Source: Panagrolaimus kolymaensis (taxonomy: Eukaryota; Nematoda; Chromadorea; Rhabditida; Panagrolaimidae). Taken from it: a DNA stretch of 64,000 bases. The position numbers and the translations under genes were made by a program. The DNA lies in the NCBI GenBank assembly GCA_028622995.1, contig JAJQJQ010000004.1:3596001-3660000 (forward strand). Reading direction: 5' to 3'. A model generated the notes under the pieces. The model saw only the letters and a list, made by a program, of their open reading frames with translations. It was not told where the DNA came from and ran no database searches. This document shows positions 1 to 64,000 of the stretch, piece after piece; the first letter of the stretch is position 1, and each line of letters starts with the position of its first letter.

Positions 1-713
1 GATGGCGGCGTAAATGTTTCTTCACCCAATATTTTTAAATTAATTCCATTTTAGTTTTTGTGCTTGCTGCCATTGTTTTGTTCTTCACATCGAAAATTTA
101 TTGTTATTTCTTTTTTTTAAAGTCCTCCATGAGTTTTTTTTATCGTCGGATCATTCATTGTCCGTGAAAAAAGTGAAAATGACAACGGAAACAGAAAAAG
201 AGTCATCTCAAAAGCATAGGAAGAAAGATATCCAATGAATAATCAATATTAAATAAAAAAAATAAAGTTAAAAAGTAATACCCGAAAAAAATGAAATTTC
301 TAACTTTCATCAATGAATAAAAAGTGAAGGGCGCTAAAGTAAAAGTGAGAAAAGTTTACGTCATTTTTAAAATAAGTTTCGCATCTTTGACGGACATGAA
401 GTAGTATCTTAGAGTTTAAGTGTGTGTCTTTTTATGGATATACTTAATAGAGAGGGATGAGAGATGAATTGGTCAAGTAGTGATTGAAAAAAGTTTTATG
501 AAATAAAATGTTCGAAGGCGTTTGAGCAAAGTAAGAAAGAAATAAAATAAAAACCGTTTAATTATATATTCAAAATTTTAAGCTAAATTTTTACACTCAA
601 ATCTTCTTTTTTTTCAATGACTTTAAGTCTATGAAGACACTATTACCGAATTGTAAATTACCAAAACTTCAAATCAAGCATTCACACAATTTATATAAAT
701 TTGAAGAACTTAC
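1..713. other. AT-rich non-coding stretch at left edge
   Basis: I see no coding exon here on either strand. The prohormone-4-like gene on the minus strand ends its last visible exon at 714 with a good GTAAG donor, so this stretch is most simply the start of its next intron. That implies the remaining exons lie beyond the left edge. Confidence 0.5.
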
Positions 714-3700
714 GTGATAATGCAACTGCAACGGCATCAACTCCACCCAAACCAGATAATTGTGATTTAGCTTTGGGACCAAATAATTTAACAAAAAAAT
801 CATCCCCATGTGCATGAAGTAATGCCTTTAAAAATGATGCAGTTTCTTCAACAGGTGGACGAGCAGCTTAAAGATAAAAAGGTTAAAAAAAACAAAATAA
901 AAGTTACAGAATTTTTGATTAAATGAGAAAAAAAACATAAAATTTTAGTGGAAAAGGTAACGCATTTTTACGATTGAATAGTAATTTAAGCGAGCTTATT
1001 AATTTTTAATATGATTGGCGGTTTTTTTTTCACCTGTTTTTATCATTCATCCAAAAATAAAAATAAAAAACGTAAAAGAGCAAAAAAAAAATTTAGTGAA
1101 ACGTTTTTTTTGTTTTTAGATCTTTCAAAAATAAAAAAGGGAGCTTAATTAAATAAAGAATTTTTTGTTGTTTATTTTATTTTTATTAATTTAATATGTA
1201 CAAAACTTTTGTTTACTATGAAATGGGGGCAAAATTGAATTATTTTTGGCAGGAAAAAATGATGAAAAATATAAAGAAATTCTATTTTATTTTTATGTTT
1301 TATAAGAAAAATAAACACGTACCTGCTGTACACATTTGTGGGTTCTCGTCGAATTCATCTCCACAGTCTGATGATCCATCGCATAAATACCTAAAATAAA
1401 TATATAGTTTAAAACTTTGATAAATTTTAGTTTAAAAAGTAAAAGGGAAAAAATTTAATGTTTGAAAATTTGCTAAATACAAGTGAAAAACATAAAAAGC
1501 GCAGTATTAGTAAAAAAGTTATTAATGCTATTATATTTAATGGGATCGACGTAAACAATTCCCTTGGTAATGCACTTACATAAACTCCTACATTCTTTTA
1601 CTAAAAAAAATTCTCGAAAAGTTTTTACTTTCAACTTAACTTTGTATGTTAAAAATGTAGGAAAATCACTACAAAGCGCTTTTAGTTTAAAGGACCCTGC
1701 TCATTTCATCTTTTTTGAAATTTGTTTTCAAAACCGCGGCTGGATATTCCATCATGCCGCAACGTTGCAAAAGGCTGAAGCGGCAGTTTTTCATACTTGA
1801 ATTTTTTGTCAATCAAAAAAAGCATTTCTCAACAAAAAAGCATTTCTTCTTCTTCTTTTTCCACCTTTTCTTTAAGATGAATACATATTTTACACTTTTA
1901 GTTGTTATTTTCAAGGTATCTATTGGTTTTATAGCATATTGGTAGGTATTAACAATACTATTAGCTTACATTTCGGCTACTCGTTGGTTATTTTATTCCG
2001 TTTTTGACATTTTTTTTGTAGTTAGTGGTGGAATTATGGCTACATTTTTATATGCACGGAAGTATGAGATGATCTTCATCTTGAATTCGATAGATGTTTT
2101 GCCGTAACTTGCTTTGAACGTAAAAGTATAATAAGATGAAAAGTTAATCCGCCCTTCTTTGTTCACCACACTGGTTATAAACATTTTCTTATCAACAACC
2201 CAAAACATTTTATTATTGGTTGATCATAGTATCGAACTTTTCTTCCATACATATGCCAATTACAATAATGTTACACGAAGTATGATTACTATAAAAACGG
2301 CCGTTTGTGCTGAATAATGTAATAACTGAACTCATTTATTTATTACATATTTTCTTTGCTATGATGAGATGACTGGCACTTCAAAAACAGCTTCTATTAC
2401 ACAATAATCACCGAATGTAATTTCAATAATGCTTTTACTTTCCAAGAAGAATGTAAATGCTAACCAAAAATTGTTGTTCATTCAACTTTTGTTTGCCACT
2501 TCGAATCTTTACATTGCGTTTTCAATGAAACCGAACTTTTGTTGTATTTAGATGGCAGTTTTAGTTAATCGAAATATGAACAATAGCTTATAAAGATGTA
2601 AAAAACCGAAATCTTTATAGTTGAGATAAACTCATGTGACTGGGGCTTCGAGTAACATCGAAAAGTCTAATTAGTTTGATGGCGAAGTAGTGAAATAGCT
2701 AAAACTTGTAGTTTTGGTTTTAGTATTATAGCTGCGAGTAAAAAAAGTAAGTATCTTTATTCCATCGCCCAAGTTGAAAGAAGACATTTGTGCGCATGCT
2801 AACCGTAAGTTGAAAAAAGTTTCATCACTATCTAGATTCGAAGATGTATTGAACCACAAAGGCTGTAATAACTAATTCTTGGAGACAATTGAAAGGGAAA
2901 TGGTGGAATTATACAACCTCATAACTTTAGATATGAATTATTGGTTGTATAGGAATAATGCAACGTTTATGATTGAGCCAAAATTAGAGATCAGCGATGT
3001 CAAATATCTTGTGGAAGTAAAAAGCAACAAGTAACATAGGTTGGAATAAAAGGCAAAGAGGTAATCGATGTATGAAATCAAGAAAAAGCATTTTGGGTGT
3101 AAAAATTCGAGGAAAACGAGGAGAAAATCAAGAAAAATTTCCAATGAGTAACTAAATTGTGGATTAATAACATTATTACATACATGCTAATTGTTTTCAA
3201 CCTCATTCAAACAGTGATGGTTATAAGGGGAATAAAAAACTATGTATTCATCTTAAAGAAAAGGTGGAAAAAGAAGAAGAAGAAATGCTTTTTTGTTGAG
3301 AAATGCTTTTTTTGATTGACAAAAAATTCAAGTATGAAAAACTGCCGCTTCAGCCTTTTGCAACGTTGCGGCATGATGGAATATCCAGCCGCGGTTTTGA
3401 AAACAAATTTCAAAAAAGATCAAAAGAGCATGGTCCTTTAAGTTTAAAACATCTTTATACTTTTTTGAGTAAAAAATGAAGGTTCCATTTTTAATGCTCA
3501 AAAAATGCCAGTACAGTAAGATTTGCAGTAAGATTTGATTTCAGAAAAAAACAAAGTCAAACTTATAAATTTTACGTTTAAATAAATAAATAATAAAATA
3601 CCTGATTGAAATGCAATCACCATTAGGGCATTGAAAAGGATGCCATGTAGGACATGGAGAAATTTCGGGTGGATTACGTTTTCCACCTCTTATATATTCT

Positions 3701-3783
3701 CGAATACTAAATGCATGTGTGCCACTAATAAAAATTGAAAATAAAATTGTAAATCCAACTAATAATTGTATTAATGAAGTCAT
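714..3783 (-). CDS. Prohormone-4-like secreted protein with LDL-receptor class A domain (partial, 3' end off window)
   Basis: Exons (minus): 3602-3783, 1323-1390, 714-866; later exons are outside the window. The start ATG at 3783 opens a hydrophobic signal peptide (residues about 1-25, ending near THAFS). A single LDLa module follows, with a [11 protein letters not shown] segment and then [19 protein letters not shown] across the first intron. After that comes an [20 protein letters not shown] tail. This combination of LDLa plus a PPVEET tail is what I know from the prohormone-4 family of insects and nematodes. In that family the LDLa acidic residues bind calcium; the physiological role is poorly defined. 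Splice phases close exactly (AG|G and G|CT). The first intron is unusually long (2.2 kb) because it contains a transposon. The family call is from recalled similarity; the domain call is direct. Confidence 0.75.
1691..1887 (+). repeat. Left terminal inverted repeat of the TTAA element
   Basis: It mirrors 3241-3437. Matching stops where the left arm reads ATACATATTTTAC and the reverse of the right arm reads ATACATAGTTTTT. Confidence 0.8.
3241..3437 (-). repeat. Right terminal inverted repeat of the TTAA element
   Basis: Reverse complement of 1691-1887, with mismatches only close to the outer tip. Confidence 0.8.
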
Positions 3784-6080
3784 TTCAATTTTTATGTTTT
3801 CACCCCGCTATTGTTTGTTTCTACAAAAAATAAAATAAATTAGAAAACGAAGAAAAATATAAAACACAGTAACAAAACGAAAGAAAAAAGATTTGTTTCA
3901 AGCTGTCATAAAACGGAAGAAAGAAAGTAAGAAATCATTGTCAAATTTTCTATGACCTCATATTTGATGAATTTGTTTTGCAGCAAAGAAAGCTCCAAAT
4001 TCATGGAACTAATTTATAATAAATAAAAAATAAATGCATTAATACCTTGATGATTTTCTTTTAGGATTAAAAAAACAAAGAAAAAAAGGAACATAGTAAA
4101 AAAATATTTGAAGGCAAAAGTTAGAAGTCGAAACGGGAAAAAATAAAAATGGTGGCGACATTATAAGTCAAAATGCGGATGTTGAATGCGCTGCTGTTGG
4201 TTGAGCCCCGTAAATAATAAAGAAGCAGGAGAAAGAAAGTAAAAAGGGCCGCCTTCCTTTTTATTTTTCAATGACGCCAAATAATTTATTTTTTATAAAA
4301 AGTTATGAAGTTAAAAAATGTTTTTACCTTTTTAATTTTAAAGCTACCGTAATTTCAACAACAAAAAGTATTTTGTAGTGAAATCTAAGTTTGGGTTTTA
4401 AATACACACGACAGATGTAGTTTGGTGATGGAACACAAAAGCAAAGGCAAAAGTCAGTTTTTTTTGTTTTAAATAAAAAATAAACAAGATTTGACAGCTT
4501 GCTTTTATGCTTAAGGGTATTAAAATAAAAAGAGAAAAAGGAGGCGGATAATAGATAATATTGCAAAAATAGATAGACAAAATGAGAGAATATAAGCTTG
4601 TTAAAAAAAATAATGGAAAAGATTGAATTGAATATTCATGAATTAAATTTCAAGAAATTAGCGCAAAAATTACTAAGAAATTTTCTTCGACAACAAAGAA
4701 GCTTTCCATCATCCATTGAAAAACAAAGAATCTTTAATTTAAAAAAAAGTGACGTAAACTTTTTTTATTTTATTTTTCATCGAGATGCCACCACTCTCAT
4801 ATAACTTTTGTTTAAACTTTTTTTTATACGGTGATGACTAAAAAAGCAAAGCAATTATTTGAGGAAGGAAAATCTCTGTTTTGCATAATAAATCATTTAA
4901 ATTCAATGATTATCTTCCACTCCTCCTTCCATTTCTTGAACATTGATAGTAGTGGCTTTTCTTAAAACTTTGTTTTTTCGATTTCCTCATTTTTTTTTAG
5001 TTTCGGTGTATTTGTTTAATCATTTTATTTTTAAAATGCATGAAAAAATAAAAAAGGGATACAACAACCAAGCTTCTTGAAAACTTGAACCTTTTAGTAA
5101 GGAGAAAATGATGACAACAGAAATCAGACAATGGAAACAAAAAATATTTTTTAAATGGCATTATAAATTGAAAGAGAATTAAAAATGACAAGTTTTTAAG
5201 AAAAAGTAAGTTCTAAATATCAAATCAAGAAAAATGGAGCAAGTAAAAGTATTTCTAGCAAAACTCTCTAAAATTTTCTTTAACTTGGAACCATGCAAAC
5301 TTACTAACTCATCAAAGTTTAAAAATACACACTGATATCCTTTAAATACCAAAATTCAAAAGTATTACTTATTTTTTTTGTTGCTAAATACCACAAAGAT
5401 AAACTTTTAGCACTTCCGCCACCGCAAAAATCTTAAACCCAAAAATAGTTGCAATAAACTTTTTTGTTTGTTCTGAAGCATTCGTCATTTTTTGCTTTTT
5501 TAACTTCCTTTTTAATTCAAAAAAATAAATGTTCAATCAACTGTTAAAGCTTTTGTTTAGAGAAAGAAAAAAAATAACGGAGGAATGAGTTCAAAATTTA
5601 AGAAGAAAAAAAACATGCGGTTAAAAGAGCAATTATAAAACATAAAGATTTTTTTATTGAAAGACCAAAAAATTACAGTATACCCATAAATAGAATAAAA
5701 AACTTTGTTTTTTTGACAAATCAAAATATGTAGGTAGTCAATGACATTGTTTACATCTTTCTCAAATAAATAAGGATATGAGCCAATCCAATATTCCCAT
5801 GACAAGTTCCATGTAAAGCCTTATCTTTCAGCGAATATTTTAGGCAGATCCAAAATTTTGTCAACATACGACGCAATGCAGCTGCAAACAAAAAATATGC
5901 AAAATATTTTTCATCGCTTTTTTCTTCTTCAAAAAAATGCAAATTTTACAACATTTTTATCACCTCAAAAACATGATATAACATCGACATGATTTGAAAA
6001 AACCTTCATTTCTGATTTTTGTTACTGGATTGGATTCGCGCTATTTGCGAAAGCGCTCTCGAACTTTGAAGAAATTACTA
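3784..6080. other. Intergenic region without convincing genes
   Basis: This is 2.3 kb of AT-rich DNA between the divergent LDLa gene (minus) and the 6-kb gene (plus). Short ORFs are present but lack splice context or recognisable domains. One 63-codon minus-strand ORF (5751-5942) has a slightly protein-like tail (HGTCHGNIGLAHIL) but no supporting exon partners. The upstream exon of the next gene, if any, would fall at the right end. Confidence 0.4.
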
Positions 6081-6811
6081 ATGACTGGTGGAGGCATGGA
6101 ATGGGGAGTTGAAAAAACGCAAAGTGATCGATCAACAAAAGATAATTCTGTTACTGCCAATTCTCCTTCGAGTAAGTTAAAACATTTTCATTTTACAATT
6201 TAACAATTATTTGTTTTAGTCAAAATCCTTGGTGTTACTGATGTACGCGATGAAACTAAAGATCTCAAAAAGGCTACTATTACACCGCTTCCAACAATTT
6301 CACAAAGTGCAACACGCTTCACATCAAGATTGAGTGGGCAGAAAACTCCTGTAAATCGTTCGGTAAGTTATTGAGCAAAAAATAATAAAATTTAAATGCA
6401 CTTATTTTTAGCGTCAATTACTTAACAAAGATGGTAATCCGATTACTTGGGCACCAAAGAAAAGAAATCCACGTTTGAGCCGAAAGGTATGAAGATATCA
6501 ATGTTAATTTGGACGTCAAAGATAATTGCTATTTTTTTCAGGTAAAAGCTGAGCCAACTTCAGAATATAATGAACGAGATAAACGACGAATTGCTGATGC
6601 TGAAAAACGTTATACGATTCAAGGAAAAGCATTTGCATTGGTTGACTTTATGGAAGATATGGAAGATGGCGCAGATGTCAAAATAACCTTACCGCTACCA
6701 CCTGGAAAAACTCTTGCAGCTGTTTGTAAAGATTCTCAAAGCAAACGAAATTCAAAGAGTAAGAAAAGTAAAAGCAAGAAGAGCAAAAGCAAGAGCCGTC
6801 CACGTCACTAA
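6081..6811 (+). CDS. Small basic, probably nuclear protein (192 aa), unrecognised
   Basis: Exons: 6081-6171, 6220-6362, 6412-6486, 6542-6811, with clean GT/AG borders and a frame that closes over 193 codons. I chose the first in-frame ATG (MTGGGMEWGV). The same frame is open upstream without an ATG, so an earlier exon is possible. Visible features are a TP/S-rich middle, a WAPKKRNPRLSRK basic patch, an acidic FMEDMEDG segment followed by KITLPLPPGKTL, and a K/S repeat tail (SKKSKSKKSKSKS). This suggests a nuclear or chromatin-bound protein. The segment KITLPLPPGKTL vaguely recalls the C-terminal part of borealin, but I would not name it on that. The gene converges with the minus-strand gene that ends at 7008. 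A poly(A) signal AATAAA lies at about 6898. Confidence 0.6.
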
Positions 6812-7007
6812 ACTTGGCTAATTATTTTGTAATTATACTAATATGTAAATGATATTAATGTACTAATTTGAATGATTTGTAATATGTAAATGTGACAATA
6901 AAGAATTTTGAAATTGTACCAAAAAATGCGTTCAAAATATGTTTTTATTGTTGGTTAATATAAATAATACAAAAAAGAGTAAATATAACATAATAACATA
7001 ATTAATT

Positions 7008-8457
7008 TTAACACTCTTCAACAATCTCCGAAACAATATCATGAGAAGATGGAATCCTAAGAATTTGTTTGATTTCATTTCGAGTTAATCCTGAAGTGGC
7101 TTCTCCATCGTAAATGCTGTTCTCATATTGAGATTTTTGGTTATAATAAAGGGAACTACTGAAGTTGGAAGCAGCTAGGAAAGAAGCTTCAGAAAGTGAA
7201 AGCATTCCAAAAATAAAAGTAAAAACATAATTTCCGCAATAACATATAAGGCTTCGTGAATCAATAATAAATCTGACACGTCGAGGATCACAAAGTTTTG
7301 GGAAGTTTGAAATTTCTGCTTTGTAAGTGAATCTGAAAATTATAAAATGATGGTGGAAGAGTTCAATAAATTAGTAACGATTGTTGGAAAGCTAATAAAA
7401 TGGATTTTCTGGAAAACTTACTTTGCTTTTAATTTTTCTTCATTGATGGATACCGTGTACAAATTGGCTTTGTAATCGGTGGAACCTTCAAACTTTTCAA
7501 AAGCTAAGCAATAAAGCCCAATTGCACTGCTATAAAATCCAGCATAAATACATTCCTTCAAATCTGATTCAGCAATAATCTCCAATTTTCTTTCTAATTC
7601 AAGGTCTGTTCCAACTAATACTAATTCATAATCATGAAACTGTACAGCTTTTCCCAAATCGATTACACCAATATTTGATTGAATATTTAACCCACCAGCA
7701 ATAATTCCAATGGATTCTTGAAAGGTGCAAACTTTTTTTTCAATATCTAGTTTAAGCTTGAGTTGGAAGCAATCAATTAAAGAACCCGTTTCAAATGAAA
7801 ATCGCGGTAGCGGTTCAGCATGCCATGGAGTAATGATAATTTGGGATGGATCATTTGGGCTTTGAAGTACATAACTTCCGCAACATTCATTACACAAAGC
7901 TTTGGAAATTTCGCTAGGGATATGGTTGCTTTCGTAATCAATAGTAACATTGGTTTGAAGGTTCATCGATGATAGATAAAAATTAAAATCATTCTGGGTA
8001 TTTTTCTGAAAAGTTAGTAAATTTTTTAAAATGATTTATAAAATTTTGATTAATTATTTACCGTTCCATAAGAAGCAACATAAAGTTCATCACCGATGAT
8101 TCCATAAGCAGCCGAAACACCTTCGCTACAAAAGCATGTGTTTTGATTTGAAATCTTGTAATTCCAAACAAGTTCCCAACTACCAGTATTGATAACCTTT
8201 TTGCGATAAATATTTAATTCTTCCCGAAAAGAATTAGCCGAATACAAATAACCATTGTGAATTCCAATTAAAGTTCCATAAACATCGCCATTTATATTTG
8301 AGGTTGAATGTTCAGAAATAAAAAACATATTTAAATAAAAGCAAATATAAATAAATATATAAATATGGAGAATTCTGAATTCGGAGAGAACAATAATAAA
8401 ATGATGATGGGTTTCAGAATTCCCAAAGAATTGCAATGGTTTTTTTATTGGCCTCAT
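7008..8457 (-). CDS. Unknown 434-aa protein with N-terminal hydrophobic anchor
   Basis: Exons: 8062-8457, 7422-8005, 7008-7332. Junctions fall in frame and the total is 435 codons including the stop. The N-terminus has a strongly hydrophobic stretch (residues about 22-45, rich in I, F, Y, L), compatible with a signal anchor. The middle contains repeated short hydrophobic strands and paired cysteines (CFCSEG, CNECCGSY). Near the C-terminus a second hydrophobic stretch (ICYCGNYVFTFIFGML) precedes a polar tail. I recognise no family; a secreted or membrane beta-rich protein is inference. The start lies 116 bp downstream of the METTL25B-like stop on the same strand, a spacing typical of nematode operons, but I see no clear trans-splice acceptor in that gap. 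Confidence 0.6.
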
Positions 8458-8573
8458 TTAATAGTTGTCAAGTGACTATTATCTTGCACCCCAGGTTACG
8501 CTGCAATATAAAAAAAAAGAAGAAGAAAGCTTTCCAGAACTATGAATTCGATAATGTAATGAATGCTCTTTAT

Positions 8574-10101
8574 TTAAACCACATTTGAACTAATAATACA
8601 CATATTTCGTGGAGATTGCAAAACATCAAAAAGAGCTAAGAAATCAGCAGAATGTCCATTTTCTTTAAGATACAAAGCAGAATCAACGAGAATCAAAGTT
8701 TCCATTGGAGCTTGAATTGCTGATTGAAACATCTGAAACAAAAAAGATTTTAATTCCTTTTCCAAAAGTAAACAGAAACCCACCGAAAATGGTTGAATAC
8801 AATCTTTAAATTTACTAAACCTTTCAAAAGCTTGCTTTAATTCTTCTTCTTTGATTGATCTTTCATTTGATAAAACTCCATGCTTTTCACAAATTGTTGA
8901 AATTAAATCACCTTTGAGATTTCGATTTGTGCTCCTTTGACCATTGTTTTCTGGGAAAACAGTTTCAATCACAGCTCGATTAAACACAGCATCTTTATGA
9001 GCTTCAAATTGTTGAGAGGTTTGAAGACTCCATTTTATTATTTCTCGATCACATGCAAGTCTAAGAGCGGGTGCTTTGATAACCAAATTTGCTTCTTTCA
9101 TTTTAGATTTCATTGTTTCACTAATTGACCATCCATTTTCTTCATCGTTCGTTCTTTTATGATAGCAGCAACCAAAAGTAAATAATAAAGGCATTTTTGA
9201 AGGTTCAATGGAAACTTTAATTTGTAGCAAAATTTTTTGAAGATCTCCACAACCATGAAGTGAAACCAAAGCAACAGGTCCATGAACTTCCACTAATTCT
9301 TTTATCATTGAAATTGATTCCGTCGTAACAAATGAGTTTATAATAAGTGAACTTGCTGAAAAAGAAAAAACAACGGATTAGAGGTTTTGAGAAAATTGAC
9401 AACTTACGATTTATTTGTTGAGCAGCTTTGCAAAATTCTGGATTAGCTTCAATTCCAACACATTTGAGTCCAAAATGTTCGAGAATTTTTATCAAATTAC
9501 CCTAAAACTTTATTAAAATTCTTGATTTATTCTAAACGATCCTTCCAATACCATTTTCTTCCGTTTAACGTCGCATCATTAAAATAATACAACAAACAGA
9601 CAATTAAAATAAATCTTACCGTTCCACATCCAATATCAATCACAGTTTTAATTCCAACTTTCTTGCATTCTTGAATCAACTTCGGTAAAATTTGTTTTAT
9701 TTCATATTCCTTTTTATTTTTCATTTTGACAAAAAGATTTTTTGGTATTTCCATGACATTCAAATCATTTGAATTTGGCTTTGATTGCAAAATCGAAAGT
9801 CGATGAATGTGATACAAAAATTCCAGAAGCTTTGGATCCATCGTTTCTTGAAAAGTTTTATCATTTGGAATTTTTTTGAGTTCAGTTTCAGACAATTTAC
9901 AGAAACTTTGCCACTAAAAACTAAAGTTTACATAAGCTAATAAAAATTTAGTAAGGTTATTACTTTTTGTTCGAAGTCTGAAATTACATCCGATTTGAAG
10001 ATATCTTTGTTAGGAAATTTATACATATATTCATATTCTTTTATAAAACTTATTAATTCATTTAAAAATCCATCATCTTCAAATGCATTACTATTTAACA
10101 T
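8574..10101 (-). CDS. METTL25/METTL25B (RRNAD1)-like methyltransferase
   Basis: Exons: 9964-10101, 9620-9913, 9408-9501, 8784-9355, 8574-8732; 418 aa with all phases closing. A Rossmann SAM-binding motif VIDIGCGTGN spans the intron at residues about 138-147. It is followed by GIEANPEFC (acidic residue for the ribose) and then by VSLHGCGDLQ and FGCCYHK, which are characteristic of the METTL25 group. The C-terminal TLILVDSALYLKENG and SPRNMCI segments match the family end. The last intron (8733-8783, 51 bp) has no in-frame stop, so an unspliced reading would look continuous; splicing is favoured because it restores the family spacing. Members are presumed SAM-dependent methyltransferases; the substrate is not something the sequence shows. 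The stop codon overlaps an AATAAA. Confidence 0.85.
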
Positions 10102-10585
10102 TGTTAATTCCTAAAATTCTTGTCATGTTTAAAAGTTCGCAAATTTTCGATACAATGCAGACTAAATGAATCATAACTGAATTTGTCTCGTTTTTAAAAA
10201 AAATCAATGCAACTCTTTATTTAAAAAATATACATACATAATCAAAATACAATTCAAGCAACAAATAAACAAAAAGAGTGATAGACAATTAACAGAAAAA
10301 ATCAATAGGATGATGAGCACGCGTCAAGAAAACAGATTATTATTACAGTATTTAGAGACCTTTTAGAAAGATAGAAGACCGGAAAAAAAGTAAAGTGAGG
10401 GGACAGAAAAAAATAAAGCAAAGGTAAAGGTAAAAAAATCATTGAAAACGTTTTGTACTAGGCATAAAAAATCCAAATAAGAAAGTTATCATTTAAAAGT
10501 TACGGTAAAAAAATACAAAATAAACGATGCACTACAATGATAAATTCTAATTTGGCTCAAACAACGTTTTTTTTTTGTAAAAGAA

Positions 10586-12024
10586 TTAATAAGATGGAAA
10601 AAGAAAATGGTAGGCTTGAGTGAGTACGAAACTATATAATTTGATTTGAACAACAAAGCTTGTAACCCAGAAAAGATATTGGAGGACGATTTTGGACCAT
10701 GGAAAGATGATACGTTCACCAGTGTCATTTCGATTGAATTCACCAAATTGATAAAAGTTGTCGAGAAGTTGATCCTTTTCTTCATAAACCGCATACATCC
10801 AATCACGAAATTTGATTTCATCGTCAAAAGGTACCTATAAAAATCAAATGATTAAGGAAGCTTTAAGAAAATAACAAACTTCATCGGCTTTGAATATTTT
10901 GTAATGAACAGCAATATCACATTTTTCACGTGTGCCAAAACACATTGTCCATATACTTAATGGTTGACCATTGGGATAAGCAATAGTCATGTCGAGAATA
11001 TATTTGATTGGTGGTTTTGTTTCTTTGACATACTTCTTTTCACGAATGGCTCCAATTGTATCTTTGATAATTTCAATTTTGCTTCCACTTCGAGTTTTAA
11101 CCATTTCGCCTTCATCTTCACGAGGTCCAACTTCTTCGAGAATGGCTTTAACAGCTCCCATTCTTGGTAATGTGACATGTTCGAGATGAGGAAAACCATT
11201 TTTGCGTCCATATTCTTGTGATTGATCTATTCTTTTATAATAAAATCCACCTTCAGGAAAGAGAACAACCCATCGACGATCACGCTCCCAAAAGACATTA
11301 CGAAGATGTTCTTTGAGACGAGTAAGTTCGGTATCACGAGTTGCTTTACCTTGTGTAATGAAATAATCACCGTGCATTGAACCAATAATACCAAAAGGAG
11401 TCCATCGGAACACTAAAAATGGATGGTTCAAAGATTATCAAAAATTATAAAGACATACTTTGATCCATTAACCAAACAGTTTTACGTGATGCAACGCCTT
11501 TATGTTGTAAGACAGAGAATAAACATGGAACATCAGCGGTACTTTGATGATTGCACATTAATATAACACGATCGGAATCACAATATTGAGTTATGTCATC
11601 GCCATATTCGTAGACTAAAAATTAAAGGTTAAAAATTTTACACCAAAAAATATGATAGCTTACTGTCGTATCCAGCAGTATAGCCCCAATAACCAATGAA
11701 AGCTTGTAACCATCGGTAAAGTTTGCCTTCATATCCCCAATATAAACGAGGCCATAACGTTTTTGCCCATAACATCGGGATCATAAAACCCAAATATGCC
11801 AAAAGAAATAATGTAATATTCGAGATACAAATAACAAATCTTATTGGTGTTATAAATAACCATTTCAATTTATCCGACCATGAATTCAATGTTGACCATT
11901 TTGAACGAGATCCAGGTAGTTTCTTTGCTTGTCGTTTGCTTGATTCACTTCGTAATGGATTACGCTTGCGTTGTCGAATGGTATTAGGTGATGAAGGAGT
12001 TGATCGAGAATCAGAATCACTCAT
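10586..12024 (-). CDS. LPGAT1-like lysophospholipid acyltransferase
   Basis: Exons: 11664-12024, 11459-11614, 10880-11412, 10586-10834; 432 aa, frame closed. The N-terminus is polar and serine-rich. It is followed by a transmembrane region (residues about 65-95: FVICISNITLFLLAYLGFM) and a WAKTLWPRLY juxtamembrane stretch. The acyltransferase HX4D box is NHQSTAD, then come MDQMFRWTPFG, the glycine/substrate box LFPEGGF and the LPR motif in TLPRMG. The C-terminal hydrophobic segment (LFWVTSFVVQIKLYSF) matches the LPGAT1 topology. This ER membrane family transfers acyl groups to lysophospholipids. A TTTTAG acceptor lies about 20 nt 5' of the ATG, so trans-splicing is likely. The alternative start 17 codons upstream is not an ATG. 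Confidence 0.88.
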
Positions 12025-12717
12025 AGTTGTTTTGTTTCGTCGACTAAAATCACCAGAAAAATATAATATATTCAAAAATTTAACATAGTTTTTTCAATAG
12101 GAAGAAGAGAGAGTTTTAGTCATAAATAAAATGAATCAGCAACTAAAGGCATGCATGCAACAAAGCAACGTGTTATTCTTTTTTTATTGTCAAAATAAAC
12201 TTTGAGGTGTGGGTTCCTCTTTTTTTTCTTTTTTTCTTACAAAAAAATGATAGCAAGTAAACCACGCCTCCGTTAAAAAGCAAAAACAACGTCCTCCAAC
12301 ACAATTTGTTTTGAAATTTTTTTTTGTCAAGTAATGAACTCAAAGGAAAATTTTTTTGCAAGCGTAAAAAAATGTTCTAATCAAAAAATTCTTTTTAAAA
12401 TGGTATGATTGCGGCGTCAGCTGATTCATAATATGATTGCAATGCTTCGCGAACAAAACATAACGCAAACATTATAATGCGAAAGTAGAAAACAAAAATC
12501 ATCAAAAATATTAGACAAGCAAAAACTTGGTAAAAAAAAATTAATAATAGTTCAAACTTTATTACAAACACCCGTATATTTGATAATCTTTGCTATAATA
12601 AATCAAACAAAAAAGTAATACAATAAATTTAACGAAACAGAAAGACAGAACATAATGGCCGAATAAGAATAACCATGTAACAGCAATGGAAGAAGGATTC
12701 TTTAGAAGCAGGAGAAA
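12025..12717. other. Intergenic, no gene seen
   Basis: AT-rich DNA between the 3' end of the short TFIIA gene and the 5' end of the LPGAT1-like gene, both on the minus strand. No conserved coding segment or RNA gene is visible. Confidence 0.5.
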
Positions 12718-13548
12718 TTACCATTCAGCTTCACCAGAACATTTTTGGAAGCAATAATCTTTTCCATCAAGATGCATAATTCCATCTTTGAGTGTAAATT
12801 TCCATTTATTTCGAGCACGATGAACCTAAAAGAAATCATCATGGAATAAAGAATAGCAGCAATAAATATTTTACCTTTTCAAATTGACATACAATAATAT
12901 TATTTGATTCGAAGAGAGTGTCCAAGTCTTCATCGTCACTTTGATCATCACAAGAATTGAGAGGTTCCTCATCTCCACCATCATCTTGTTCGATTTCATC
13001 TTTGCTATCAATTCGATTAACAATTCTTGACAATGGATCTTCGTCTTCATCTTCAGATGAACTATCGGACATATGTGGACCGCAACCATCAACTTGAGGA
13101 AGGTACATGTAATTGATATGAGGAACACTGGTACTCTAAAAATCATAAAATATCGTTATATTACATCTTCAAAAGTTTCACTTTAAATTAACAAGATAAT
13201 AACATACAGGTCTGCTAGAAAGTTGTTCTTTAATTTGTGGTGGATGACGAATTGTCGGAGCTGGTTGAGATTTTGGATTTAAATCAGCTGCTCCACTAGC
13301 GTTAATTTTATCTTCCCATGCCTGAAATTAGACAAAACCATAAATGAGCAGCGTGAAAAAGTGACAAACTTTTTGTATTTGAAAAAGTATATCAGTGTCA
13401 ATATTTTCGTCCAAGAATGATTCCATACTTTGTTCAATTACTTCTTGAATTACACTTCGATAAAGTTCTTCCTGAAAAATACACCAATATTATAATATTT
13501 ATAAAGTTAAAAAAGGCTTACTATTCCATTGTTTGGAGCATGTGCCAT
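12718..13548 (-). CDS. TFIIA large (alpha/beta) subunit, short paralogue
   Basis: Exons: 13522-13548, 13370-13471, 13208-13321, 12875-13135, 12718-12825; 203 aa. The N-terminal helix block (EELYRSVIQEVIEQS, then DTDILFQIQKAWEDKI) and the C-terminal block (acidic run, NIIVCQFEKVHRARNKWKF, then LKDGIMHLDGKDYCFQKCSGEAEW) are those of TFIIA-alpha/beta. That subunit binds TBP and TATA DNA with TFIIA-gamma. The whole glutamine/asparagine-rich linker present in the 17-kb paralogue is missing, giving a protein about 150 residues shorter. Exon borders of the two genes coincide exactly, so this is a tandem-type duplicate. No stop or frameshift is seen and both conserved ends are intact, so it may be functional. 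The LTR element lies about 200 bp upstream. Confidence 0.88.
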
Positions 13549-13742
13549 TTTGGAAATTAACAAGTTAGTAGTACGCACAAAAATAAGTTATCCAAAGATA
13601 AGAACAATTGGTTTAATGTTTTGTGATCAAAAACAAAAACAATCAAAACTCAATTTGCCTCTTTGAATGTTCGTCGAAGATCAATCACGTCAACAGAAAA
13701 CAAATTTTTTATTATTTTTCAAAAAACGAAAATAAACATATG

Positions 13743-14026
13743 TGTTATAACCTCGATCAGGTTAAACAAAGAGTTCCCTTAATGCCGTAGGTTGACACAA
13801 TAATAAATAGATAATATTTATTCAGGAACAAGCTGTAGCTCGAGCGGTTGAGCTTACAGCTAACAAAACGATACAGGGTAAAAGTTAGTTTCAATTACAA
13901 AAACAACAAACAATGGAAGACAAAATAGGCTAGGAAGCTTCGCTTCCAAATTCCACACAAGACCAGGAGATACGATGTGAAGCGGCGCACACTTGATTTA
14001 TCAATCGTGTTGTTCGAGTCACAACA
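13743..14026 (-). repeat. 3' LTR of the gag-only element
   Basis: Matches 15467-15750 in the same orientation and length (284 bp). It is preceded on the minus strand by the polypurine tract at 14027-14045. Confidence 0.92.
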
Positions 14027-14046
14027 CTCTTCTCCTTCCTTCTTGA

Positions 14047-15363
14047 TTAGAACATACGATCACGATCCGCGATCTTCCCATTGAGCTTGTTGACGATTGT
14101 GACGAGTTCCTTGAATTGAAGATTTGAGAAGTCTCCAACCATTTCCTCGAGCGTTAACACAACATCATCAAGCATCTCCAAAGCTTCATCAGGTTCCATA
14201 GCAAGATCATCTTTACCAAGAGCATCCATACTTCCAGTTGACGAACTTTTCTTTCGATCATTTGAGACCACTTGAGCATAGCTTTCAGCTTTCTTCTTTG
14301 GTGTTTCACTTGGAAGAGTTAGACAAAAGATTCCAGGGTTAGGTTGATGTTTCATAGTTGAGATATCATCATCATTGTTCTTTTCCATGAATGCCATAGT
14401 TGGTCGGCCACCAGCTTTATGTCCACTTTGAGTTCCACCCATATTGTGTCCATTGCGAATTCCATTCGCATTAGCATAACTTGATCTTCTTGGTTCTTCT
14501 TTAGATCCATTGTTCTTTTTCATTCGTCGTTGAAAGCATCTTTGGCAGTGGCTGAATTTCCGGCTTTCCTTCGGTTTACCACATCGGATGCAATATCCAC
14601 ACGAGCTAGTTGAGTCTTTTGAGTTGTTCGAGCTTCTTGAACCATTCGAGCAACATGAGCTTCTTCTTCTAATATTTGAGTTACCATAGGCCCCATTGCC
14701 ACTTCTTCCTTCTTTTGATGGACTATGACGATTACTAACGTAATGGATTGACGGTTCTTCAGGTAAACGTTGTTCTTTATTTGTTTGAATCATAATTCGA
14801 ATGCTTTCCAAGCATTTGTTGAAGTCCATCTTTGCATCAGCGGTAAGAAGTTGAAGAATTTGAACACGATATGGAGCAAGTGCAGGCGATTTCATCGACT
14901 TGAGTAAGACCATAGTTTTGATTTCATTTCCAGAGAAGTTCTCCATTTCAATGGTTGAAAAGCATTCTTCAATTCTTGCACCAAAAGCAGCAATACTTTC
15001 ATGTTCATTACCATCCCATTCCATTTGAAATAGAGCATGACGATTGGCAAAGAGAGATTTCTTTTGATCGAACAGTTTTAGCATGACATCCTTGACGTCC
15101 TTGAGAGTTCTAACATCAGATGTTTTCTTTGGTAAGAGCGCTTGTGCTACTTTCTTGTATGTTGCGAGATCCATAGAAGTGAAGATAAGAGCAACTTGAT
15201 CCATTTGTGAGACATTTGGATATAACTTGAACTTGAAATCCACAATTTCGAACCATGTTGAAGCGGAATCTCCAGCAGCAAGATCAGGTATGAACGGTGG
15301 TAATGTCGGAAGTTGAACACGTTGAGTATCAGCAGCAGCAATTGTTTTAACATCTCCAGACAT
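14047..15363 (-). CDS. Retroelement Gag-like protein (438 aa)
   Basis: A single uninterrupted ORF between the LTRs. Residues about 30-210 form an alpha-helical capsid-like region (ADLAAGDSASTWFEIVDFKF, then FGARIEECF and MKSPALAPYRVQIL), as in retrotransposon gag domains. A Ser/Asn-rich segment follows. Then comes a cysteine cluster in which paired cysteines are separated by a basic loop (YCIRCGKPKESRKFSHCQRCF). This is a C-x2-C-x10-C-x2-C arrangement rather than the usual CCHC nucleic-acid-binding knuckle. The C-terminus is acidic and helical. The intact frame is consistent with recent activity. No pol gene is attached. It is on the same strand as the TFIIA genes but is not part of them. Confidence 0.85.
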   Translation of the reverse strand: MSGDVKTIAAADTQRVQLPTLPPFIPDLAAGDSASTWFEIVDFKFKLYPNVSQMDQVALIFTSMDLATYKKVAQALLPKKTSDVRTLKDVKDVMLKLFDQKKSLFANRHALFQMEWDGNEHESIAAFGARIEECFSTIEMENFSGNEIKTMVLLKSMKSPALAPYRVQILQLLTADAKMDFNKCLESIRIMIQTNKEQRLPEEPSIHYVSNRHSPSKEGRSGNGAYGNSNIRRRSSCCSNGSRSSNNSKDSTSSCGYCIRCGKPKESRKFSHCQRCFQRRMKKNNGSKEEPRRSSYANANGIRNGHNMGGTQSGHKAGGRPTMAFMEKNNDDDISTMKHQPNPGIFCLTLPSETPKKKAESYAQVVSNDRKKSSSTGSMDALGKDDLAMEPDEALEMLDDVVLTLEEMVGDFSNLQFKELVTIVNKLNGKIADRDRMF

Positions 15364-15466
15364 AGTTGAGTATCAAGAGCAGATGCAGCAGATTTTCAAT
15401 CAAAATCTGGTAAAGTTGAGCAGCACGAGCGGAGCAGCGCAAAGTTGAATATTCTCGTCACCAGTT

Positions 15467-15750
15467 TGTTATAACCTCGATCAGGTTAAACAAAGAGTTC
15501 CCTTAATGCCGTAGGTTGACACAATAATAAATAGATAATATTTATTCAGGAACAAGCTGTAGCTCGAGCGGTTGAGCTTACAGCTAACAAAACGATACAG
15601 GGTAAAAGTTAGTTTCAATTACAAAAACAACAAACAATGGAAGACAAAATAGGCTAGGAAGCTTCGCTTCCAAATTCCACACAAGACCAGGAGATACGAT
15701 GTGAAGCGGCGCACACTTGATTTATCAATCGTGTTGTTCGAGTCACAACA
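15467..15750 (-). repeat. 5' LTR of the gag-only element
   Basis: Direct repeat of 13743-14026. On the minus strand this copy is upstream of gag and is followed by the primer-binding-like TGG. Confidence 0.92.
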
Positions 15751-15910
15751 ATATGCGTTATTTTTTCGTGTTAAGAATTTTTTTAGCTATGGGAATTGCT
15801 GCTTTTGTAAAAAAAAAGTTTTATCATTTTAAAGAAACCAAACGAAGCTTGTCAATCATCTTTCTAAATTTTGTTACATACATTTATTATTAATTTTTTA
15901 GACTTTCAAT

Positions 15911-16789
15911 ATGTCTCGTCCTTTCAACAATCAAAAACGCTCAAATTATCACAATCCACAACAGAATTATAAAAATGCTAAACTTCTTGATTGGCATAAT
16001 TATGGAATTTTCTTTACTTGTGATTTTGAAAAAGATGGAGTTCGAGAAGCTTCAAATTTACTAAACAAATTTCTCGCTGAACCATCAATTAGTGAACCTC
16101 AACCTTCTGCTGATACCGCTGCTGTTGCTGGTGAAGATGCTAAAAGTGAAATGGATATTGCTGATGAAATAAAGAAAGCATGTGAAGAAGCCAATCGTCC
16201 ATCTAATACTCGCCGCGTTCGTCAACTTCCAACTGGAGTCAAACATTGCCTATTTTTTACTGTTGCTGATATTCCACGTGAAAAGGTCTCTGATTTTGTT
16301 GACAAATTTGTTGATGAATGTCAAGAAACTCAACAATGTCGCTACTTACTTCGAGCTCTCCCTGTTGAAGATATCTCTCCTCCTGAACCTGCTGACCTTA
16401 AAACCAAACTTCAACGTATTTTGAAGCTTCATTTTGATGAATTTTCTGCTAAAACCGAAAATGAAGGAAAACATGCTAGCTTTGCTGTTGATTTTAAGAA
16501 ACGCTACAATGAAAAAGTTGAACGCCAACTGGCTTTTGATCTCGTTTGTGAAGTTGTTGAAGAAATGGATCCTGAAAGCAAAGTCAATCTTACTCAACCT
16601 GATTTTACTATCCTTTTTCATGTTGTTCGCAAAGCTGTCTTACTTTCTTGTATCAAGAATTATAATCAACGTCGTAAGTTCGCTTTGAAGGCTCAAGAAG
16701 ATGAAGGATCACCTACCAAGAAAAAGAAGGATGATGACGAAAGTATTCATGAAGAAGAAGCGGCTGGTAATGAAAAAGATGAAGTATGA
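15911..16789 (+). CDS. THUMPD1/Tan1 homologue (tRNA acetylation adaptor)
   Basis: Single-exon gene, 292 aa. A TTTTTTAG acceptor 9 nt before the ATG points to trans-splicing. The N-terminus (MSRPFNNQKRSNY) and FTCDFEKDGVREASNLLN, the central HCLFFTVADIPREKVSDFV and CRYLLRALPVEDI segments, and the THUMP domain (residues about 145-255: FAVDFKKRYNEKVERQ, then CVVRK-type VVRKAVLLSCIKNYNQRRKF) match the family. THUMPD1/Tan1 binds tRNA and helps the NAT10/Kre33 acetyltransferase form N4-acetylcytidine at position 12 of tRNA-Ser and tRNA-Leu. The C-terminal tail is K- and E-rich. The absence of introns is notable among neighbours with 4-8 exons. It converges with the long TFIIA gene; poly(A) signal AATAAA is near 16902. 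Confidence 0.88.
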   Translation: MSRPFNNQKRSNYHNPQQNYKNAKLLDWHNYGIFFTCDFEKDGVREASNLLNKFLAEPSISEPQPSADTAAVAGEDAKSEMDIADEIKKACEEANRPSNTRRVRQLPTGVKHCLFFTVADIPREKVSDFVDKFVDECQETQQCRYLLRALPVEDISPPEPADLKTKLQRILKLHFDEFSAKTENEGKHASFAVDFKKRYNEKVERQLAFDLVCEVVEEMDPESKVNLTQPDFTILFHVVRKAVLLSCIKNYNQRRKFALKAQEDEGSPTKKKKDDDESIHEEEAAGNEKDEV

Positions 16790-17144
16790 TCGTGTTATTT
16801 TCCAAGATGGTGATCCCGAAGTTTCTTATTATCAACGATTAATGCCATCTTTTGATTGTTGTTGATTTTACCATTTTTTTGTAATTGTTATGATAATTTT
16901 ATAAATAAAACGTTTTAAGATTTTCAATGTGTTAGTATTTTACTTTTCTGGAAGGAACTAGACCAGATAATTTTATGTCTTTGGAAGGACTTTTAAGTTA
17001 AATATTTTATGTGTCAAGCAAAGTGTTGCTGTTTATGATATAAAAAATAAGCCATAACATTATAAATAGAGTTAAATAGTAAGAAGGCTTAAATCTTCTT
17101 GTGCAAATCATACCAAAGCAATGAAATAGATTAGATTATAGAAA
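16790..17144. other. Convergent 3' region
   Basis: It holds the 3' untranslated sequence of the THUMPD1 homologue (+) and of the long TFIIA gene (-). No other feature is seen. Confidence 0.5.
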
Positions 17145-18436
17145 TTACCATTCAGCTTCACCAGTGCATTTCTGGAAGCAATAATCTTTTCCCTCAAGAT
17201 GCATAATTCCATCTTTGAGTGTAAATTTCCATTTATTTCGAGCACGATTAACCTAAAATTTTTGCACTTATGAGAGTCATGTACGCTAACAGGAACATGC
17301 TTTCCTTTATTACCTTTTCAAATTGACAAACAATAATATTAGTTGATTCAAACAAAGTATCCAAATCTTCGTCATCACTTTGATCATCACCTGAATTGAG
17401 AGGTTCTTCATCACCATCTTCATCGTCATCTTCATTTTCACCTTTATCATCAATTCGATTGACAATTCTTGTCAATGTATCTTCTTCTTCCTCTTCTTCG
17501 GATGAAGAGGAAGACATATGAGGTCCACCACCATCAACTTGTGGAATCATTAAAGCCAAATGAGCTTTCTTTTTCTTTGATAAGCGTTTCTTTGTTCTTT
17601 TAACTTCCATGCCTTTCATTTTTTTAATCGCTGCTCCAATTTTTGCTGCATCACTTTGTTGTTTACTGGTATCAATAATCAAAGTTTTAGCATTTAAATC
17701 CAAACTAATTTCAGCATTTTCCAAATTTGGAATAAATGATTCGCCATCATTTTGTTGAAATTGATTGAGCTGTTCCTGACTTAAAATAACTCCACCTGCT
17801 CCATTTAATTGAACGGGTAACACTATCATTTGATTGGGATTGTTAGGATCGAGAACCATATTATATTGAATTTGATTTCCTCCTCCACCAGTGTTACGAT
17901 ACATGGGTAAAGCTGCAGCTGTAGTAAATTGTTGTTGTTGGGATGGTGCTTGATTATTTGATGTTGAAGGTGCTGAAGTTTCTTGAATTACCATAGTTGG
18001 TGCAGCACGAGAAGCATTTGAATTCTAAAAGTTTTTATTGTTTTATTGCTTTAATTTATTTGTTGTTTAATTTACAGGTTTGCTGCTAGAAGGTTGCTGT
18101 TTGACTTGTGGGGGTGGCCGTGTCACAGGTGCTGGTTGAGCTTTTTGATTTAAATCTGCAGCTCCACTTGCATTAATTTTCTCTTCCCATGCCTTTAATA
18201 ATAATAAAAATTACAAAATATTCAAAGTTTATTTATTAAGACAACAAACTTTTTGTATTTGAAAGAGAATATCGGTATCAATATTTTCATCCAAGAATGC
18301 TTCTTTGCTTTGGTCGATTACATCTTGAATGACGCTTCGATAAAGTTCTTCCTGAAAGAAAATGGTTATTTAAAATTCTAAATAATGAATGATAAATAAA
18401 TCTTACTATTCCATTGCTTGCCGTAGCATGTGTCAT
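17145..18436 (-). CDS. TFIIA large (alpha/beta) subunit, long paralogue
   Basis: Exons: 18407-18436, 18250-18351, 18076-18192, 17314-18024, 17145-17252; 355 aa, all in frame. The N-terminal helical domain (residues about 10-65) and the C-terminal beta-barrel region (about 285-355, VNRARNKWKF, then FQKCTGEAEW) are canonical. The enlarged fourth exon adds the glutamine/asparagine-rich linker, a hydrophobic IDTSKQQSDAAKIGAAIKKM region and a basic KRTKKRLSKKKK patch before the acidic stretch. This is the full-length family form, so it is the likely main TFIIA-L gene. Together with TFIIA-gamma it stabilises TBP on promoters. Compared with the 12.7-kb copy, only this exon differs in size. Confidence 0.92.
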
Positions 18437-18760
18437 TTCGAAATCAACAATAATAGAAAATGTTGGGAAATGAGTTTTAAAAAATTTAAAGATAGAGAAT
18501 AGCTAATTTTAATATGATTAAAATTTCTGCAAATAAATTATTTGCAATCGCGAATAAAGAAATCAAAAACTTTTTGACTGCTTTGTGGTCACGTCAACAA
18601 CCAAAGTTTCAATTATGATGTTTTATAAAAAAAAAACCAAATTGGTTGCATCGTTTTTCGTTTTAAGAATATGGAATGCATGATTATTCACCTTGCATGT
18701 CTTTTTCCATACATACTTATTCCCTTATTGAAGCTGCTCATAACAAAAATATCTCTAAAT

Positions 18761-19027
18761 TTATTTTGAATGACTATTTTTTTCTGTAAAAACGGAATAC
18801 ATCTGATTTTGGAGATCTTTTTTCACAAAAATTGGATAAATTTTATTTTCATCAATAACAAAAAAATTGTAATTTCTTTGAGAGTAAAATTGTAAAATGC
18901 TATGGCATTTTCGTACATCATCATCGTCTTTGAAAGGAAAATTTGAGTGATCACCACAGAAATTCCAAATGGAAAAAATGATATTAATCCATCCACGCAA
19001 TCGATGAGGATCGATTAATAATTTCAT
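18761..19027 (-). CDS. Hypothetical 88-aa ORF or gene remnant
   Basis: An open frame from ATG 19027 with reasonably protein-like composition (HRLRGWINIIFSIWNFCGD, DDDDVRKCHSILQFYSQR). I recognise no family, see no acceptor site immediately upstream and find no exon partner. It sits between BTBD9 and the long TFIIA gene on the same strand. It could be a small gene, a terminal exon of something broken, or chance. Confidence 0.25.
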   Translation of the reverse strand: MKLLIDPHRLRGWINIIFSIWNFCGDHSNFPFKDDDDVRKCHSILQFYSQRNYNFFVIDENKIYPIFVKKDLQNQMYSVFTEKNSHSK

Positions 19028-19210
19028 GAGAAACACAGGAAAAATAATTTCTAATATTTTTTGTTATCGTAATCATCACATTTTTTAAGTTTAATGCTTT
19101 TAATATTGTTAAGTTAAAAATTTTTATAGTCATTTATCACCAATAAAATTAAAAAAAGCTATGCACATAAATATACATATAATTTTTTTACAAAGATGTG
19201 ACTCTCTTTA

Positions 19211-21283
19211 TTAATCAGGTTGTTCAATAGCAATTCTTTCAATTCCTTGATCTTGATTATTTCCCATAGGAATTCCTTGTAAATCGCCAATTCCTGCAAA
19301 CTGTCTTGCTGCGGATGGATTTGTTCCAATTGGATAATCTTCTGAAGCAGGGCATTCAAAATGTACACAATGAAATACTTCATTTGCGGAATTATGAGTA
19401 CCCACAATTCGAATATAACAAACAGGTTGCATTTCAAATTGAACTCGACGCCAACTTGAAACTTCTAATTCTTCAACAATTTGATGCCATTTTGTTTGAT
19501 CGGGTGATACTTCAATATAATATGAATATTGTCGATCATCACAATCCCAAAGTAAAAGACCCATGGAATCAATCATATATGGTTGGGGTAATTGAACTAC
19601 AATGGAACCTGATCCAAGTTGATGACATGTGTAACCATTATCCCAATCATAATTTATTGTATCACCATTAAGGAGAGCATTACGACTACGTGAAACTCCT
19701 TCGATTACAACAGCATTATTTTGAATTGTTGCAACATTATGTTTTGGAATTAAAATGGATGTAGATGTATCAACTTCGAATGGTTCAGTTATGAACATAG
19801 CTTCGAAATTAGAAATATGAAAGGTGGAAGAAGAATGAGTTGTTGAAGTTCCACAAATTCGAATAAATCTGTAAAACGTAAAACGAAAAATACAGTATGC
19901 GACTTTATGCGTTTTTTTAACTAACCTAACAACTTTTTGATTAAAATATAAATTTTGTGTACTTCTGCATAAATATTTTGTGTGATCAATAACTCGAACC
20001 CAATCAAGTTTATCAATGCTAACTTCAATGAAATAACAAAGGGATTGCTTTTCTCGATCAAGAAGTCGGAATTTAATGTGATTTATAATATAAGGACGAG
20101 ATAGTTGAATAATAATTCCTTGATCCTTTTCATTTATTGAATGCTTCAAAGCTGATCGATCTCCACCTACAGGGGTTTCAGAATCAGATACATTTTTTAA
20201 ATTATCACCAGAAATTATTTGAAAATCATAAGTTGGGGTTGCTATATTAACATTATGAATTTTAAATCCACGAAATCCTAAATCACTGCTACGATTTTTG
20301 GTTTGAGCATCTATGGCATCAAGCAATCGATCAGATGGAAGAAGCCCAGATGGTCGAATAACATTTAAAAGATCATCCAATTTAATTAAAGATAATCGAA
20401 TATGGGTCATTAAACCAGCAAAATATTTTTGTTCTGAAGGATTTGAATCCATCCATTCTCTAACAGCTTTAAAAATATTTACTTCTGGAGCGCAAAATGA
20501 ATCACGAGAAATTATTTGTTCAAGTGCATCAGCTGTGAGGGATTTAAAGGTTGCATGCTTGATAATGACTTCAGCGTGGAAATCGATAAAATCCAAACAA
20601 GAGATTGCTAATGATCGCATAACAAACATTTGAGATGCCATAAAAATATTGCAGACATTATCAGGTTTACATATTTCCTTAAAATAACCACATTGTTGGT
20701 TTACTATAGATCATAAAAAATTCAAACCTTCAAATACTCTGAAACATTATGCTCTAATTCAGTAAATCCATATTTATGAACAAGCCCAAGAATATCAAAA
20801 ACTAAATCTGTTTTCATTTCTTTCAATTGCATTCTCCCCGTGTAAATGTATTCTAATAAAACTCGAAAAGCATGAACTGGAGTTTCTTGAAGTTCAACAG
20901 ATTTTTCATACACTTCCCTCATTCCTCCGAAGAACATCGCTCTGTAATTTCAAAACTATAATTATAAAAAACTTAAAAAAACAATCATACTTGAAATAAA
21001 TGCTTCTTGCAGCTAAAATAACTTTATGAGCAGGAAACTTTTGTCCTTCAACAACAAGGATAACATCACTGCATTCTTCATTTAAATATAAGTTACTAAT
21101 ATGGGTAACAAGTCGATGCATTTCTTCGCCAATTATTGATCCTGAACGAGAACTTCTTGTTGATCCTTCATCTGATGGTTGGGAACGCATATCCATCATA
21201 TCAGTTTGCCGGCTTCGAGTTGGATTATCACTAGAAAGAGAATAATTTTGTTGTGCGCGCCCTCGATTAGGACGATATGCCAT
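19211..21283 (-). CDS. BTBD9 homologue (BTB-BACK-F5/8-type domains)
   Basis: Exons: 20991-21283, 20728-20941, 19926-20677, 19211-19868; 638 aa. After a serine/arginine-rich N-terminus, the BTB domain (residues about 65-165: CSDVILVVEGQKFPAHKVIL, then FFGGMRE and LLEYIYTGRM) is followed by the BACK region (RDSFCAPEVNIF, LLNVIRPSGLL). Two discoidin-like repeats follow, each with an HIKFRLLD/GLLLWDCDDR-YSYYIEVS core and an FIRICGT/YIRIVGTHN end. Human BTBD9 has the same order and acts as a CUL3-type adaptor linked to dopamine, iron and sleep phenotypes. The last intron (19869-19925) is in frame and stop-free, but splicing restores VVR-FIRICGT. The apparent upstream start is a TTG, so I use ATG 21283. 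An acceptor TTTTCTAG lies 12 nt before it. Confidence 0.93.
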
Positions 21284-21630
21284 TGCCAAAAATTACTAGA
21301 AAAATATGGGTGATAAAAATGTTGTGAAAACGGCTATCTCCTCCACATAAAATCAAGAATAAAGGTTTTATCGAATCAAATCTAAGAACAGCTGCCCTAT
21401 TTTAAGAAGTACGTCATCATCGCTTTCTTTAGCGAATGGGTCATAAAGTATTATTGTTTAAAGCGGAGAAAACCGCAGTTGTATAATCACCATCAAACAA
21501 GGATATTTGTAAAAAAAAGTTGTTTAAATAAATAGGAGATCAAATAAGAAAAAAACAAAAACAAAGGTAGCAGTAACAATAAAAATCAAATGTTTTTAAA
21601 ATGATTGAGCTTCTTCTTGTAGTCGTGACT

Positions 21631-22290
21631 TCAGTAACGTCGATCGTTGAATCGATCGAAACGTCGACCAGCGGGATCAATAGGACGGCGTTGAAATTCT
21701 CCAGGACCAGTACGATTTGGAACACGAGCAGGGGTTATTGCGACATCAACATAGTCTCCAACTTGAAATTTGCATTCTGATAGCGTTTTACCATCATCAA
21801 CTCCTCTTTGACCATTTGTAGTTATTCCAACACTTCTTATATTCATTCGATTGGAGCGCATATCAGGAGTGACTGAAATAACCATGATCAATATTTACTA
21901 AAGAAAGTTTAAACTAACCAACAGCGAAATCAAAAGTTGTTCCACGACGTCTTGAATCAACATTAACATCTTTTATCAACATCATAAGTTCGCGAAGAGT
22001 GCAATCCATCCTGAAAAAAAGGCAGATAAAAAACCAGAAAAATTTGCAAAATAAAAAGAAACAGACCATGTGTATATTTGTAATTCATTGTGAGTAGGAA
22101 CAGATCCATTTTTGAATTCATGAATTGGATTATGGCGCATATTTGCACAGAAAATCCGCAATAATAATGGACAAACCTAAAAATGGTTTTATTAATAAAC
22201 AACTTTCCAACCGAAAAAAAAACTCACTTTTTCTCGATCAATAGCTTTATCAGCTTTGATATCAACTTCAGATATAACGTTAGAATGCAT
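21631..22290 (-). CDS. SAP18 (Sin3-associated polypeptide 18), conserved copy
   Basis: Exons: 22228-22290, 22067-22176, 21919-22010, 21631-21872; 168 aa. The ubiquitin-like SAP18 fold is visible in IDREKVCPLLLRIF, HNPIHEFKNGSVP, ELQIYTWMDCTLRELM, then GTTFDFAVVTPD and FQVGDYVDVAITP. The C-terminus is arginine-rich. SAP18 joins the Sin3-HDAC corepressor and the ASAP/PSAP exon-junction splicing complexes. The start ATG follows a TCTTCAG acceptor (22310-22311) by 19 nt. The giant palindrome begins 188 bp upstream of this ATG, and a divergent paralogue lies on the other side of it in the opposite orientation. Confidence 0.92.
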
Positions 22291-22468
22291 TTGAATAAAT
22301 TTCTTCACACTGAAGATGGAAATCAAAAAATTTGTCAAAGACCAACAACTTTGATTAAAACAAGAACTTGATTGATCGTTGTTTGCTGTATTTTTTTTTG
22401 AGCTATGAAAGCAAGCAAGCTTTTGGAAGGAAAAAGGCAATCTTCGTTTCAAGATTTTTTCCATGAAA

Positions 22469-22477
22469 AAACAAAGC
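22469..22477. repeat. 9-bp target-site duplication, left copy
   Basis: AAACAAAGC directly abuts the left end of the palindromic element and is repeated in the same orientation at 33406-33414 directly after its right end. Confidence 0.8.
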
Positions 22478-22489
22478 GGCTTTTGTGAA

Positions 22490-22565
22490 AGTTCGCGACG
22501 TCGCGAAGTCGCGATGTTTGTTTTCGCGTCGAGACCATAAAAAAATTGTGCAAGTTCGCGATATT
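22490..22565. repeat. TCGCGA-rich terminal motif cluster, left end
   Basis: Within the first 90 bp of the arm there are TTCGCGACGTCGCGAA, then GTCGCGATG, TTCGCGTCGAGAC and TTCGCGATA. The first is itself a perfect palindrome. These GC-rich words stand out in a strongly AT-rich region and recur mirrored at the right end (about 33318-33393). They are a plausible transposase-binding or end-recognition site. Confidence 0.55.
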
Positions 22566-22707
22566 TTCTTTTTTTGCTTTTCTACTGATTTTTATTCGAA
22601 TTTTATTTATATTTTATTACAAATGTCACATATTTAAAGTAACAAATACTAAAAAAAGTTAAAAGGCAGGATTATAATTAAATGACAAAGAAAATACAAA
22701 GCATTGA

Positions 22708-24003
22708 TTATTCCTTTGGTTTAGGAGCTTCTGCGAATTCATTAAGAATAATTTCATCTTTAGGATGAGTATAATGAGCTTCTTGAACTGATAAATATGC
22801 AAATACTTTAGCAAATCTATTTATCATATCCAATTGGGGAACTTCAATTTCAATAATTTAAGTTGCTTGTGGTTTATCTTTACGAGCTGCTTCATGAAAA
22901 GTTTGAACTTGCTAAGGTAAAAGACGCATTTGACTTATATGTTAGGAAAATTTTTATTATCGTTAACATTTTTACCGTTTATTGATATAACAATTTTTAA
23001 AAAGAAGGAGATAAAAAAGCTCAAGTTGTCAACATTAGTTTACGCATAAAATCAGTCATAATAATTTTGGCTTTGACAATCTTCACTTGCACTATCTAAT
23101 TATGAACCATGACTTTGATCATCAGTGATTTCGCATTGATTCTAAAAAAAATTATAACTTGGTTTTCAGAAAATTAATGACTTACTGAAATCGAAAAACT
23201 TTCTTTTTCGACAATGTCTTCAAAGCTCAATTCTGGTTTACTATCATTGATTGCTTCCCAAGGAAGAGAAACGGACAATTTATCGTAAGACTTAGTAACT
23301 AAAATAAGTAATTTATTTTGTAACTTTCTAAATTCCTTTAACTTACAATATATATATATAAAAAATTTGGTTTTTTAGAAAGACTTTAGAAATGGATTTT
23401 TTTTAGCGCTATGATGAAAGTAAATTACAAAAAGTTTTAAACTATGGAACGCATAAAAGTATTAATCAAACGTTTTTTTTAAGACTCTTATTGTATTATT
23501 TAAAAAAGAATACAATCCAACTACGAGAACGCATATGGGATAAGCTAGAGTTAAACAATCAAGATATTACCTTTGGATAAGCTGTCATCATTGTTGTTCT
23601 TGCTAATTATTTCCACTTTGGCTTTCACGGGAGCAATATGATTTCATCGTGGATTATTTGTTTTGGGAGGGGTGGGACAATTTTCATCTTCGCTAACATC
23701 ATAACCTTTATTGGAAGCATTATCATTTTGAGAATATTTTAGTTTTTGGTTCTCCCTTTCACGCTCTTGTTGTTCCCTTTTAATGTGATCAGCCTCATCA
23801 CGCTCCCGTTGTTGCTCCAACTGAACGCGTTCGGCCTCATCACGTTCACATTGTCGGCGCTCTGCCTCCATTCTTTCTTTTTGATGATTCTTTTGAACTG
23901 CTTCAAGGGAGGATTTAAATTCATCACAGTCCTTTAAACGCTGTTCCTTTTCTGCATTTTCATTGTGATTTTTGTCATCCGATTTAAGAGAAATGGAAGA
24001 CAT
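22708..24003 (-). pseudogene. Broken multi-exon gene fragment in left arm (mirror of 31880-33175)
   Basis: Exact mirror of the right-arm copy; see the entry at 31880 for exon structure. It has the same stops at the mirrored positions, so both copies carry the same lesions. Confidence 0.55.
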
Positions 24004-24813
24004 ATCTTTAATTAAAATAATTTTAAAATAAAACAAGTTTAAGAAAATAAAATTTCACGAGTAAAATTAAAGAAAAATTTAACATTAAGCGTATGTACCA
24101 GCAAATTATCATAATGAACTTTAACAACAAGCTCTTTAATAATCTTTCATCCGAAAAAAGTTGCAAAATCAAACGCTTAAATAAAAAATTTGACTAATAA
24201 ATCACCTGGCGCTTTTTCTTTTTACTTTCCGCTTACTTACACTGTCTCTTGAACTTTAATTTTTTTATATAAAACAAATTTGTCTTTGAAAGAGCTTATT
24301 TTGAACTGAGCCGTCAAAAAAAAAAATTGCGCTTTTTTACTCTTTTCGTCAGATCCTTTTTTCCAAACAAAAAAAAAATAATGCTTTTAAACCAATTTTT
24401 TCTCTTGAAAAATTTAAGTATGGCTAATAATATTATTTTGTTTGTGCAAACAATACAATCAATGTGGTCATTTCACACATTTGAGGTCCATCGAATGGTG
24501 GAGCTGAATATTTAGAACAAAGTCCAGTGGGAAACTGAGCTCAACGATTACTAATTAATACAGTGAAACTTAAGAAAAGGCTATTATTCCCGTAAACATC
24601 AGTCATTAATACTTGGATTTAGCCATTTTAACAAAAAGTACAAAAATATGTAAATACTATTTTACATTACACTCAAATCTTCTAAATCCTTAACCTTAAA
24701 AGTTATTAATTCTTTGTCGTTCATTAACAGGTGAAGAATGTGTAATTGAAAATGCACCACATAGCTCATATAAATAACAAAATGACTGGCATTATTAGTG
24801 ACAATTAATTTGT

Positions 24814-25239
24814 ATGCCAGCAGAAAAAATTTTTAATAATAAAACTTTCGATCTCGAAGATTTAGAAATTGTCACATGGAGAGGAAATATTTATAATTCT
24901 TATATTTCTACGGCTATAATTCGTTATGACGTTAACAAAGAAAGTTTCGTTATTGACGATTTTAATATAAACCTCGATACTGCCGATGCAACGTCAGTTA
25001 GAAAAACTAATAAAAGAAAACCCAATTACGATACCATAGTTGTAACACCAAAAATGATTAAAATTGAAGATGACTTAAATCAACCAAATACTCAAACCAT
25101 TGCAATTGCTGTAGAAATGGAGCAATGGATATTGATAATAAAGATTTTGAAAAAGAGGGTTGGTATTAAAAAGAGTGTTGAAACTTGGAAGTCTTACGCT
25201 TATAAAAAAATTAGTAGTATGACAGATAATCTGAAATGA
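24814..25239 (+). CDS. 141-aa ORF in left arm, unrecognised
   Basis: An open frame beginning MPAEKIFNNKTFDLEDLEIV. It is rich in D, N, I and K, with a basic KRKPNYDTIVVTPKMIK segment and a lysine-rich C-terminus. It lies upstream of, and on the same strand as, the Helitron-like region, so it could be the relic of that element's N-terminal coding part. No domain is recognised. An identical copy is present in the other arm (30644-31069, minus). Confidence 0.35.
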   Translation: MPAEKIFNNKTFDLEDLEIVTWRGNIYNSYISTAIIRYDVNKESFVIDDFNINLDTADATSVRKTNKRKPNYDTIVVTPKMIKIEDDLNQPNTQTIAIAVEMEQWILIIKILKKRVGIKKSVETWKSYAYKKISSMTDNLK

Positions 25240-25389
25240 AAAAATGATTGTAATTAATCAAAAATGAATGCAGCGGTAAAATTGAATGAAATGCAAAGAA
25301 AACGAGAAGTAGCAAGGGAAAAAAGATTATTATTATTAGCACCTGAAAATAATAATTGAAGTAACGAATTGATACAGCTCTCGAAAAAA

Positions 25390-26790
25390 ATTTTTATTTC
25401 AGAGAGCAAACAATAATCTTAAACATCAAAATGCTGAGATGATGCGGTTCTCGTGAAAATGAAACAAATGTAGAAAAACGACGTGAAAGATGATGGGATA
25501 GCGTAAAAGAAAGTATAGCAGATTCAAGGAAATTACAAAAAAAATTGAACCCTAACAAGCTTTGGATAAAGTTAAATATAAAAGGCGATGTGTGTCTTAA
25601 ATTATAAAACATTTTGTGAAAAGAGTGGAGCTTGTTTTAAAAATGTTAATCTTATTTATTACGAGAAAGGATTAAATTTGTATTCACTAGTAAAGCCGAA
25701 TATTTTAAACAAGAAAAACGGCAACCAGATGGAATCTGTAATTTATGCTGTCGACTATGTAAAATAATAATAGATTCATCAGTTGATGATTATCCCAAAG
25801 ATTTATAAACGTTTATGAGGAAGCTAGTATAAGGATAAAAGCTTAGTTTAAAACTTTCATACTAATATTCGTAATTATAACACGAGTCATAGTTTGCAAA
25901 GATGCATCCAAAACATGTTACCATACATACTAACATTAAAACATCAAGGAAGAGTTTTGTACATAATGAGTCGAATTTTTTATTCAAGTAACAAAGCCAA
26001 TGCATTTGACTATCAACTTTATATTCTTGACAGTCATAAAGCAACAAAATAAAGAATAAATGCTCCTACCAATTTGGAAGCGAATTTGAATGGAAATTTA
26101 ATGGGAATGATTGATAAAGCTATGAGGGAACATAAAGTTAATGTGCAAAGTTTTGTAATGTTAAAGGAAACAACTGAAAGAGATAAAGCTGAAAAATAAG
26201 CTAATAATGAATCCATTCAAGGTTTAAAGTTAATAATTTTTGTTAATAAACCTAATGCAAAAAGGAATTATGATGCAATTGTTGCCTTTGAAGTAGCATT
26301 GATCTAAGGTCAGAATGGAGAAATTTTCAAAGAAAATATTGTTATTATAAAAAGGAATATTGATGGTGAATTCAAAAATATTTAAAAGATGGTGATAATA
26401 CGACGGATCTTTAGTTTATCCATTGTTTAATACACCCGGAAAATTTGATTTTTATGAATTTACCAAAAGAAAGATCCAAACAAACCAAATTCACAAAAAA
26501 AATGAGTAAACAAGAATATCACGCTTATAAATATCATGTAAGAGATGAAAAGGCGAATGGCTTATTGCATTATGGTGGAATGCTTTTCTTACAACATTTA
26601 TTTCAAGGGCAAAAACAGAAAAAGATCGATTAAATTATTTGAGATTTAACCAAGACAAAATCAATGCCGCTATTTACTTACTGATTTGCATTAAGAATTA
26701 AATAAAAAAGCATGAAAGGATGACAAATTACCAGGAAGTATTTATGGTTTACCAAGTTCATTTTATGAAAGATCAATGGTGTATTAGAGC
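25390..26790 (+). pseudogene. Decayed Helitron Rep N-terminal (Helitron_like_N) region, left arm
   Basis: Across three frames, and in the right order for a Helitron Rep/helicase, I read several family pieces. A zinc-binding-like CNLCCRLCK (about 25740) comes first. Then come NFHTNIRNYNTSHS (about 25850), AFDYQLYILD (about 26000) and a PNAKRNYDAIVAFEVAL segment. After those come a YPLFNTPGKF segment, then MSKQEYHAYKYHVRDE, and RFNQDKINAAIY followed by GSIYGLPSSFYERSM (about 26740). The order corresponds to the conserved C..CC, F..NIRxYN, QLYIYD, YDxPTxxEVA, YPLLFPHG, YYAYR and LPSSFxGSPR blocks. Multiple TAA/TGA stops and at least three frameshifts destroy it. The two-histidine/two-tyrosine catalytic part and the helicase are absent downstream. 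Confidence 0.7.
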
Positions 26791-27160
26791 GAATAGATTT
26801 AGAGAGAAGTGCATCTTCAAAAAGATTGAAAATTGAGTTATTACCGAACTAATATTTTTCTGCGTCCTTTGACAACTGGACGAATAAGTTTTTTGAAATT
26901 AAATTATTCTCTTTTTATTTTTTTTACATTCGTGGCTTTCTTTTGTTGCTTAAAGTGCATAGGTTTTCAGCAAAAGATGCTAAATTGCTGTAGCTTGCTA
27001 GTTTGTTACAATTTATTCGTACCCATTAAAACACCACTTTCATTGTGATTTTGGAAAGAAACTACGGGATTATTAACCAAAAGATTGCCTAATTGTCCTG
27101 ATGTGGATGGAGCTAACCGGTAGTCTTTTGTGTGCAACATATTTAAAACCATTTGGTATT

Positions 27161-27772
27161 TCATGAATCACCACTATCGTCATCAACGCTGTTATTTTCT
27201 TTTTCCTTTTCATCATTGAATTGGAGTTCATAAAAGAATTTCAATGGACTTTCTTCCATGGCTCTTCGTTCATCGGGCGTGAAATCATTGATGAGTTTGA
27301 GTTATTTTTGAAATTTTGGGCCTTCAAGTTCATCAATTTTGTTTAAAACATAATATCCTACAGCTTCAAAAAATCTTTGGGAATAAAGAAAGTCATCTTA
27401 AAAAGTATAAAATTTAAATTCCGCATCGGTGAAAGAACCAAAAAATAAATTTAGTAAATTTTTAATCCTTGGGTGATGAAACAAATTCAAAATGATTATG
27501 TGGTTCAAGAAATTTTTTAAGTTGTTTTGGATTCATTTCAACATCTATGTTTTCTTTTTTATCCGTATGTTACGTAACATTTTTAAGGATGGAGCAATAA
27601 TATCGCGTGGATTAACTTCAATGGTAAAATCAGGGATAGCAATGGAGTGAAGAATAATTTTTGTCGCTTCGGATGGAAGAATATCAGCAGCAGTTGTTTG
27701 AGTGGCTATTAAAGCAGATAAACATTGGAGAAGTTGAGCAAATAAAAATGCGAAAAAGGATATAAATGACAT
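27161..27772 (-). pseudogene. Broken signal-peptide protein fragment, left arm (mirror of 28111-28722)
   Basis: Mirror copy of the right-arm fragment described at 28111, with the same breaks. Confidence 0.45.
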
Positions 27773-27816
27773 TGAAATAAATTTTAATAATGAAAAGAGT
27801 TGTTGTTGTTATTATT

Positions 27817-28066
27817 GGATGCATCACGATTATGTCCCTTATTATTTCACCTTCGAAACACCATCATAATGGATTGAGCTTTATTTCAAAACGGCTATTT
27901 TTATGATTTGATGCTTGCGTGTTTGGTGCTTTTAGTTTATGTTTATTTCATAGAAATTAGTAGCCAAATAAGTTATTCTAATATGCCTTATAATCAAAAA
28001 TAAATTAACGGAGTCCGTTGTTATCCACAAAGCAAGCATTAGAAAATAAGTATGACATGCCACAAT
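27817..28066. other. Unique 250-bp spacer between the arms
   Basis: This is the only part of the element that is not mirrored. The arms stop matching at 27817 (G) opposite 28066 (T). It is AT-rich and has no long ORF. Being single-copy, it is the natural anchor for checking the structure with reads or PCR. Confidence 0.85.
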
Positions 28067-28110
28067 AATAATAACAACAACAACTCTTTTCATTATTAAA
28101 ATTTATTTCA

Positions 28111-28722
28111 ATGTCATTTATATCCTTTTTCGCATTTTTATTTGCTCAACTTCTCCAATGTTTATCTGCTTTAATAGCCACTCAAACAACTGCTGCTGAT
28201 ATTCTTCCATCCGAAGCGACAAAAATTATTCTTCACTCCATTGCTATCCCTGATTTTACCATTGAAGTTAATCCACGCGATATTATTGCTCCATCCTTAA
28301 AAATGTTACGTAACATACGGATAAAAAAGAAAACATAGATGTTGAAATGAATCCAAAACAACTTAAAAAATTTCTTGAACCACATAATCATTTTGAATTT
28401 GTTTCATCACCCAAGGATTAAAAATTTACTAAATTTATTTTTTGGTTCTTTCACCGATGCGGAATTTAAATTTTATACTTTTTAAGATGACTTTCTTTAT
28501 TCCCAAAGATTTTTTGAAGCTGTAGGATATTATGTTTTAAACAAAATTGATGAACTTGAAGGCCCAAAATTTCAAAAATAACTCAAACTCATCAATGATT
28601 TCACGCCCGATGAACGAAGAGCCATGGAAGAAAGTCCATTGAAATTCTTTTATGAACTCCAATTCAATGATGAAAAGGAAAAAGAAAATAACAGCGTTGA
28701 TGACGATAGTGGTGATTCATGA
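28111..28722 (+). pseudogene. Broken gene fragment with signal peptide, right arm
   Basis: The frame opens with a hydrophobic leader (MSFISFFAFLFAQLLQCLSAL) and runs 75 codons (IAIPDFTIEVNPRDIIAPSL). It then breaks and resumes in another frame with two internal TAA stops (LFFGSFTDAEFKFYTF, then FFEAVGYYVLNKIDEL and FTPDERRAMEESPLKFFY). It ends in an acidic tail with a TGA at 28720-28722. This looks like a captured secreted-protein gene that has decayed. I do not recognise the family. The left arm carries the identical copy. Confidence 0.45.
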
Positions 28723-29092
28723 AATACCAAATGGTTTTAAATATGTTGCACACAAAAGACTACCGGTTAGCTCCATCCACATCAGGACAATTAGGCAATC
28801 TTTTGGTTAATAATCCCGTAGTTTCTTTCCAAAATCACAATGAAAGTGGTGTTTTAATGGGTACGAATAAATTGTAACAAACTAGCAAGCTACAGCAATT
28901 TAGCATCTTTTGCTGAAAACCTATGCACTTTAAGCAACAAAAGAAAGCCACGAATGTAAAAAAAATAAAAAGAGAATAATTTAATTTCAAAAAACTTATT
29001 CGTCCAGTTGTCAAAGGACGCAGAAAAATATTAGTTCGGTAATAACTCAATTTTCAATCTTTTTGAAGATGCACTTCTCTCTAAATCTATTC

Positions 29093-30493
29093 GCTCTAAT
29101 ACACCATTGATCTTTCATAAAATGAACTTGGTAAACCATAAATACTTCCTGGTAATTTGTCATCCTTTCATGCTTTTTTATTTAATTCTTAATGCAAATC
29201 AGTAAGTAAATAGCGGCATTGATTTTGTCTTGGTTAAATCTCAAATAATTTAATCGATCTTTTTCTGTTTTTGCCCTTGAAATAAATGTTGTAAGAAAAG
29301 CATTCCACCATAATGCAATAAGCCATTCGCCTTTTCATCTCTTACATGATATTTATAAGCGTGATATTCTTGTTTACTCATTTTTTTTGTGAATTTGGTT
29401 TGTTTGGATCTTTCTTTTGGTAAATTCATAAAAATCAAATTTTCCGGGTGTATTAAACAATGGATAAACTAAAGATCCGTCGTATTATCACCATCTTTTA
29501 AATATTTTTGAATTCACCATCAATATTCCTTTTTATAATAACAATATTTTCTTTGAAAATTTCTCCATTCTGACCTTAGATCAATGCTACTTCAAAGGCA
29601 ACAATTGCATCATAATTCCTTTTTGCATTAGGTTTATTAACAAAAATTATTAACTTTAAACCTTGAATGGATTCATTATTAGCTTATTTTTCAGCTTTAT
29701 CTCTTTCAGTTGTTTCCTTTAACATTACAAAACTTTGCACATTAACTTTATGTTCCCTCATAGCTTTATCAATCATTCCCATTAAATTTCCATTCAAATT
29801 CGCTTCCAAATTGGTAGGAGCATTTATTCTTTATTTTGTTGCTTTATGACTGTCAAGAATATAAAGTTGATAGTCAAATGCATTGGCTTTGTTACTTGAA
29901 TAAAAAATTCGACTCATTATGTACAAAACTCTTCCTTGATGTTTTAATGTTAGTATGTATGGTAACATGTTTTGGATGCATCTTTGCAAACTATGACTCG
30001 TGTTATAATTACGAATATTAGTATGAAAGTTTTAAACTAAGCTTTTATCCTTATACTAGCTTCCTCATAAACGTTTATAAATCTTTGGGATAATCATCAA
30101 CTGATGAATCTATTATTATTTTACATAGTCGACAGCATAAATTACAGATTCCATCTGGTTGCCGTTTTTCTTGTTTAAAATATTCGGCTTTACTAGTGAA
30201 TACAAATTTAATCCTTTCTCGTAATAAATAAGATTAACATTTTTAAAACAAGCTCCACTCTTTTCACAAAATGTTTTATAATTTAAGACACACATCGCCT
30301 TTTATATTTAACTTTATCCAAAGCTTGTTAGGGTTCAATTTTTTTTGTAATTTCCTTGAATCTGCTATACTTTCTTTTACGCTATCCCATCATCTTTCAC
30401 GTCGTTTTTCTACATTTGTTTCATTTTCACGAGAACCGCATCATCTCAGCATTTTGATGTTTAAGATTATTGTTTGCTCTCTGAAATAAAAAT
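29093..30493 (-). pseudogene. Decayed Helitron Rep N-terminal region, right arm
   Basis: Exact mirror of the left-arm copy (25390-26790), read on the minus strand and carrying the same stops and frameshifts. Confidence 0.7.
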
Positions 30494-30643
30494 TTTTTTC
30501 GAGAGCTGTATCAATTCGTTACTTCAATTATTATTTTCAGGTGCTAATAATAATAATCTTTTTTCCCTTGCTACTTCTCGTTTTCTTTGCATTTCATTCA
30601 ATTTTACCGCTGCATTCATTTTTGATTAATTACAATCATTTTT

Positions 30644-31069
30644 TCATTTCAGATTATCTGTCATACTACTAATTTTTTTATAAGCGTAAGACTTCCAAGT
30701 TTCAACACTCTTTTTAATACCAACCCTCTTTTTCAAAATCTTTATTATCAATATCCATTGCTCCATTTCTACAGCAATTGCAATGGTTTGAGTATTTGGT
30801 TGATTTAAGTCATCTTCAATTTTAATCATTTTTGGTGTTACAACTATGGTATCGTAATTGGGTTTTCTTTTATTAGTTTTTCTAACTGACGTTGCATCGG
30901 CAGTATCGAGGTTTATATTAAAATCGTCAATAACGAAACTTTCTTTGTTAACGTCATAACGAATTATAGCCGTAGAAATATAAGAATTATAAATATTTCC
31001 TCTCCATGTGACAATTTCTAAATCTTCGAGATCGAAAGTTTTATTATTAAAAATTTTTTCTGCTGGCAT
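30644..31069 (-). CDS. 141-aa ORF in right arm, unrecognised
   Basis: Identical mirror of the ORF at 24814-25239. See that entry for composition and possible origin. Confidence 0.35.
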   Translation of the reverse strand: MPAEKIFNNKTFDLEDLEIVTWRGNIYNSYISTAIIRYDVNKESFVIDDFNINLDTADATSVRKTNKRKPNYDTIVVTPKMIKIEDDLNQPNTQTIAIAVEMEQWILIIKILKKRVGIKKSVETWKSYAYKKISSMTDNLK

Positions 31070-31879
31070 ACAAATTAATTGTCACTAATAATGCCAGTCA
31101 TTTTGTTATTTATATGAGCTATGTGGTGCATTTTCAATTACACATTCTTCACCTGTTAATGAACGACAAAGAATTAATAACTTTTAAGGTTAAGGATTTA
31201 GAAGATTTGAGTGTAATGTAAAATAGTATTTACATATTTTTGTACTTTTTGTTAAAATGGCTAAATCCAAGTATTAATGACTGATGTTTACGGGAATAAT
31301 AGCCTTTTCTTAAGTTTCACTGTATTAATTAGTAATCGTTGAGCTCAGTTTCCCACTGGACTTTGTTCTAAATATTCAGCTCCACCATTCGATGGACCTC
31401 AAATGTGTGAAATGACCACATTGATTGTATTGTTTGCACAAACAAAATAATATTATTAGCCATACTTAAATTTTTCAAGAGAAAAAATTGGTTTAAAAGC
31501 ATTATTTTTTTTTTGTTTGGAAAAAAGGATCTGACGAAAAGAGTAAAAAAGCGCAATTTTTTTTTTTGACGGCTCAGTTCAAAATAAGCTCTTTCAAAGA
31601 CAAATTTGTTTTATATAAAAAAATTAAAGTTCAAGAGACAGTGTAAGTAAGCGGAAAGTAAAAAGAAAAAGCGCCAGGTGATTTATTAGTCAAATTTTTT
31701 ATTTAAGCGTTTGATTTTGCAACTTTTTTCGGATGAAAGATTATTAAAGAGCTTGTTGTTAAAGTTCATTATGATAATTTGCTGGTACATACGCTTAATG
31801 TTAAATTTTTCTTTAATTTTACTCGTGAAATTTTATTTTCTTAAACTTGTTTTATTTTAAAATTATTTTAATTAAAGAT

Positions 31880-33175
31880 ATGTCTTCCATTTCTCTTAAA
31901 TCGGATGACAAAAATCACAATGAAAATGCAGAAAAGGAACAGCGTTTAAAGGACTGTGATGAATTTAAATCCTCCCTTGAAGCAGTTCAAAAGAATCATC
32001 AAAAAGAAAGAATGGAGGCAGAGCGCCGACAATGTGAACGTGATGAGGCCGAACGCGTTCAGTTGGAGCAACAACGGGAGCGTGATGAGGCTGATCACAT
32101 TAAAAGGGAACAACAAGAGCGTGAAAGGGAGAACCAAAAACTAAAATATTCTCAAAATGATAATGCTTCCAATAAAGGTTATGATGTTAGCGAAGATGAA
32201 AATTGTCCCACCCCTCCCAAAACAAATAATCCACGATGAAATCATATTGCTCCCGTGAAAGCCAAAGTGGAAATAATTAGCAAGAACAACAATGATGACA
32301 GCTTATCCAAAGGTAATATCTTGATTGTTTAACTCTAGCTTATCCCATATGCGTTCTCGTAGTTGGATTGTATTCTTTTTTAAATAATACAATAAGAGTC
32401 TTAAAAAAAACGTTTGATTAATACTTTTATGCGTTCCATAGTTTAAAACTTTTTGTAATTTACTTTCATCATAGCGCTAAAAAAAATCCATTTCTAAAGT
32501 CTTTCTAAAAAACCAAATTTTTTATATATATATATTGTAAGTTAAAGGAATTTAGAAAGTTACAAAATAAATTACTTATTTTAGTTACTAAGTCTTACGA
32601 TAAATTGTCCGTTTCTCTTCCTTGGGAAGCAATCAATGATAGTAAACCAGAATTGAGCTTTGAAGACATTGTCGAAAAAGAAAGTTTTTCGATTTCAGTA
32701 AGTCATTAATTTTCTGAAAACCAAGTTATAATTTTTTTTAGAATCAATGCGAAATCACTGATGATCAAAGTCATGGTTCATAATTAGATAGTGCAAGTGA
32801 AGATTGTCAAAGCCAAAATTATTATGACTGATTTTATGCGTAAACTAATGTTGACAACTTGAGCTTTTTTATCTCCTTCTTTTTAAAAATTGTTATATCA
32901 ATAAACGGTAAAAATGTTAACGATAATAAAAATTTTCCTAACATATAAGTCAAATGCGTCTTTTACCTTAGCAAGTTCAAACTTTTCATGAAGCAGCTCG
33001 TAAAGATAAACCACAAGCAACTTAAATTATTGAAATTGAAGTTCCCCAATTGGATATGATAAATAGATTTGCTAAAGTATTTGCATATTTATCAGTTCAA
33101 GAAGCTCATTATACTCATCCTAAAGATGAAATTATTCTTAATGAATTCGCAGAAGCTCCTAAACCAAAGGAATAA
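31880..33175 (+). pseudogene. Broken multi-exon gene fragment, right arm
   Basis: Exon-like pieces with good splice borders remain. The first (31880 to about 32315) encodes a coiled-coil, E/R/Q-rich segment (MSSISLKSDDKNHNENAEKE, then ERDEAERVQLEQQRERDEAD) and carries one TGA at 32237-32239. After a GTAATAT donor and a TTTTAG acceptor comes 32585-32697 (SYDKLSVSLPWEAINDS), then 32742-32783, ending in TAA. A further acceptor-led block (32972-33175) reads TFHEAARKDKPQAT, a TAA stop, then IIEIEVPQLDMINRFAKVFA, and ends APKPKE-stop. Retained introns argue for capture at DNA level rather than retroposition. I cannot name the source gene(s). Confidence 0.5.
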
Positions 33176-33317
33176 TCAATGCTTTGTATTTTCTTTGTCA
33201 TTTAATTATAATCCTGCCTTTTAACTTTTTTTAGTATTTGTTACTTTAAATATGTGACATTTGTAATAAAATATAAATAAAATTCGAATAAAAATCAGTA
33301 GAAAAGCAAAAAAAGAA

Positions 33318-33393
33318 AATATCGCGAACTTGCACAATTTTTTTATGGTCTCGACGCGAAAACAAACATCGCGACTTCGCGACGTCGCGAACT
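33318..33393. repeat. TCGCGA-rich terminal motif cluster, right end
   Basis: Mirror of the left-end cluster. It includes ATCGCGAACTTG, GTCTCGACGCGAAAAC and CGCGACTTCGCGACGTCGCG just inside the right boundary. Confidence 0.55.
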
Positions 33394-33405
33394 TTCACAA
33401 AAGCC

Positions 33406-33414
33406 AAACAAAGC
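33406..33414. repeat. 9-bp target-site duplication, right copy
   Basis: AAACAAAGC, identical and in the same orientation as 22469-22477. The bases beyond it (CGCGTTCAAACG) do not match the left flank, so the duplication is exactly 9 bp. Confidence 0.8.
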
Positions 33415-33542
33415 CGCGTTCAAACGTTTTCAAATTTATTTTTGTTTTCAACTTTGTCACTTGCTTCTTCGACGACCACTAACAACCATTTAATAATTCA
33501 ATCAATCAACGAATCGATTGATCTTTATTATTATTACTGAAT

Positions 33543-34394
33543 ATGGGCGATGACATTTCTCTCAAAATCCTTGATACAGCTATAAAAAAGTGTTGGAATT
33601 CCAACTTCAAGAATAGTAAGTTTACATTCACTCATTTCATAAAAGTTTTCTAATTTTTGTTTTTCATTTTTTAGGAGAGAATTTATTCCATGGTCTTTCT
33701 GATTGTAAAGAAATTCTCGAACAAAGAAGTGAAATTAAATCCGAGGTAAGATTTATTTAAAGTCTTGTGAAGTTATTTTTAGTTAATTTTTAGGTTGTGG
33801 AAAGATTAAGTTTTCTCAAAAATCTTCCTGAAATCATAAAACCACGAAAACCAACATTATTATTGCGAATTTTCTTTTCTAACCCTCGTCATAATCCAAT
33901 TGAAAAATACAAAAATGGATCTGTACCTATTCGAAATGAGCTGAAAATATACACATGGTTTGATTCTTAGTTTAAAATATCATTTTAATCTAACTTTTTT
34001 AGGATTGATTGCACACTCAAAGAACTTATGATGTTGATAAAAGATGTTAATGTTGATTCAAGACGTCGAGGAACAACATTTGATTTCGCTATTGGTAAGA
34101 TTAGCTTAAAATACCTTTATTATCATTTTGCTACTTTCTTTTATTTCAGTCACTCCTAATATGCGCTCACTTCAAACTAAAATGAAAAGTGTGGGAATGA
34201 TAACTATTGGACAAAGAGGAGCTGATGATGATAAAATGCTGTCTGAATGCGAATTTCAAGCTGGAGATTATCTTGATGTTGCAATAACCCCTGCTCGTGT
34301 TCAAAATCGTGGTGCTCCTGCAAATCTTCAACGTCCTCCTAATGGCCCGTCTGATAGGCATGTTCGATTCAAAGATCATGATCGACGTTACTGA
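33543..34394 (+). CDS. SAP18, divergent paralogue
   Basis: Exons: 33543-33615, 33675-33745, 33794-33957, 34003-34094, 34150-34394; 214 aa. The core is clearly SAP18 (PTLLLRIFFSNPRHNPIEKY, ELKIYTW, TLKELMMLIKDVNVDSRRRG, TFDFAIVTPN, FQAGDYLDVAITPARV). Its N-terminus is different and about 45 residues longer (MGDDISLKILDTAIKKCWN), encoded by two extra exons. The conserved DREKVCPLLLRIF entry is changed to KPRKPTLLLRIF. The three downstream intron positions match the copy at 21.6 kb, so the pair is a duplication with later divergence. No stops are seen. The 5' end starts 138 bp from the palindrome. Confidence 0.9.
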
Positions 34395-34594
34395 AGTCAT
34401 TATTACAAGAAAAGGCTCAATCATTTTAAAAACATTGTATTATAGGTTTTTTTATTCCATTGTATAAATATACGGGTATCATTTGTTTGATTTTGGTTTT
34501 TTAATTCGTTTTCACGAAGAAGTTTATTGTATTTTTGTGGTTTTTTGTACAATCGTGTTTGATTTTTAAAAGCTTTAGCTTTAATATTACGACA

Positions 34595-35026
34595 ATGCCC
34601 AACGACGAACTTTACAGCGTTAGACGAATTCTTGATAGTAAAAAAGAAAAAGGATCAACCCAATATTTGGTTGATTGGGCTCCATCCTATGTAAATGCAA
34701 GCTTTCTTCCAAAGGAAGTTATTGAAGAATATAAACTTTATAAAAATGGTGTAAACATTATTGGCCCTTATGAACCTTCAACCAAAGTGAAAAATAATCG
34801 AAATTGGAAATGGGTTGTTCAATTGTAATTTTATAAAGATATCTTTAGTAATTAAGATTGAGGGTTTTTTAGTGGTGACGAATACAAAACTCTTCCTCAT
34901 GATGAAGTTGTAAGCAAGTTTAAAGATGAACTTATTAAATATTTCATGAATCAAGCCACTGTTGTTTCAAACACAACCAAGGAAAGCAATCACAATAATA
35001 ATGAAAATGATAGTGACGACGATTAA
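34595..35026 (+). CDS. Small chromodomain-like protein (127 aa)
   Basis: Exons: 34595-34824 and 34873-35026, frame closed. Residues about 7-50 read YSVRRILDSKKEKGSTQYLV then DWAPSYVNASFLPKEVIEEY. This is the beta-strand/helix pattern of a chromodomain (Y-x-V-x-x-I-L-D ... QYLVxW ... N-x-x-F-x-P). The usual second aromatic-cage residue is not obvious. The remainder has WKWVVQF and a C-terminal stretch of N, S and D. Such small proteins read methyl-lysine on histones or act as HP1-like adaptors; the function here is inferred from the fold only. It follows SAP18 by 200 bp on the same strand. Confidence 0.6.
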
Positions 35027-35380
35027 AAGATCTACATGACTCAAGTAAAAATTGACGATCGATTATGACATGATTACGGGAATAATTATTTTGTAATTCA
35101 ACCATCTTTTAACTTTGTATTTTAATTTTTGTACCTTTATTTTCCTTACAATGATGTATTCATTTGACAATAAGTATTTTAAAGATCCGCTTTTGTGTAG
35201 TTTATCATACATACAATTTGATGATGGGGTATAGGTGGTAGCTATTGAGAAATCTCACATAAAAATCACACACTGATAACAATATTACTCCAAAAATTTA
35301 CCTTTAAAAGTGCTTTAAATAAAGCGTCTCATTGTCATTTCTATTGGTTTTATCAGACAGAAAAGAAAAAATAAAATAAA
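35027..35380. other. Intergenic, no gene seen
   Basis: 3' flank of the chromodomain-like gene and promoter side of the saposin-like gene. Nothing else is recognised. Confidence 0.5.
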
Positions 35381-35846
35381 ATGAAGTTAATCGTCGTTTT
35401 GGCTGTTGTTTGCGTTGCCTCGGTTTTTGCTGTTTCCATTCCTGTAAGTTTTACCTACTCCAAAAAATGATTGGATTAAAACTGTAAGCCTTAACAAAAC
35501 CTCTTTATCCATTTTAGCAAAGACTTGACGGTGTTACCGATTCATTTAAATGTATCCTATGTCAAGACGTTTGTAAAGATACTGAAAAATGGGAGGGTGA
35601 TGAAGAACAAGAACATGAAGCAGGTCAAATTGCTAAATGTGAAAAGCTTCTTGGAACTAGCACAATAGCTAAACTTATTTGTGATGATTTTGTCAAAAAT
35701 GAACTTGATGCTATCATCCAACATATGGAAGATCCAAATACTGAGAAGAGCGGTAAAATAAAAAATTTTTAAGCACTTCCAATATTTTAATGCCCAAATT
35801 TTCAGATTGTAAGAAAGCATGCCAAGATATCAAAATGTGCAAATAA
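35381..35846 (+). CDS. Secreted saposin-like (SapB) protein, 112 aa
   Basis: Exons: 35381-35443, 35518-35752, 35806-35846, frame closed. Residues 1-18 are a textbook signal peptide (MKLIVVLAVVCVASVFAVS), and the first intron falls just after it. The mature part has the cysteine spacing of a single SapB domain: CILCQDVC, then KCEKLLGTSTIAKLICDDFV, NELDAIIQHMED and DCKKACQDIKMC. The two central cysteines and the ICDDFV/DAIIQ helices are typical of nematode saposin-like proteins. Many of those are secreted in the gut and act on membranes or lipids. Its extra cysteines suggest one or two additional disulphides. Confidence 0.82.
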
Positions 35847-38062
35847 TAATTTACAATCGTTTGATTTTCAATCTCCATTATTTTTGAATCATCACTATTC
35901 AGTGTTTTTCTTTTGTTTGAAGTTTTTTAACCTGCCATAAATGTTGTTTTTAAAGTTAGTAAACAAGCTACTTTACTATTAAATACACATACAAATAACA
36001 AAAACTAAACATTCAAAAATATCAGAGGAGCGAGAAGCTATTTAAATTAATAGTCTCATAAACTAATGAGAATTTTGAGTGATTACTAAAAAACTTCTTT
36101 CGATTTTGAATTTAATAGTATTTGCAATCTACAAAAGTTTGCATTTGAATATTGCAATAAGAATGATTCGAATCCAAGGCTTTTATTGTATTTTAATTTT
36201 CTTTACCATGGAATTGCTTAAAATTTTGATCATCTGAAGCCAGAATAAAATCAAGTCTTCTGTATACAGCTTTAATTCTCTAATAATTTTAATGAAAATC
36301 TTTCTTTCTTCTTATCTATTTTTAAATTTAACGTCTTTGTAATCTTTGGTTTCATTTCCGCTGATCGCGATCGCTCCTTTTTGCATTTTTTCATTCAAGT
36401 TTCTCTCCTCCAACCCAATTTACCCTTTTAGTTTGACATTCTTTGGTCTTTAAAAAAATTTTCTTTCCTTTTTTCCAAAATGCGGAAAGACGGTGTTTCT
36501 CTTTTCATATGAAAAATAAAATCGTCTTTTTACATTGTTCAAGTTTCAATGTATGTTGTTTACAGATACCGATCAATACTTTTTAGTGACAGACAGACAA
36601 ACAACGCTAATGCGCTGCTGCTACTGCTCATTGCTAAAGGGCCATAGAAATGAAAAAAGGCAACAAGCAGCTACGATGGGGCTGCTTTTTTTTTTTTTTG
36701 CGCTGCTACTACTAACTACTATGTACTGACAGACGGCTAGCAATTTTTCTGTTTTTAGTATGGGCGTAACAATACAGCGGCGCAAGTGAGTCAATGGAGA
36801 AAAAAAAATTTAATTTTAGAAGTTTCCTTTTTTACGTTGCAAAAAAATAGAAGTTTCTGCCATAATCGATGACGAGGAGAGTATGTTTATGAAAAGGTTT
36901 AGAAGATATGATGAGTACGATTTAGCCTTTGCAAACAGCTGCCGCCGCAGTTATACCTAAAATTGCGCAGTCAATAGAAAATCAAAACCTTTGAATCTAT
37001 GAAAAGCGTGCTTATCGACCATAAATGTCCAGGCCATAGCATGTCAAGCTGTTGCTTTTTTGGGGCCATATCAAAGTGTTTATTTCCATTTTTTTAAATT
37101 AAAGTTTAAAATCAATGTCTAAATTTTCTTGAAGTTTATGCATTTTTAGTGGTGCAAATAAAGTAAGCCTAATTGCTCGCTATAACTCCACCGTTTTTTT
37201 ACTTTCCTTATCGCACGACAATAAAATTCTTTACTCCCTTTGCTTACATTCTTCACGTACATCCTAAAAGTAAACATACAAAAATTTTGTTGTCGCCTTT
37301 ATGTATTTCCGGCAAAATTTGATTGATTATATAGGTTTTTTAACATCATTTTGCTTTCTATTTCCCCCGTGAATTTCAGCATTTACTTTGCTTTTTGTAA
37401 AAAACAGCTTTGTTAAAAGCTTCTCGACTGCTATGAAAAAAACTATGAAACCAACGATAAGTGAAAGGGAAAAAAAGAGCTTTTTGGCAAATGACGACGA
37501 TAGCAATAGCAGCCAGCGGTAGTAGTTTCTGGCCTATTTACGTCACAAGTTCTAAAGAAGCAGCATCCCAGCGACAAGCCCGAGAAAATGAAAAGAAGGA
37601 AGAAAGAAAAAGCTTTTTTACTTTTCAAAACGGCCGTTTCTTTTTAGTTAGCTTTTTTTCGTTATTTGTGCGCTGTTGTTTTTCGTCTGCAAAATGGCGA
37701 AACAAAAAAATAAGAGAGAAAAGGGATGGAAGAACCCCATCGATTCAGGCCTAAACCAAAAAACTGAAATATTTATTTTTCAAGTTTAGTTTTATTTATG
37801 TTCGCTAACTTTAGTAATGTTTTAGAAAAATTTGATGTAATTTTGAAAGAAAAAGTGTTTGATTTTGGAGAGAAAAAAAAGTTTTGATAACCATTTTTTT
37901 GAAAGGGTGCAAAATGCATTGATTTTCACGTGTTCACTCGCTCATTCGCTCGTTTACATAGCCTAAATTTGTGCTTTTCGTTTTTAAAATTTTTGAAGAT
38001 CCTTTTTTCAATCCACCAACATTTTATTTCATCAATTTTTTTTTCAGTCCCACGGACTAACC
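35847..38062. other. Long 5' region of the Na,K-ATPase gene
   Basis: No coding exon is recognised. A TTTTTTTTCAG acceptor at 38046-38047, 15 nt before the ATPase start, implies either a non-coding first exon with a long intron here or a trans-spliced outron. A run of CATT/CTCATTCGCTCG words near 37935-37960 is unremarkable. Confidence 0.5.
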
Positions 38063-41000
38063 ATGAAGAAGAAAAATGGAAAATCAGATCTTAATGATCT
38101 TAAACAAGAAGTTACCATGGATGAACATCAAATTCCAATGGAAGATCTCATGCGTCGTTATGAATCCAGCGTTGACAAAGTAAGTTTGCATATTTTCTAA
38201 TGACTTTTACTTTATTAATTTATTAACTTTTTAGGGTTTAACAACATCAAAAGCTGATCAAGTTATGGCTCGTGATGGTCCTAATGCTCTTTCACCACCT
38301 CGAACAACCCCAGAATGGATCAAATTCTGTAAAAATCTTTTTGGTGGTTTTGCTATGCTTCTTTGGGTTGGTGCCATTCTTTGTTACGTTGCTTATTCCG
38401 TCGATTTCTTCACATTGGAACATCCATCAAAAGATAATGTAAGTTTTTAAACTCCTTTGTATACATTTTTGATTATTCTTATTGGTTTTAGTTATACTTG
38501 GGTATCGTACTTATGTCCGTCGTCATCATCACTGGTTGTTTCCAATACTATCAAGAAAGTAAATCTTCCAAAATTATGGAATCCTTCAAAAACATGGTTC
38601 CTACTGTATGTTTTATTTTTCTATTGTTGACATTTTGTTTATTTTTGGCTCTTTTAGATTGCTCTTGTTTATCGTGATGGTCAAAAAGTTCAACTTCCAA
38701 CAGAAAAACTCGTCGTTGGAGATGTTGTCGAAGTTAAAGGTGGTGATCGTATTCCAGCTGATATTCGTATAGTCAGTGCTTTTGGCTTCAAAGTTGATAA
38801 CTCATCTCTTACTGGTGAATCTGAACCACAATCCCGTTCTCCTGAATGCACCAATGTTAATCCATTAGAAACTAAAAATCTTGCATTCTTCTCAACGAAT
38901 GCTGTTGAAGGTACTGCAAAAGGTGTCGTTGTTAATACTGGTGATAGAACTGTTATGGGGCGTATTGCTCATTTGGCATCTGATCTTGACTCTGGAATGA
39001 CTCCAATCGCTCGTGAAATTGAACATTTTATCCATCTGATTACTGGTGTAGCCGTTTTCCTTGGTGTTACTTTCTTCTTCATTGCTATAATTCTTGGATA
39101 TCATTGGCTTACTGCTGTTGTTTTCCTTATTGGTATCATTGTCGCTAACGTCCCTGAAGGTCTTATTGCCACTGTTACTGTATGCTTGACTTTAACTGCT
39201 AAACGTATGGCCTCAAAGAATTGTCTCGTCAAAAATTTGGAAGCTGTTGAAACTCTTGGTTCCACTTCAACTATTTGCTCTGATAAAACTGGTACTCTTA
39301 CTCAAAATCGTATGACCGTTGCTCACACATGGTATGATCATCAAATTAAAACTTGTGATACAACTGAAAATTATGGTGGACAAGGCGATGCACATGAACA
39401 TGGTGAAACTGAAAACGCTCTTCTTCGTATTGCTGCTTTATGCAATCGTGCTGAATTCAAACCTAACCAAGAAGACATGCCAGTACTCAAACGTGAATGC
39501 ACTGGTGATGCTTCCGAAATCGCTTTACTTAAGTTTGCTGAACTTTCTCTTGGAAATGTTATTCAATTTCGTTCACAAAATCCTAAAATTGCTGAAATTC
39601 CATTCAATTCAACCAACAAATATCAAGTCAGTCTTCATGAAACCGCTGATGGAAATCAATCATATCTTTTGGTAATGAAAGGTGCACCTGAAAGAATCCT
39701 TGATCGTTGTTCAACCATGCTTGTCAATGGCAAAGAAATTGATATGGATGAAAAACTTCGTGCTGAATTCAACAACTCATATCTTGAACTCGGAGGCATG
39801 GGTGAACGTGTTCTTGGTTTCTGTGATTATCGTCTAGATGATAAAGAATACCCACGAGGCTTCCAATTCGACACTGAAGAAGCAAATTTCCCTGTTAATG
39901 GACTTCGATTCGTTGGTCTTATGTCTATGATTGATCCTCCTCGTGCTGCTGTACCTGATGCTGTTGCCAAATGTCGTTCAGCTGGTATCAAAGTCGTCAT
40001 GGTTACTGGTGATCATCCTATTACTGCTAAAGCCATTGCAAAATCTGTTGGAATCATCTCTGAAGGAACTGAAACTGTTGAAGATATTGCTATTCGTCGT
40101 GGAATTCCTGTTGAACAAGTCAATCCTAGGGAAGCCAATGCCGCTGTTATCCATGGTTCAGATCTTCGTGAAATGTCTGCTGATCAACTTGCTGACATAA
40201 TCAATCACCATCGCGAAATTGTATTTGCTCGTACCTCACCTCAACAAAAACTCATGATTGTCGAAGGTTTCCAACGCCAAGGACAAATTGTTGCTGTCAC
40301 TGGTGATGGTGTTAACGATTCTCCTGCTCTTAAGAAAGCTGATATTGGCGTTGCTATGGGTATTGCTGGTTCTGATGTTTCCAAACAAGCTGCTGACATG
40401 ATTCTCCTCGATGATAATTTTGCTTCTATCGTCGTTGGTGTTGAAGAAGGTCGTCTCATTTTCGATAACTTAAAGAAATCAATTGCTTACACTCTTACAT
40501 CAAATATTCCTGAAATTTCACCTTTCCTTGTGTACCTTCTTTTCGGTATTCCACTTCCTCTTGGTACTGTTACTATTCTTTGTATTGATTTGGGTACTGA
40601 CATGGTTCCTGCTATTTCACTTGCTTATGAAGAAGCTGAATCTGAGTAATTTTTTTTTCACATCTATAATCGAAACTTATCTTACTTTTTCAGTATCATG
40701 AAACGTCTTCCTCGTGATCCTCTTCATGATAAACTTGTAAACGAACGTCTTATTTCTCTTGCTTATGGTCAAATTGGTATGATTCAAGCCTTATCTGGCT
40801 TCTTTACTTACTTCTGGATTATGGCTGATAATGGTTTCATGCCATGGGATCTTTACCAAATTCGTGCCGAATGGGATTCTCGTGCAGTTAATTGTGTTGT
40901 AGATAGTTATGGACAAGAATGGGTAAGCATTATAGCAACGTGTGTATTATTATTTTTTCTTTTTTAGACTTATGCTAATCGTAAAATTCTTGAACACACC

Positions 41001-41370
41001 TGTCAAACTGCTTACTTCGTTTCCATTGTCGTTGTACAATGGGCTGATTTGATCATTTCTAAGACTCGTCGTAACTCTCTTGTCCAACAAGGAATGTCCA
41101 ACTGGACTCTCAACTTTGGTCTTGTTTTTGAAACTGCTTTAGCTGCATTCCTCTGCTATTGTCCTGGTCTTGATCGTGGTCTTCGCATGTATGGTTTACG
41201 ATTCTCATGGTGGTTCTGTGCTTTACCTTTCTCCATCCTTATCTTCGTTTATGATGAAATGCGACGATGTAAGTTTTATTTATTTGAATTATGATACTAA
41301 TAATTTGCATATTTCAGTCCTTATCCGTAAATACCCCGGTGGATGGGTTGAACGTGAAACCTACTACTAG
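38063..41370 (+). CDS. eat-6: Na+/K+-transporting ATPase alpha subunit
   Basis: Exons: 38063-38179, 38235-38438, 38492-38605, 38658-40645, 40694-40922, 40968-41268, 41318-41370; 1,001 aa, normal length. The N-terminus has [11 protein letters not shown] and then [13 protein letters not shown]. The LTGESEP dephosphorylation loop, the phosphorylated aspartate in SDKTGTLT (about residue 354), KGAPERI (nucleotide binding) and [21 protein letters not shown] (about residue 695) are all intact. The C-terminus is ERETYY. The membrane helices are in place (for example [20 protein letters not shown]). This plasma-membrane P2C pump exchanges 3 Na+ for 2 K+. The N-terminal sequence is nearer to nematode EAT-6 than to arthropod forms as I recall them. 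Six short introns; the largest exon (1,988 bp) holds the catalytic core. Confidence 0.97.
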
Positions 41371-41827
41371 AAGCTCGCATGGTTCATCAAAGTTCTCATC
41401 TTTTTTATTGTTGGCTTTATCGTAATAATTTTTTGTTTTTGATTATTTTTAAAACATTTTGTTTACTTTGATAATATTTTGTAATATCTTTTATTAATGT
41501 ATTATGTATCTATGTAATAAATATTTGTAGTTCGAATTATGTCTATGTCATGTTAGTAGAAAGAAAGAGGAAGAAGATTTAAAAAACAGTTACTATCCCA
41601 GTTAAGGTGTTTTTGTAACTTTACCATTTTGAAGATTTATAAATATACATTCGAAAATATTCCATTCTCCATTGACTCTAAAGAAAGGCCTATCAAATAT
41701 TCTTACAACGATTTGGCGCCAAAAATATTAAAGCACTTGCTTCGAAGAATCTAAAATTTCATTCTTCAACTTTTTCTTCTTCTCTTCAACTTTTCCCTTT
41801 CCCTTTTCAACTTTTTTTTTTCCATCC

Positions 41828-42023
41828 ATATAAAGCGAAGAAATATAAATTTTTTTCGTGAATCATTTGAAAAAAACCACATCTTTTTTTGTAAATTGAT
41901 TTAAAAAAATTTAAAAAAAGTAGTGCACTGCTTTTTGTAAATTTTTTTAAATCAATTTACAAAAAAAGATGTGGTTTTTTTCAAATGATTCACGAAAAAA
42001 ATTTATATTTCTTCGCTTTATAT
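41828..42023. repeat. 196-bp near-perfect palindrome (MITE/foldback-like)
   Basis: Arms of about 90 bp mirror each other about position 41925.5, from ATATAAAGCGAAG at 41828 to CTTCGCTTTATAT at 42023. The centre contains AGTGCACT, itself palindromic. Pairing is interrupted only by small A/T-run differences near the middle. It could be a small foldback or MITE element or a hairpin-forming transcript. Confidence 0.8.
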
Positions 42024-42030
42024 TTAAATT

Positions 42031-42125
42031 CCTTCGCTTTTGCGTCGGCCTTCTTCACTTATATCTCTTCGGAGATATCCTTCGCTTTTGCGTCGGCCTT
42101 CTTCACTTATATCTCTTCGGAGATT
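42031..42125. repeat. 48-bp tandem duplication (two copies)
   Basis: CCTTCGCTTTTGCGTCGGCC... at 42031 repeats at 42079 with almost no change up to about 42125. It begins immediately beyond the palindrome and shares the CTTCGCTTT word with its end. Confidence 0.85.
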
Positions 42126-42935
42126 TCTCGGAAACACCTGTTAACTGGTGGGGGTGAAAACCCTTTTCTCCTTCAAAGTACAGCCGCCTTGACGTGGCGA
42201 AGGAGCTTAAGTTGTTTTGATTTATTTAATCAAAACAGCAACTAAGAGCTGTACAAAATAATTTTTGGAATGTTTTGCTTCTTAGCAAAACAAAAAAAGT
42301 TAATCTTGACTAAAACCGTTTTGAAAGCATTTTTGGTAGTTAGTTGGGTGTATTATTAATTTCACTTTTGGATTATTTAAAAAAAATTAGCAAGTCCATA
42401 TTTTATGAAGCTTTTTAGCATAATTCTGGAAAAAATTAATATATTTTTTGTTTCCGATGTTTTGGTTGCCAAAGCTTCCTACCAAAATTATTTTGTCTCT
42501 TTCATTTTTGCCATCTTTTGTCTTTTACCTTTTTCATTTGTTGATTGCTTGTTGTTTGCCATTTGATAGCTGCAAATAAAATATTGTTGTTATTATTCTT
42601 CTTCAAATAATTCCCTATAAAACAAAAATCTCATCCATCAAATTTTGATAATCTTGGAGTTCCTTACGTTGAAATAAAAATATCTGGCACCCATCAAGAA
42701 AGCCCATCATTTCTCCAAACTTTGGGTTAATAAGCGTTTGCAATATCGAAGAAAATTTAAAAAATTTCTTACATCTTGATTCATTTTTAGACAATAAAAA
42801 ATTTACATTTTTTCAATCCGTTTTTTTTGCCCATGCATAAAAACTTTCACACTTACATTTTTTGTTGATTGCATCTGATTTTTTGTCAAACGATTCGTTT
42901 TTATTGATTTCCGTGAAGCTGAAGAAGAAATAATT

Positions 42936-43923
42936 ATGCCAGGATGTGATGCTTTTTTGCTAATGTTTACTTCTCATAGGTTTGTTGCTTTTTATTTATT
43001 TCTTTCTTTTTTCTAACGAAGATAACTTTTTTTAGAAATTCAATGTTTGCAAGTATACTGTCAATTTGTGTAGTCTTTATTTCAATAACAATGTTGAGTT
43101 TATGTTCAAAAAAGAAGAAAGCTGCACCAGGTTTGGGATTTTTTTCCATTTGAGTATTTGTTAAGCACAATTTTTATAGGAAATTATCCACCAATGAAAG
43201 CTGGTTCAACAAGAATGGGAGCTGCTCCTCCAACAAAATCAGTCAAAACTGCATCAAATGTGAACTCACCTGCACCACCACCATTTCCAACAACACCAGC
43301 TGAAGGAACTCCATCAAAAAAAGAAGTCAAACGAAGTGCCGAAAAGTTGAAGCCACCATCAGCTGAAAAAGTAAAGCCATCAAAGGAAAGAATGAAACGA
43401 TCAGCTGAAAAGATGAAGCCATCCGCAGAAAAAGTAACCGATGATGGAGGTGGAACAAGAGATGTCGTATCAAAAGAGGATACTTTCGACAATCATAAAC
43501 CAATTGCGCGAGAAGCTAAAAGAACAGCAGAAGTAAGTTTAACATTTTTTGGAATGTCTGAAGTGTTAAGCTATCTTTTAAAGAGGTTGTGGATTTTTTT
43601 TCTCTCTATGATCCTCTAATATTTAGATATTATGGATGTTGGAAAGAGCTAGTATAATTAGGTGGAAATGCGTCTAAACATTCCAAATCAAAAAATATTT
43701 ATTCTGTGGATCTATTACTTCACCTATAAATCCCTTTTCATTTTCTTATTTACTTTGAATCCGCATTCTTTACAATAATTTGTTCATTTTTTAGATCAAA
43801 AAACGTGGACCAGTTGATAACAAAAGAAAAGATTACAAAACTCTTCGACGTGATTTACCTTCAAGTGACTTTGATAAATCTCTTGGCTTGCCTGAAGTTG
43901 ATGAAAATAAACATAAAAAATAA
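42936..43923 (+). CDS. Single-pass membrane protein with Lys/Pro-rich repetitive tail (206 aa)
   Basis: Exons: 42936-42979, 43036-43130, 43180-43532, 43795-43923, frame closed. After a short N-terminus, residues about 19-38 form a hydrophobic helix (FASILSICVVFISITMLSLC) followed by SKKKK, a stop-transfer arrangement. The cytosolic part has proline-rich stretches (SPAPPPFPTTPAEG). It also has a repeated RSAEKLKPPSAEKVKPS / RMKRSAEKMKPSAEKV unit (three to four copies). A basic DYKTLRRDLPSSDF end precedes the KHKK stop. I recognise no family. A shorter alternative start (MFASIL) would skip the first exon. The repeats suggest a disordered, possibly phosphorylated scaffold; that is inference. Confidence 0.65.
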
Positions 43924-46900
43924 ATGTCTTCACAATCTGCTGATTTTGTATTTTATTTTGTATGTAATTATTTCTAAAAAAGTAATTTTTAATGACTTAA
44001 AAATTGCTCATTTCGTAATTTTCTTTTGTTTGTTCCAATGGTTTCCATTTTTTGTCATTACCAGCCGGAAACAAAATAATGTTTACTATGGAGTAATTTT
44101 GTATGTTGTTTCTTGACGCAATTGGAATGGAGAGAGAGAGAGAGCAAGCTTAAAGTTTATTTGCAAAGGATTACATAAAATTTGAGAAATGATGGAGAAG
44201 AAGCAAATGCGCCAAAAAGATGCGTCTTTTTTTATTTTGTTTGCAATTTTGTCTTATTTTTTCTCTCATTATGTTTGTATTTTGCTTTTAGCCATTTTTT
44301 TTGCACATGCATTTGGGAGGTTTGGAAATTACAAGAAATTAACTTGAAGAGTGGCTTACTTGATATTACAGTAATGGTACAAATCTTGTAACTTTGAAGA
44401 GATGATCTCTATCTTTCACGGTCAAACTATTATGATGAAATATTTATAGCGCCTAACTCTAAAGCCTTTCCTCTATCTTTTGCTTGTTCGAATGCATGCA
44501 ATTGCATCATTAGCTTTCTTTGTTTAGTGTTTGTCAAAAGCAAAAACTTAATTATCAATTGCCACGAAAAATAAAATTTTTGACCATTACAAACAAGTAA
44601 GTTTTTTCTAGGAATCCCAAAGGCGAGCAACTAGGGCATGCAATTGCGAGTAGCATAATTTTTTTGTACAAACGATAAGACAGACCGGACACAAGCAAGC
44701 TTCCATTCCATTTCAAAAAGTCATAAATTTTGTTGCTTCTTTTTTTTCTCGAGAAAGATGACTGTCTGGGTATAGCTGACTTTCGCGCATTAAAACTCAA
44801 AAATACAACACTAAAAAGAAGCCATTTTTCTGTATCTTTTTTTCTTTTTTTCACCTTCGTATTTCTTTCTTCAATGAGCCTTTTTTGCCTTTGAATTATT
44901 TTAGTCCATTTTTTGGAGGAATGGAGCCTTCTGGGTTGGCGGCCGTTTTTTAAATTTTTTTATTTGATGGAAGTATTTTGAAAGCCCTTCGAATTTTTCT
45001 TTTCTTTTCGGAGGCAGCAATAGATAGCTTCCATGTTATTTGGCAAATGCAATGAATGGACTTTTTGTTGAAGAAGAAGCAATTGGAATAAGAAGACGAT
45101 GCTGTTGCCCTTCGGTTCTTCTTTTTCTTTTTTTAGTAAAACATCTATTTTGTTGTTGTTGCTTTGCTCCCAAAAAAGAAAAAGGTCCAGTCAAGTTTCA
45201 TCTTCTTTTTTGGTGATTGTGGGTGGCAGCATCATTTCAGACAACGAAGAAGTAAAATAAAATTAATGTACAATCAATTTTATCTGTGTTTTATTTTAAA
45301 GTTAACTTCTTTATTGAATGTCTGCTTTTACTATATTTTATTTATCGTAATCTTATAGCTAGCTATTGGTCAAGATTGAGAAATTTTAAAATCTTGTTAC
45401 TGTATATTTCGATCTTCATTTTCCATTAAATTCAATTTCACATTATCATATATTGAAATTTTGGTAATGTTTTTGAAGCATAATCTTTCACTTAATCTTA
45501 GCAAAACTTTATATTATTTTGATAGACAACGAAAGGTTTTAAAGTTTGAAGATTGTTAGTCAAAACCAAAATTTAAAAGTTTTTATTCCCATGAGTTTAA
45601 AATGAAAGTTTATGTGTGCCATCTAAAAACTACTTTCTTTTTGCAAAACTTTTTTCCTTGAAACTATGATTTACATTCAGACGCCGAAAATAATAATAAA
45701 ATAAAAAAGGCTATGAAAGTTTTTATCAAAACTTTGAATTGTGCCATTACTTTTTTTGCTTGCTTTTATGTTTTTGAATTTAGATAGTTTTTTTACTATA
45801 AATTTAAATGAATTTTTCCATCTTTATTTCAAGCTTTTTTTTAAATTTAATAGTGCTCGTTAATTTTATTCCAACCTTTCCCTTTTTTTGCCATAGGAAA
45901 AATAAATAAATCGTTAGCAATTTTTTTATTTCTTCTCAACCAAAAAATACCAAAACGGAAATAGTTTTCATTTTTACTATATTAAAAAAAGAAAACAATA
46001 GCCAAGAATGGAAAAAGGATAGAGAGAAGGAACACATATTTACATCATCGAATGCCTGCTTTGCTTTTTTTACAAGCAAGCAGCCAGCGACATTGATTGT
46101 GGAGTCTCTTTGACAGAAGTTTTTTTTTTATTTCTTCCATATTTCTAAAAGCTGCTGTCCCATTTTTGGAAGTGAACAACAGTCGTTTGCTTTTTTTTTT
46201 TTATAACTGCCATTTGCCAAAAAATAGAAACAAACTTTTTTTCTTCATGTTCGCCTTACATTGTCGTTCTTTTTGATGTATGTGGTAATTTAAGCTTTTA
46301 GACGTTTCTTTCCATTTATATTTTTTACGGCCATCGTCGTTTCGTTCGTTTTGGCATTTTTTTTCGATTCTAGATGGATTCCTAAAAACCTTTAAGTGCA
46401 ATAAAGAATGAAGGCAAAATAAATTTTCCTGGTGTTCGAAAGCCATCTGTCAAAAACAAGAGTTTTTCGATGCAAAAATGAATTGACTGTGAGCTTATTT
46501 TGCGCGCAAAAAATGCATCCTAAATGCTTGTAAGTAAGTAACCACATACTTTTTTTTGCTTTTTCTTTCATTCATTTTTGTGGAAAAAAGGGTTTCTTTC
46601 CTTCTCTTTTTTTGAGATAAAATAAATGGCAGCTTTTTTCGAAGAGGAGGCAGCAAAAGAAATAGAAAGGAAGTTAAGCTTATTTCGAAATAAAAGTGCC
46701 TTTGCCTTCTTTTGGTTTATATGGAAAAGAAAAAAAAGAGAGAAAGGAACAAAATTTAATTGAAAATGACCAAAACATGGGAACCATGTTATTAGAAAGA
46801 AAGCTAAAGTGGGTGTAAAAAATTTGAGTCATCAAGCATAGGGAAGAAGATGATGATGTAAGATCGCTAATTATGAATTTGGGTTTATGTCTAAATGATC

Positions 46901-47256
46901 CCGTTTTGATATTTTCACGGTAGATTTTTTTTTGAGTTTTGTCACAAACATTTTATTAATTCGCTTTTTTTACTATTTTATGTTTCTCTAATTATATTCC
47001 TTCCGACATATCCACGATCCTTTCGCATTAGTGACCACTACCACCACCGCGTTGCTAAGAGTCACCTTCCATCGTGCATGCCGGGTTTTTTTGTTTGCCA
47101 CTTGTAGCTGGCGAGATTTTTTTTGCCATCGTGGAATAATCCATTTTCTTGTTCACCAAAATTTTGTGATTTTATTATTATAAGATTTTGTTTTTAGCAT
47201 GTATATATTTTTCTAAAATTTTATTAATTGAAAACTTTTATTTAAATTTTAATAAA
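43924..47256. other. 3.3-kb intergenic region
   Basis: Very T-rich sequence between the membrane-protein gene and the PLEKHH gene. The ORFs present are low-complexity and lack splice partners. It includes a (GA)n run near 44131. Promoter or enhancer elements for the PLEKHH gene are likely but none can be pointed to. Confidence 0.5.
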
Positions 47257-50200
47257 ATGTCGGCAAGCGACACAGAAGTGCCTCTTCTTCCTCATCCTTC
47301 AACTTCTGATACAGTTATAAAAAGTCCAGATGATATTATTTCAGAAAAATCTGCCAAAATTAAAGAATGGGTTAAGCAAAGGCTTGAAAAGGTTGGTTTT
47401 TATTTCAAAGATTGTTAAATTTATTTCTGTTATATTTTTGTTTTTCTTTTTGAATCACAAATTTCTTTAATGGCTTTCTTCTTTTTATCTATTGAAGATT
47501 TGCAAACTCAAGTATTTTGATTAAAAACGAACTTCTTTAAAATTAATTTCTAGACGTCTTCGATCTGAAGACGACGCCATGCTGGCAAGCGACATTGATT
47601 TATTTTCTTTTTCTTTTTTTTTTATTATTTCCAGTCCGAAACTTTCTTGTAAAAATCAAAGCCTTTAATAACAAAATTCAAGGCCTTTATTTTTTTCTCC
47701 GTTTTTTTATTCGTAAATTTAATCCATTTTCGTAATAATTTTAAATTGGCCAATTGGCAGAATGACATGTTTTTGATTCCTTTTCCGATGTTTTACGTGA
47801 AGCTTCTGTGGTTGCTGCTGCCATCGTCTAGTTTTTTTTCTCAAAAAAAATATTTCCTTCATCATTTATTTTTTTACATGTTTCTAGGCTCAGATTTATT
47901 TTTACGCTGCTACCTACTTTTTGGCATCATGAATATTTGAAGCTTAAAAAAAGTCTCAATTTCCCTACTGTTTATTTTTGCCATTCATTTTCGCACTTTT
48001 TTATTTTTGGAGCTAAAAAAAGTATAAAAGTAATTCAAAGATATTTATTTTTTAGCTAACAAGTTTGCTAACGAGATTCGCCTCCTTTTTTGGTTCTTGA
48101 AAGTACGAAACACACAAAATCCTTTTTTTCATTTCCTTCTTTTTCTGAGATTTTTTATTTTTGAGTCCTTATAATTTTTTTTTTTCAATTATTGCAAATT
48201 TACGATGCTTGATTTTGTTTGGCAGCAGCAGCAAAGTTAATAATAACCATTTCCCTTCTCCTCCTTTCTTCATCTTATTCGAAAAGCCATTGCGCAGATT
48301 CATGCAATGAGCAAAGTGACGGGGCAGGCAACCAGCTGTCACTCGATTTTCATCTTATTTTTTTCTTTCTTTCACAAAGTCAAAATCACTGTTTTTATTG
48401 TGCGTCATCTTTTTTATATATTTTTTTGACGAAAATCCTATTTTCTCTGTGATCGCGTTTGTCGCCGATAGTGGAGCCATGAAAATCTTTGGCATGACTG
48501 AGTGAGTCTCATAAGAAAGAAAAAGCCAAATCTTGTATTCGTCAATTTTTAAATGCACGATGGCGTTCGTTCGTCAAGTGTTTATTGCGCGAATAATTAC
48601 GCTTACAAAAAAATAAAAATAAATGAAATGAATGAGGGGTGTCACTAATGGCGCGAGAAAAAAAAACTTACAGTTTGCATAAGAGATTATCGAAAGGGTT
48701 CTCATTTTTTCTTGGGTCATTTTTTTATTCATTTATTTCTTTCCCTATCATTGTCGTTTTGCATCGACGACGACTGCTGCTGGTATTTCATGAAAGTGAG
48801 ATAGAGAGGCAGAACTCCTACTGTTTTTTTTATCGGTTGCTTTTCTCTCACTCTTTGTTTGAAAGACAATAAAAAAAGTTAATTCCGTTTAAAAACTCTT
48901 TATTGTTTCAAAGATTATTTTCATCATGAAAAAAACTCCCATACTGTGATGACTTTTTTCCAAAAAAGAAAATACTCCTCGATGTTTCCAGGACACTGAT
49001 GGATTTGAATTTTTTTTTCTTCATATCCTGAAACCAAATGGAAGGCGCCAACTTGGTTTCTTCCAAGAAAAAAATTCCTTCTATATTTTGACATTAGTTT
49101 CTTAACTTATGATTTATGAGATTTTTTGCCATATTTAAAGCAGCAAAAAATTGTTTTCATTTTTATAAGCAAATATAAATTTCTTTTTGCAAAAAATCTA
49201 GTCACTATCGATAGCTTATTTTGAACAAAAAAAAAGAACTTTTGGCTTTAATTATATTTATATTTTTTTATCAAATTAAAAAAGTGGACATTCGCTTTTT
49301 TTTTCTTCACATAACACTTTTTGATGGATCAAAAAAACGGAACAGGAAAAAAAGTTGTCCAAATCTTTGCTTAAGCGATGATCATCTATCATTTAAGGGC
49401 CTCAAAGTGATCGCCGCTTCCAAAAAAATAAATGCAATGATCAAAGTGGATCCACATCCACTTGTAAGCTTTCCCTTTTTCCCATATTCTTTCTTACACA
49501 CCAAATAAAAAACACATTTATTTTTTCACTTTTGGTTGATTTTTAAAAAAGCTAATAAAATTACAAGTTTTATACATTTTTTGTTGCCATCGAAAAAATT
49601 GGCGGTCATTTTTTGCATATTTTATTTTTTACCTTTCAAATCCTTTTCTTTTTCAATGTCCGCCATCATCTCAACAAAAAAAAGTGTTGATCGACGACAT
49701 TTTCACAAGTACCAGATAGAATAAAAAATTCTTTTCATTTTTTGGACGACGTTATTTTACCGTGAAATTTGCATATTTTTTTACATTTCTTTCGTGTTGA
49801 TTGTCCTCTCATCCGTCGTCGACAAATAAAAGGTCTAAAAACAGCCATTTGTCAAGGCCAAAAAAACCGCAATCGTTTTTTCTTTCTTTCGAGAATCATC
49901 ATAAAAAAATATGGATGAATGGAAATTGAGGCAAAAAAAGTTTTTTTGTCTGAAAAAAAACGATTGGTTTGCTTTTGATTTATGATGTGATCATTTGTTT
50001 GTTGTGTTTGCGGGTTTGCAAAAATTAAAAAACTGTTTACTTTTTGACGCTAACTTTTTTTGTTGGATTTTGTTTGATAAAATTTGAAGGAAAAAAACTC
50101 ATTTTTTTAAATGGATAGTCTTAATTTTTGAACATATTTCTCTGTCATTATTCTTGGTAGCTTTTGAGATAAAGGGTTTTCCACAACAACAAAAACAATA

Positions 50201-53200
50201 TTAAAAGTCAAAATGTTTTGGTATTTCTTCTGATGGAGAGAGACGACAAAAATTAAGCTTTTTTGTGATGCGCCTTTCTTGCTTTTATTTATTTTATTTT
50301 CATCATTCATTGATTTCGCAGATGTTTATCAAAAATAAAAAAAATGAAATAAATATAAATGGTCAAAAACAAACGCCGGACATTGTCGGTCATCCTTGCC
50401 GCATTGCTTTGCCTTGTTTCGCTTCGTCATTCGGGAAGAGAAATCTGCCCCTAAAGTTATTTTCATGAGATATGTCTTATCCATCCAACCAGCCGCCAGC
50501 TGAAGCGCGAGTCCTCCTTCCTTTTTTCTTTATCGGTTCAACTCATCTTTTTTCATTCACATTTTTTTGTTTGTTTTGTTTCAAGGAGGAGGAGAAGGAC
50601 AAAGGCCGATATATAATTTTCTATTGGAGGAGAAAAGGGAGGGAATTAGAAAAAAAATAATAAGGGCAATGAGGGCAAGCGTTAATTAGAGCGTTGTTAA
50701 ATAATTTCAACCTGGGGAACGATGCGAATAATAAACTTTTTTTTATTGGATAAATAAATAAGTTTTAATCATTTGTTTTTGTGATTTTTTGTTGGAAATC
50801 TTATGAGGTCAATGAGTTTGTGTTTTGAGAAATCTTAGAATGGTTTATTATTTATAAAACTTTTTTGATACTTACATACAATAACTAAAAACAGAATATT
50901 TTGATTCCATTTAAAACGAATACCTTTTAAGTCCTAATAGTCCTCCTATAGTTTTCCAGATAGATTATTTCTATTTTCTAATCTTTGCCACTTCGTTTTA
51001 CTTTTTTTTGTTGAAAACAGGAATTTACAATGTCATAGTGCAGAGATATTCCTAAGATGACTTGATTTCTTAATTTTCCTTCTTTTACACTTTCTTCACA
51101 TTTAAAATACAGGTTAAACGCTTACTATTTATTTCTCATCATTTTTGGTCGTTGAACATTTATTTTAGTCATAAACCAAAAATATTCTCCTGACTAATTT
51201 TGGTATTAAAATGCAAAAAATCTGTAACTTTTTAACTCATCCGCGTGCATGCATATATTTTCTCTCCAAAAAAAATTTATTGTCATCATCATCGCTTTAT
51301 TTGTTTCCGAAAAAAAGTGAGAAAAAAAAGTGAATTTCCGTCAACTTTTTATTTTATTTTAAACTAAAAACATGAAGAATGTGAACACATTTGTGTTGTA
51401 TTTCTAAAATATAAAATAATCGTCGGCAAAAGCTTTTTGAAACAAAACAGGAGCTGGTTGTTGCTGCCGAAGGTTGCATTATTGCGCAGCGGCGGCGGCG
51501 TTCGTTCTTTTTCATTTAGGTTTTTTGAAAGGGTGAAACTAAATGAACGACGAGGGCGTATTTATTTTATTTATTTTTTTTCAAATAAAATTTTCACTTT
51601 CGGTTTATAATTCTTCTTGCTTGAGCTTTTTTTAAAAATTTTGCATGAAGACCAAGACGAGAGGATGGATTTAAATTATAACTCTTGAAAGGCATCGTTT
51701 TCATGCAGCGAGAAATGAAAACCTCGGTTTTATAAGCTTTTTTCGAAGATTATTATTTTTCATCAAGGAAGGGCATTTAAATTTGAGTAAAAAAGGAAAG
51801 GGCTCACTTTCAAGAAAAATAAAGAAAAGAATAACGTGAGACAATGTCCGGCGATGAAAATTATTGCATGTGCGCAAAGGAAACCTTTTGCTTCCTTTTC
51901 TGTCTTCATTTTCATCGGCTGCTACTGGTCAGCTTTAAAAGCAACCGTGCAGAGGCTTGCTTGTCATTTACAGATTGTTTTTATTTTCCTTTGCTTTTCT
52001 CTTTGAAGCTTCATATTTTTCTCATTTTTGAATTGCTTTTCAAAACAAAAAAGAATGCTTCGGAATGACGAAGAGAGCTTTTTAAAAAGGAAAAAAATAA
52101 AATCCTCTAGTCAGCAATCCATCAGTAATGTTTGACTATTTTTTAAGACACTTTTACCCAAATTGCCATTCAAATTCTCTTTCAGTTTCCCTTTTCCCTA
52201 AAGGAAAACGATGAAACTCCAACAAACTCAAAAGAAAGAATCACCGTTGCTTTTTTTTTCTTGGTTTTATTGATGCCATTTTTGACTTCTTCAAAAACAA
52301 CAAAAAGCCTTGAATTTTCGTTTCCTTTTTTTCCAAAAAACTGCCAATTTAGAAAAAAAATAAATAGAAAGGGTTTAGTTTTTTTGGATGGATATATTTA
52401 TATTTTATTCTTCGTCGTCGGCATTTGGGTCGTCATCCTAAAAAGCCTTTTTGACTTTTTACTTTGGCGCCCATCATTATAAAAAAAGAAACGATCGCGC
52501 ACAAACAGATTGATTCCATCTGTGTGTTTATAGTTTATAACTTTTAGCATCATCTTCATCTTTTTCTTTTTTCTTTGACCCTAAACAAGCTTTTTTTATT
52601 TCTTTTTCTTTTTTTTTGCATTTGCAATCTTTTAATTTTCTCTTCCTTTTTCTTTTTTTACAGCTCAAAATAAACTGGAATATTACGCTTTTTTTGTTTG
52701 TAAAAATAAAATTCTTTTTTTCATTTATTCGTTTTTCAGCTTGAAAACCAAAACCAAAGATTACGTGAACAAAATCGTCGATGCACCGATCAGCTCAAAG
52801 CTTTAACATCGTGTGCTGAACGAAATAAAACTTGGAGAAAATCTTTACTCCTTTCTCAAAGCGTTACTGTAAGTAATTTAATTTAATTTAATTTCCACCT
52901 TTTATATTATTGTGAAAAAAGAGAAGAGTACATGGTTTATTAATTATTCTTCCGTCAAAAAATATTCACAAAAGCTTAAAACTTTATCATTTTGAAAACA
53001 ATTGGATAGTAACCATTTTATTGTTTTCTTTTTGTACGTCAAAATTTGTTAGAGTAAACCTTCAATATTTTTACTAAAGCTCTTTTGACCCGCTTCCATT
53101 CCATTGCAATAATAAAAAACAACTATTCAATATTTATTCCTTCCATTATTTTCTTTAAAATGTTGCCCATCAATGAAGCTCAAAACAATAAAGAATAAGG

Positions 53201-56200
53201 GTGAAAGGAATGAGCATTCCAACAAATTTTGCCGACATATATTTTTTTGCGGAATAAAATTGCTTAAAAAATTTGTCAATTCGATTACTTTTTGCGAGTT
53301 ATTTTTTTTTTTGCCTATTAATTCTTGAAACAAAAATGCGTGAAAAACAAAAAAGAGATGAGTGGTTGCTTTTTTTGAGGGTTCATTTGGTATTTATGGA
53401 TGCTTCATTTTTGCTGCCTTGCTGGAATTATTTAAACGTTTTTGTTTTGTTTTTTTCGTTATTGCTGCTCGTGGCGGCTGTAAAATCAATGGAAATGTTT
53501 GTAATTTTACAAACATGGTTATTGGGGGTATAAATGTATTAGAAAATAATGGGTCTGTTATTAGTGGGAATGAGAGTTTAGAAAAAGCTATGCTTTAGTT
53601 ATCAGTTTATTAAAAAAAATTGACCATAACCTTTAGTATATTTTTCAAACAATTTCTTTATTGGGTTTTTTACCAAAGGCTTTTTCCCCACTTTCAAGAA
53701 TGATGTAAAAAAAAGTGTACACATACATACATACGCGCAGCTGTGCCTAATTTTCACATTTTTTTTAATAAAAAGCTGTGTTCTTTTTTTAATGTTTTTT
53801 TCTTCTTCTGCGATCGATCCCCTTTTCCCCTCATTATCGAAGTTTCAAATAAAAAAATTTAGGCGCTAATTTTCTGATGGAAGAAGATGACAAAAAATTG
53901 GGAAAATGTCCCGCTGATTTTTATTTTGTTCGATTCATTTCAATTTTCAATGGCAAATGTTCGCGCATTTGCCTTGAGCTTTCCTTTCTTCCTTTCTTTT
54001 CCTTGAATTTGATTAATTGTCGTTCTTTTTTTCCTTTTTGACTCAGAAGTTTTTGAGGGTCAAAAAACAAGATGAAAACAATTTCTTTTTTAACGACCTC
54101 ATTTTCACTTCGTGATTTTTTTTCAGGGTGCTTTGCCACTTCACAATCCTCGTGATATGCTTGATCCAAATCGAACTTCCGATGATAGTGGTTTAACTTC
54201 AGACGAAACCTCTGGAGAACGAAGAAGATTTCCTCCAACATCCCTTTCTATTCGATCTTATCGTCAATCACCTGGAACAAGTTCGGGTGAATCTTCATCA
54301 GGTGCAGAACCCACAACAATTCGAACATTAACAACCACGACAACTGCAGGAGATTTAATGACTCAAAGTACTTCAGCATTAATGATGAAACGCAGTCCGC
54401 GGCAACAGCGAAGACCCAATGGATTTCCTAAAACTAATTTAAATGCATATCGCCGAAATTCTCCAGCCAAAATTGAGCAGCAACCTATAGACCGAGAAAA
54501 TCAAAGCCCTTCCACAACAGATTCATCGCCATGGGAAGAAAAACCAAAAGCACCCATTCCAATTCCAAGAAGATCAAAACCAAGCGAACAAAATGACAAT
54601 AATGGTGGTTCACCAGTAATTTTGAGAACTATTGAACGTGATAGTCTAAATTCCTATGCTGGCGAAGATGATTATGGCGAATATGAAGAAGATGACGATG
54701 AAATATTTGATGAAGTTGATGAATCTCCAGCTCGAGCAAGGGCAGATTATGTAAACCTCGCAGATTTTTGCGTTGTCAAAGATTCGGCACATGTTTATTC
54801 TGATATTGTTAAAGCCGCACCCGAAATTCCTAAACATCAACCATTAATTCAATTTGAACAAAGACTCTTTCGAACCGCTGAAAAATGCCTTAGCATCGTG
54901 AATGAAGCAGCTCCATCCACTTCGGGTGACGGCGGTGGCGGCCTTTTCGCAACACCATCAAAATTTTCAAGAGTTTGTTTTTGCATATTTTTTTATTGCG
55001 CGCAAAAAAAAAAACACCTGTCTTTTTTTAGACATCAGAGAGTTCTCGCCGCCATCCTTCGTCTGCCGGATCTTTGCCGAGTCGTGAATCAAATCCTGAT
55101 TCGGGTTTAGGTCGATGCAGCAGTGAAAGGGCGCCATCAAATGGTCCTCATCGATTACCTGAAAAACTTCCAGATTGTATGGTTCTCGCACATCCACCTC
55201 GAGAACCGACAATCTCACCATGTTCAAGAATTTCCACTGCGAGTGATTATGCCATCCCACCTGATGCAAATCAACATCATAATAATAATCGAAACAATAA
55301 TTTTGGTACTATGCGTAGCCATCATTTGGAAACGCCTCCTCCAGCAATAAGAGCAAGTGTAATTCCGCATAACGATGTAAGATTTTTAAAAAGGCTTTGA
55401 AAATAAATAAATATCCTGACTTTTAGGCTGAAATGAAAGGATATTTAGTTGCCATGTCAGAAAATCGATTGCGATCTCTAAAAAGGCGATATGTGGTATT
55501 AAAAAATTCTGAAATGAAATTTTATCGAACTCAAAAACATTTATTACGCGATGAAAGTCCAACAATGATTTTAAAACTTAGAGATATTAAGAATATTTCT
55601 AAAGTTTTTTCTAAAGCTGGTGGAAATGGTTTTGAAGTAAGTTTATTATCTCTCATCAAATGCAAAAATGCAACTTTCCACAATTGATACCTAAAACTTT
55701 GACATTTTTAGTTAATCTTTGAATCAGAAAGTCATAAATTTCAAGCAGAAGCTGATAAAATTACGGATGAATGGTATAATGCCATTTCTCAACAACTTAA
55801 AAACCTCACAATCACTGATCTCGCTCATCGTTCAAAACCTTTAGAACCACAAATATCTGGATGGGTAACAAAAGTAAAAAATGGTCATCAAAAACGATAT
55901 TTCACTCAAATAGCGGATGATAAACTTTTATTCTTTAAAAAACCAGATGAAAAAATTCCACATTCTCATCAAAATTTGAGAGGAGCAAGAATTTGTGAAA
56001 AAACTAAATCGTCATCAGATGAATATTCGGCTTCATCATCGGATGAACAAAATGAAATTGGAGCTGCTCGTGGCTCAGCTAATGGTTCATCTTCGGCTTC
56101 AGCTATTTATGGAGGTTGCGGAGATTCAGATTATTCCATTTGCATTGAAGCTGTGGATTCCGATCCACAATATTTAATTCTTCGAACTAGTGAAGATAAG

Positions 56201-57976
56201 GATCGATGGTTGTATTATCTTAAACTTGCCGCGAGAGATGCAACAATCAGTGGAACATCATTCGAAATTCTCATTGAACGACTCATGGGTGATCCAAATC
56301 CATTGGATTCCATGCTTTGGGATGATTTACTTTTAAAATCTGTGGAAGAACATCAAATTGAAACTCTCACAACCATCGAAAGCGGAGAATTAAAAAAGAA
56401 GGCATTGGAAATCGATTTAGCATGTTATTTATTTACTTCAGTTCAAATGCGTCCCATTGCAATTCAATATCATGTGGATTTATCACAAAATATTTTGACG
56501 AATGCTTTGGAACATGAAAGCTTACAAAATGAAGTTTATGCCCAATTGATTCGACTCACAAGTGGTTCCATGGAATTTGGTTATCAAGCTTGGAAACTTT
56601 TATCAATGGTGAGCTTTAAAAAAAATTTTGATAAAAATATTTTTGCATTCCATTAATCTTCACGCTTTAAAACATTTTCATATAACTAACCTAATTATTT
56701 TTAGGCAATTCCTCTTTATCTTCCAAAACAATATTCTCTTTTGTGGCTTCTCAAACACCATATTGAAAGAGCTCGTAAAACTATTGGCACAGAAGCTAGA
56801 ATGGCAGAATATTGCTTCCAAGCACTTTCAAATCGTCAAAAAGTTGGTGATCGACGTGAAGGCCCTTCTAAGCTTGAAGCCATTTCAATCCTTACTCGAG
56901 ATCCTATGAATACTGTACTTCCATATTCCATTGCCATTAGACTTCCAACTAGCGATCATCAAGTTATTGAATTTGATGGTTCAACTGAAATTGGACAATG
57001 TTTGAGTTCCCTTTGTCTTAAACTTGGAATTCGACCAGCTTTATTATCCGGATATGCCCTTTATGCTAATGATCCAATGGGAAATGAAAGTGATTTAATT
57101 CTTTTGAAAGGAAAACAAAAACTTTGTGATTGTTTAACACTTTGGGAACGACAAATGAAGGATGCAAAAAGTGGCCGAGTTACAGCCGATGCTTGCTCAA
57201 TCAAGCTTCAACTTCGACTTCGAAATTATTGGGCTTCATTAGCGGATGATGAAACACCAACTGAGCGACTTTTCCTCTGTCAGAGATTAGCTGAAGAAGT
57301 TGTCCATGGTCATTTGCCATTGAGCAATGATTTGGCTGAAGAACTTTGTGCTCTTTATGCTCAAATGTGTTATGGTGATGCTCAAAATCCAATGGATGAA
57401 AAACTTATGGATGAAATTCTTTCAAGATTTTATCCAAGCAAACTTCTCGAAGTTGCAAATCTTCGATCTCTTCGAATTGGAGTCTTTCAACAATGGAAAT
57501 CTCAACTTTCTGGTGTTAGCGTTGCTGAATGCGTTCGACTCATTTTAATTGTATTACGAAAATGGAAATTCTTTGGTTCTTATGTAAAAGAAGCCAAAAT
57601 GAAAATAAATGATAAACGAATATTTTTGGCTTTAAATGAAAATGGCATTCATCTTCTCTCAGACCAATTGGAAACATTGAGATCATTTCCATTTCATCGA
57701 TTGATTAATTTCGGAGAATATCATAATGATTTTATGATTACCGTATCAAGGATATTACCACCCAATGCTCATCCAGATGAAACCCCACGAGAAAGACTGA
57801 CATTTAGTATGGAGAAGAAGTCCATTGAACAGGTTAGTAATAGTTAGAATACTGTTGTGGACTCAACTAAATTTACATATGTAAATGAATAAAATTAAAC
57901 TATCTTTCAGATGACCACACATTTAGCTGAATACATTCGTTGCCAAAAGTTATTATGGAAAATGTCGCGTAAATAA
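47257..57976 (+). CDS. max-1: MAX-1/PLEKHH-type protein (coiled coil, PH-PH-MyTH4-FERM)
   Basis: Exons: 47257-47391, 52740-52868, 54127-54972, 55032-55376, 55427-55636, 55712-56608, 56705-57832, 57911-57976; 1,251 aa, every phase closing. The N-terminus has a short coiled coil (LENQNQRLREQNRRCTDQL). A long disordered Ser/Pro-rich region follows (residues about 90-480). PH1 starts near 487 (EMKGYLVAMSENRLRSLKRR) and PH2 near 600 (ISGWVTKVKNGHQKRYF), the latter with a Ser/Glu insert. MyTH4 (about 725-880) and FERM (about 895-1240, including NAHPDETPRERLTFSM) follow. C. elegans MAX-1 and vertebrate PLEKHH1/2 have this order and act in netrin/ephrin-linked axon guidance at the membrane. The first intron is 5.3 kb, unlike most in the window. 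Confidence 0.92.
47392..52739. other. Intron 1 of the PLEKHH gene (5.3 kb)
   Basis: T-rich non-coding sequence on the gene's strand. No nested gene or transposon ends are recognised. The small ORFs have the compositional bias of the introns rather than of exons. Its length makes it the likely place for regulatory elements or an alternative promoter. Confidence 0.5.
52869..54126. other. Intron 2 of the PLEKHH gene
   Basis: 1.26 kb of AT-rich sequence, no further feature seen. Confidence 0.5.
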
Positions 57977-58199
57977 TAATTCCATTGTATCTTTCTTCCT
58001 TTCCTTCACATAGTTTGATCATTCACTTTCAATCCAAGAATCTCAAATTCATTTTTTTTCTGTAAATTTCAAAGTGCTTCTCTTCTCACATGACTGCTCA
58101 AAAAATTAGATTTGTGGATAAAAAATTTATACAAATAAAAATTTATAAATTTGAACAAAAATTATAAACAAACAAAACTAAAACAGAGAAAAGCAGTGT

Positions 58200-60671
58200 T
58201 TATAATCTTGAAGGTTTCATAGGTTTTCGAGCAAATTCATCTAAATTGGAAGCAAACATTTCACTTTCTTTTCCATTTTCAAATGCTTTGATGATTTCTT
58301 TTAACTTTTGTACGAATGAAGCAAGGCCATCAGAAGTAATAGAGGTCGCTAAATTATTATATGTATATGAACATTTGATTATCAATGGTTTTTTTCTTTC
58401 ATCCGTTTCTTTTGAAAATTGAATTGGTTTTTGAGTAATATCAATAACAATTTTATCAAAATCAAAGCTACAGTAAAACTTTGCAAAATCATGAACTAAT
58501 AAAGCAACCGAATCATTCGCAGATTTTGGACATAAATATTGCCTTCCACGCTTATCACCAATATCTGTAGGAGAAAAGAGATCAATGTTTTTAAAAACAT
58601 CGGGATCGGCTTGATGTAAAATTCTCACACGTTCTGTTTGTTGAAGAAAATAAATAATGAGGTAACAGATTGGAGTATTGGTAATTGAATGAAGTGAAGC
58701 ATCATTGAGAATTAAATTGTTGTAGAGGTAAGCGAGAGACAGCATCCGTTTATCGCAACTAAAAGCCAAGGAAATGACATATATGTACATATATAATATA
58801 TGTAATGGCTTACCGGCAATACAAACGAATAAGTTGAGATCTTTTAAGAGCATTTTGAGAACAAAATAATAACGTTAACTTTGCATCTGGATTTTTGTGG
58901 TGGAGTGAAAGCTTATGAATATTCTAAAATCCATTTAATTACTATTATTTATAGCAAAAAAAAAAATGAAAGAAGCAACAAACTCTCTGTGTTCGTTTAT
59001 CAGTATCTTTAACAATATCTGCCTCATAAGCTTTCTTTTCAATTTCATTAATCCATTCAACAAGCTTTTCAGGTGATATAAATTCAAGCTCCTTCTTCTT
59101 TTTATCCCCAACAAGAACACTCAAAGTAAAAAAGAACCATACGGATTCTGTTTTCTTTGTATCTTCATCAATACTAACATTAAAATATGATCCACATTCA
59201 TGCAAAGCTGGACCTACAGCATTAATGATAGCATTTGGAATAACCTAAAGGCAAAAAGAATGAAGAAATAAATAAAAAATGTAAAAATTACTTCAAGAAT
59301 AATAGGTACAACTTGTTTTGCAACTTCACTAACAATATTAAAATCGAGCAATGGAATAGTTTTTTCAATTTCATTTAATGAAGAGCTGGTCCTTATTCGA
59401 TTTTCAACTGATTGTAAAGCATTTGTTGAAAGTTTAATTGGGGTTGTTTCTTTCCTAAAACAACATTTTTAAACATTTTAAATATGATGTAATTTTATAA
59501 AGCTTACGCTTTATTTGGAGTATTAGAACTATTGTTAAAATGAGAATCACTCGACGAACAAGATTTAACTGCAGTTCTTTCTTTTCTAAAAACAGCAGCA
59601 GCTTTATATAAGGTTATAACTAAAATTAACTTACGGTTTCTGTGGAGCCTTTGAATTATCAATAATCTGAATACCTTTTCCAACAGTTTTAATAGTAATA
59701 TTATCGGATAAAATTTGAACTTCATCGGGGATAGACCTAGCAGTAGTAATAAGCTCCTTAGCAGTAATAGTCTCTGATAAAACTTCAATGTCACTATCAC
59801 AATCATCGTTTCTTGAAATATTATAATTTTTATTAGCAGATGGTGATGGTTGTTGAGTGCTTGAAAGAAATCTATCCAATTTTTGAGTGGTAGAAGATGA
59901 TTGATTTGACTTTCGTTTGGGAGGACTGATTCTTCGAACTTTTTTTGGAGGAGAACTTGTAAATTCAGTTAAATCCATTTTAATTAAAATATTGTTTGGA
60001 CTTTGTTGAGATATATGCGGCTGTGATATACTTTGGGAAGAATTATTTATTTTCGTGAAAGATGTTGATGAAGCAGTCATAGGTATTGATTCGGATTTCG
60101 AGGTTAAAGAATCCATGTGAGAAGATTCAATAAAATTTTGAGGTTGTAAAAAAAATTGCAGTGGAATATATTGAGGTTGTTCACCAGGTATTTGAGAAAT
60201 AAATTCTAAATATTGTGTACCATCAATTATCACACAATTTGGCTGAGGGATTGATGGCGATATTGAGAATTGTAATAATGGTTGGGGTGAAGATGGTGAA
60301 GCAACAGCACCTAAAGGAATTCCAACACTTTGGTGTGCTGATTGTTGTTGTAATGACGAAGATTGTGGTTGATATTGAAAGCTTGGAAAAGATAAATGCC
60401 CGCCAAAACCTGATGGCGATGGAAGATAATTTTGTGGAAAATGAACATTTGGCCCAGTTATAAAAGCATTACTACCACCTCCACCATTAGATGTGGTGGC
60501 TTGAATAAATGGTGCTCCAAGATTTGGTGGAATATTATTTGAATATAATGGATTTAATATTTGCATTGTTGATGATTCGGGAATCATTTGTTGTATTATT
60601 GGTGCTGGTGTTAAAGAATTATGTTGATATGTTGTTGGTAATATTTGAGGAAGAAAAATATTTGGATTCAT
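58200..60671 (-). CDS. Divergent terminal uridylyltransferase/non-canonical poly(A) polymerase-like protein (735 aa)
   Basis: Exons: 59635-60671, 59508-59585, 59292-59454, 58984-59244, 58814-58923, 58200-58758; frame closed. The first 300 residues are Q/S/P-rich and disordered, with KKVRRISPPKRK as a probable nuclear signal. The last 220 residues match the helical and PAP-associated parts of Cid1/TUT enzymes (SITNTPICYLIIYFLQQTE; LLVHDFAKFYCSFDFDKIVI; KPLIIKCSYTYNNLATSITS, then GLASFVQ). In the expected NTase region I can read ECGSYFNVSIDEDTKK, but not a convincing hGS...DhD catalytic pair. So it may be an inactive relative, or an exon is mis-modelled. Such proteins tail RNAs with U or A, for example in small-RNA pathways. 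It converges with the PLEKHH gene, 223 bp away. The upstream GTG is not used; ATG is at 60671. Confidence 0.68.
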
Positions 60672-61158
60672 TTTTTTGAAAATATTTATCACAACCGAAA
60701 TATAACAACAATAAGAATTGAGGAAAAATTAAACCACATTTAAATTTTTTTTAAGTTTACAAATTTATTTTGCTGCTGCTGCTTTTTTATTTTTCAAGAA
60801 GGCAAACGAGAAAAAAAAAGAAGAAAAGAAAAATATAAATTGCTCTCGGCGGCTGCGGCTCCTCTTTCTCTTAGAAGAAAATATATTTACAAGTCAGTCA
60901 GGCGACCAACCAACCCAACTGCTGCTGTGTTTCAAGGTCCGCTGAGAGTAAAACAACGACAACCACCGCGAACAAAAAGTAATAGAGGCAAGAGTTTTAG
61001 CTGCTGCAGCTGCGCAAAAATATTGGGATTTTATCAATAATTTTCTTTCTTATCTCTTGATTTTCTTTAACAAATTTTTTCAATGTTTTTATTTAAAAAA
61101 ATCAAATTGCATTGAAAAAACATTGCATAAAAATAATTTAGTAATCAAACCATTAATT
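60672..61158. other. Intergenic, no gene seen
   Basis: Lies between the TUT-like gene start and the SPRED 3' end (both minus). It contains GCTGCTGCTGC words and A-rich sequence but no coding evidence. Confidence 0.5.
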
Positions 61159-63856
61159 TTAAAATGATAAACGTGAAACCAAACGACGCGTTGTTGTTGT
61201 AACACATTTCTCTTGTCGATTTGATATTGCTTCAACTGATGGCTTTTCAGATGATATTCCAGTTGGCCCACCTTCAATTGAACCACCTTGTAACAAACTT
61301 CCATAACCAGATACGGTTTTATAATTAAGATATGAATCATTTAGAATTTGTTGGCTCGATGAAGTTCGAGAATGTAATTGATCGAAATGCCGCTTAGAAT
61401 TATTCCCATTATTTTTATTTAATTTTTGAGAAACTGGGAAATGTTTGGAAGTTCGAAGTAAATGTCGACGATGATGGCGCCTTGATGAAGGTGTGGAAAC
61501 TGGAATGGGACCATTTTGTTGAGCACTCGGCGGTGGGCATCTACCACAACAAGTACAAAGTGAATAAAATGTTTCGCTATGATACACTTTCGTTAATGGA
61601 ACATAACAACATATGCATGGAAAAATGCAAGCAAACAATGAAAACCACGCCTTTCGACGGAATGATTGTGTTGTTTCTGATGTAAAACATGAAGGATCAC
61701 AAGCCTAAAAAAACACACATTGATTTTATGGTCACTTCTTTTTTTATGAGTTTTGTCTGAGGGTTTATTTTTTTAAATACTCATAATAAAAGTTTTAATC
61801 TTGCAAAAACAATTAGAACGATTTATATAATGTAAAAAATTTTTCGATTGAAATATGTAAGCTAATCTCCCTCATTGAAGAATTTTTTTATTTTTTTTTT
61901 TTGCCGAAAAATTACTATCAAATTTTAAAATAGACTTTGAGGAGTAACTTACAGGAGTGCAAGGTTTATCCAATCTTGTTTGCAATCTACGATTTACAAA
62001 TTTGCTTGCCCATGAATACAATGTTACCTTTTTAATAAATTTTTCAATTGCATCTGGGGCTTCCCTGAAACCTTAAATTAGTATACTTCCTTCTAAATAA
62101 TGAAAAAGCTTACGGGCATGCTCCCTTTTTGTTTTCTTTAACATTATACCATTGATTACAATAAAAGCAAAATTCTCTTTGAACCAATTCAAATGATGCA
62201 TTTCTCATTGAATAAGCCGCTTCCTTATTATTATACGATGATCGAAGGTGTGATTCAAGAAGTGATTTAGATTTGGCAATATCGCTTTCTCGATTACTTT
62301 TAGCTGAAAGTTTTTGAATAAGCATAATCGATCCAGGATTTGAAGAAGATCGAATAGAGCGCATTTTTGCAAAACGTGAAGATTTTTCTTGAGCTGCTCC
62401 AGAACTTGAAGACTGTACAAGTTTTGGCTAAAATGAAAAATAAAAGTGATGAAACAAAGAAGTTTATTTGCTTATTTGCTTACTTTCATTCCTTCATTAC
62501 TATTTTTTGGAGTTAGAGTCAACTTTTTCGGTTCAGAGTTCGTGAAATTTGGTTCAGATTCGGTTGAAATGGATGATAAAAAATTAGGTGATCCATAACA
62601 TTTATGACAATTCACGCAAGGACTAACCGTTGCTAAACTCAATGCATTTGGTCGAGCACATTCTGGATCCATTGGGGGCCGATCATTATCCATCGTTGTT
62701 GCAACTGAAGAAGTTGCCGCTGTCGAGGAAGTTCTTATCGAACACAATGGCATTGCAAGGTCATCTTCATTGTAAAAATCTGCTTCCTCATCTAAATGAT
62801 GTGTAACAGAAACTGATGGACAAATGGGAGTAAAATTTCGTGAAATAATTAAAGGCTTTCTTGACCATGGACGCATTGGAGTTTCAGCTGAATCCGTAGC
62901 AAAGACATCATCATCAAGATCATCGGCGGCATCGAGATTTGAATCACCCGAACCCGCGATTGCTAAACAATTTGAAGGATGTTAAAGAATCCAAAGGAAA
63001 AAACCACAAACTTGATTTGCTTTGCCTTGATAAATGACTTAAAGCTTTTTGAATTTTATTATGAAACTTCGAAGCACTGTAATCTGATGCAAATGAAAGA
63101 GCAAATTTTCGATCTCCGATTCGAAAATGATGGAATGTTGGAAGAGCACAAATATAGGTCATGTGAGGGGCCAAAGTGCATTCAACAAGAGTCTGTAAAG
63201 ATGATTTTTGATTGCGAAAAAAAATAAAGAACCAAACCTTTGAATCACTTCTTCGTTGACATTGAATTGAATATTCCCAAATTGGAGTGATTTTAGTTAC
63301 AGATGGAGTGGCTAAAGTATTTTGAGCTGAATGATCAGCGCTCCATGAATTTCTTGCAACAGGTTGAACCAAACTTGGAGATAAAGTTTGTTGGCAAGTA
63401 ATTTGTTGAAGAAGATTTATGGTGCAAATTGTGTAACCGCTCAAAGGCAAAAATCCACTCAAACTTTCATCATAAACTAAAACTTGCGCTGGCACTGATA
63501 CTAAACATTCAATCGTCAAATGATTTGTATGATGACCGCGAGCAATTAGGCCATAACTAAAATATGAAACACATCAGTAACAAACAAAAAAGGCGCGAAA
63601 AGGGAGAAAGAAAATGATACCTATTTTCTGAATACAAAATTGGACGTTTTATGGCAGAAGATTTTTCTGCGACATGTGGCTTTTGAATTTCTTCTGAATT
63701 ATTAAGCGCTGGAATAATTTGTTCTTCATTCTCATCCTCATCGTTAATGGAAATTTCATTTTCAAAATCTTCATTATTATTTTCGTCATTTGAATCTGAA
63801 TTTAACGAAGCTGTGGTTGATGTAGATGATAATAAAATATCCATTTCACTTTCCAT
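61159..63856 (-). CDS. SPRED homologue (EVH1 plus Sprouty domain)
   Basis: Exons: 63621-63856, 63238-63556, 63012-63192, 62484-62962, 62114-62427, 61953-62064, 61159-61704; 728 aa with closing phases. After an acidic N-terminus, an EVH1/WH1 domain covers residues about 80-245 (LTIECLVSVPAQVLVYDESL, LPLSGYTICTINLL, VECTLAPHMTYI, then FHHFRIGDRKFALSF). The C-terminal Sprouty domain (about 488-600) shows CFYCNQWYN, KKGACPEAPDAIEKFI, CDPSCF, IFPCICCYVPLTKVYH and CTCCGRCPPP. SPRED proteins recruit neurofibromin and restrain Ras-ERK signalling at the membrane. No clear central KBD is visible; the middle is Ser/Asp-rich with a CVNCHKCYGSPNF cysteine patch. The C-terminal extension beyond the Sprouty domain (about 125 residues) is long for the family. 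Confidence 0.92.
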
Positions 63857-64000
63857 TATTTTTATATTTTATTTATTTACGTTTTTTTATTAACTTTAGA
63901 AAAAAAATACAAATGAAGCAACAAAAAAAAGATGAAGAAAAAAAATTTGCCAACAAAGTCTAAATTTTTTTCTTTTTCACGTGGACACTTCTGCTTCTAT

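What the first reader, a model, noticed from the sequence alone, without database searches (positions are those of the whole stretch)
22478..33405. 10.9-kb palindromic element with 5.3-kb identical arms and exact 9-bp target duplication
Two 5,339-bp arms mirror each other with no indel (all mirrored positions sum to 55,883) around a 250-bp unique spacer. The exact 9-bp direct repeat AAACAAAGC abuts both outer ends. This combination is what transposition of a single foldback unit would leave. Known foldback and MULE elements have 9-bp duplications, but arms making up 98 percent of an 11-kb element, with no intact transposase and two copies of every cargo fragment, are unusual. It could be a new class of giant foldback transposon.
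Basis: partly seen in the sequence, partly recalled or inferred. Interest (0 to 1): 0.93.

Follow-up and report, generated by a model that had tools for sequence, protein, structure and literature searches.

The report
Mobile palindromic copy of nematode transposon
An 11-kb, almost fully mirror-image DNA segment in a nematode genome is a back-to-back double copy of one end of an ordinary 6.5-kb jumping gene, and it has itself jumped; this is a striking variant of known foldback elements rather than a new class.

Summary
The genome explains it. The parent is a 6,485-bp transposon with ~200-bp terminal inverted repeats and 9-bp target duplications; nine intervals of that length exist, three read in full. 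The palindrome is parent 1-5339 joined through 2 bp to parent 5591-1 reversed, so both tips are the parent's left tip; the spacer is parent sequence kept in one half only. A second copy, identical over all 10,928 bp, lies on another contig with a different 9-bp duplication; homeologous unoccupied sites exist for both. It is therefore real and has transposed as a unit. It is not a new class but a derivative of a Mutator-like (by structure) family carrying a broken Helitron-derived fragment; no transposase source was found. Its architecture matches maize Mu killer. A sister family holds an independent inverted duplication. The genome is very probably Panagrolaimus kolymaensis (inferred). How it formed, and whether it makes silencing hairpin RNA, is not shown.

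The parts
22469..22477 (+). left copy of 9-bp target site duplication AAACAAAGC
   Evidence: a single copy in the unoccupied homeologous sites L044 (exact) and L043 (one substitution)
22478..27816 (+). left arm = parent element bases 1-5339
   Evidence: identical to the L031 element over 5,339 bp
22478..22677 (+). left outer tip (parent left TIR, about 200 bp, starts GGCTTTTGTGAAAG)
   Evidence: TIR alignment; self-BLAST
23644..24036 (-). 130-aa ORF rich in charged residues (coiled-coil-like by eye); only sub-threshold Pfam matches; a longer related frame (188 aa) in relative L040
24802..26759 (+). broken coding remnant homologous, in its later part, to the N-terminal part of a Helitron Rep/helicase gene
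   Evidence: parent 2928-4282 aligns at 85% to L038 3401-4755, where a PF14214 frame begins at 4697 (E 2.6e-27); the L037 frame is PF14214 E 8.6e-9
27815..27816 (.). 2-bp microhomology (TT) at the junction of the two half-elements
27817..28066 (.). asymmetric centre (spacer) = parent bases 5589-5340, present only in the right half-element
28067..33405 (-). right arm = parent element bases 5339-1, reversed
29124..31081 (-). second, mirrored copy of the broken Helitron-like remnant
   Evidence: mirror of 24802-26759
31847..32239 (+). mirrored copy of the 130-aa ORF
33206..33405 (-). right outer tip, which is again the parent's LEFT TIR, not its right TIR
   Evidence: reverse complement equals parent 1-5591 exactly
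33406..33414 (+). right copy of 9-bp target site duplication

Best explanation
The element is a mobile foldback derivative of a non-autonomous, Mutator-like (by structure) TIR transposon family. The parent is 6,485 bp long with ~200-bp TIRs and 9-bp target duplications (shown). A repair accident produced a dimer with two left ends: parent 1-5339 joined tail to tail with parent 1-5591 through 2 bp of microhomology, losing both right ends (structure shown, pathway inferred). The pathway I rate most likely is aberrant gap repair: after excision, both broken ends copied in from the same left end of a sister element, because the TIRs are 96% alike, and were then joined by microhomology. Fold-back synthesis or sister fusion is the alternative. 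Because each end carries a complete left TIR, a transposase supplied in trans can cut and insert the 10.9-kb palindrome as a unit (inferred). It has done so at least once: two loci with different 9-bp duplications hold the identical 10,928 bp (shown).
For: Parent anatomy; the three copies read in full are identical over 6,485 bp. All 13 matching ends held (9 single copies plus 4 palindrome ends) are identical over 2,500 bp. Second palindrome C32:2797163-2808090: 0 differences in 10,928 bp, inserted in the opposite orientation, TSD AAAAACTTT, flanks unrelated to the window's. Unoccupied sites: window site in C11 and C5; C32 site in C1, and partly aligned in C6. Of 11 copies of this and the sister family read at both intact tips, 10 have exact 9-bp duplications and 1 (L038) has 8 bp. 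An inverted duplication in the sister family (C1, arms 1,978 bp; same element type at C19, 99.9% identical) shows that such accidents recur.
Against: No transposase with these TIRs was found: 0 of 74 PF10551 places lie inside the 40 tip intervals I could pair, and 4 MULE loci read lack these TIRs. Only 100 of 132 tip matches were listed, so a master copy could be missed. 'Mutator-like' therefore rests on TSD, TIR length and gene-fragment cargo alone. A frame of L037 gives a Mutator transposase match (PF00872) only at E 0.14, below cut-off and inside the Helitron match, which I count as chance. The C1 derivative has no overlap at its junction and lost a tip, so it did not arise in exactly the same way. 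The empty C6 homeolog of the C32 site aligns only to about 14 bp past the junction. No reads were seen.
Confidence: 0.86

Rival explanations
1. Composite origin: two parent elements inserted close together in opposite orientation, a deletion fused them at 5339 and 5591, and the two outer left ends then moved as one unit.
For: Unequal breakpoints 252 bp apart and a 2-bp overlap fit end joining. The family has many near-identical copies (59 close tip matches).
Against: Needs two insertions within one short interval plus a deletion; no two of the 26 tip intervals lie closer than 147 kb on one contig, though a donor could have been lost.
Confidence: 0.3
2. Fold-back (snap-back) synthesis or sister-chromatid fusion at a break in the element, giving inverted flanks too; both present copies are later transpositions.
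For: An asymmetric centre with a tiny overlap is typical of such inverted duplications (recalled, no call). The sister-family C1 case has a 1,750-bp asymmetric centre and a lost tip, as a non-transposed product might.
Against: Neither palindrome read has inverted flanks; no search for a donor with inverted flanks was made.
Confidence: 0.25
3. Assembly or chimeric-read artefact (false inverted duplication).
For: Palindromic chimeras are a known long-read artefact (recalled); no reads were available to me.
Against: A read chimera would carry the same flank on both sides. Here each locus has two different flanks that abut in homeologs (C32 locus via C1), exact TSDs, and the same 10,928 bp recur at a second unrelated locus. 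The paper reports 84x HiFi with mean read length 14.4 kb, longer than the element, if this is that genome.
Confidence: 0.03
4. A new class of giant foldback transposon whose normal form is the palindrome.
For: It is mobile as a palindrome, in two copies.
Against: Nine 6,485-bp intervals with the same tips, three read and ordinary, and a 91%-identical ~5.37-kb subfamily; palindromes are 2 of 26 close pairs. No tandem repeats in the arms.
Confidence: 0.04

Closest known systems
Mu killer (maize MuDR derivative; PMC3440606, abstract and introduction read)
   Same: Two TIRs taken from the same end of the parent, partial element copies ending in an inverted duplication, Mutator parent with ~215-bp TIRs.
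   Different: Described there as one locus, its centre not fully sequenced; here two copies each have an exact 9-bp TSD, so the palindrome itself moves. Arms are 5.3 kb. No transposase gene recognised inside; silencing untested.
Foldback / Tetris / Galileo type elements (PMC4079207, PMC3573991, passages read)
   Same: Long inverted arms; Tetris has no conserved ORFs and 8-10 bp TSD.
   Different: There TIRs grow step by step, in part by internal tandem repeats; the longest Galileo TIRs in D. mojavensis are about 1.26 kb. Here 98% of the element is one perfect inverted repeat without tandem repeats.
Tm1 Mutator/Foldback family of root-knot nematodes (PMC3169594, abstract and two of three parts of Results read)
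   Same: Nematode, 9-bp TSD, mostly non-autonomous copies.
   Different: TIR sequence and composite structure differ; a pattern joining Tm1 motifs D and C has 0 matches in this genome; Tm1 copies are about 0.17-2.6 kb.
Pack-TIR / Pack-MULE elements of animals (PMC8277862, abstract read)
   Same: TIR elements that enclose captured gene fragments; gap filling proposed for their birth.
   Different: Here the cargo includes a Helitron gene piece, and the remarkable product is an inverted dimer.

Membership tests
Mutator-like TIR transposon (MULE) | target duplication of about 9 bp | tested here: met
   10 of 11 copies read at both intact tips have exact 9 bp, 1 has 8 bp
Mutator-like TIR transposon (MULE) | terminal inverted repeats of about 200 bp, as in maize Mu | tested here: met
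   200 bp at 96% in the parent; 197 bp at 98.5% in sister C4; Mu value from PMC3440606
Mutator-like TIR transposon (MULE) | MULE transposase encoded by an autonomous member with the same TIRs | tested here: inconclusive
   0 of 74 PF10551 places inside 40 paired tip intervals; 4 MULE loci read lack these TIRs; 32 of 132 tips were not listed
Foldback element | element made mostly of inverted repeats that move as a unit | tested here: met
Foldback element | internal tandem repeats in the arms (seen in Galileo and Tetris) | tested here: not met
   0 arrays at score 50 in 20000-36000
Mu killer-type inverted MULE derivative | both tips from the same parental end, inverted duplication at the centre | tested here: met
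Mu killer-type inverted MULE derivative | hairpin transcript that silences the family | not testable with these tools
   no RNA data; a read-through RNA of the central 650 nt would fold at -383 kcal/mol, which follows from the palindrome and does not show transcription
Tm1 (root-knot nematodes) | Tm1 TIR motifs | tested here: not met
   0 matches of one 27-base pattern (motif D plus C) with up to 3 mismatches; the tip is GGCTTTTGTG, not motif A1, A2 or B
Helitron | no TIR and no target duplication (recalled) | tested here: not met
   the element has both; the Helitron piece is cargo
Pack-TIR / Pack-MULE | captured host gene fragment with an identified parent gene | tested here: inconclusive
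   sister C4 element carries a helicase C-domain fragment, PF00271 E 2e-8; parent gene not sought

The most novel reading that the evidence does not exclude
The palindrome is a mobile Mu killer: a transposon derivative that, wherever it lands in a transcribed region, yields a 5-kb hairpin RNA with a 250-nt loop, feeds the nematode RNAi pathway, and silences its own young family while spreading by it. It would be the first self-propagating silencer of this kind in an animal that I know of.
Probability: 0.12. Interest if true: 0.8.

Novelty: new variant of a known kind. Interest (0 to 1): 0.5.

Why it matters
It gives parent, derivative, second insertion and unoccupied sites for one very young palindromic transposon in a single genome, so the old question of how foldback elements arise, and whether perfect palindromes over 5 kb can still transpose, becomes directly testable. 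It also gives a natural animal counterpart in structure to maize Mu killer, very probably in a nematode that has been revived from permafrost and kept in culture (PMC10374039, passages read).

Tried and rejected
Rejected: assembly artefact (different flanks, exact TSDs, identical second copy, unoccupied sites); segmental duplication of one locus (flanks of the two palindromes show only chance-level matches); membership in Tm1 (0 matches of one pattern); the element being a Helitron (the Helitron gene at C77, with Rep and PIF1 domains, shows no match to these tips in the 10 kb read); arm identity kept by gene conversion (not needed, because unlinked parents are equally identical).

Paper searches listed no title or abstract start that reports a mobile, fully palindromic TIR element of this size; most of the listed papers were not opened, and the library lacks most subscription journals.

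Not examined: whether each of the other tip pairs is palindromic; the right ends of six of the nine 6,485-bp copies; all 64 frames of the arm; small RNA or transcript data; raw reads.
Full report
Observation. The mirror relation is exact. Every position from 22478 to 27816 pairs with its complement at 55,883 minus that position: 0 mismatches in 5,339, and mismatch begins at once on both sides. The centre is 250 bp (27817-28066). AAACAAAGC occurs on the + strand only at 22469-22477 and 33406-33414. ARAGORN found no tRNA in the window and the tandem-repeat finder no array in 20000-36000.

The host. The window is C3:3,596,001-3,660,000 of an assembly of 265.84 Mb in 807 contigs. A BTBD9-like gene beside the element (19211-20641, minus strand) has, as its best named relatives, proteins of Panagrellus, Halicephalobus and Panagrolaimus at 58% identity; an unnamed metagenome protein is closer, at 65%. 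The Panagrolaimus kolymaensis paper (PMC10374039, passages read) reports a triploid HiFi assembly of 266 Mb with 856 contigs, and 49 mitochondrial contigs; 856 minus 49 is 807. I infer that this is that genome; the match of numbers is mine, not a named record. The same passages give 84x HiFi coverage and a mean read length of 14.4 kb.

The parent. A search with the first 1,000 bp of the arm found 13 places at 100%, two of them the window's own, and 16 at 91% among 41 matches; only 40 of 111 candidates were scored. Pairing the 59 close tip matches gives 26 intervals: nine of 6,485 bp, two of 10,928 bp, twelve of 5,367-5,372 bp, and three others; seven tips stayed unpaired. The three 6,485-bp copies read in full (L031, L032, L033) are identical to each other. 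Each has TIRs of about 200 bp at 96% and an exact 9-bp duplication: GTCCAATAA, GAAAAAATT, GAGAAAACC. All 13 left-type ends held, from the nine single copies and the four palindrome ends, are identical over 2,500 bp. The left arm equals parent 1-5339. The reverse complement of the right half equals parent 1-5591. The two pieces overlap by 2 bp at the junction. The 'unique' spacer is parent 5340-5589, read backwards. Both outer tips are the parent's left TIR; the parent's right end, 5592-6485, is absent.

Mobility. A second palindrome at C32:2,797,163-2,808,090 is identical to the window's over all 10,928 bp, in the opposite orientation. Its duplication is AAAAACTTT, and its flanks are unrelated to those in the window. 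At the window site, two homeologous loci (96% and 94% to the left flank) align without interruption across the junction with one target copy: exact AAACAAAGC in L044, one substitution in L043. For the C32 site, L048 aligns across the junction end to end with a 2-bp insertion just past the target, and L047 aligns only up to about 14 bp past it. So the palindrome moved as a unit at least once; it moved twice unless one of the two copies was born in place. Each insertion is in one of three homeologous loci found, which suggests that it came after those loci diverged.

What kind of transposon. Of 11 copies of this and the sister family read at both intact tips, 10 show exact 9-bp duplications and one (L038) shows 8 bp; the C1 derivative below, which lost a tip, is not among them. 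A sister family has the tip GGCTTTTATTGAAAG. Two members read (L039, L060) share about 4.4 kb of the parent's interior at 79-90%. A 14,245-bp member (C4:3,485,370-3,499,614, TSD GACGGACAG) shares with L039 its tips and about 1.4 kb at 94%, and carries a helicase C-domain fragment. Duplication length, TIR length and fragment cargo are Mutator-like. No transposase partner was found: none of 74 PF10551 places falls inside 40 tip intervals that I paired, and four MULE loci read lack these TIRs. Only 100 of 132 tip matches were listed, so this is inconclusive. One L037 frame matches a Mutator transposase model (PF00872) only at E 0.14, below cut-off, inside its Helitron match.

Cargo. The 8,807-bp member at C19 (L038) carries an open 239-aa frame with the Helitron Rep domain (PF14214, E 2.6e-27), and a frame of the ~5.37-kb subfamily carries its start (E 8.6e-9). 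The parent keeps only a broken N-terminal part: the stretch of L038 from 4755 to 7030, which holds most of the Rep frame, is missing between parent 4282 and 4939. A Helitron gene with Rep and PIF1 helicase at C77 is 80% identical to the Rep piece of L038 and shows no match to these tips in the 10 kb read. Helitron protein is thus cargo, not the motor; TSDs and TIRs are not Helitron features (recalled). The arms contain two copies of this broken remnant.

How it formed. Inferred. Three routes fit: aberrant gap repair in which both broken ends copy the same left end; fold-back synthesis or sister fusion; or two opposite insertions plus a deletion. Gap repair is attractive because it explains why both halves start at base 1, why the breakpoints differ (5339 and 5591), why there is a 2-bp overlap, and how a TSD could be kept; gap filling is proposed for animal Pack-TIRs (PMC8277862, abstract read). 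An independent case in the sister family shows recurrence. C1:2,908,046-2,913,751 has perfect 1,978-bp arms around 1,750 bp. It is made from the right part of an element of the type at C19:3,013,412-3,020,359 (99.9% identical, TSD GAAAAAAGC), with no overlap at the junction and one tip lost. That case differs in detail and gives no sign of later movement.

What it does. No function is shown. The structure matches maize Mu killer, which has two TIRs from one end and an inverted duplication, and for which a hairpin RNA is proposed as the silencing trigger (PMC3440606, abstract and introduction read). If transcribed through, the centre must fold into a hairpin (expected for any palindrome). Whether it is transcribed, and whether small RNAs arise, was not testable.

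Verdict. It is a new variant: a transposing, almost wholly palindromic derivative of a TIR family whose parent, derivative, second insertion and empty sites are all present in one genome.

Noticed in passing
G000 C5:2983854-2983897 (L055), also C5:3633177, C5:5810900, C6:2997545, C6:3272461, C25:1624906: 44-bp stretches made of two facing 20-bp family tips 4 bp apart (six places among the 100 listed); the one read (L055) is a perfect palindrome with ACGT at its centre and no 9-bp duplication around it. Perhaps the smallest possible foldback, a capped element end or an excision product.
   Followed up: partly
window 21589-22169 and 33855-34436: The insertion lies between two arms of an older inverted duplication (78% identity); C5 and C11, the two homeologous unoccupied loci, hold the same arrangement.
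   Followed up: no
L010 1469-1500 and L022 1469-1500: A 6,485-bp copy on C3 and a 5,371-bp copy on C7 share 32 bp of left flank including the 9-bp target sequence, then unrelated DNA; possibly the same short repeat was hit twice.
   Followed up: partly
G000 C4:3485370-3499614 (L051, L052); tip pairs of 14.6-15.2 kb on C2 and C3: Giant sister elements of 14-15 kb; the one read has a 9-bp duplication, a long low-complexity repetitive frame and a helicase C-domain fragment; three others were seen only as tip pairs.
   Followed up: partly
G000, 150 places scored: Many Helitron Rep frames: over 100 of the 150 scored places lie in open frames of 1,400 aa or more, mostly 42-46% identical to the captured Rep piece; Helitrons look recently active in this genome.
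   Followed up: no
window 27545-27808, minus strand, and its mirror: A short frame in the arms begins like a secreted protein (hydrophobic leader judged by eye); a related frame is in L038.
   Followed up: no
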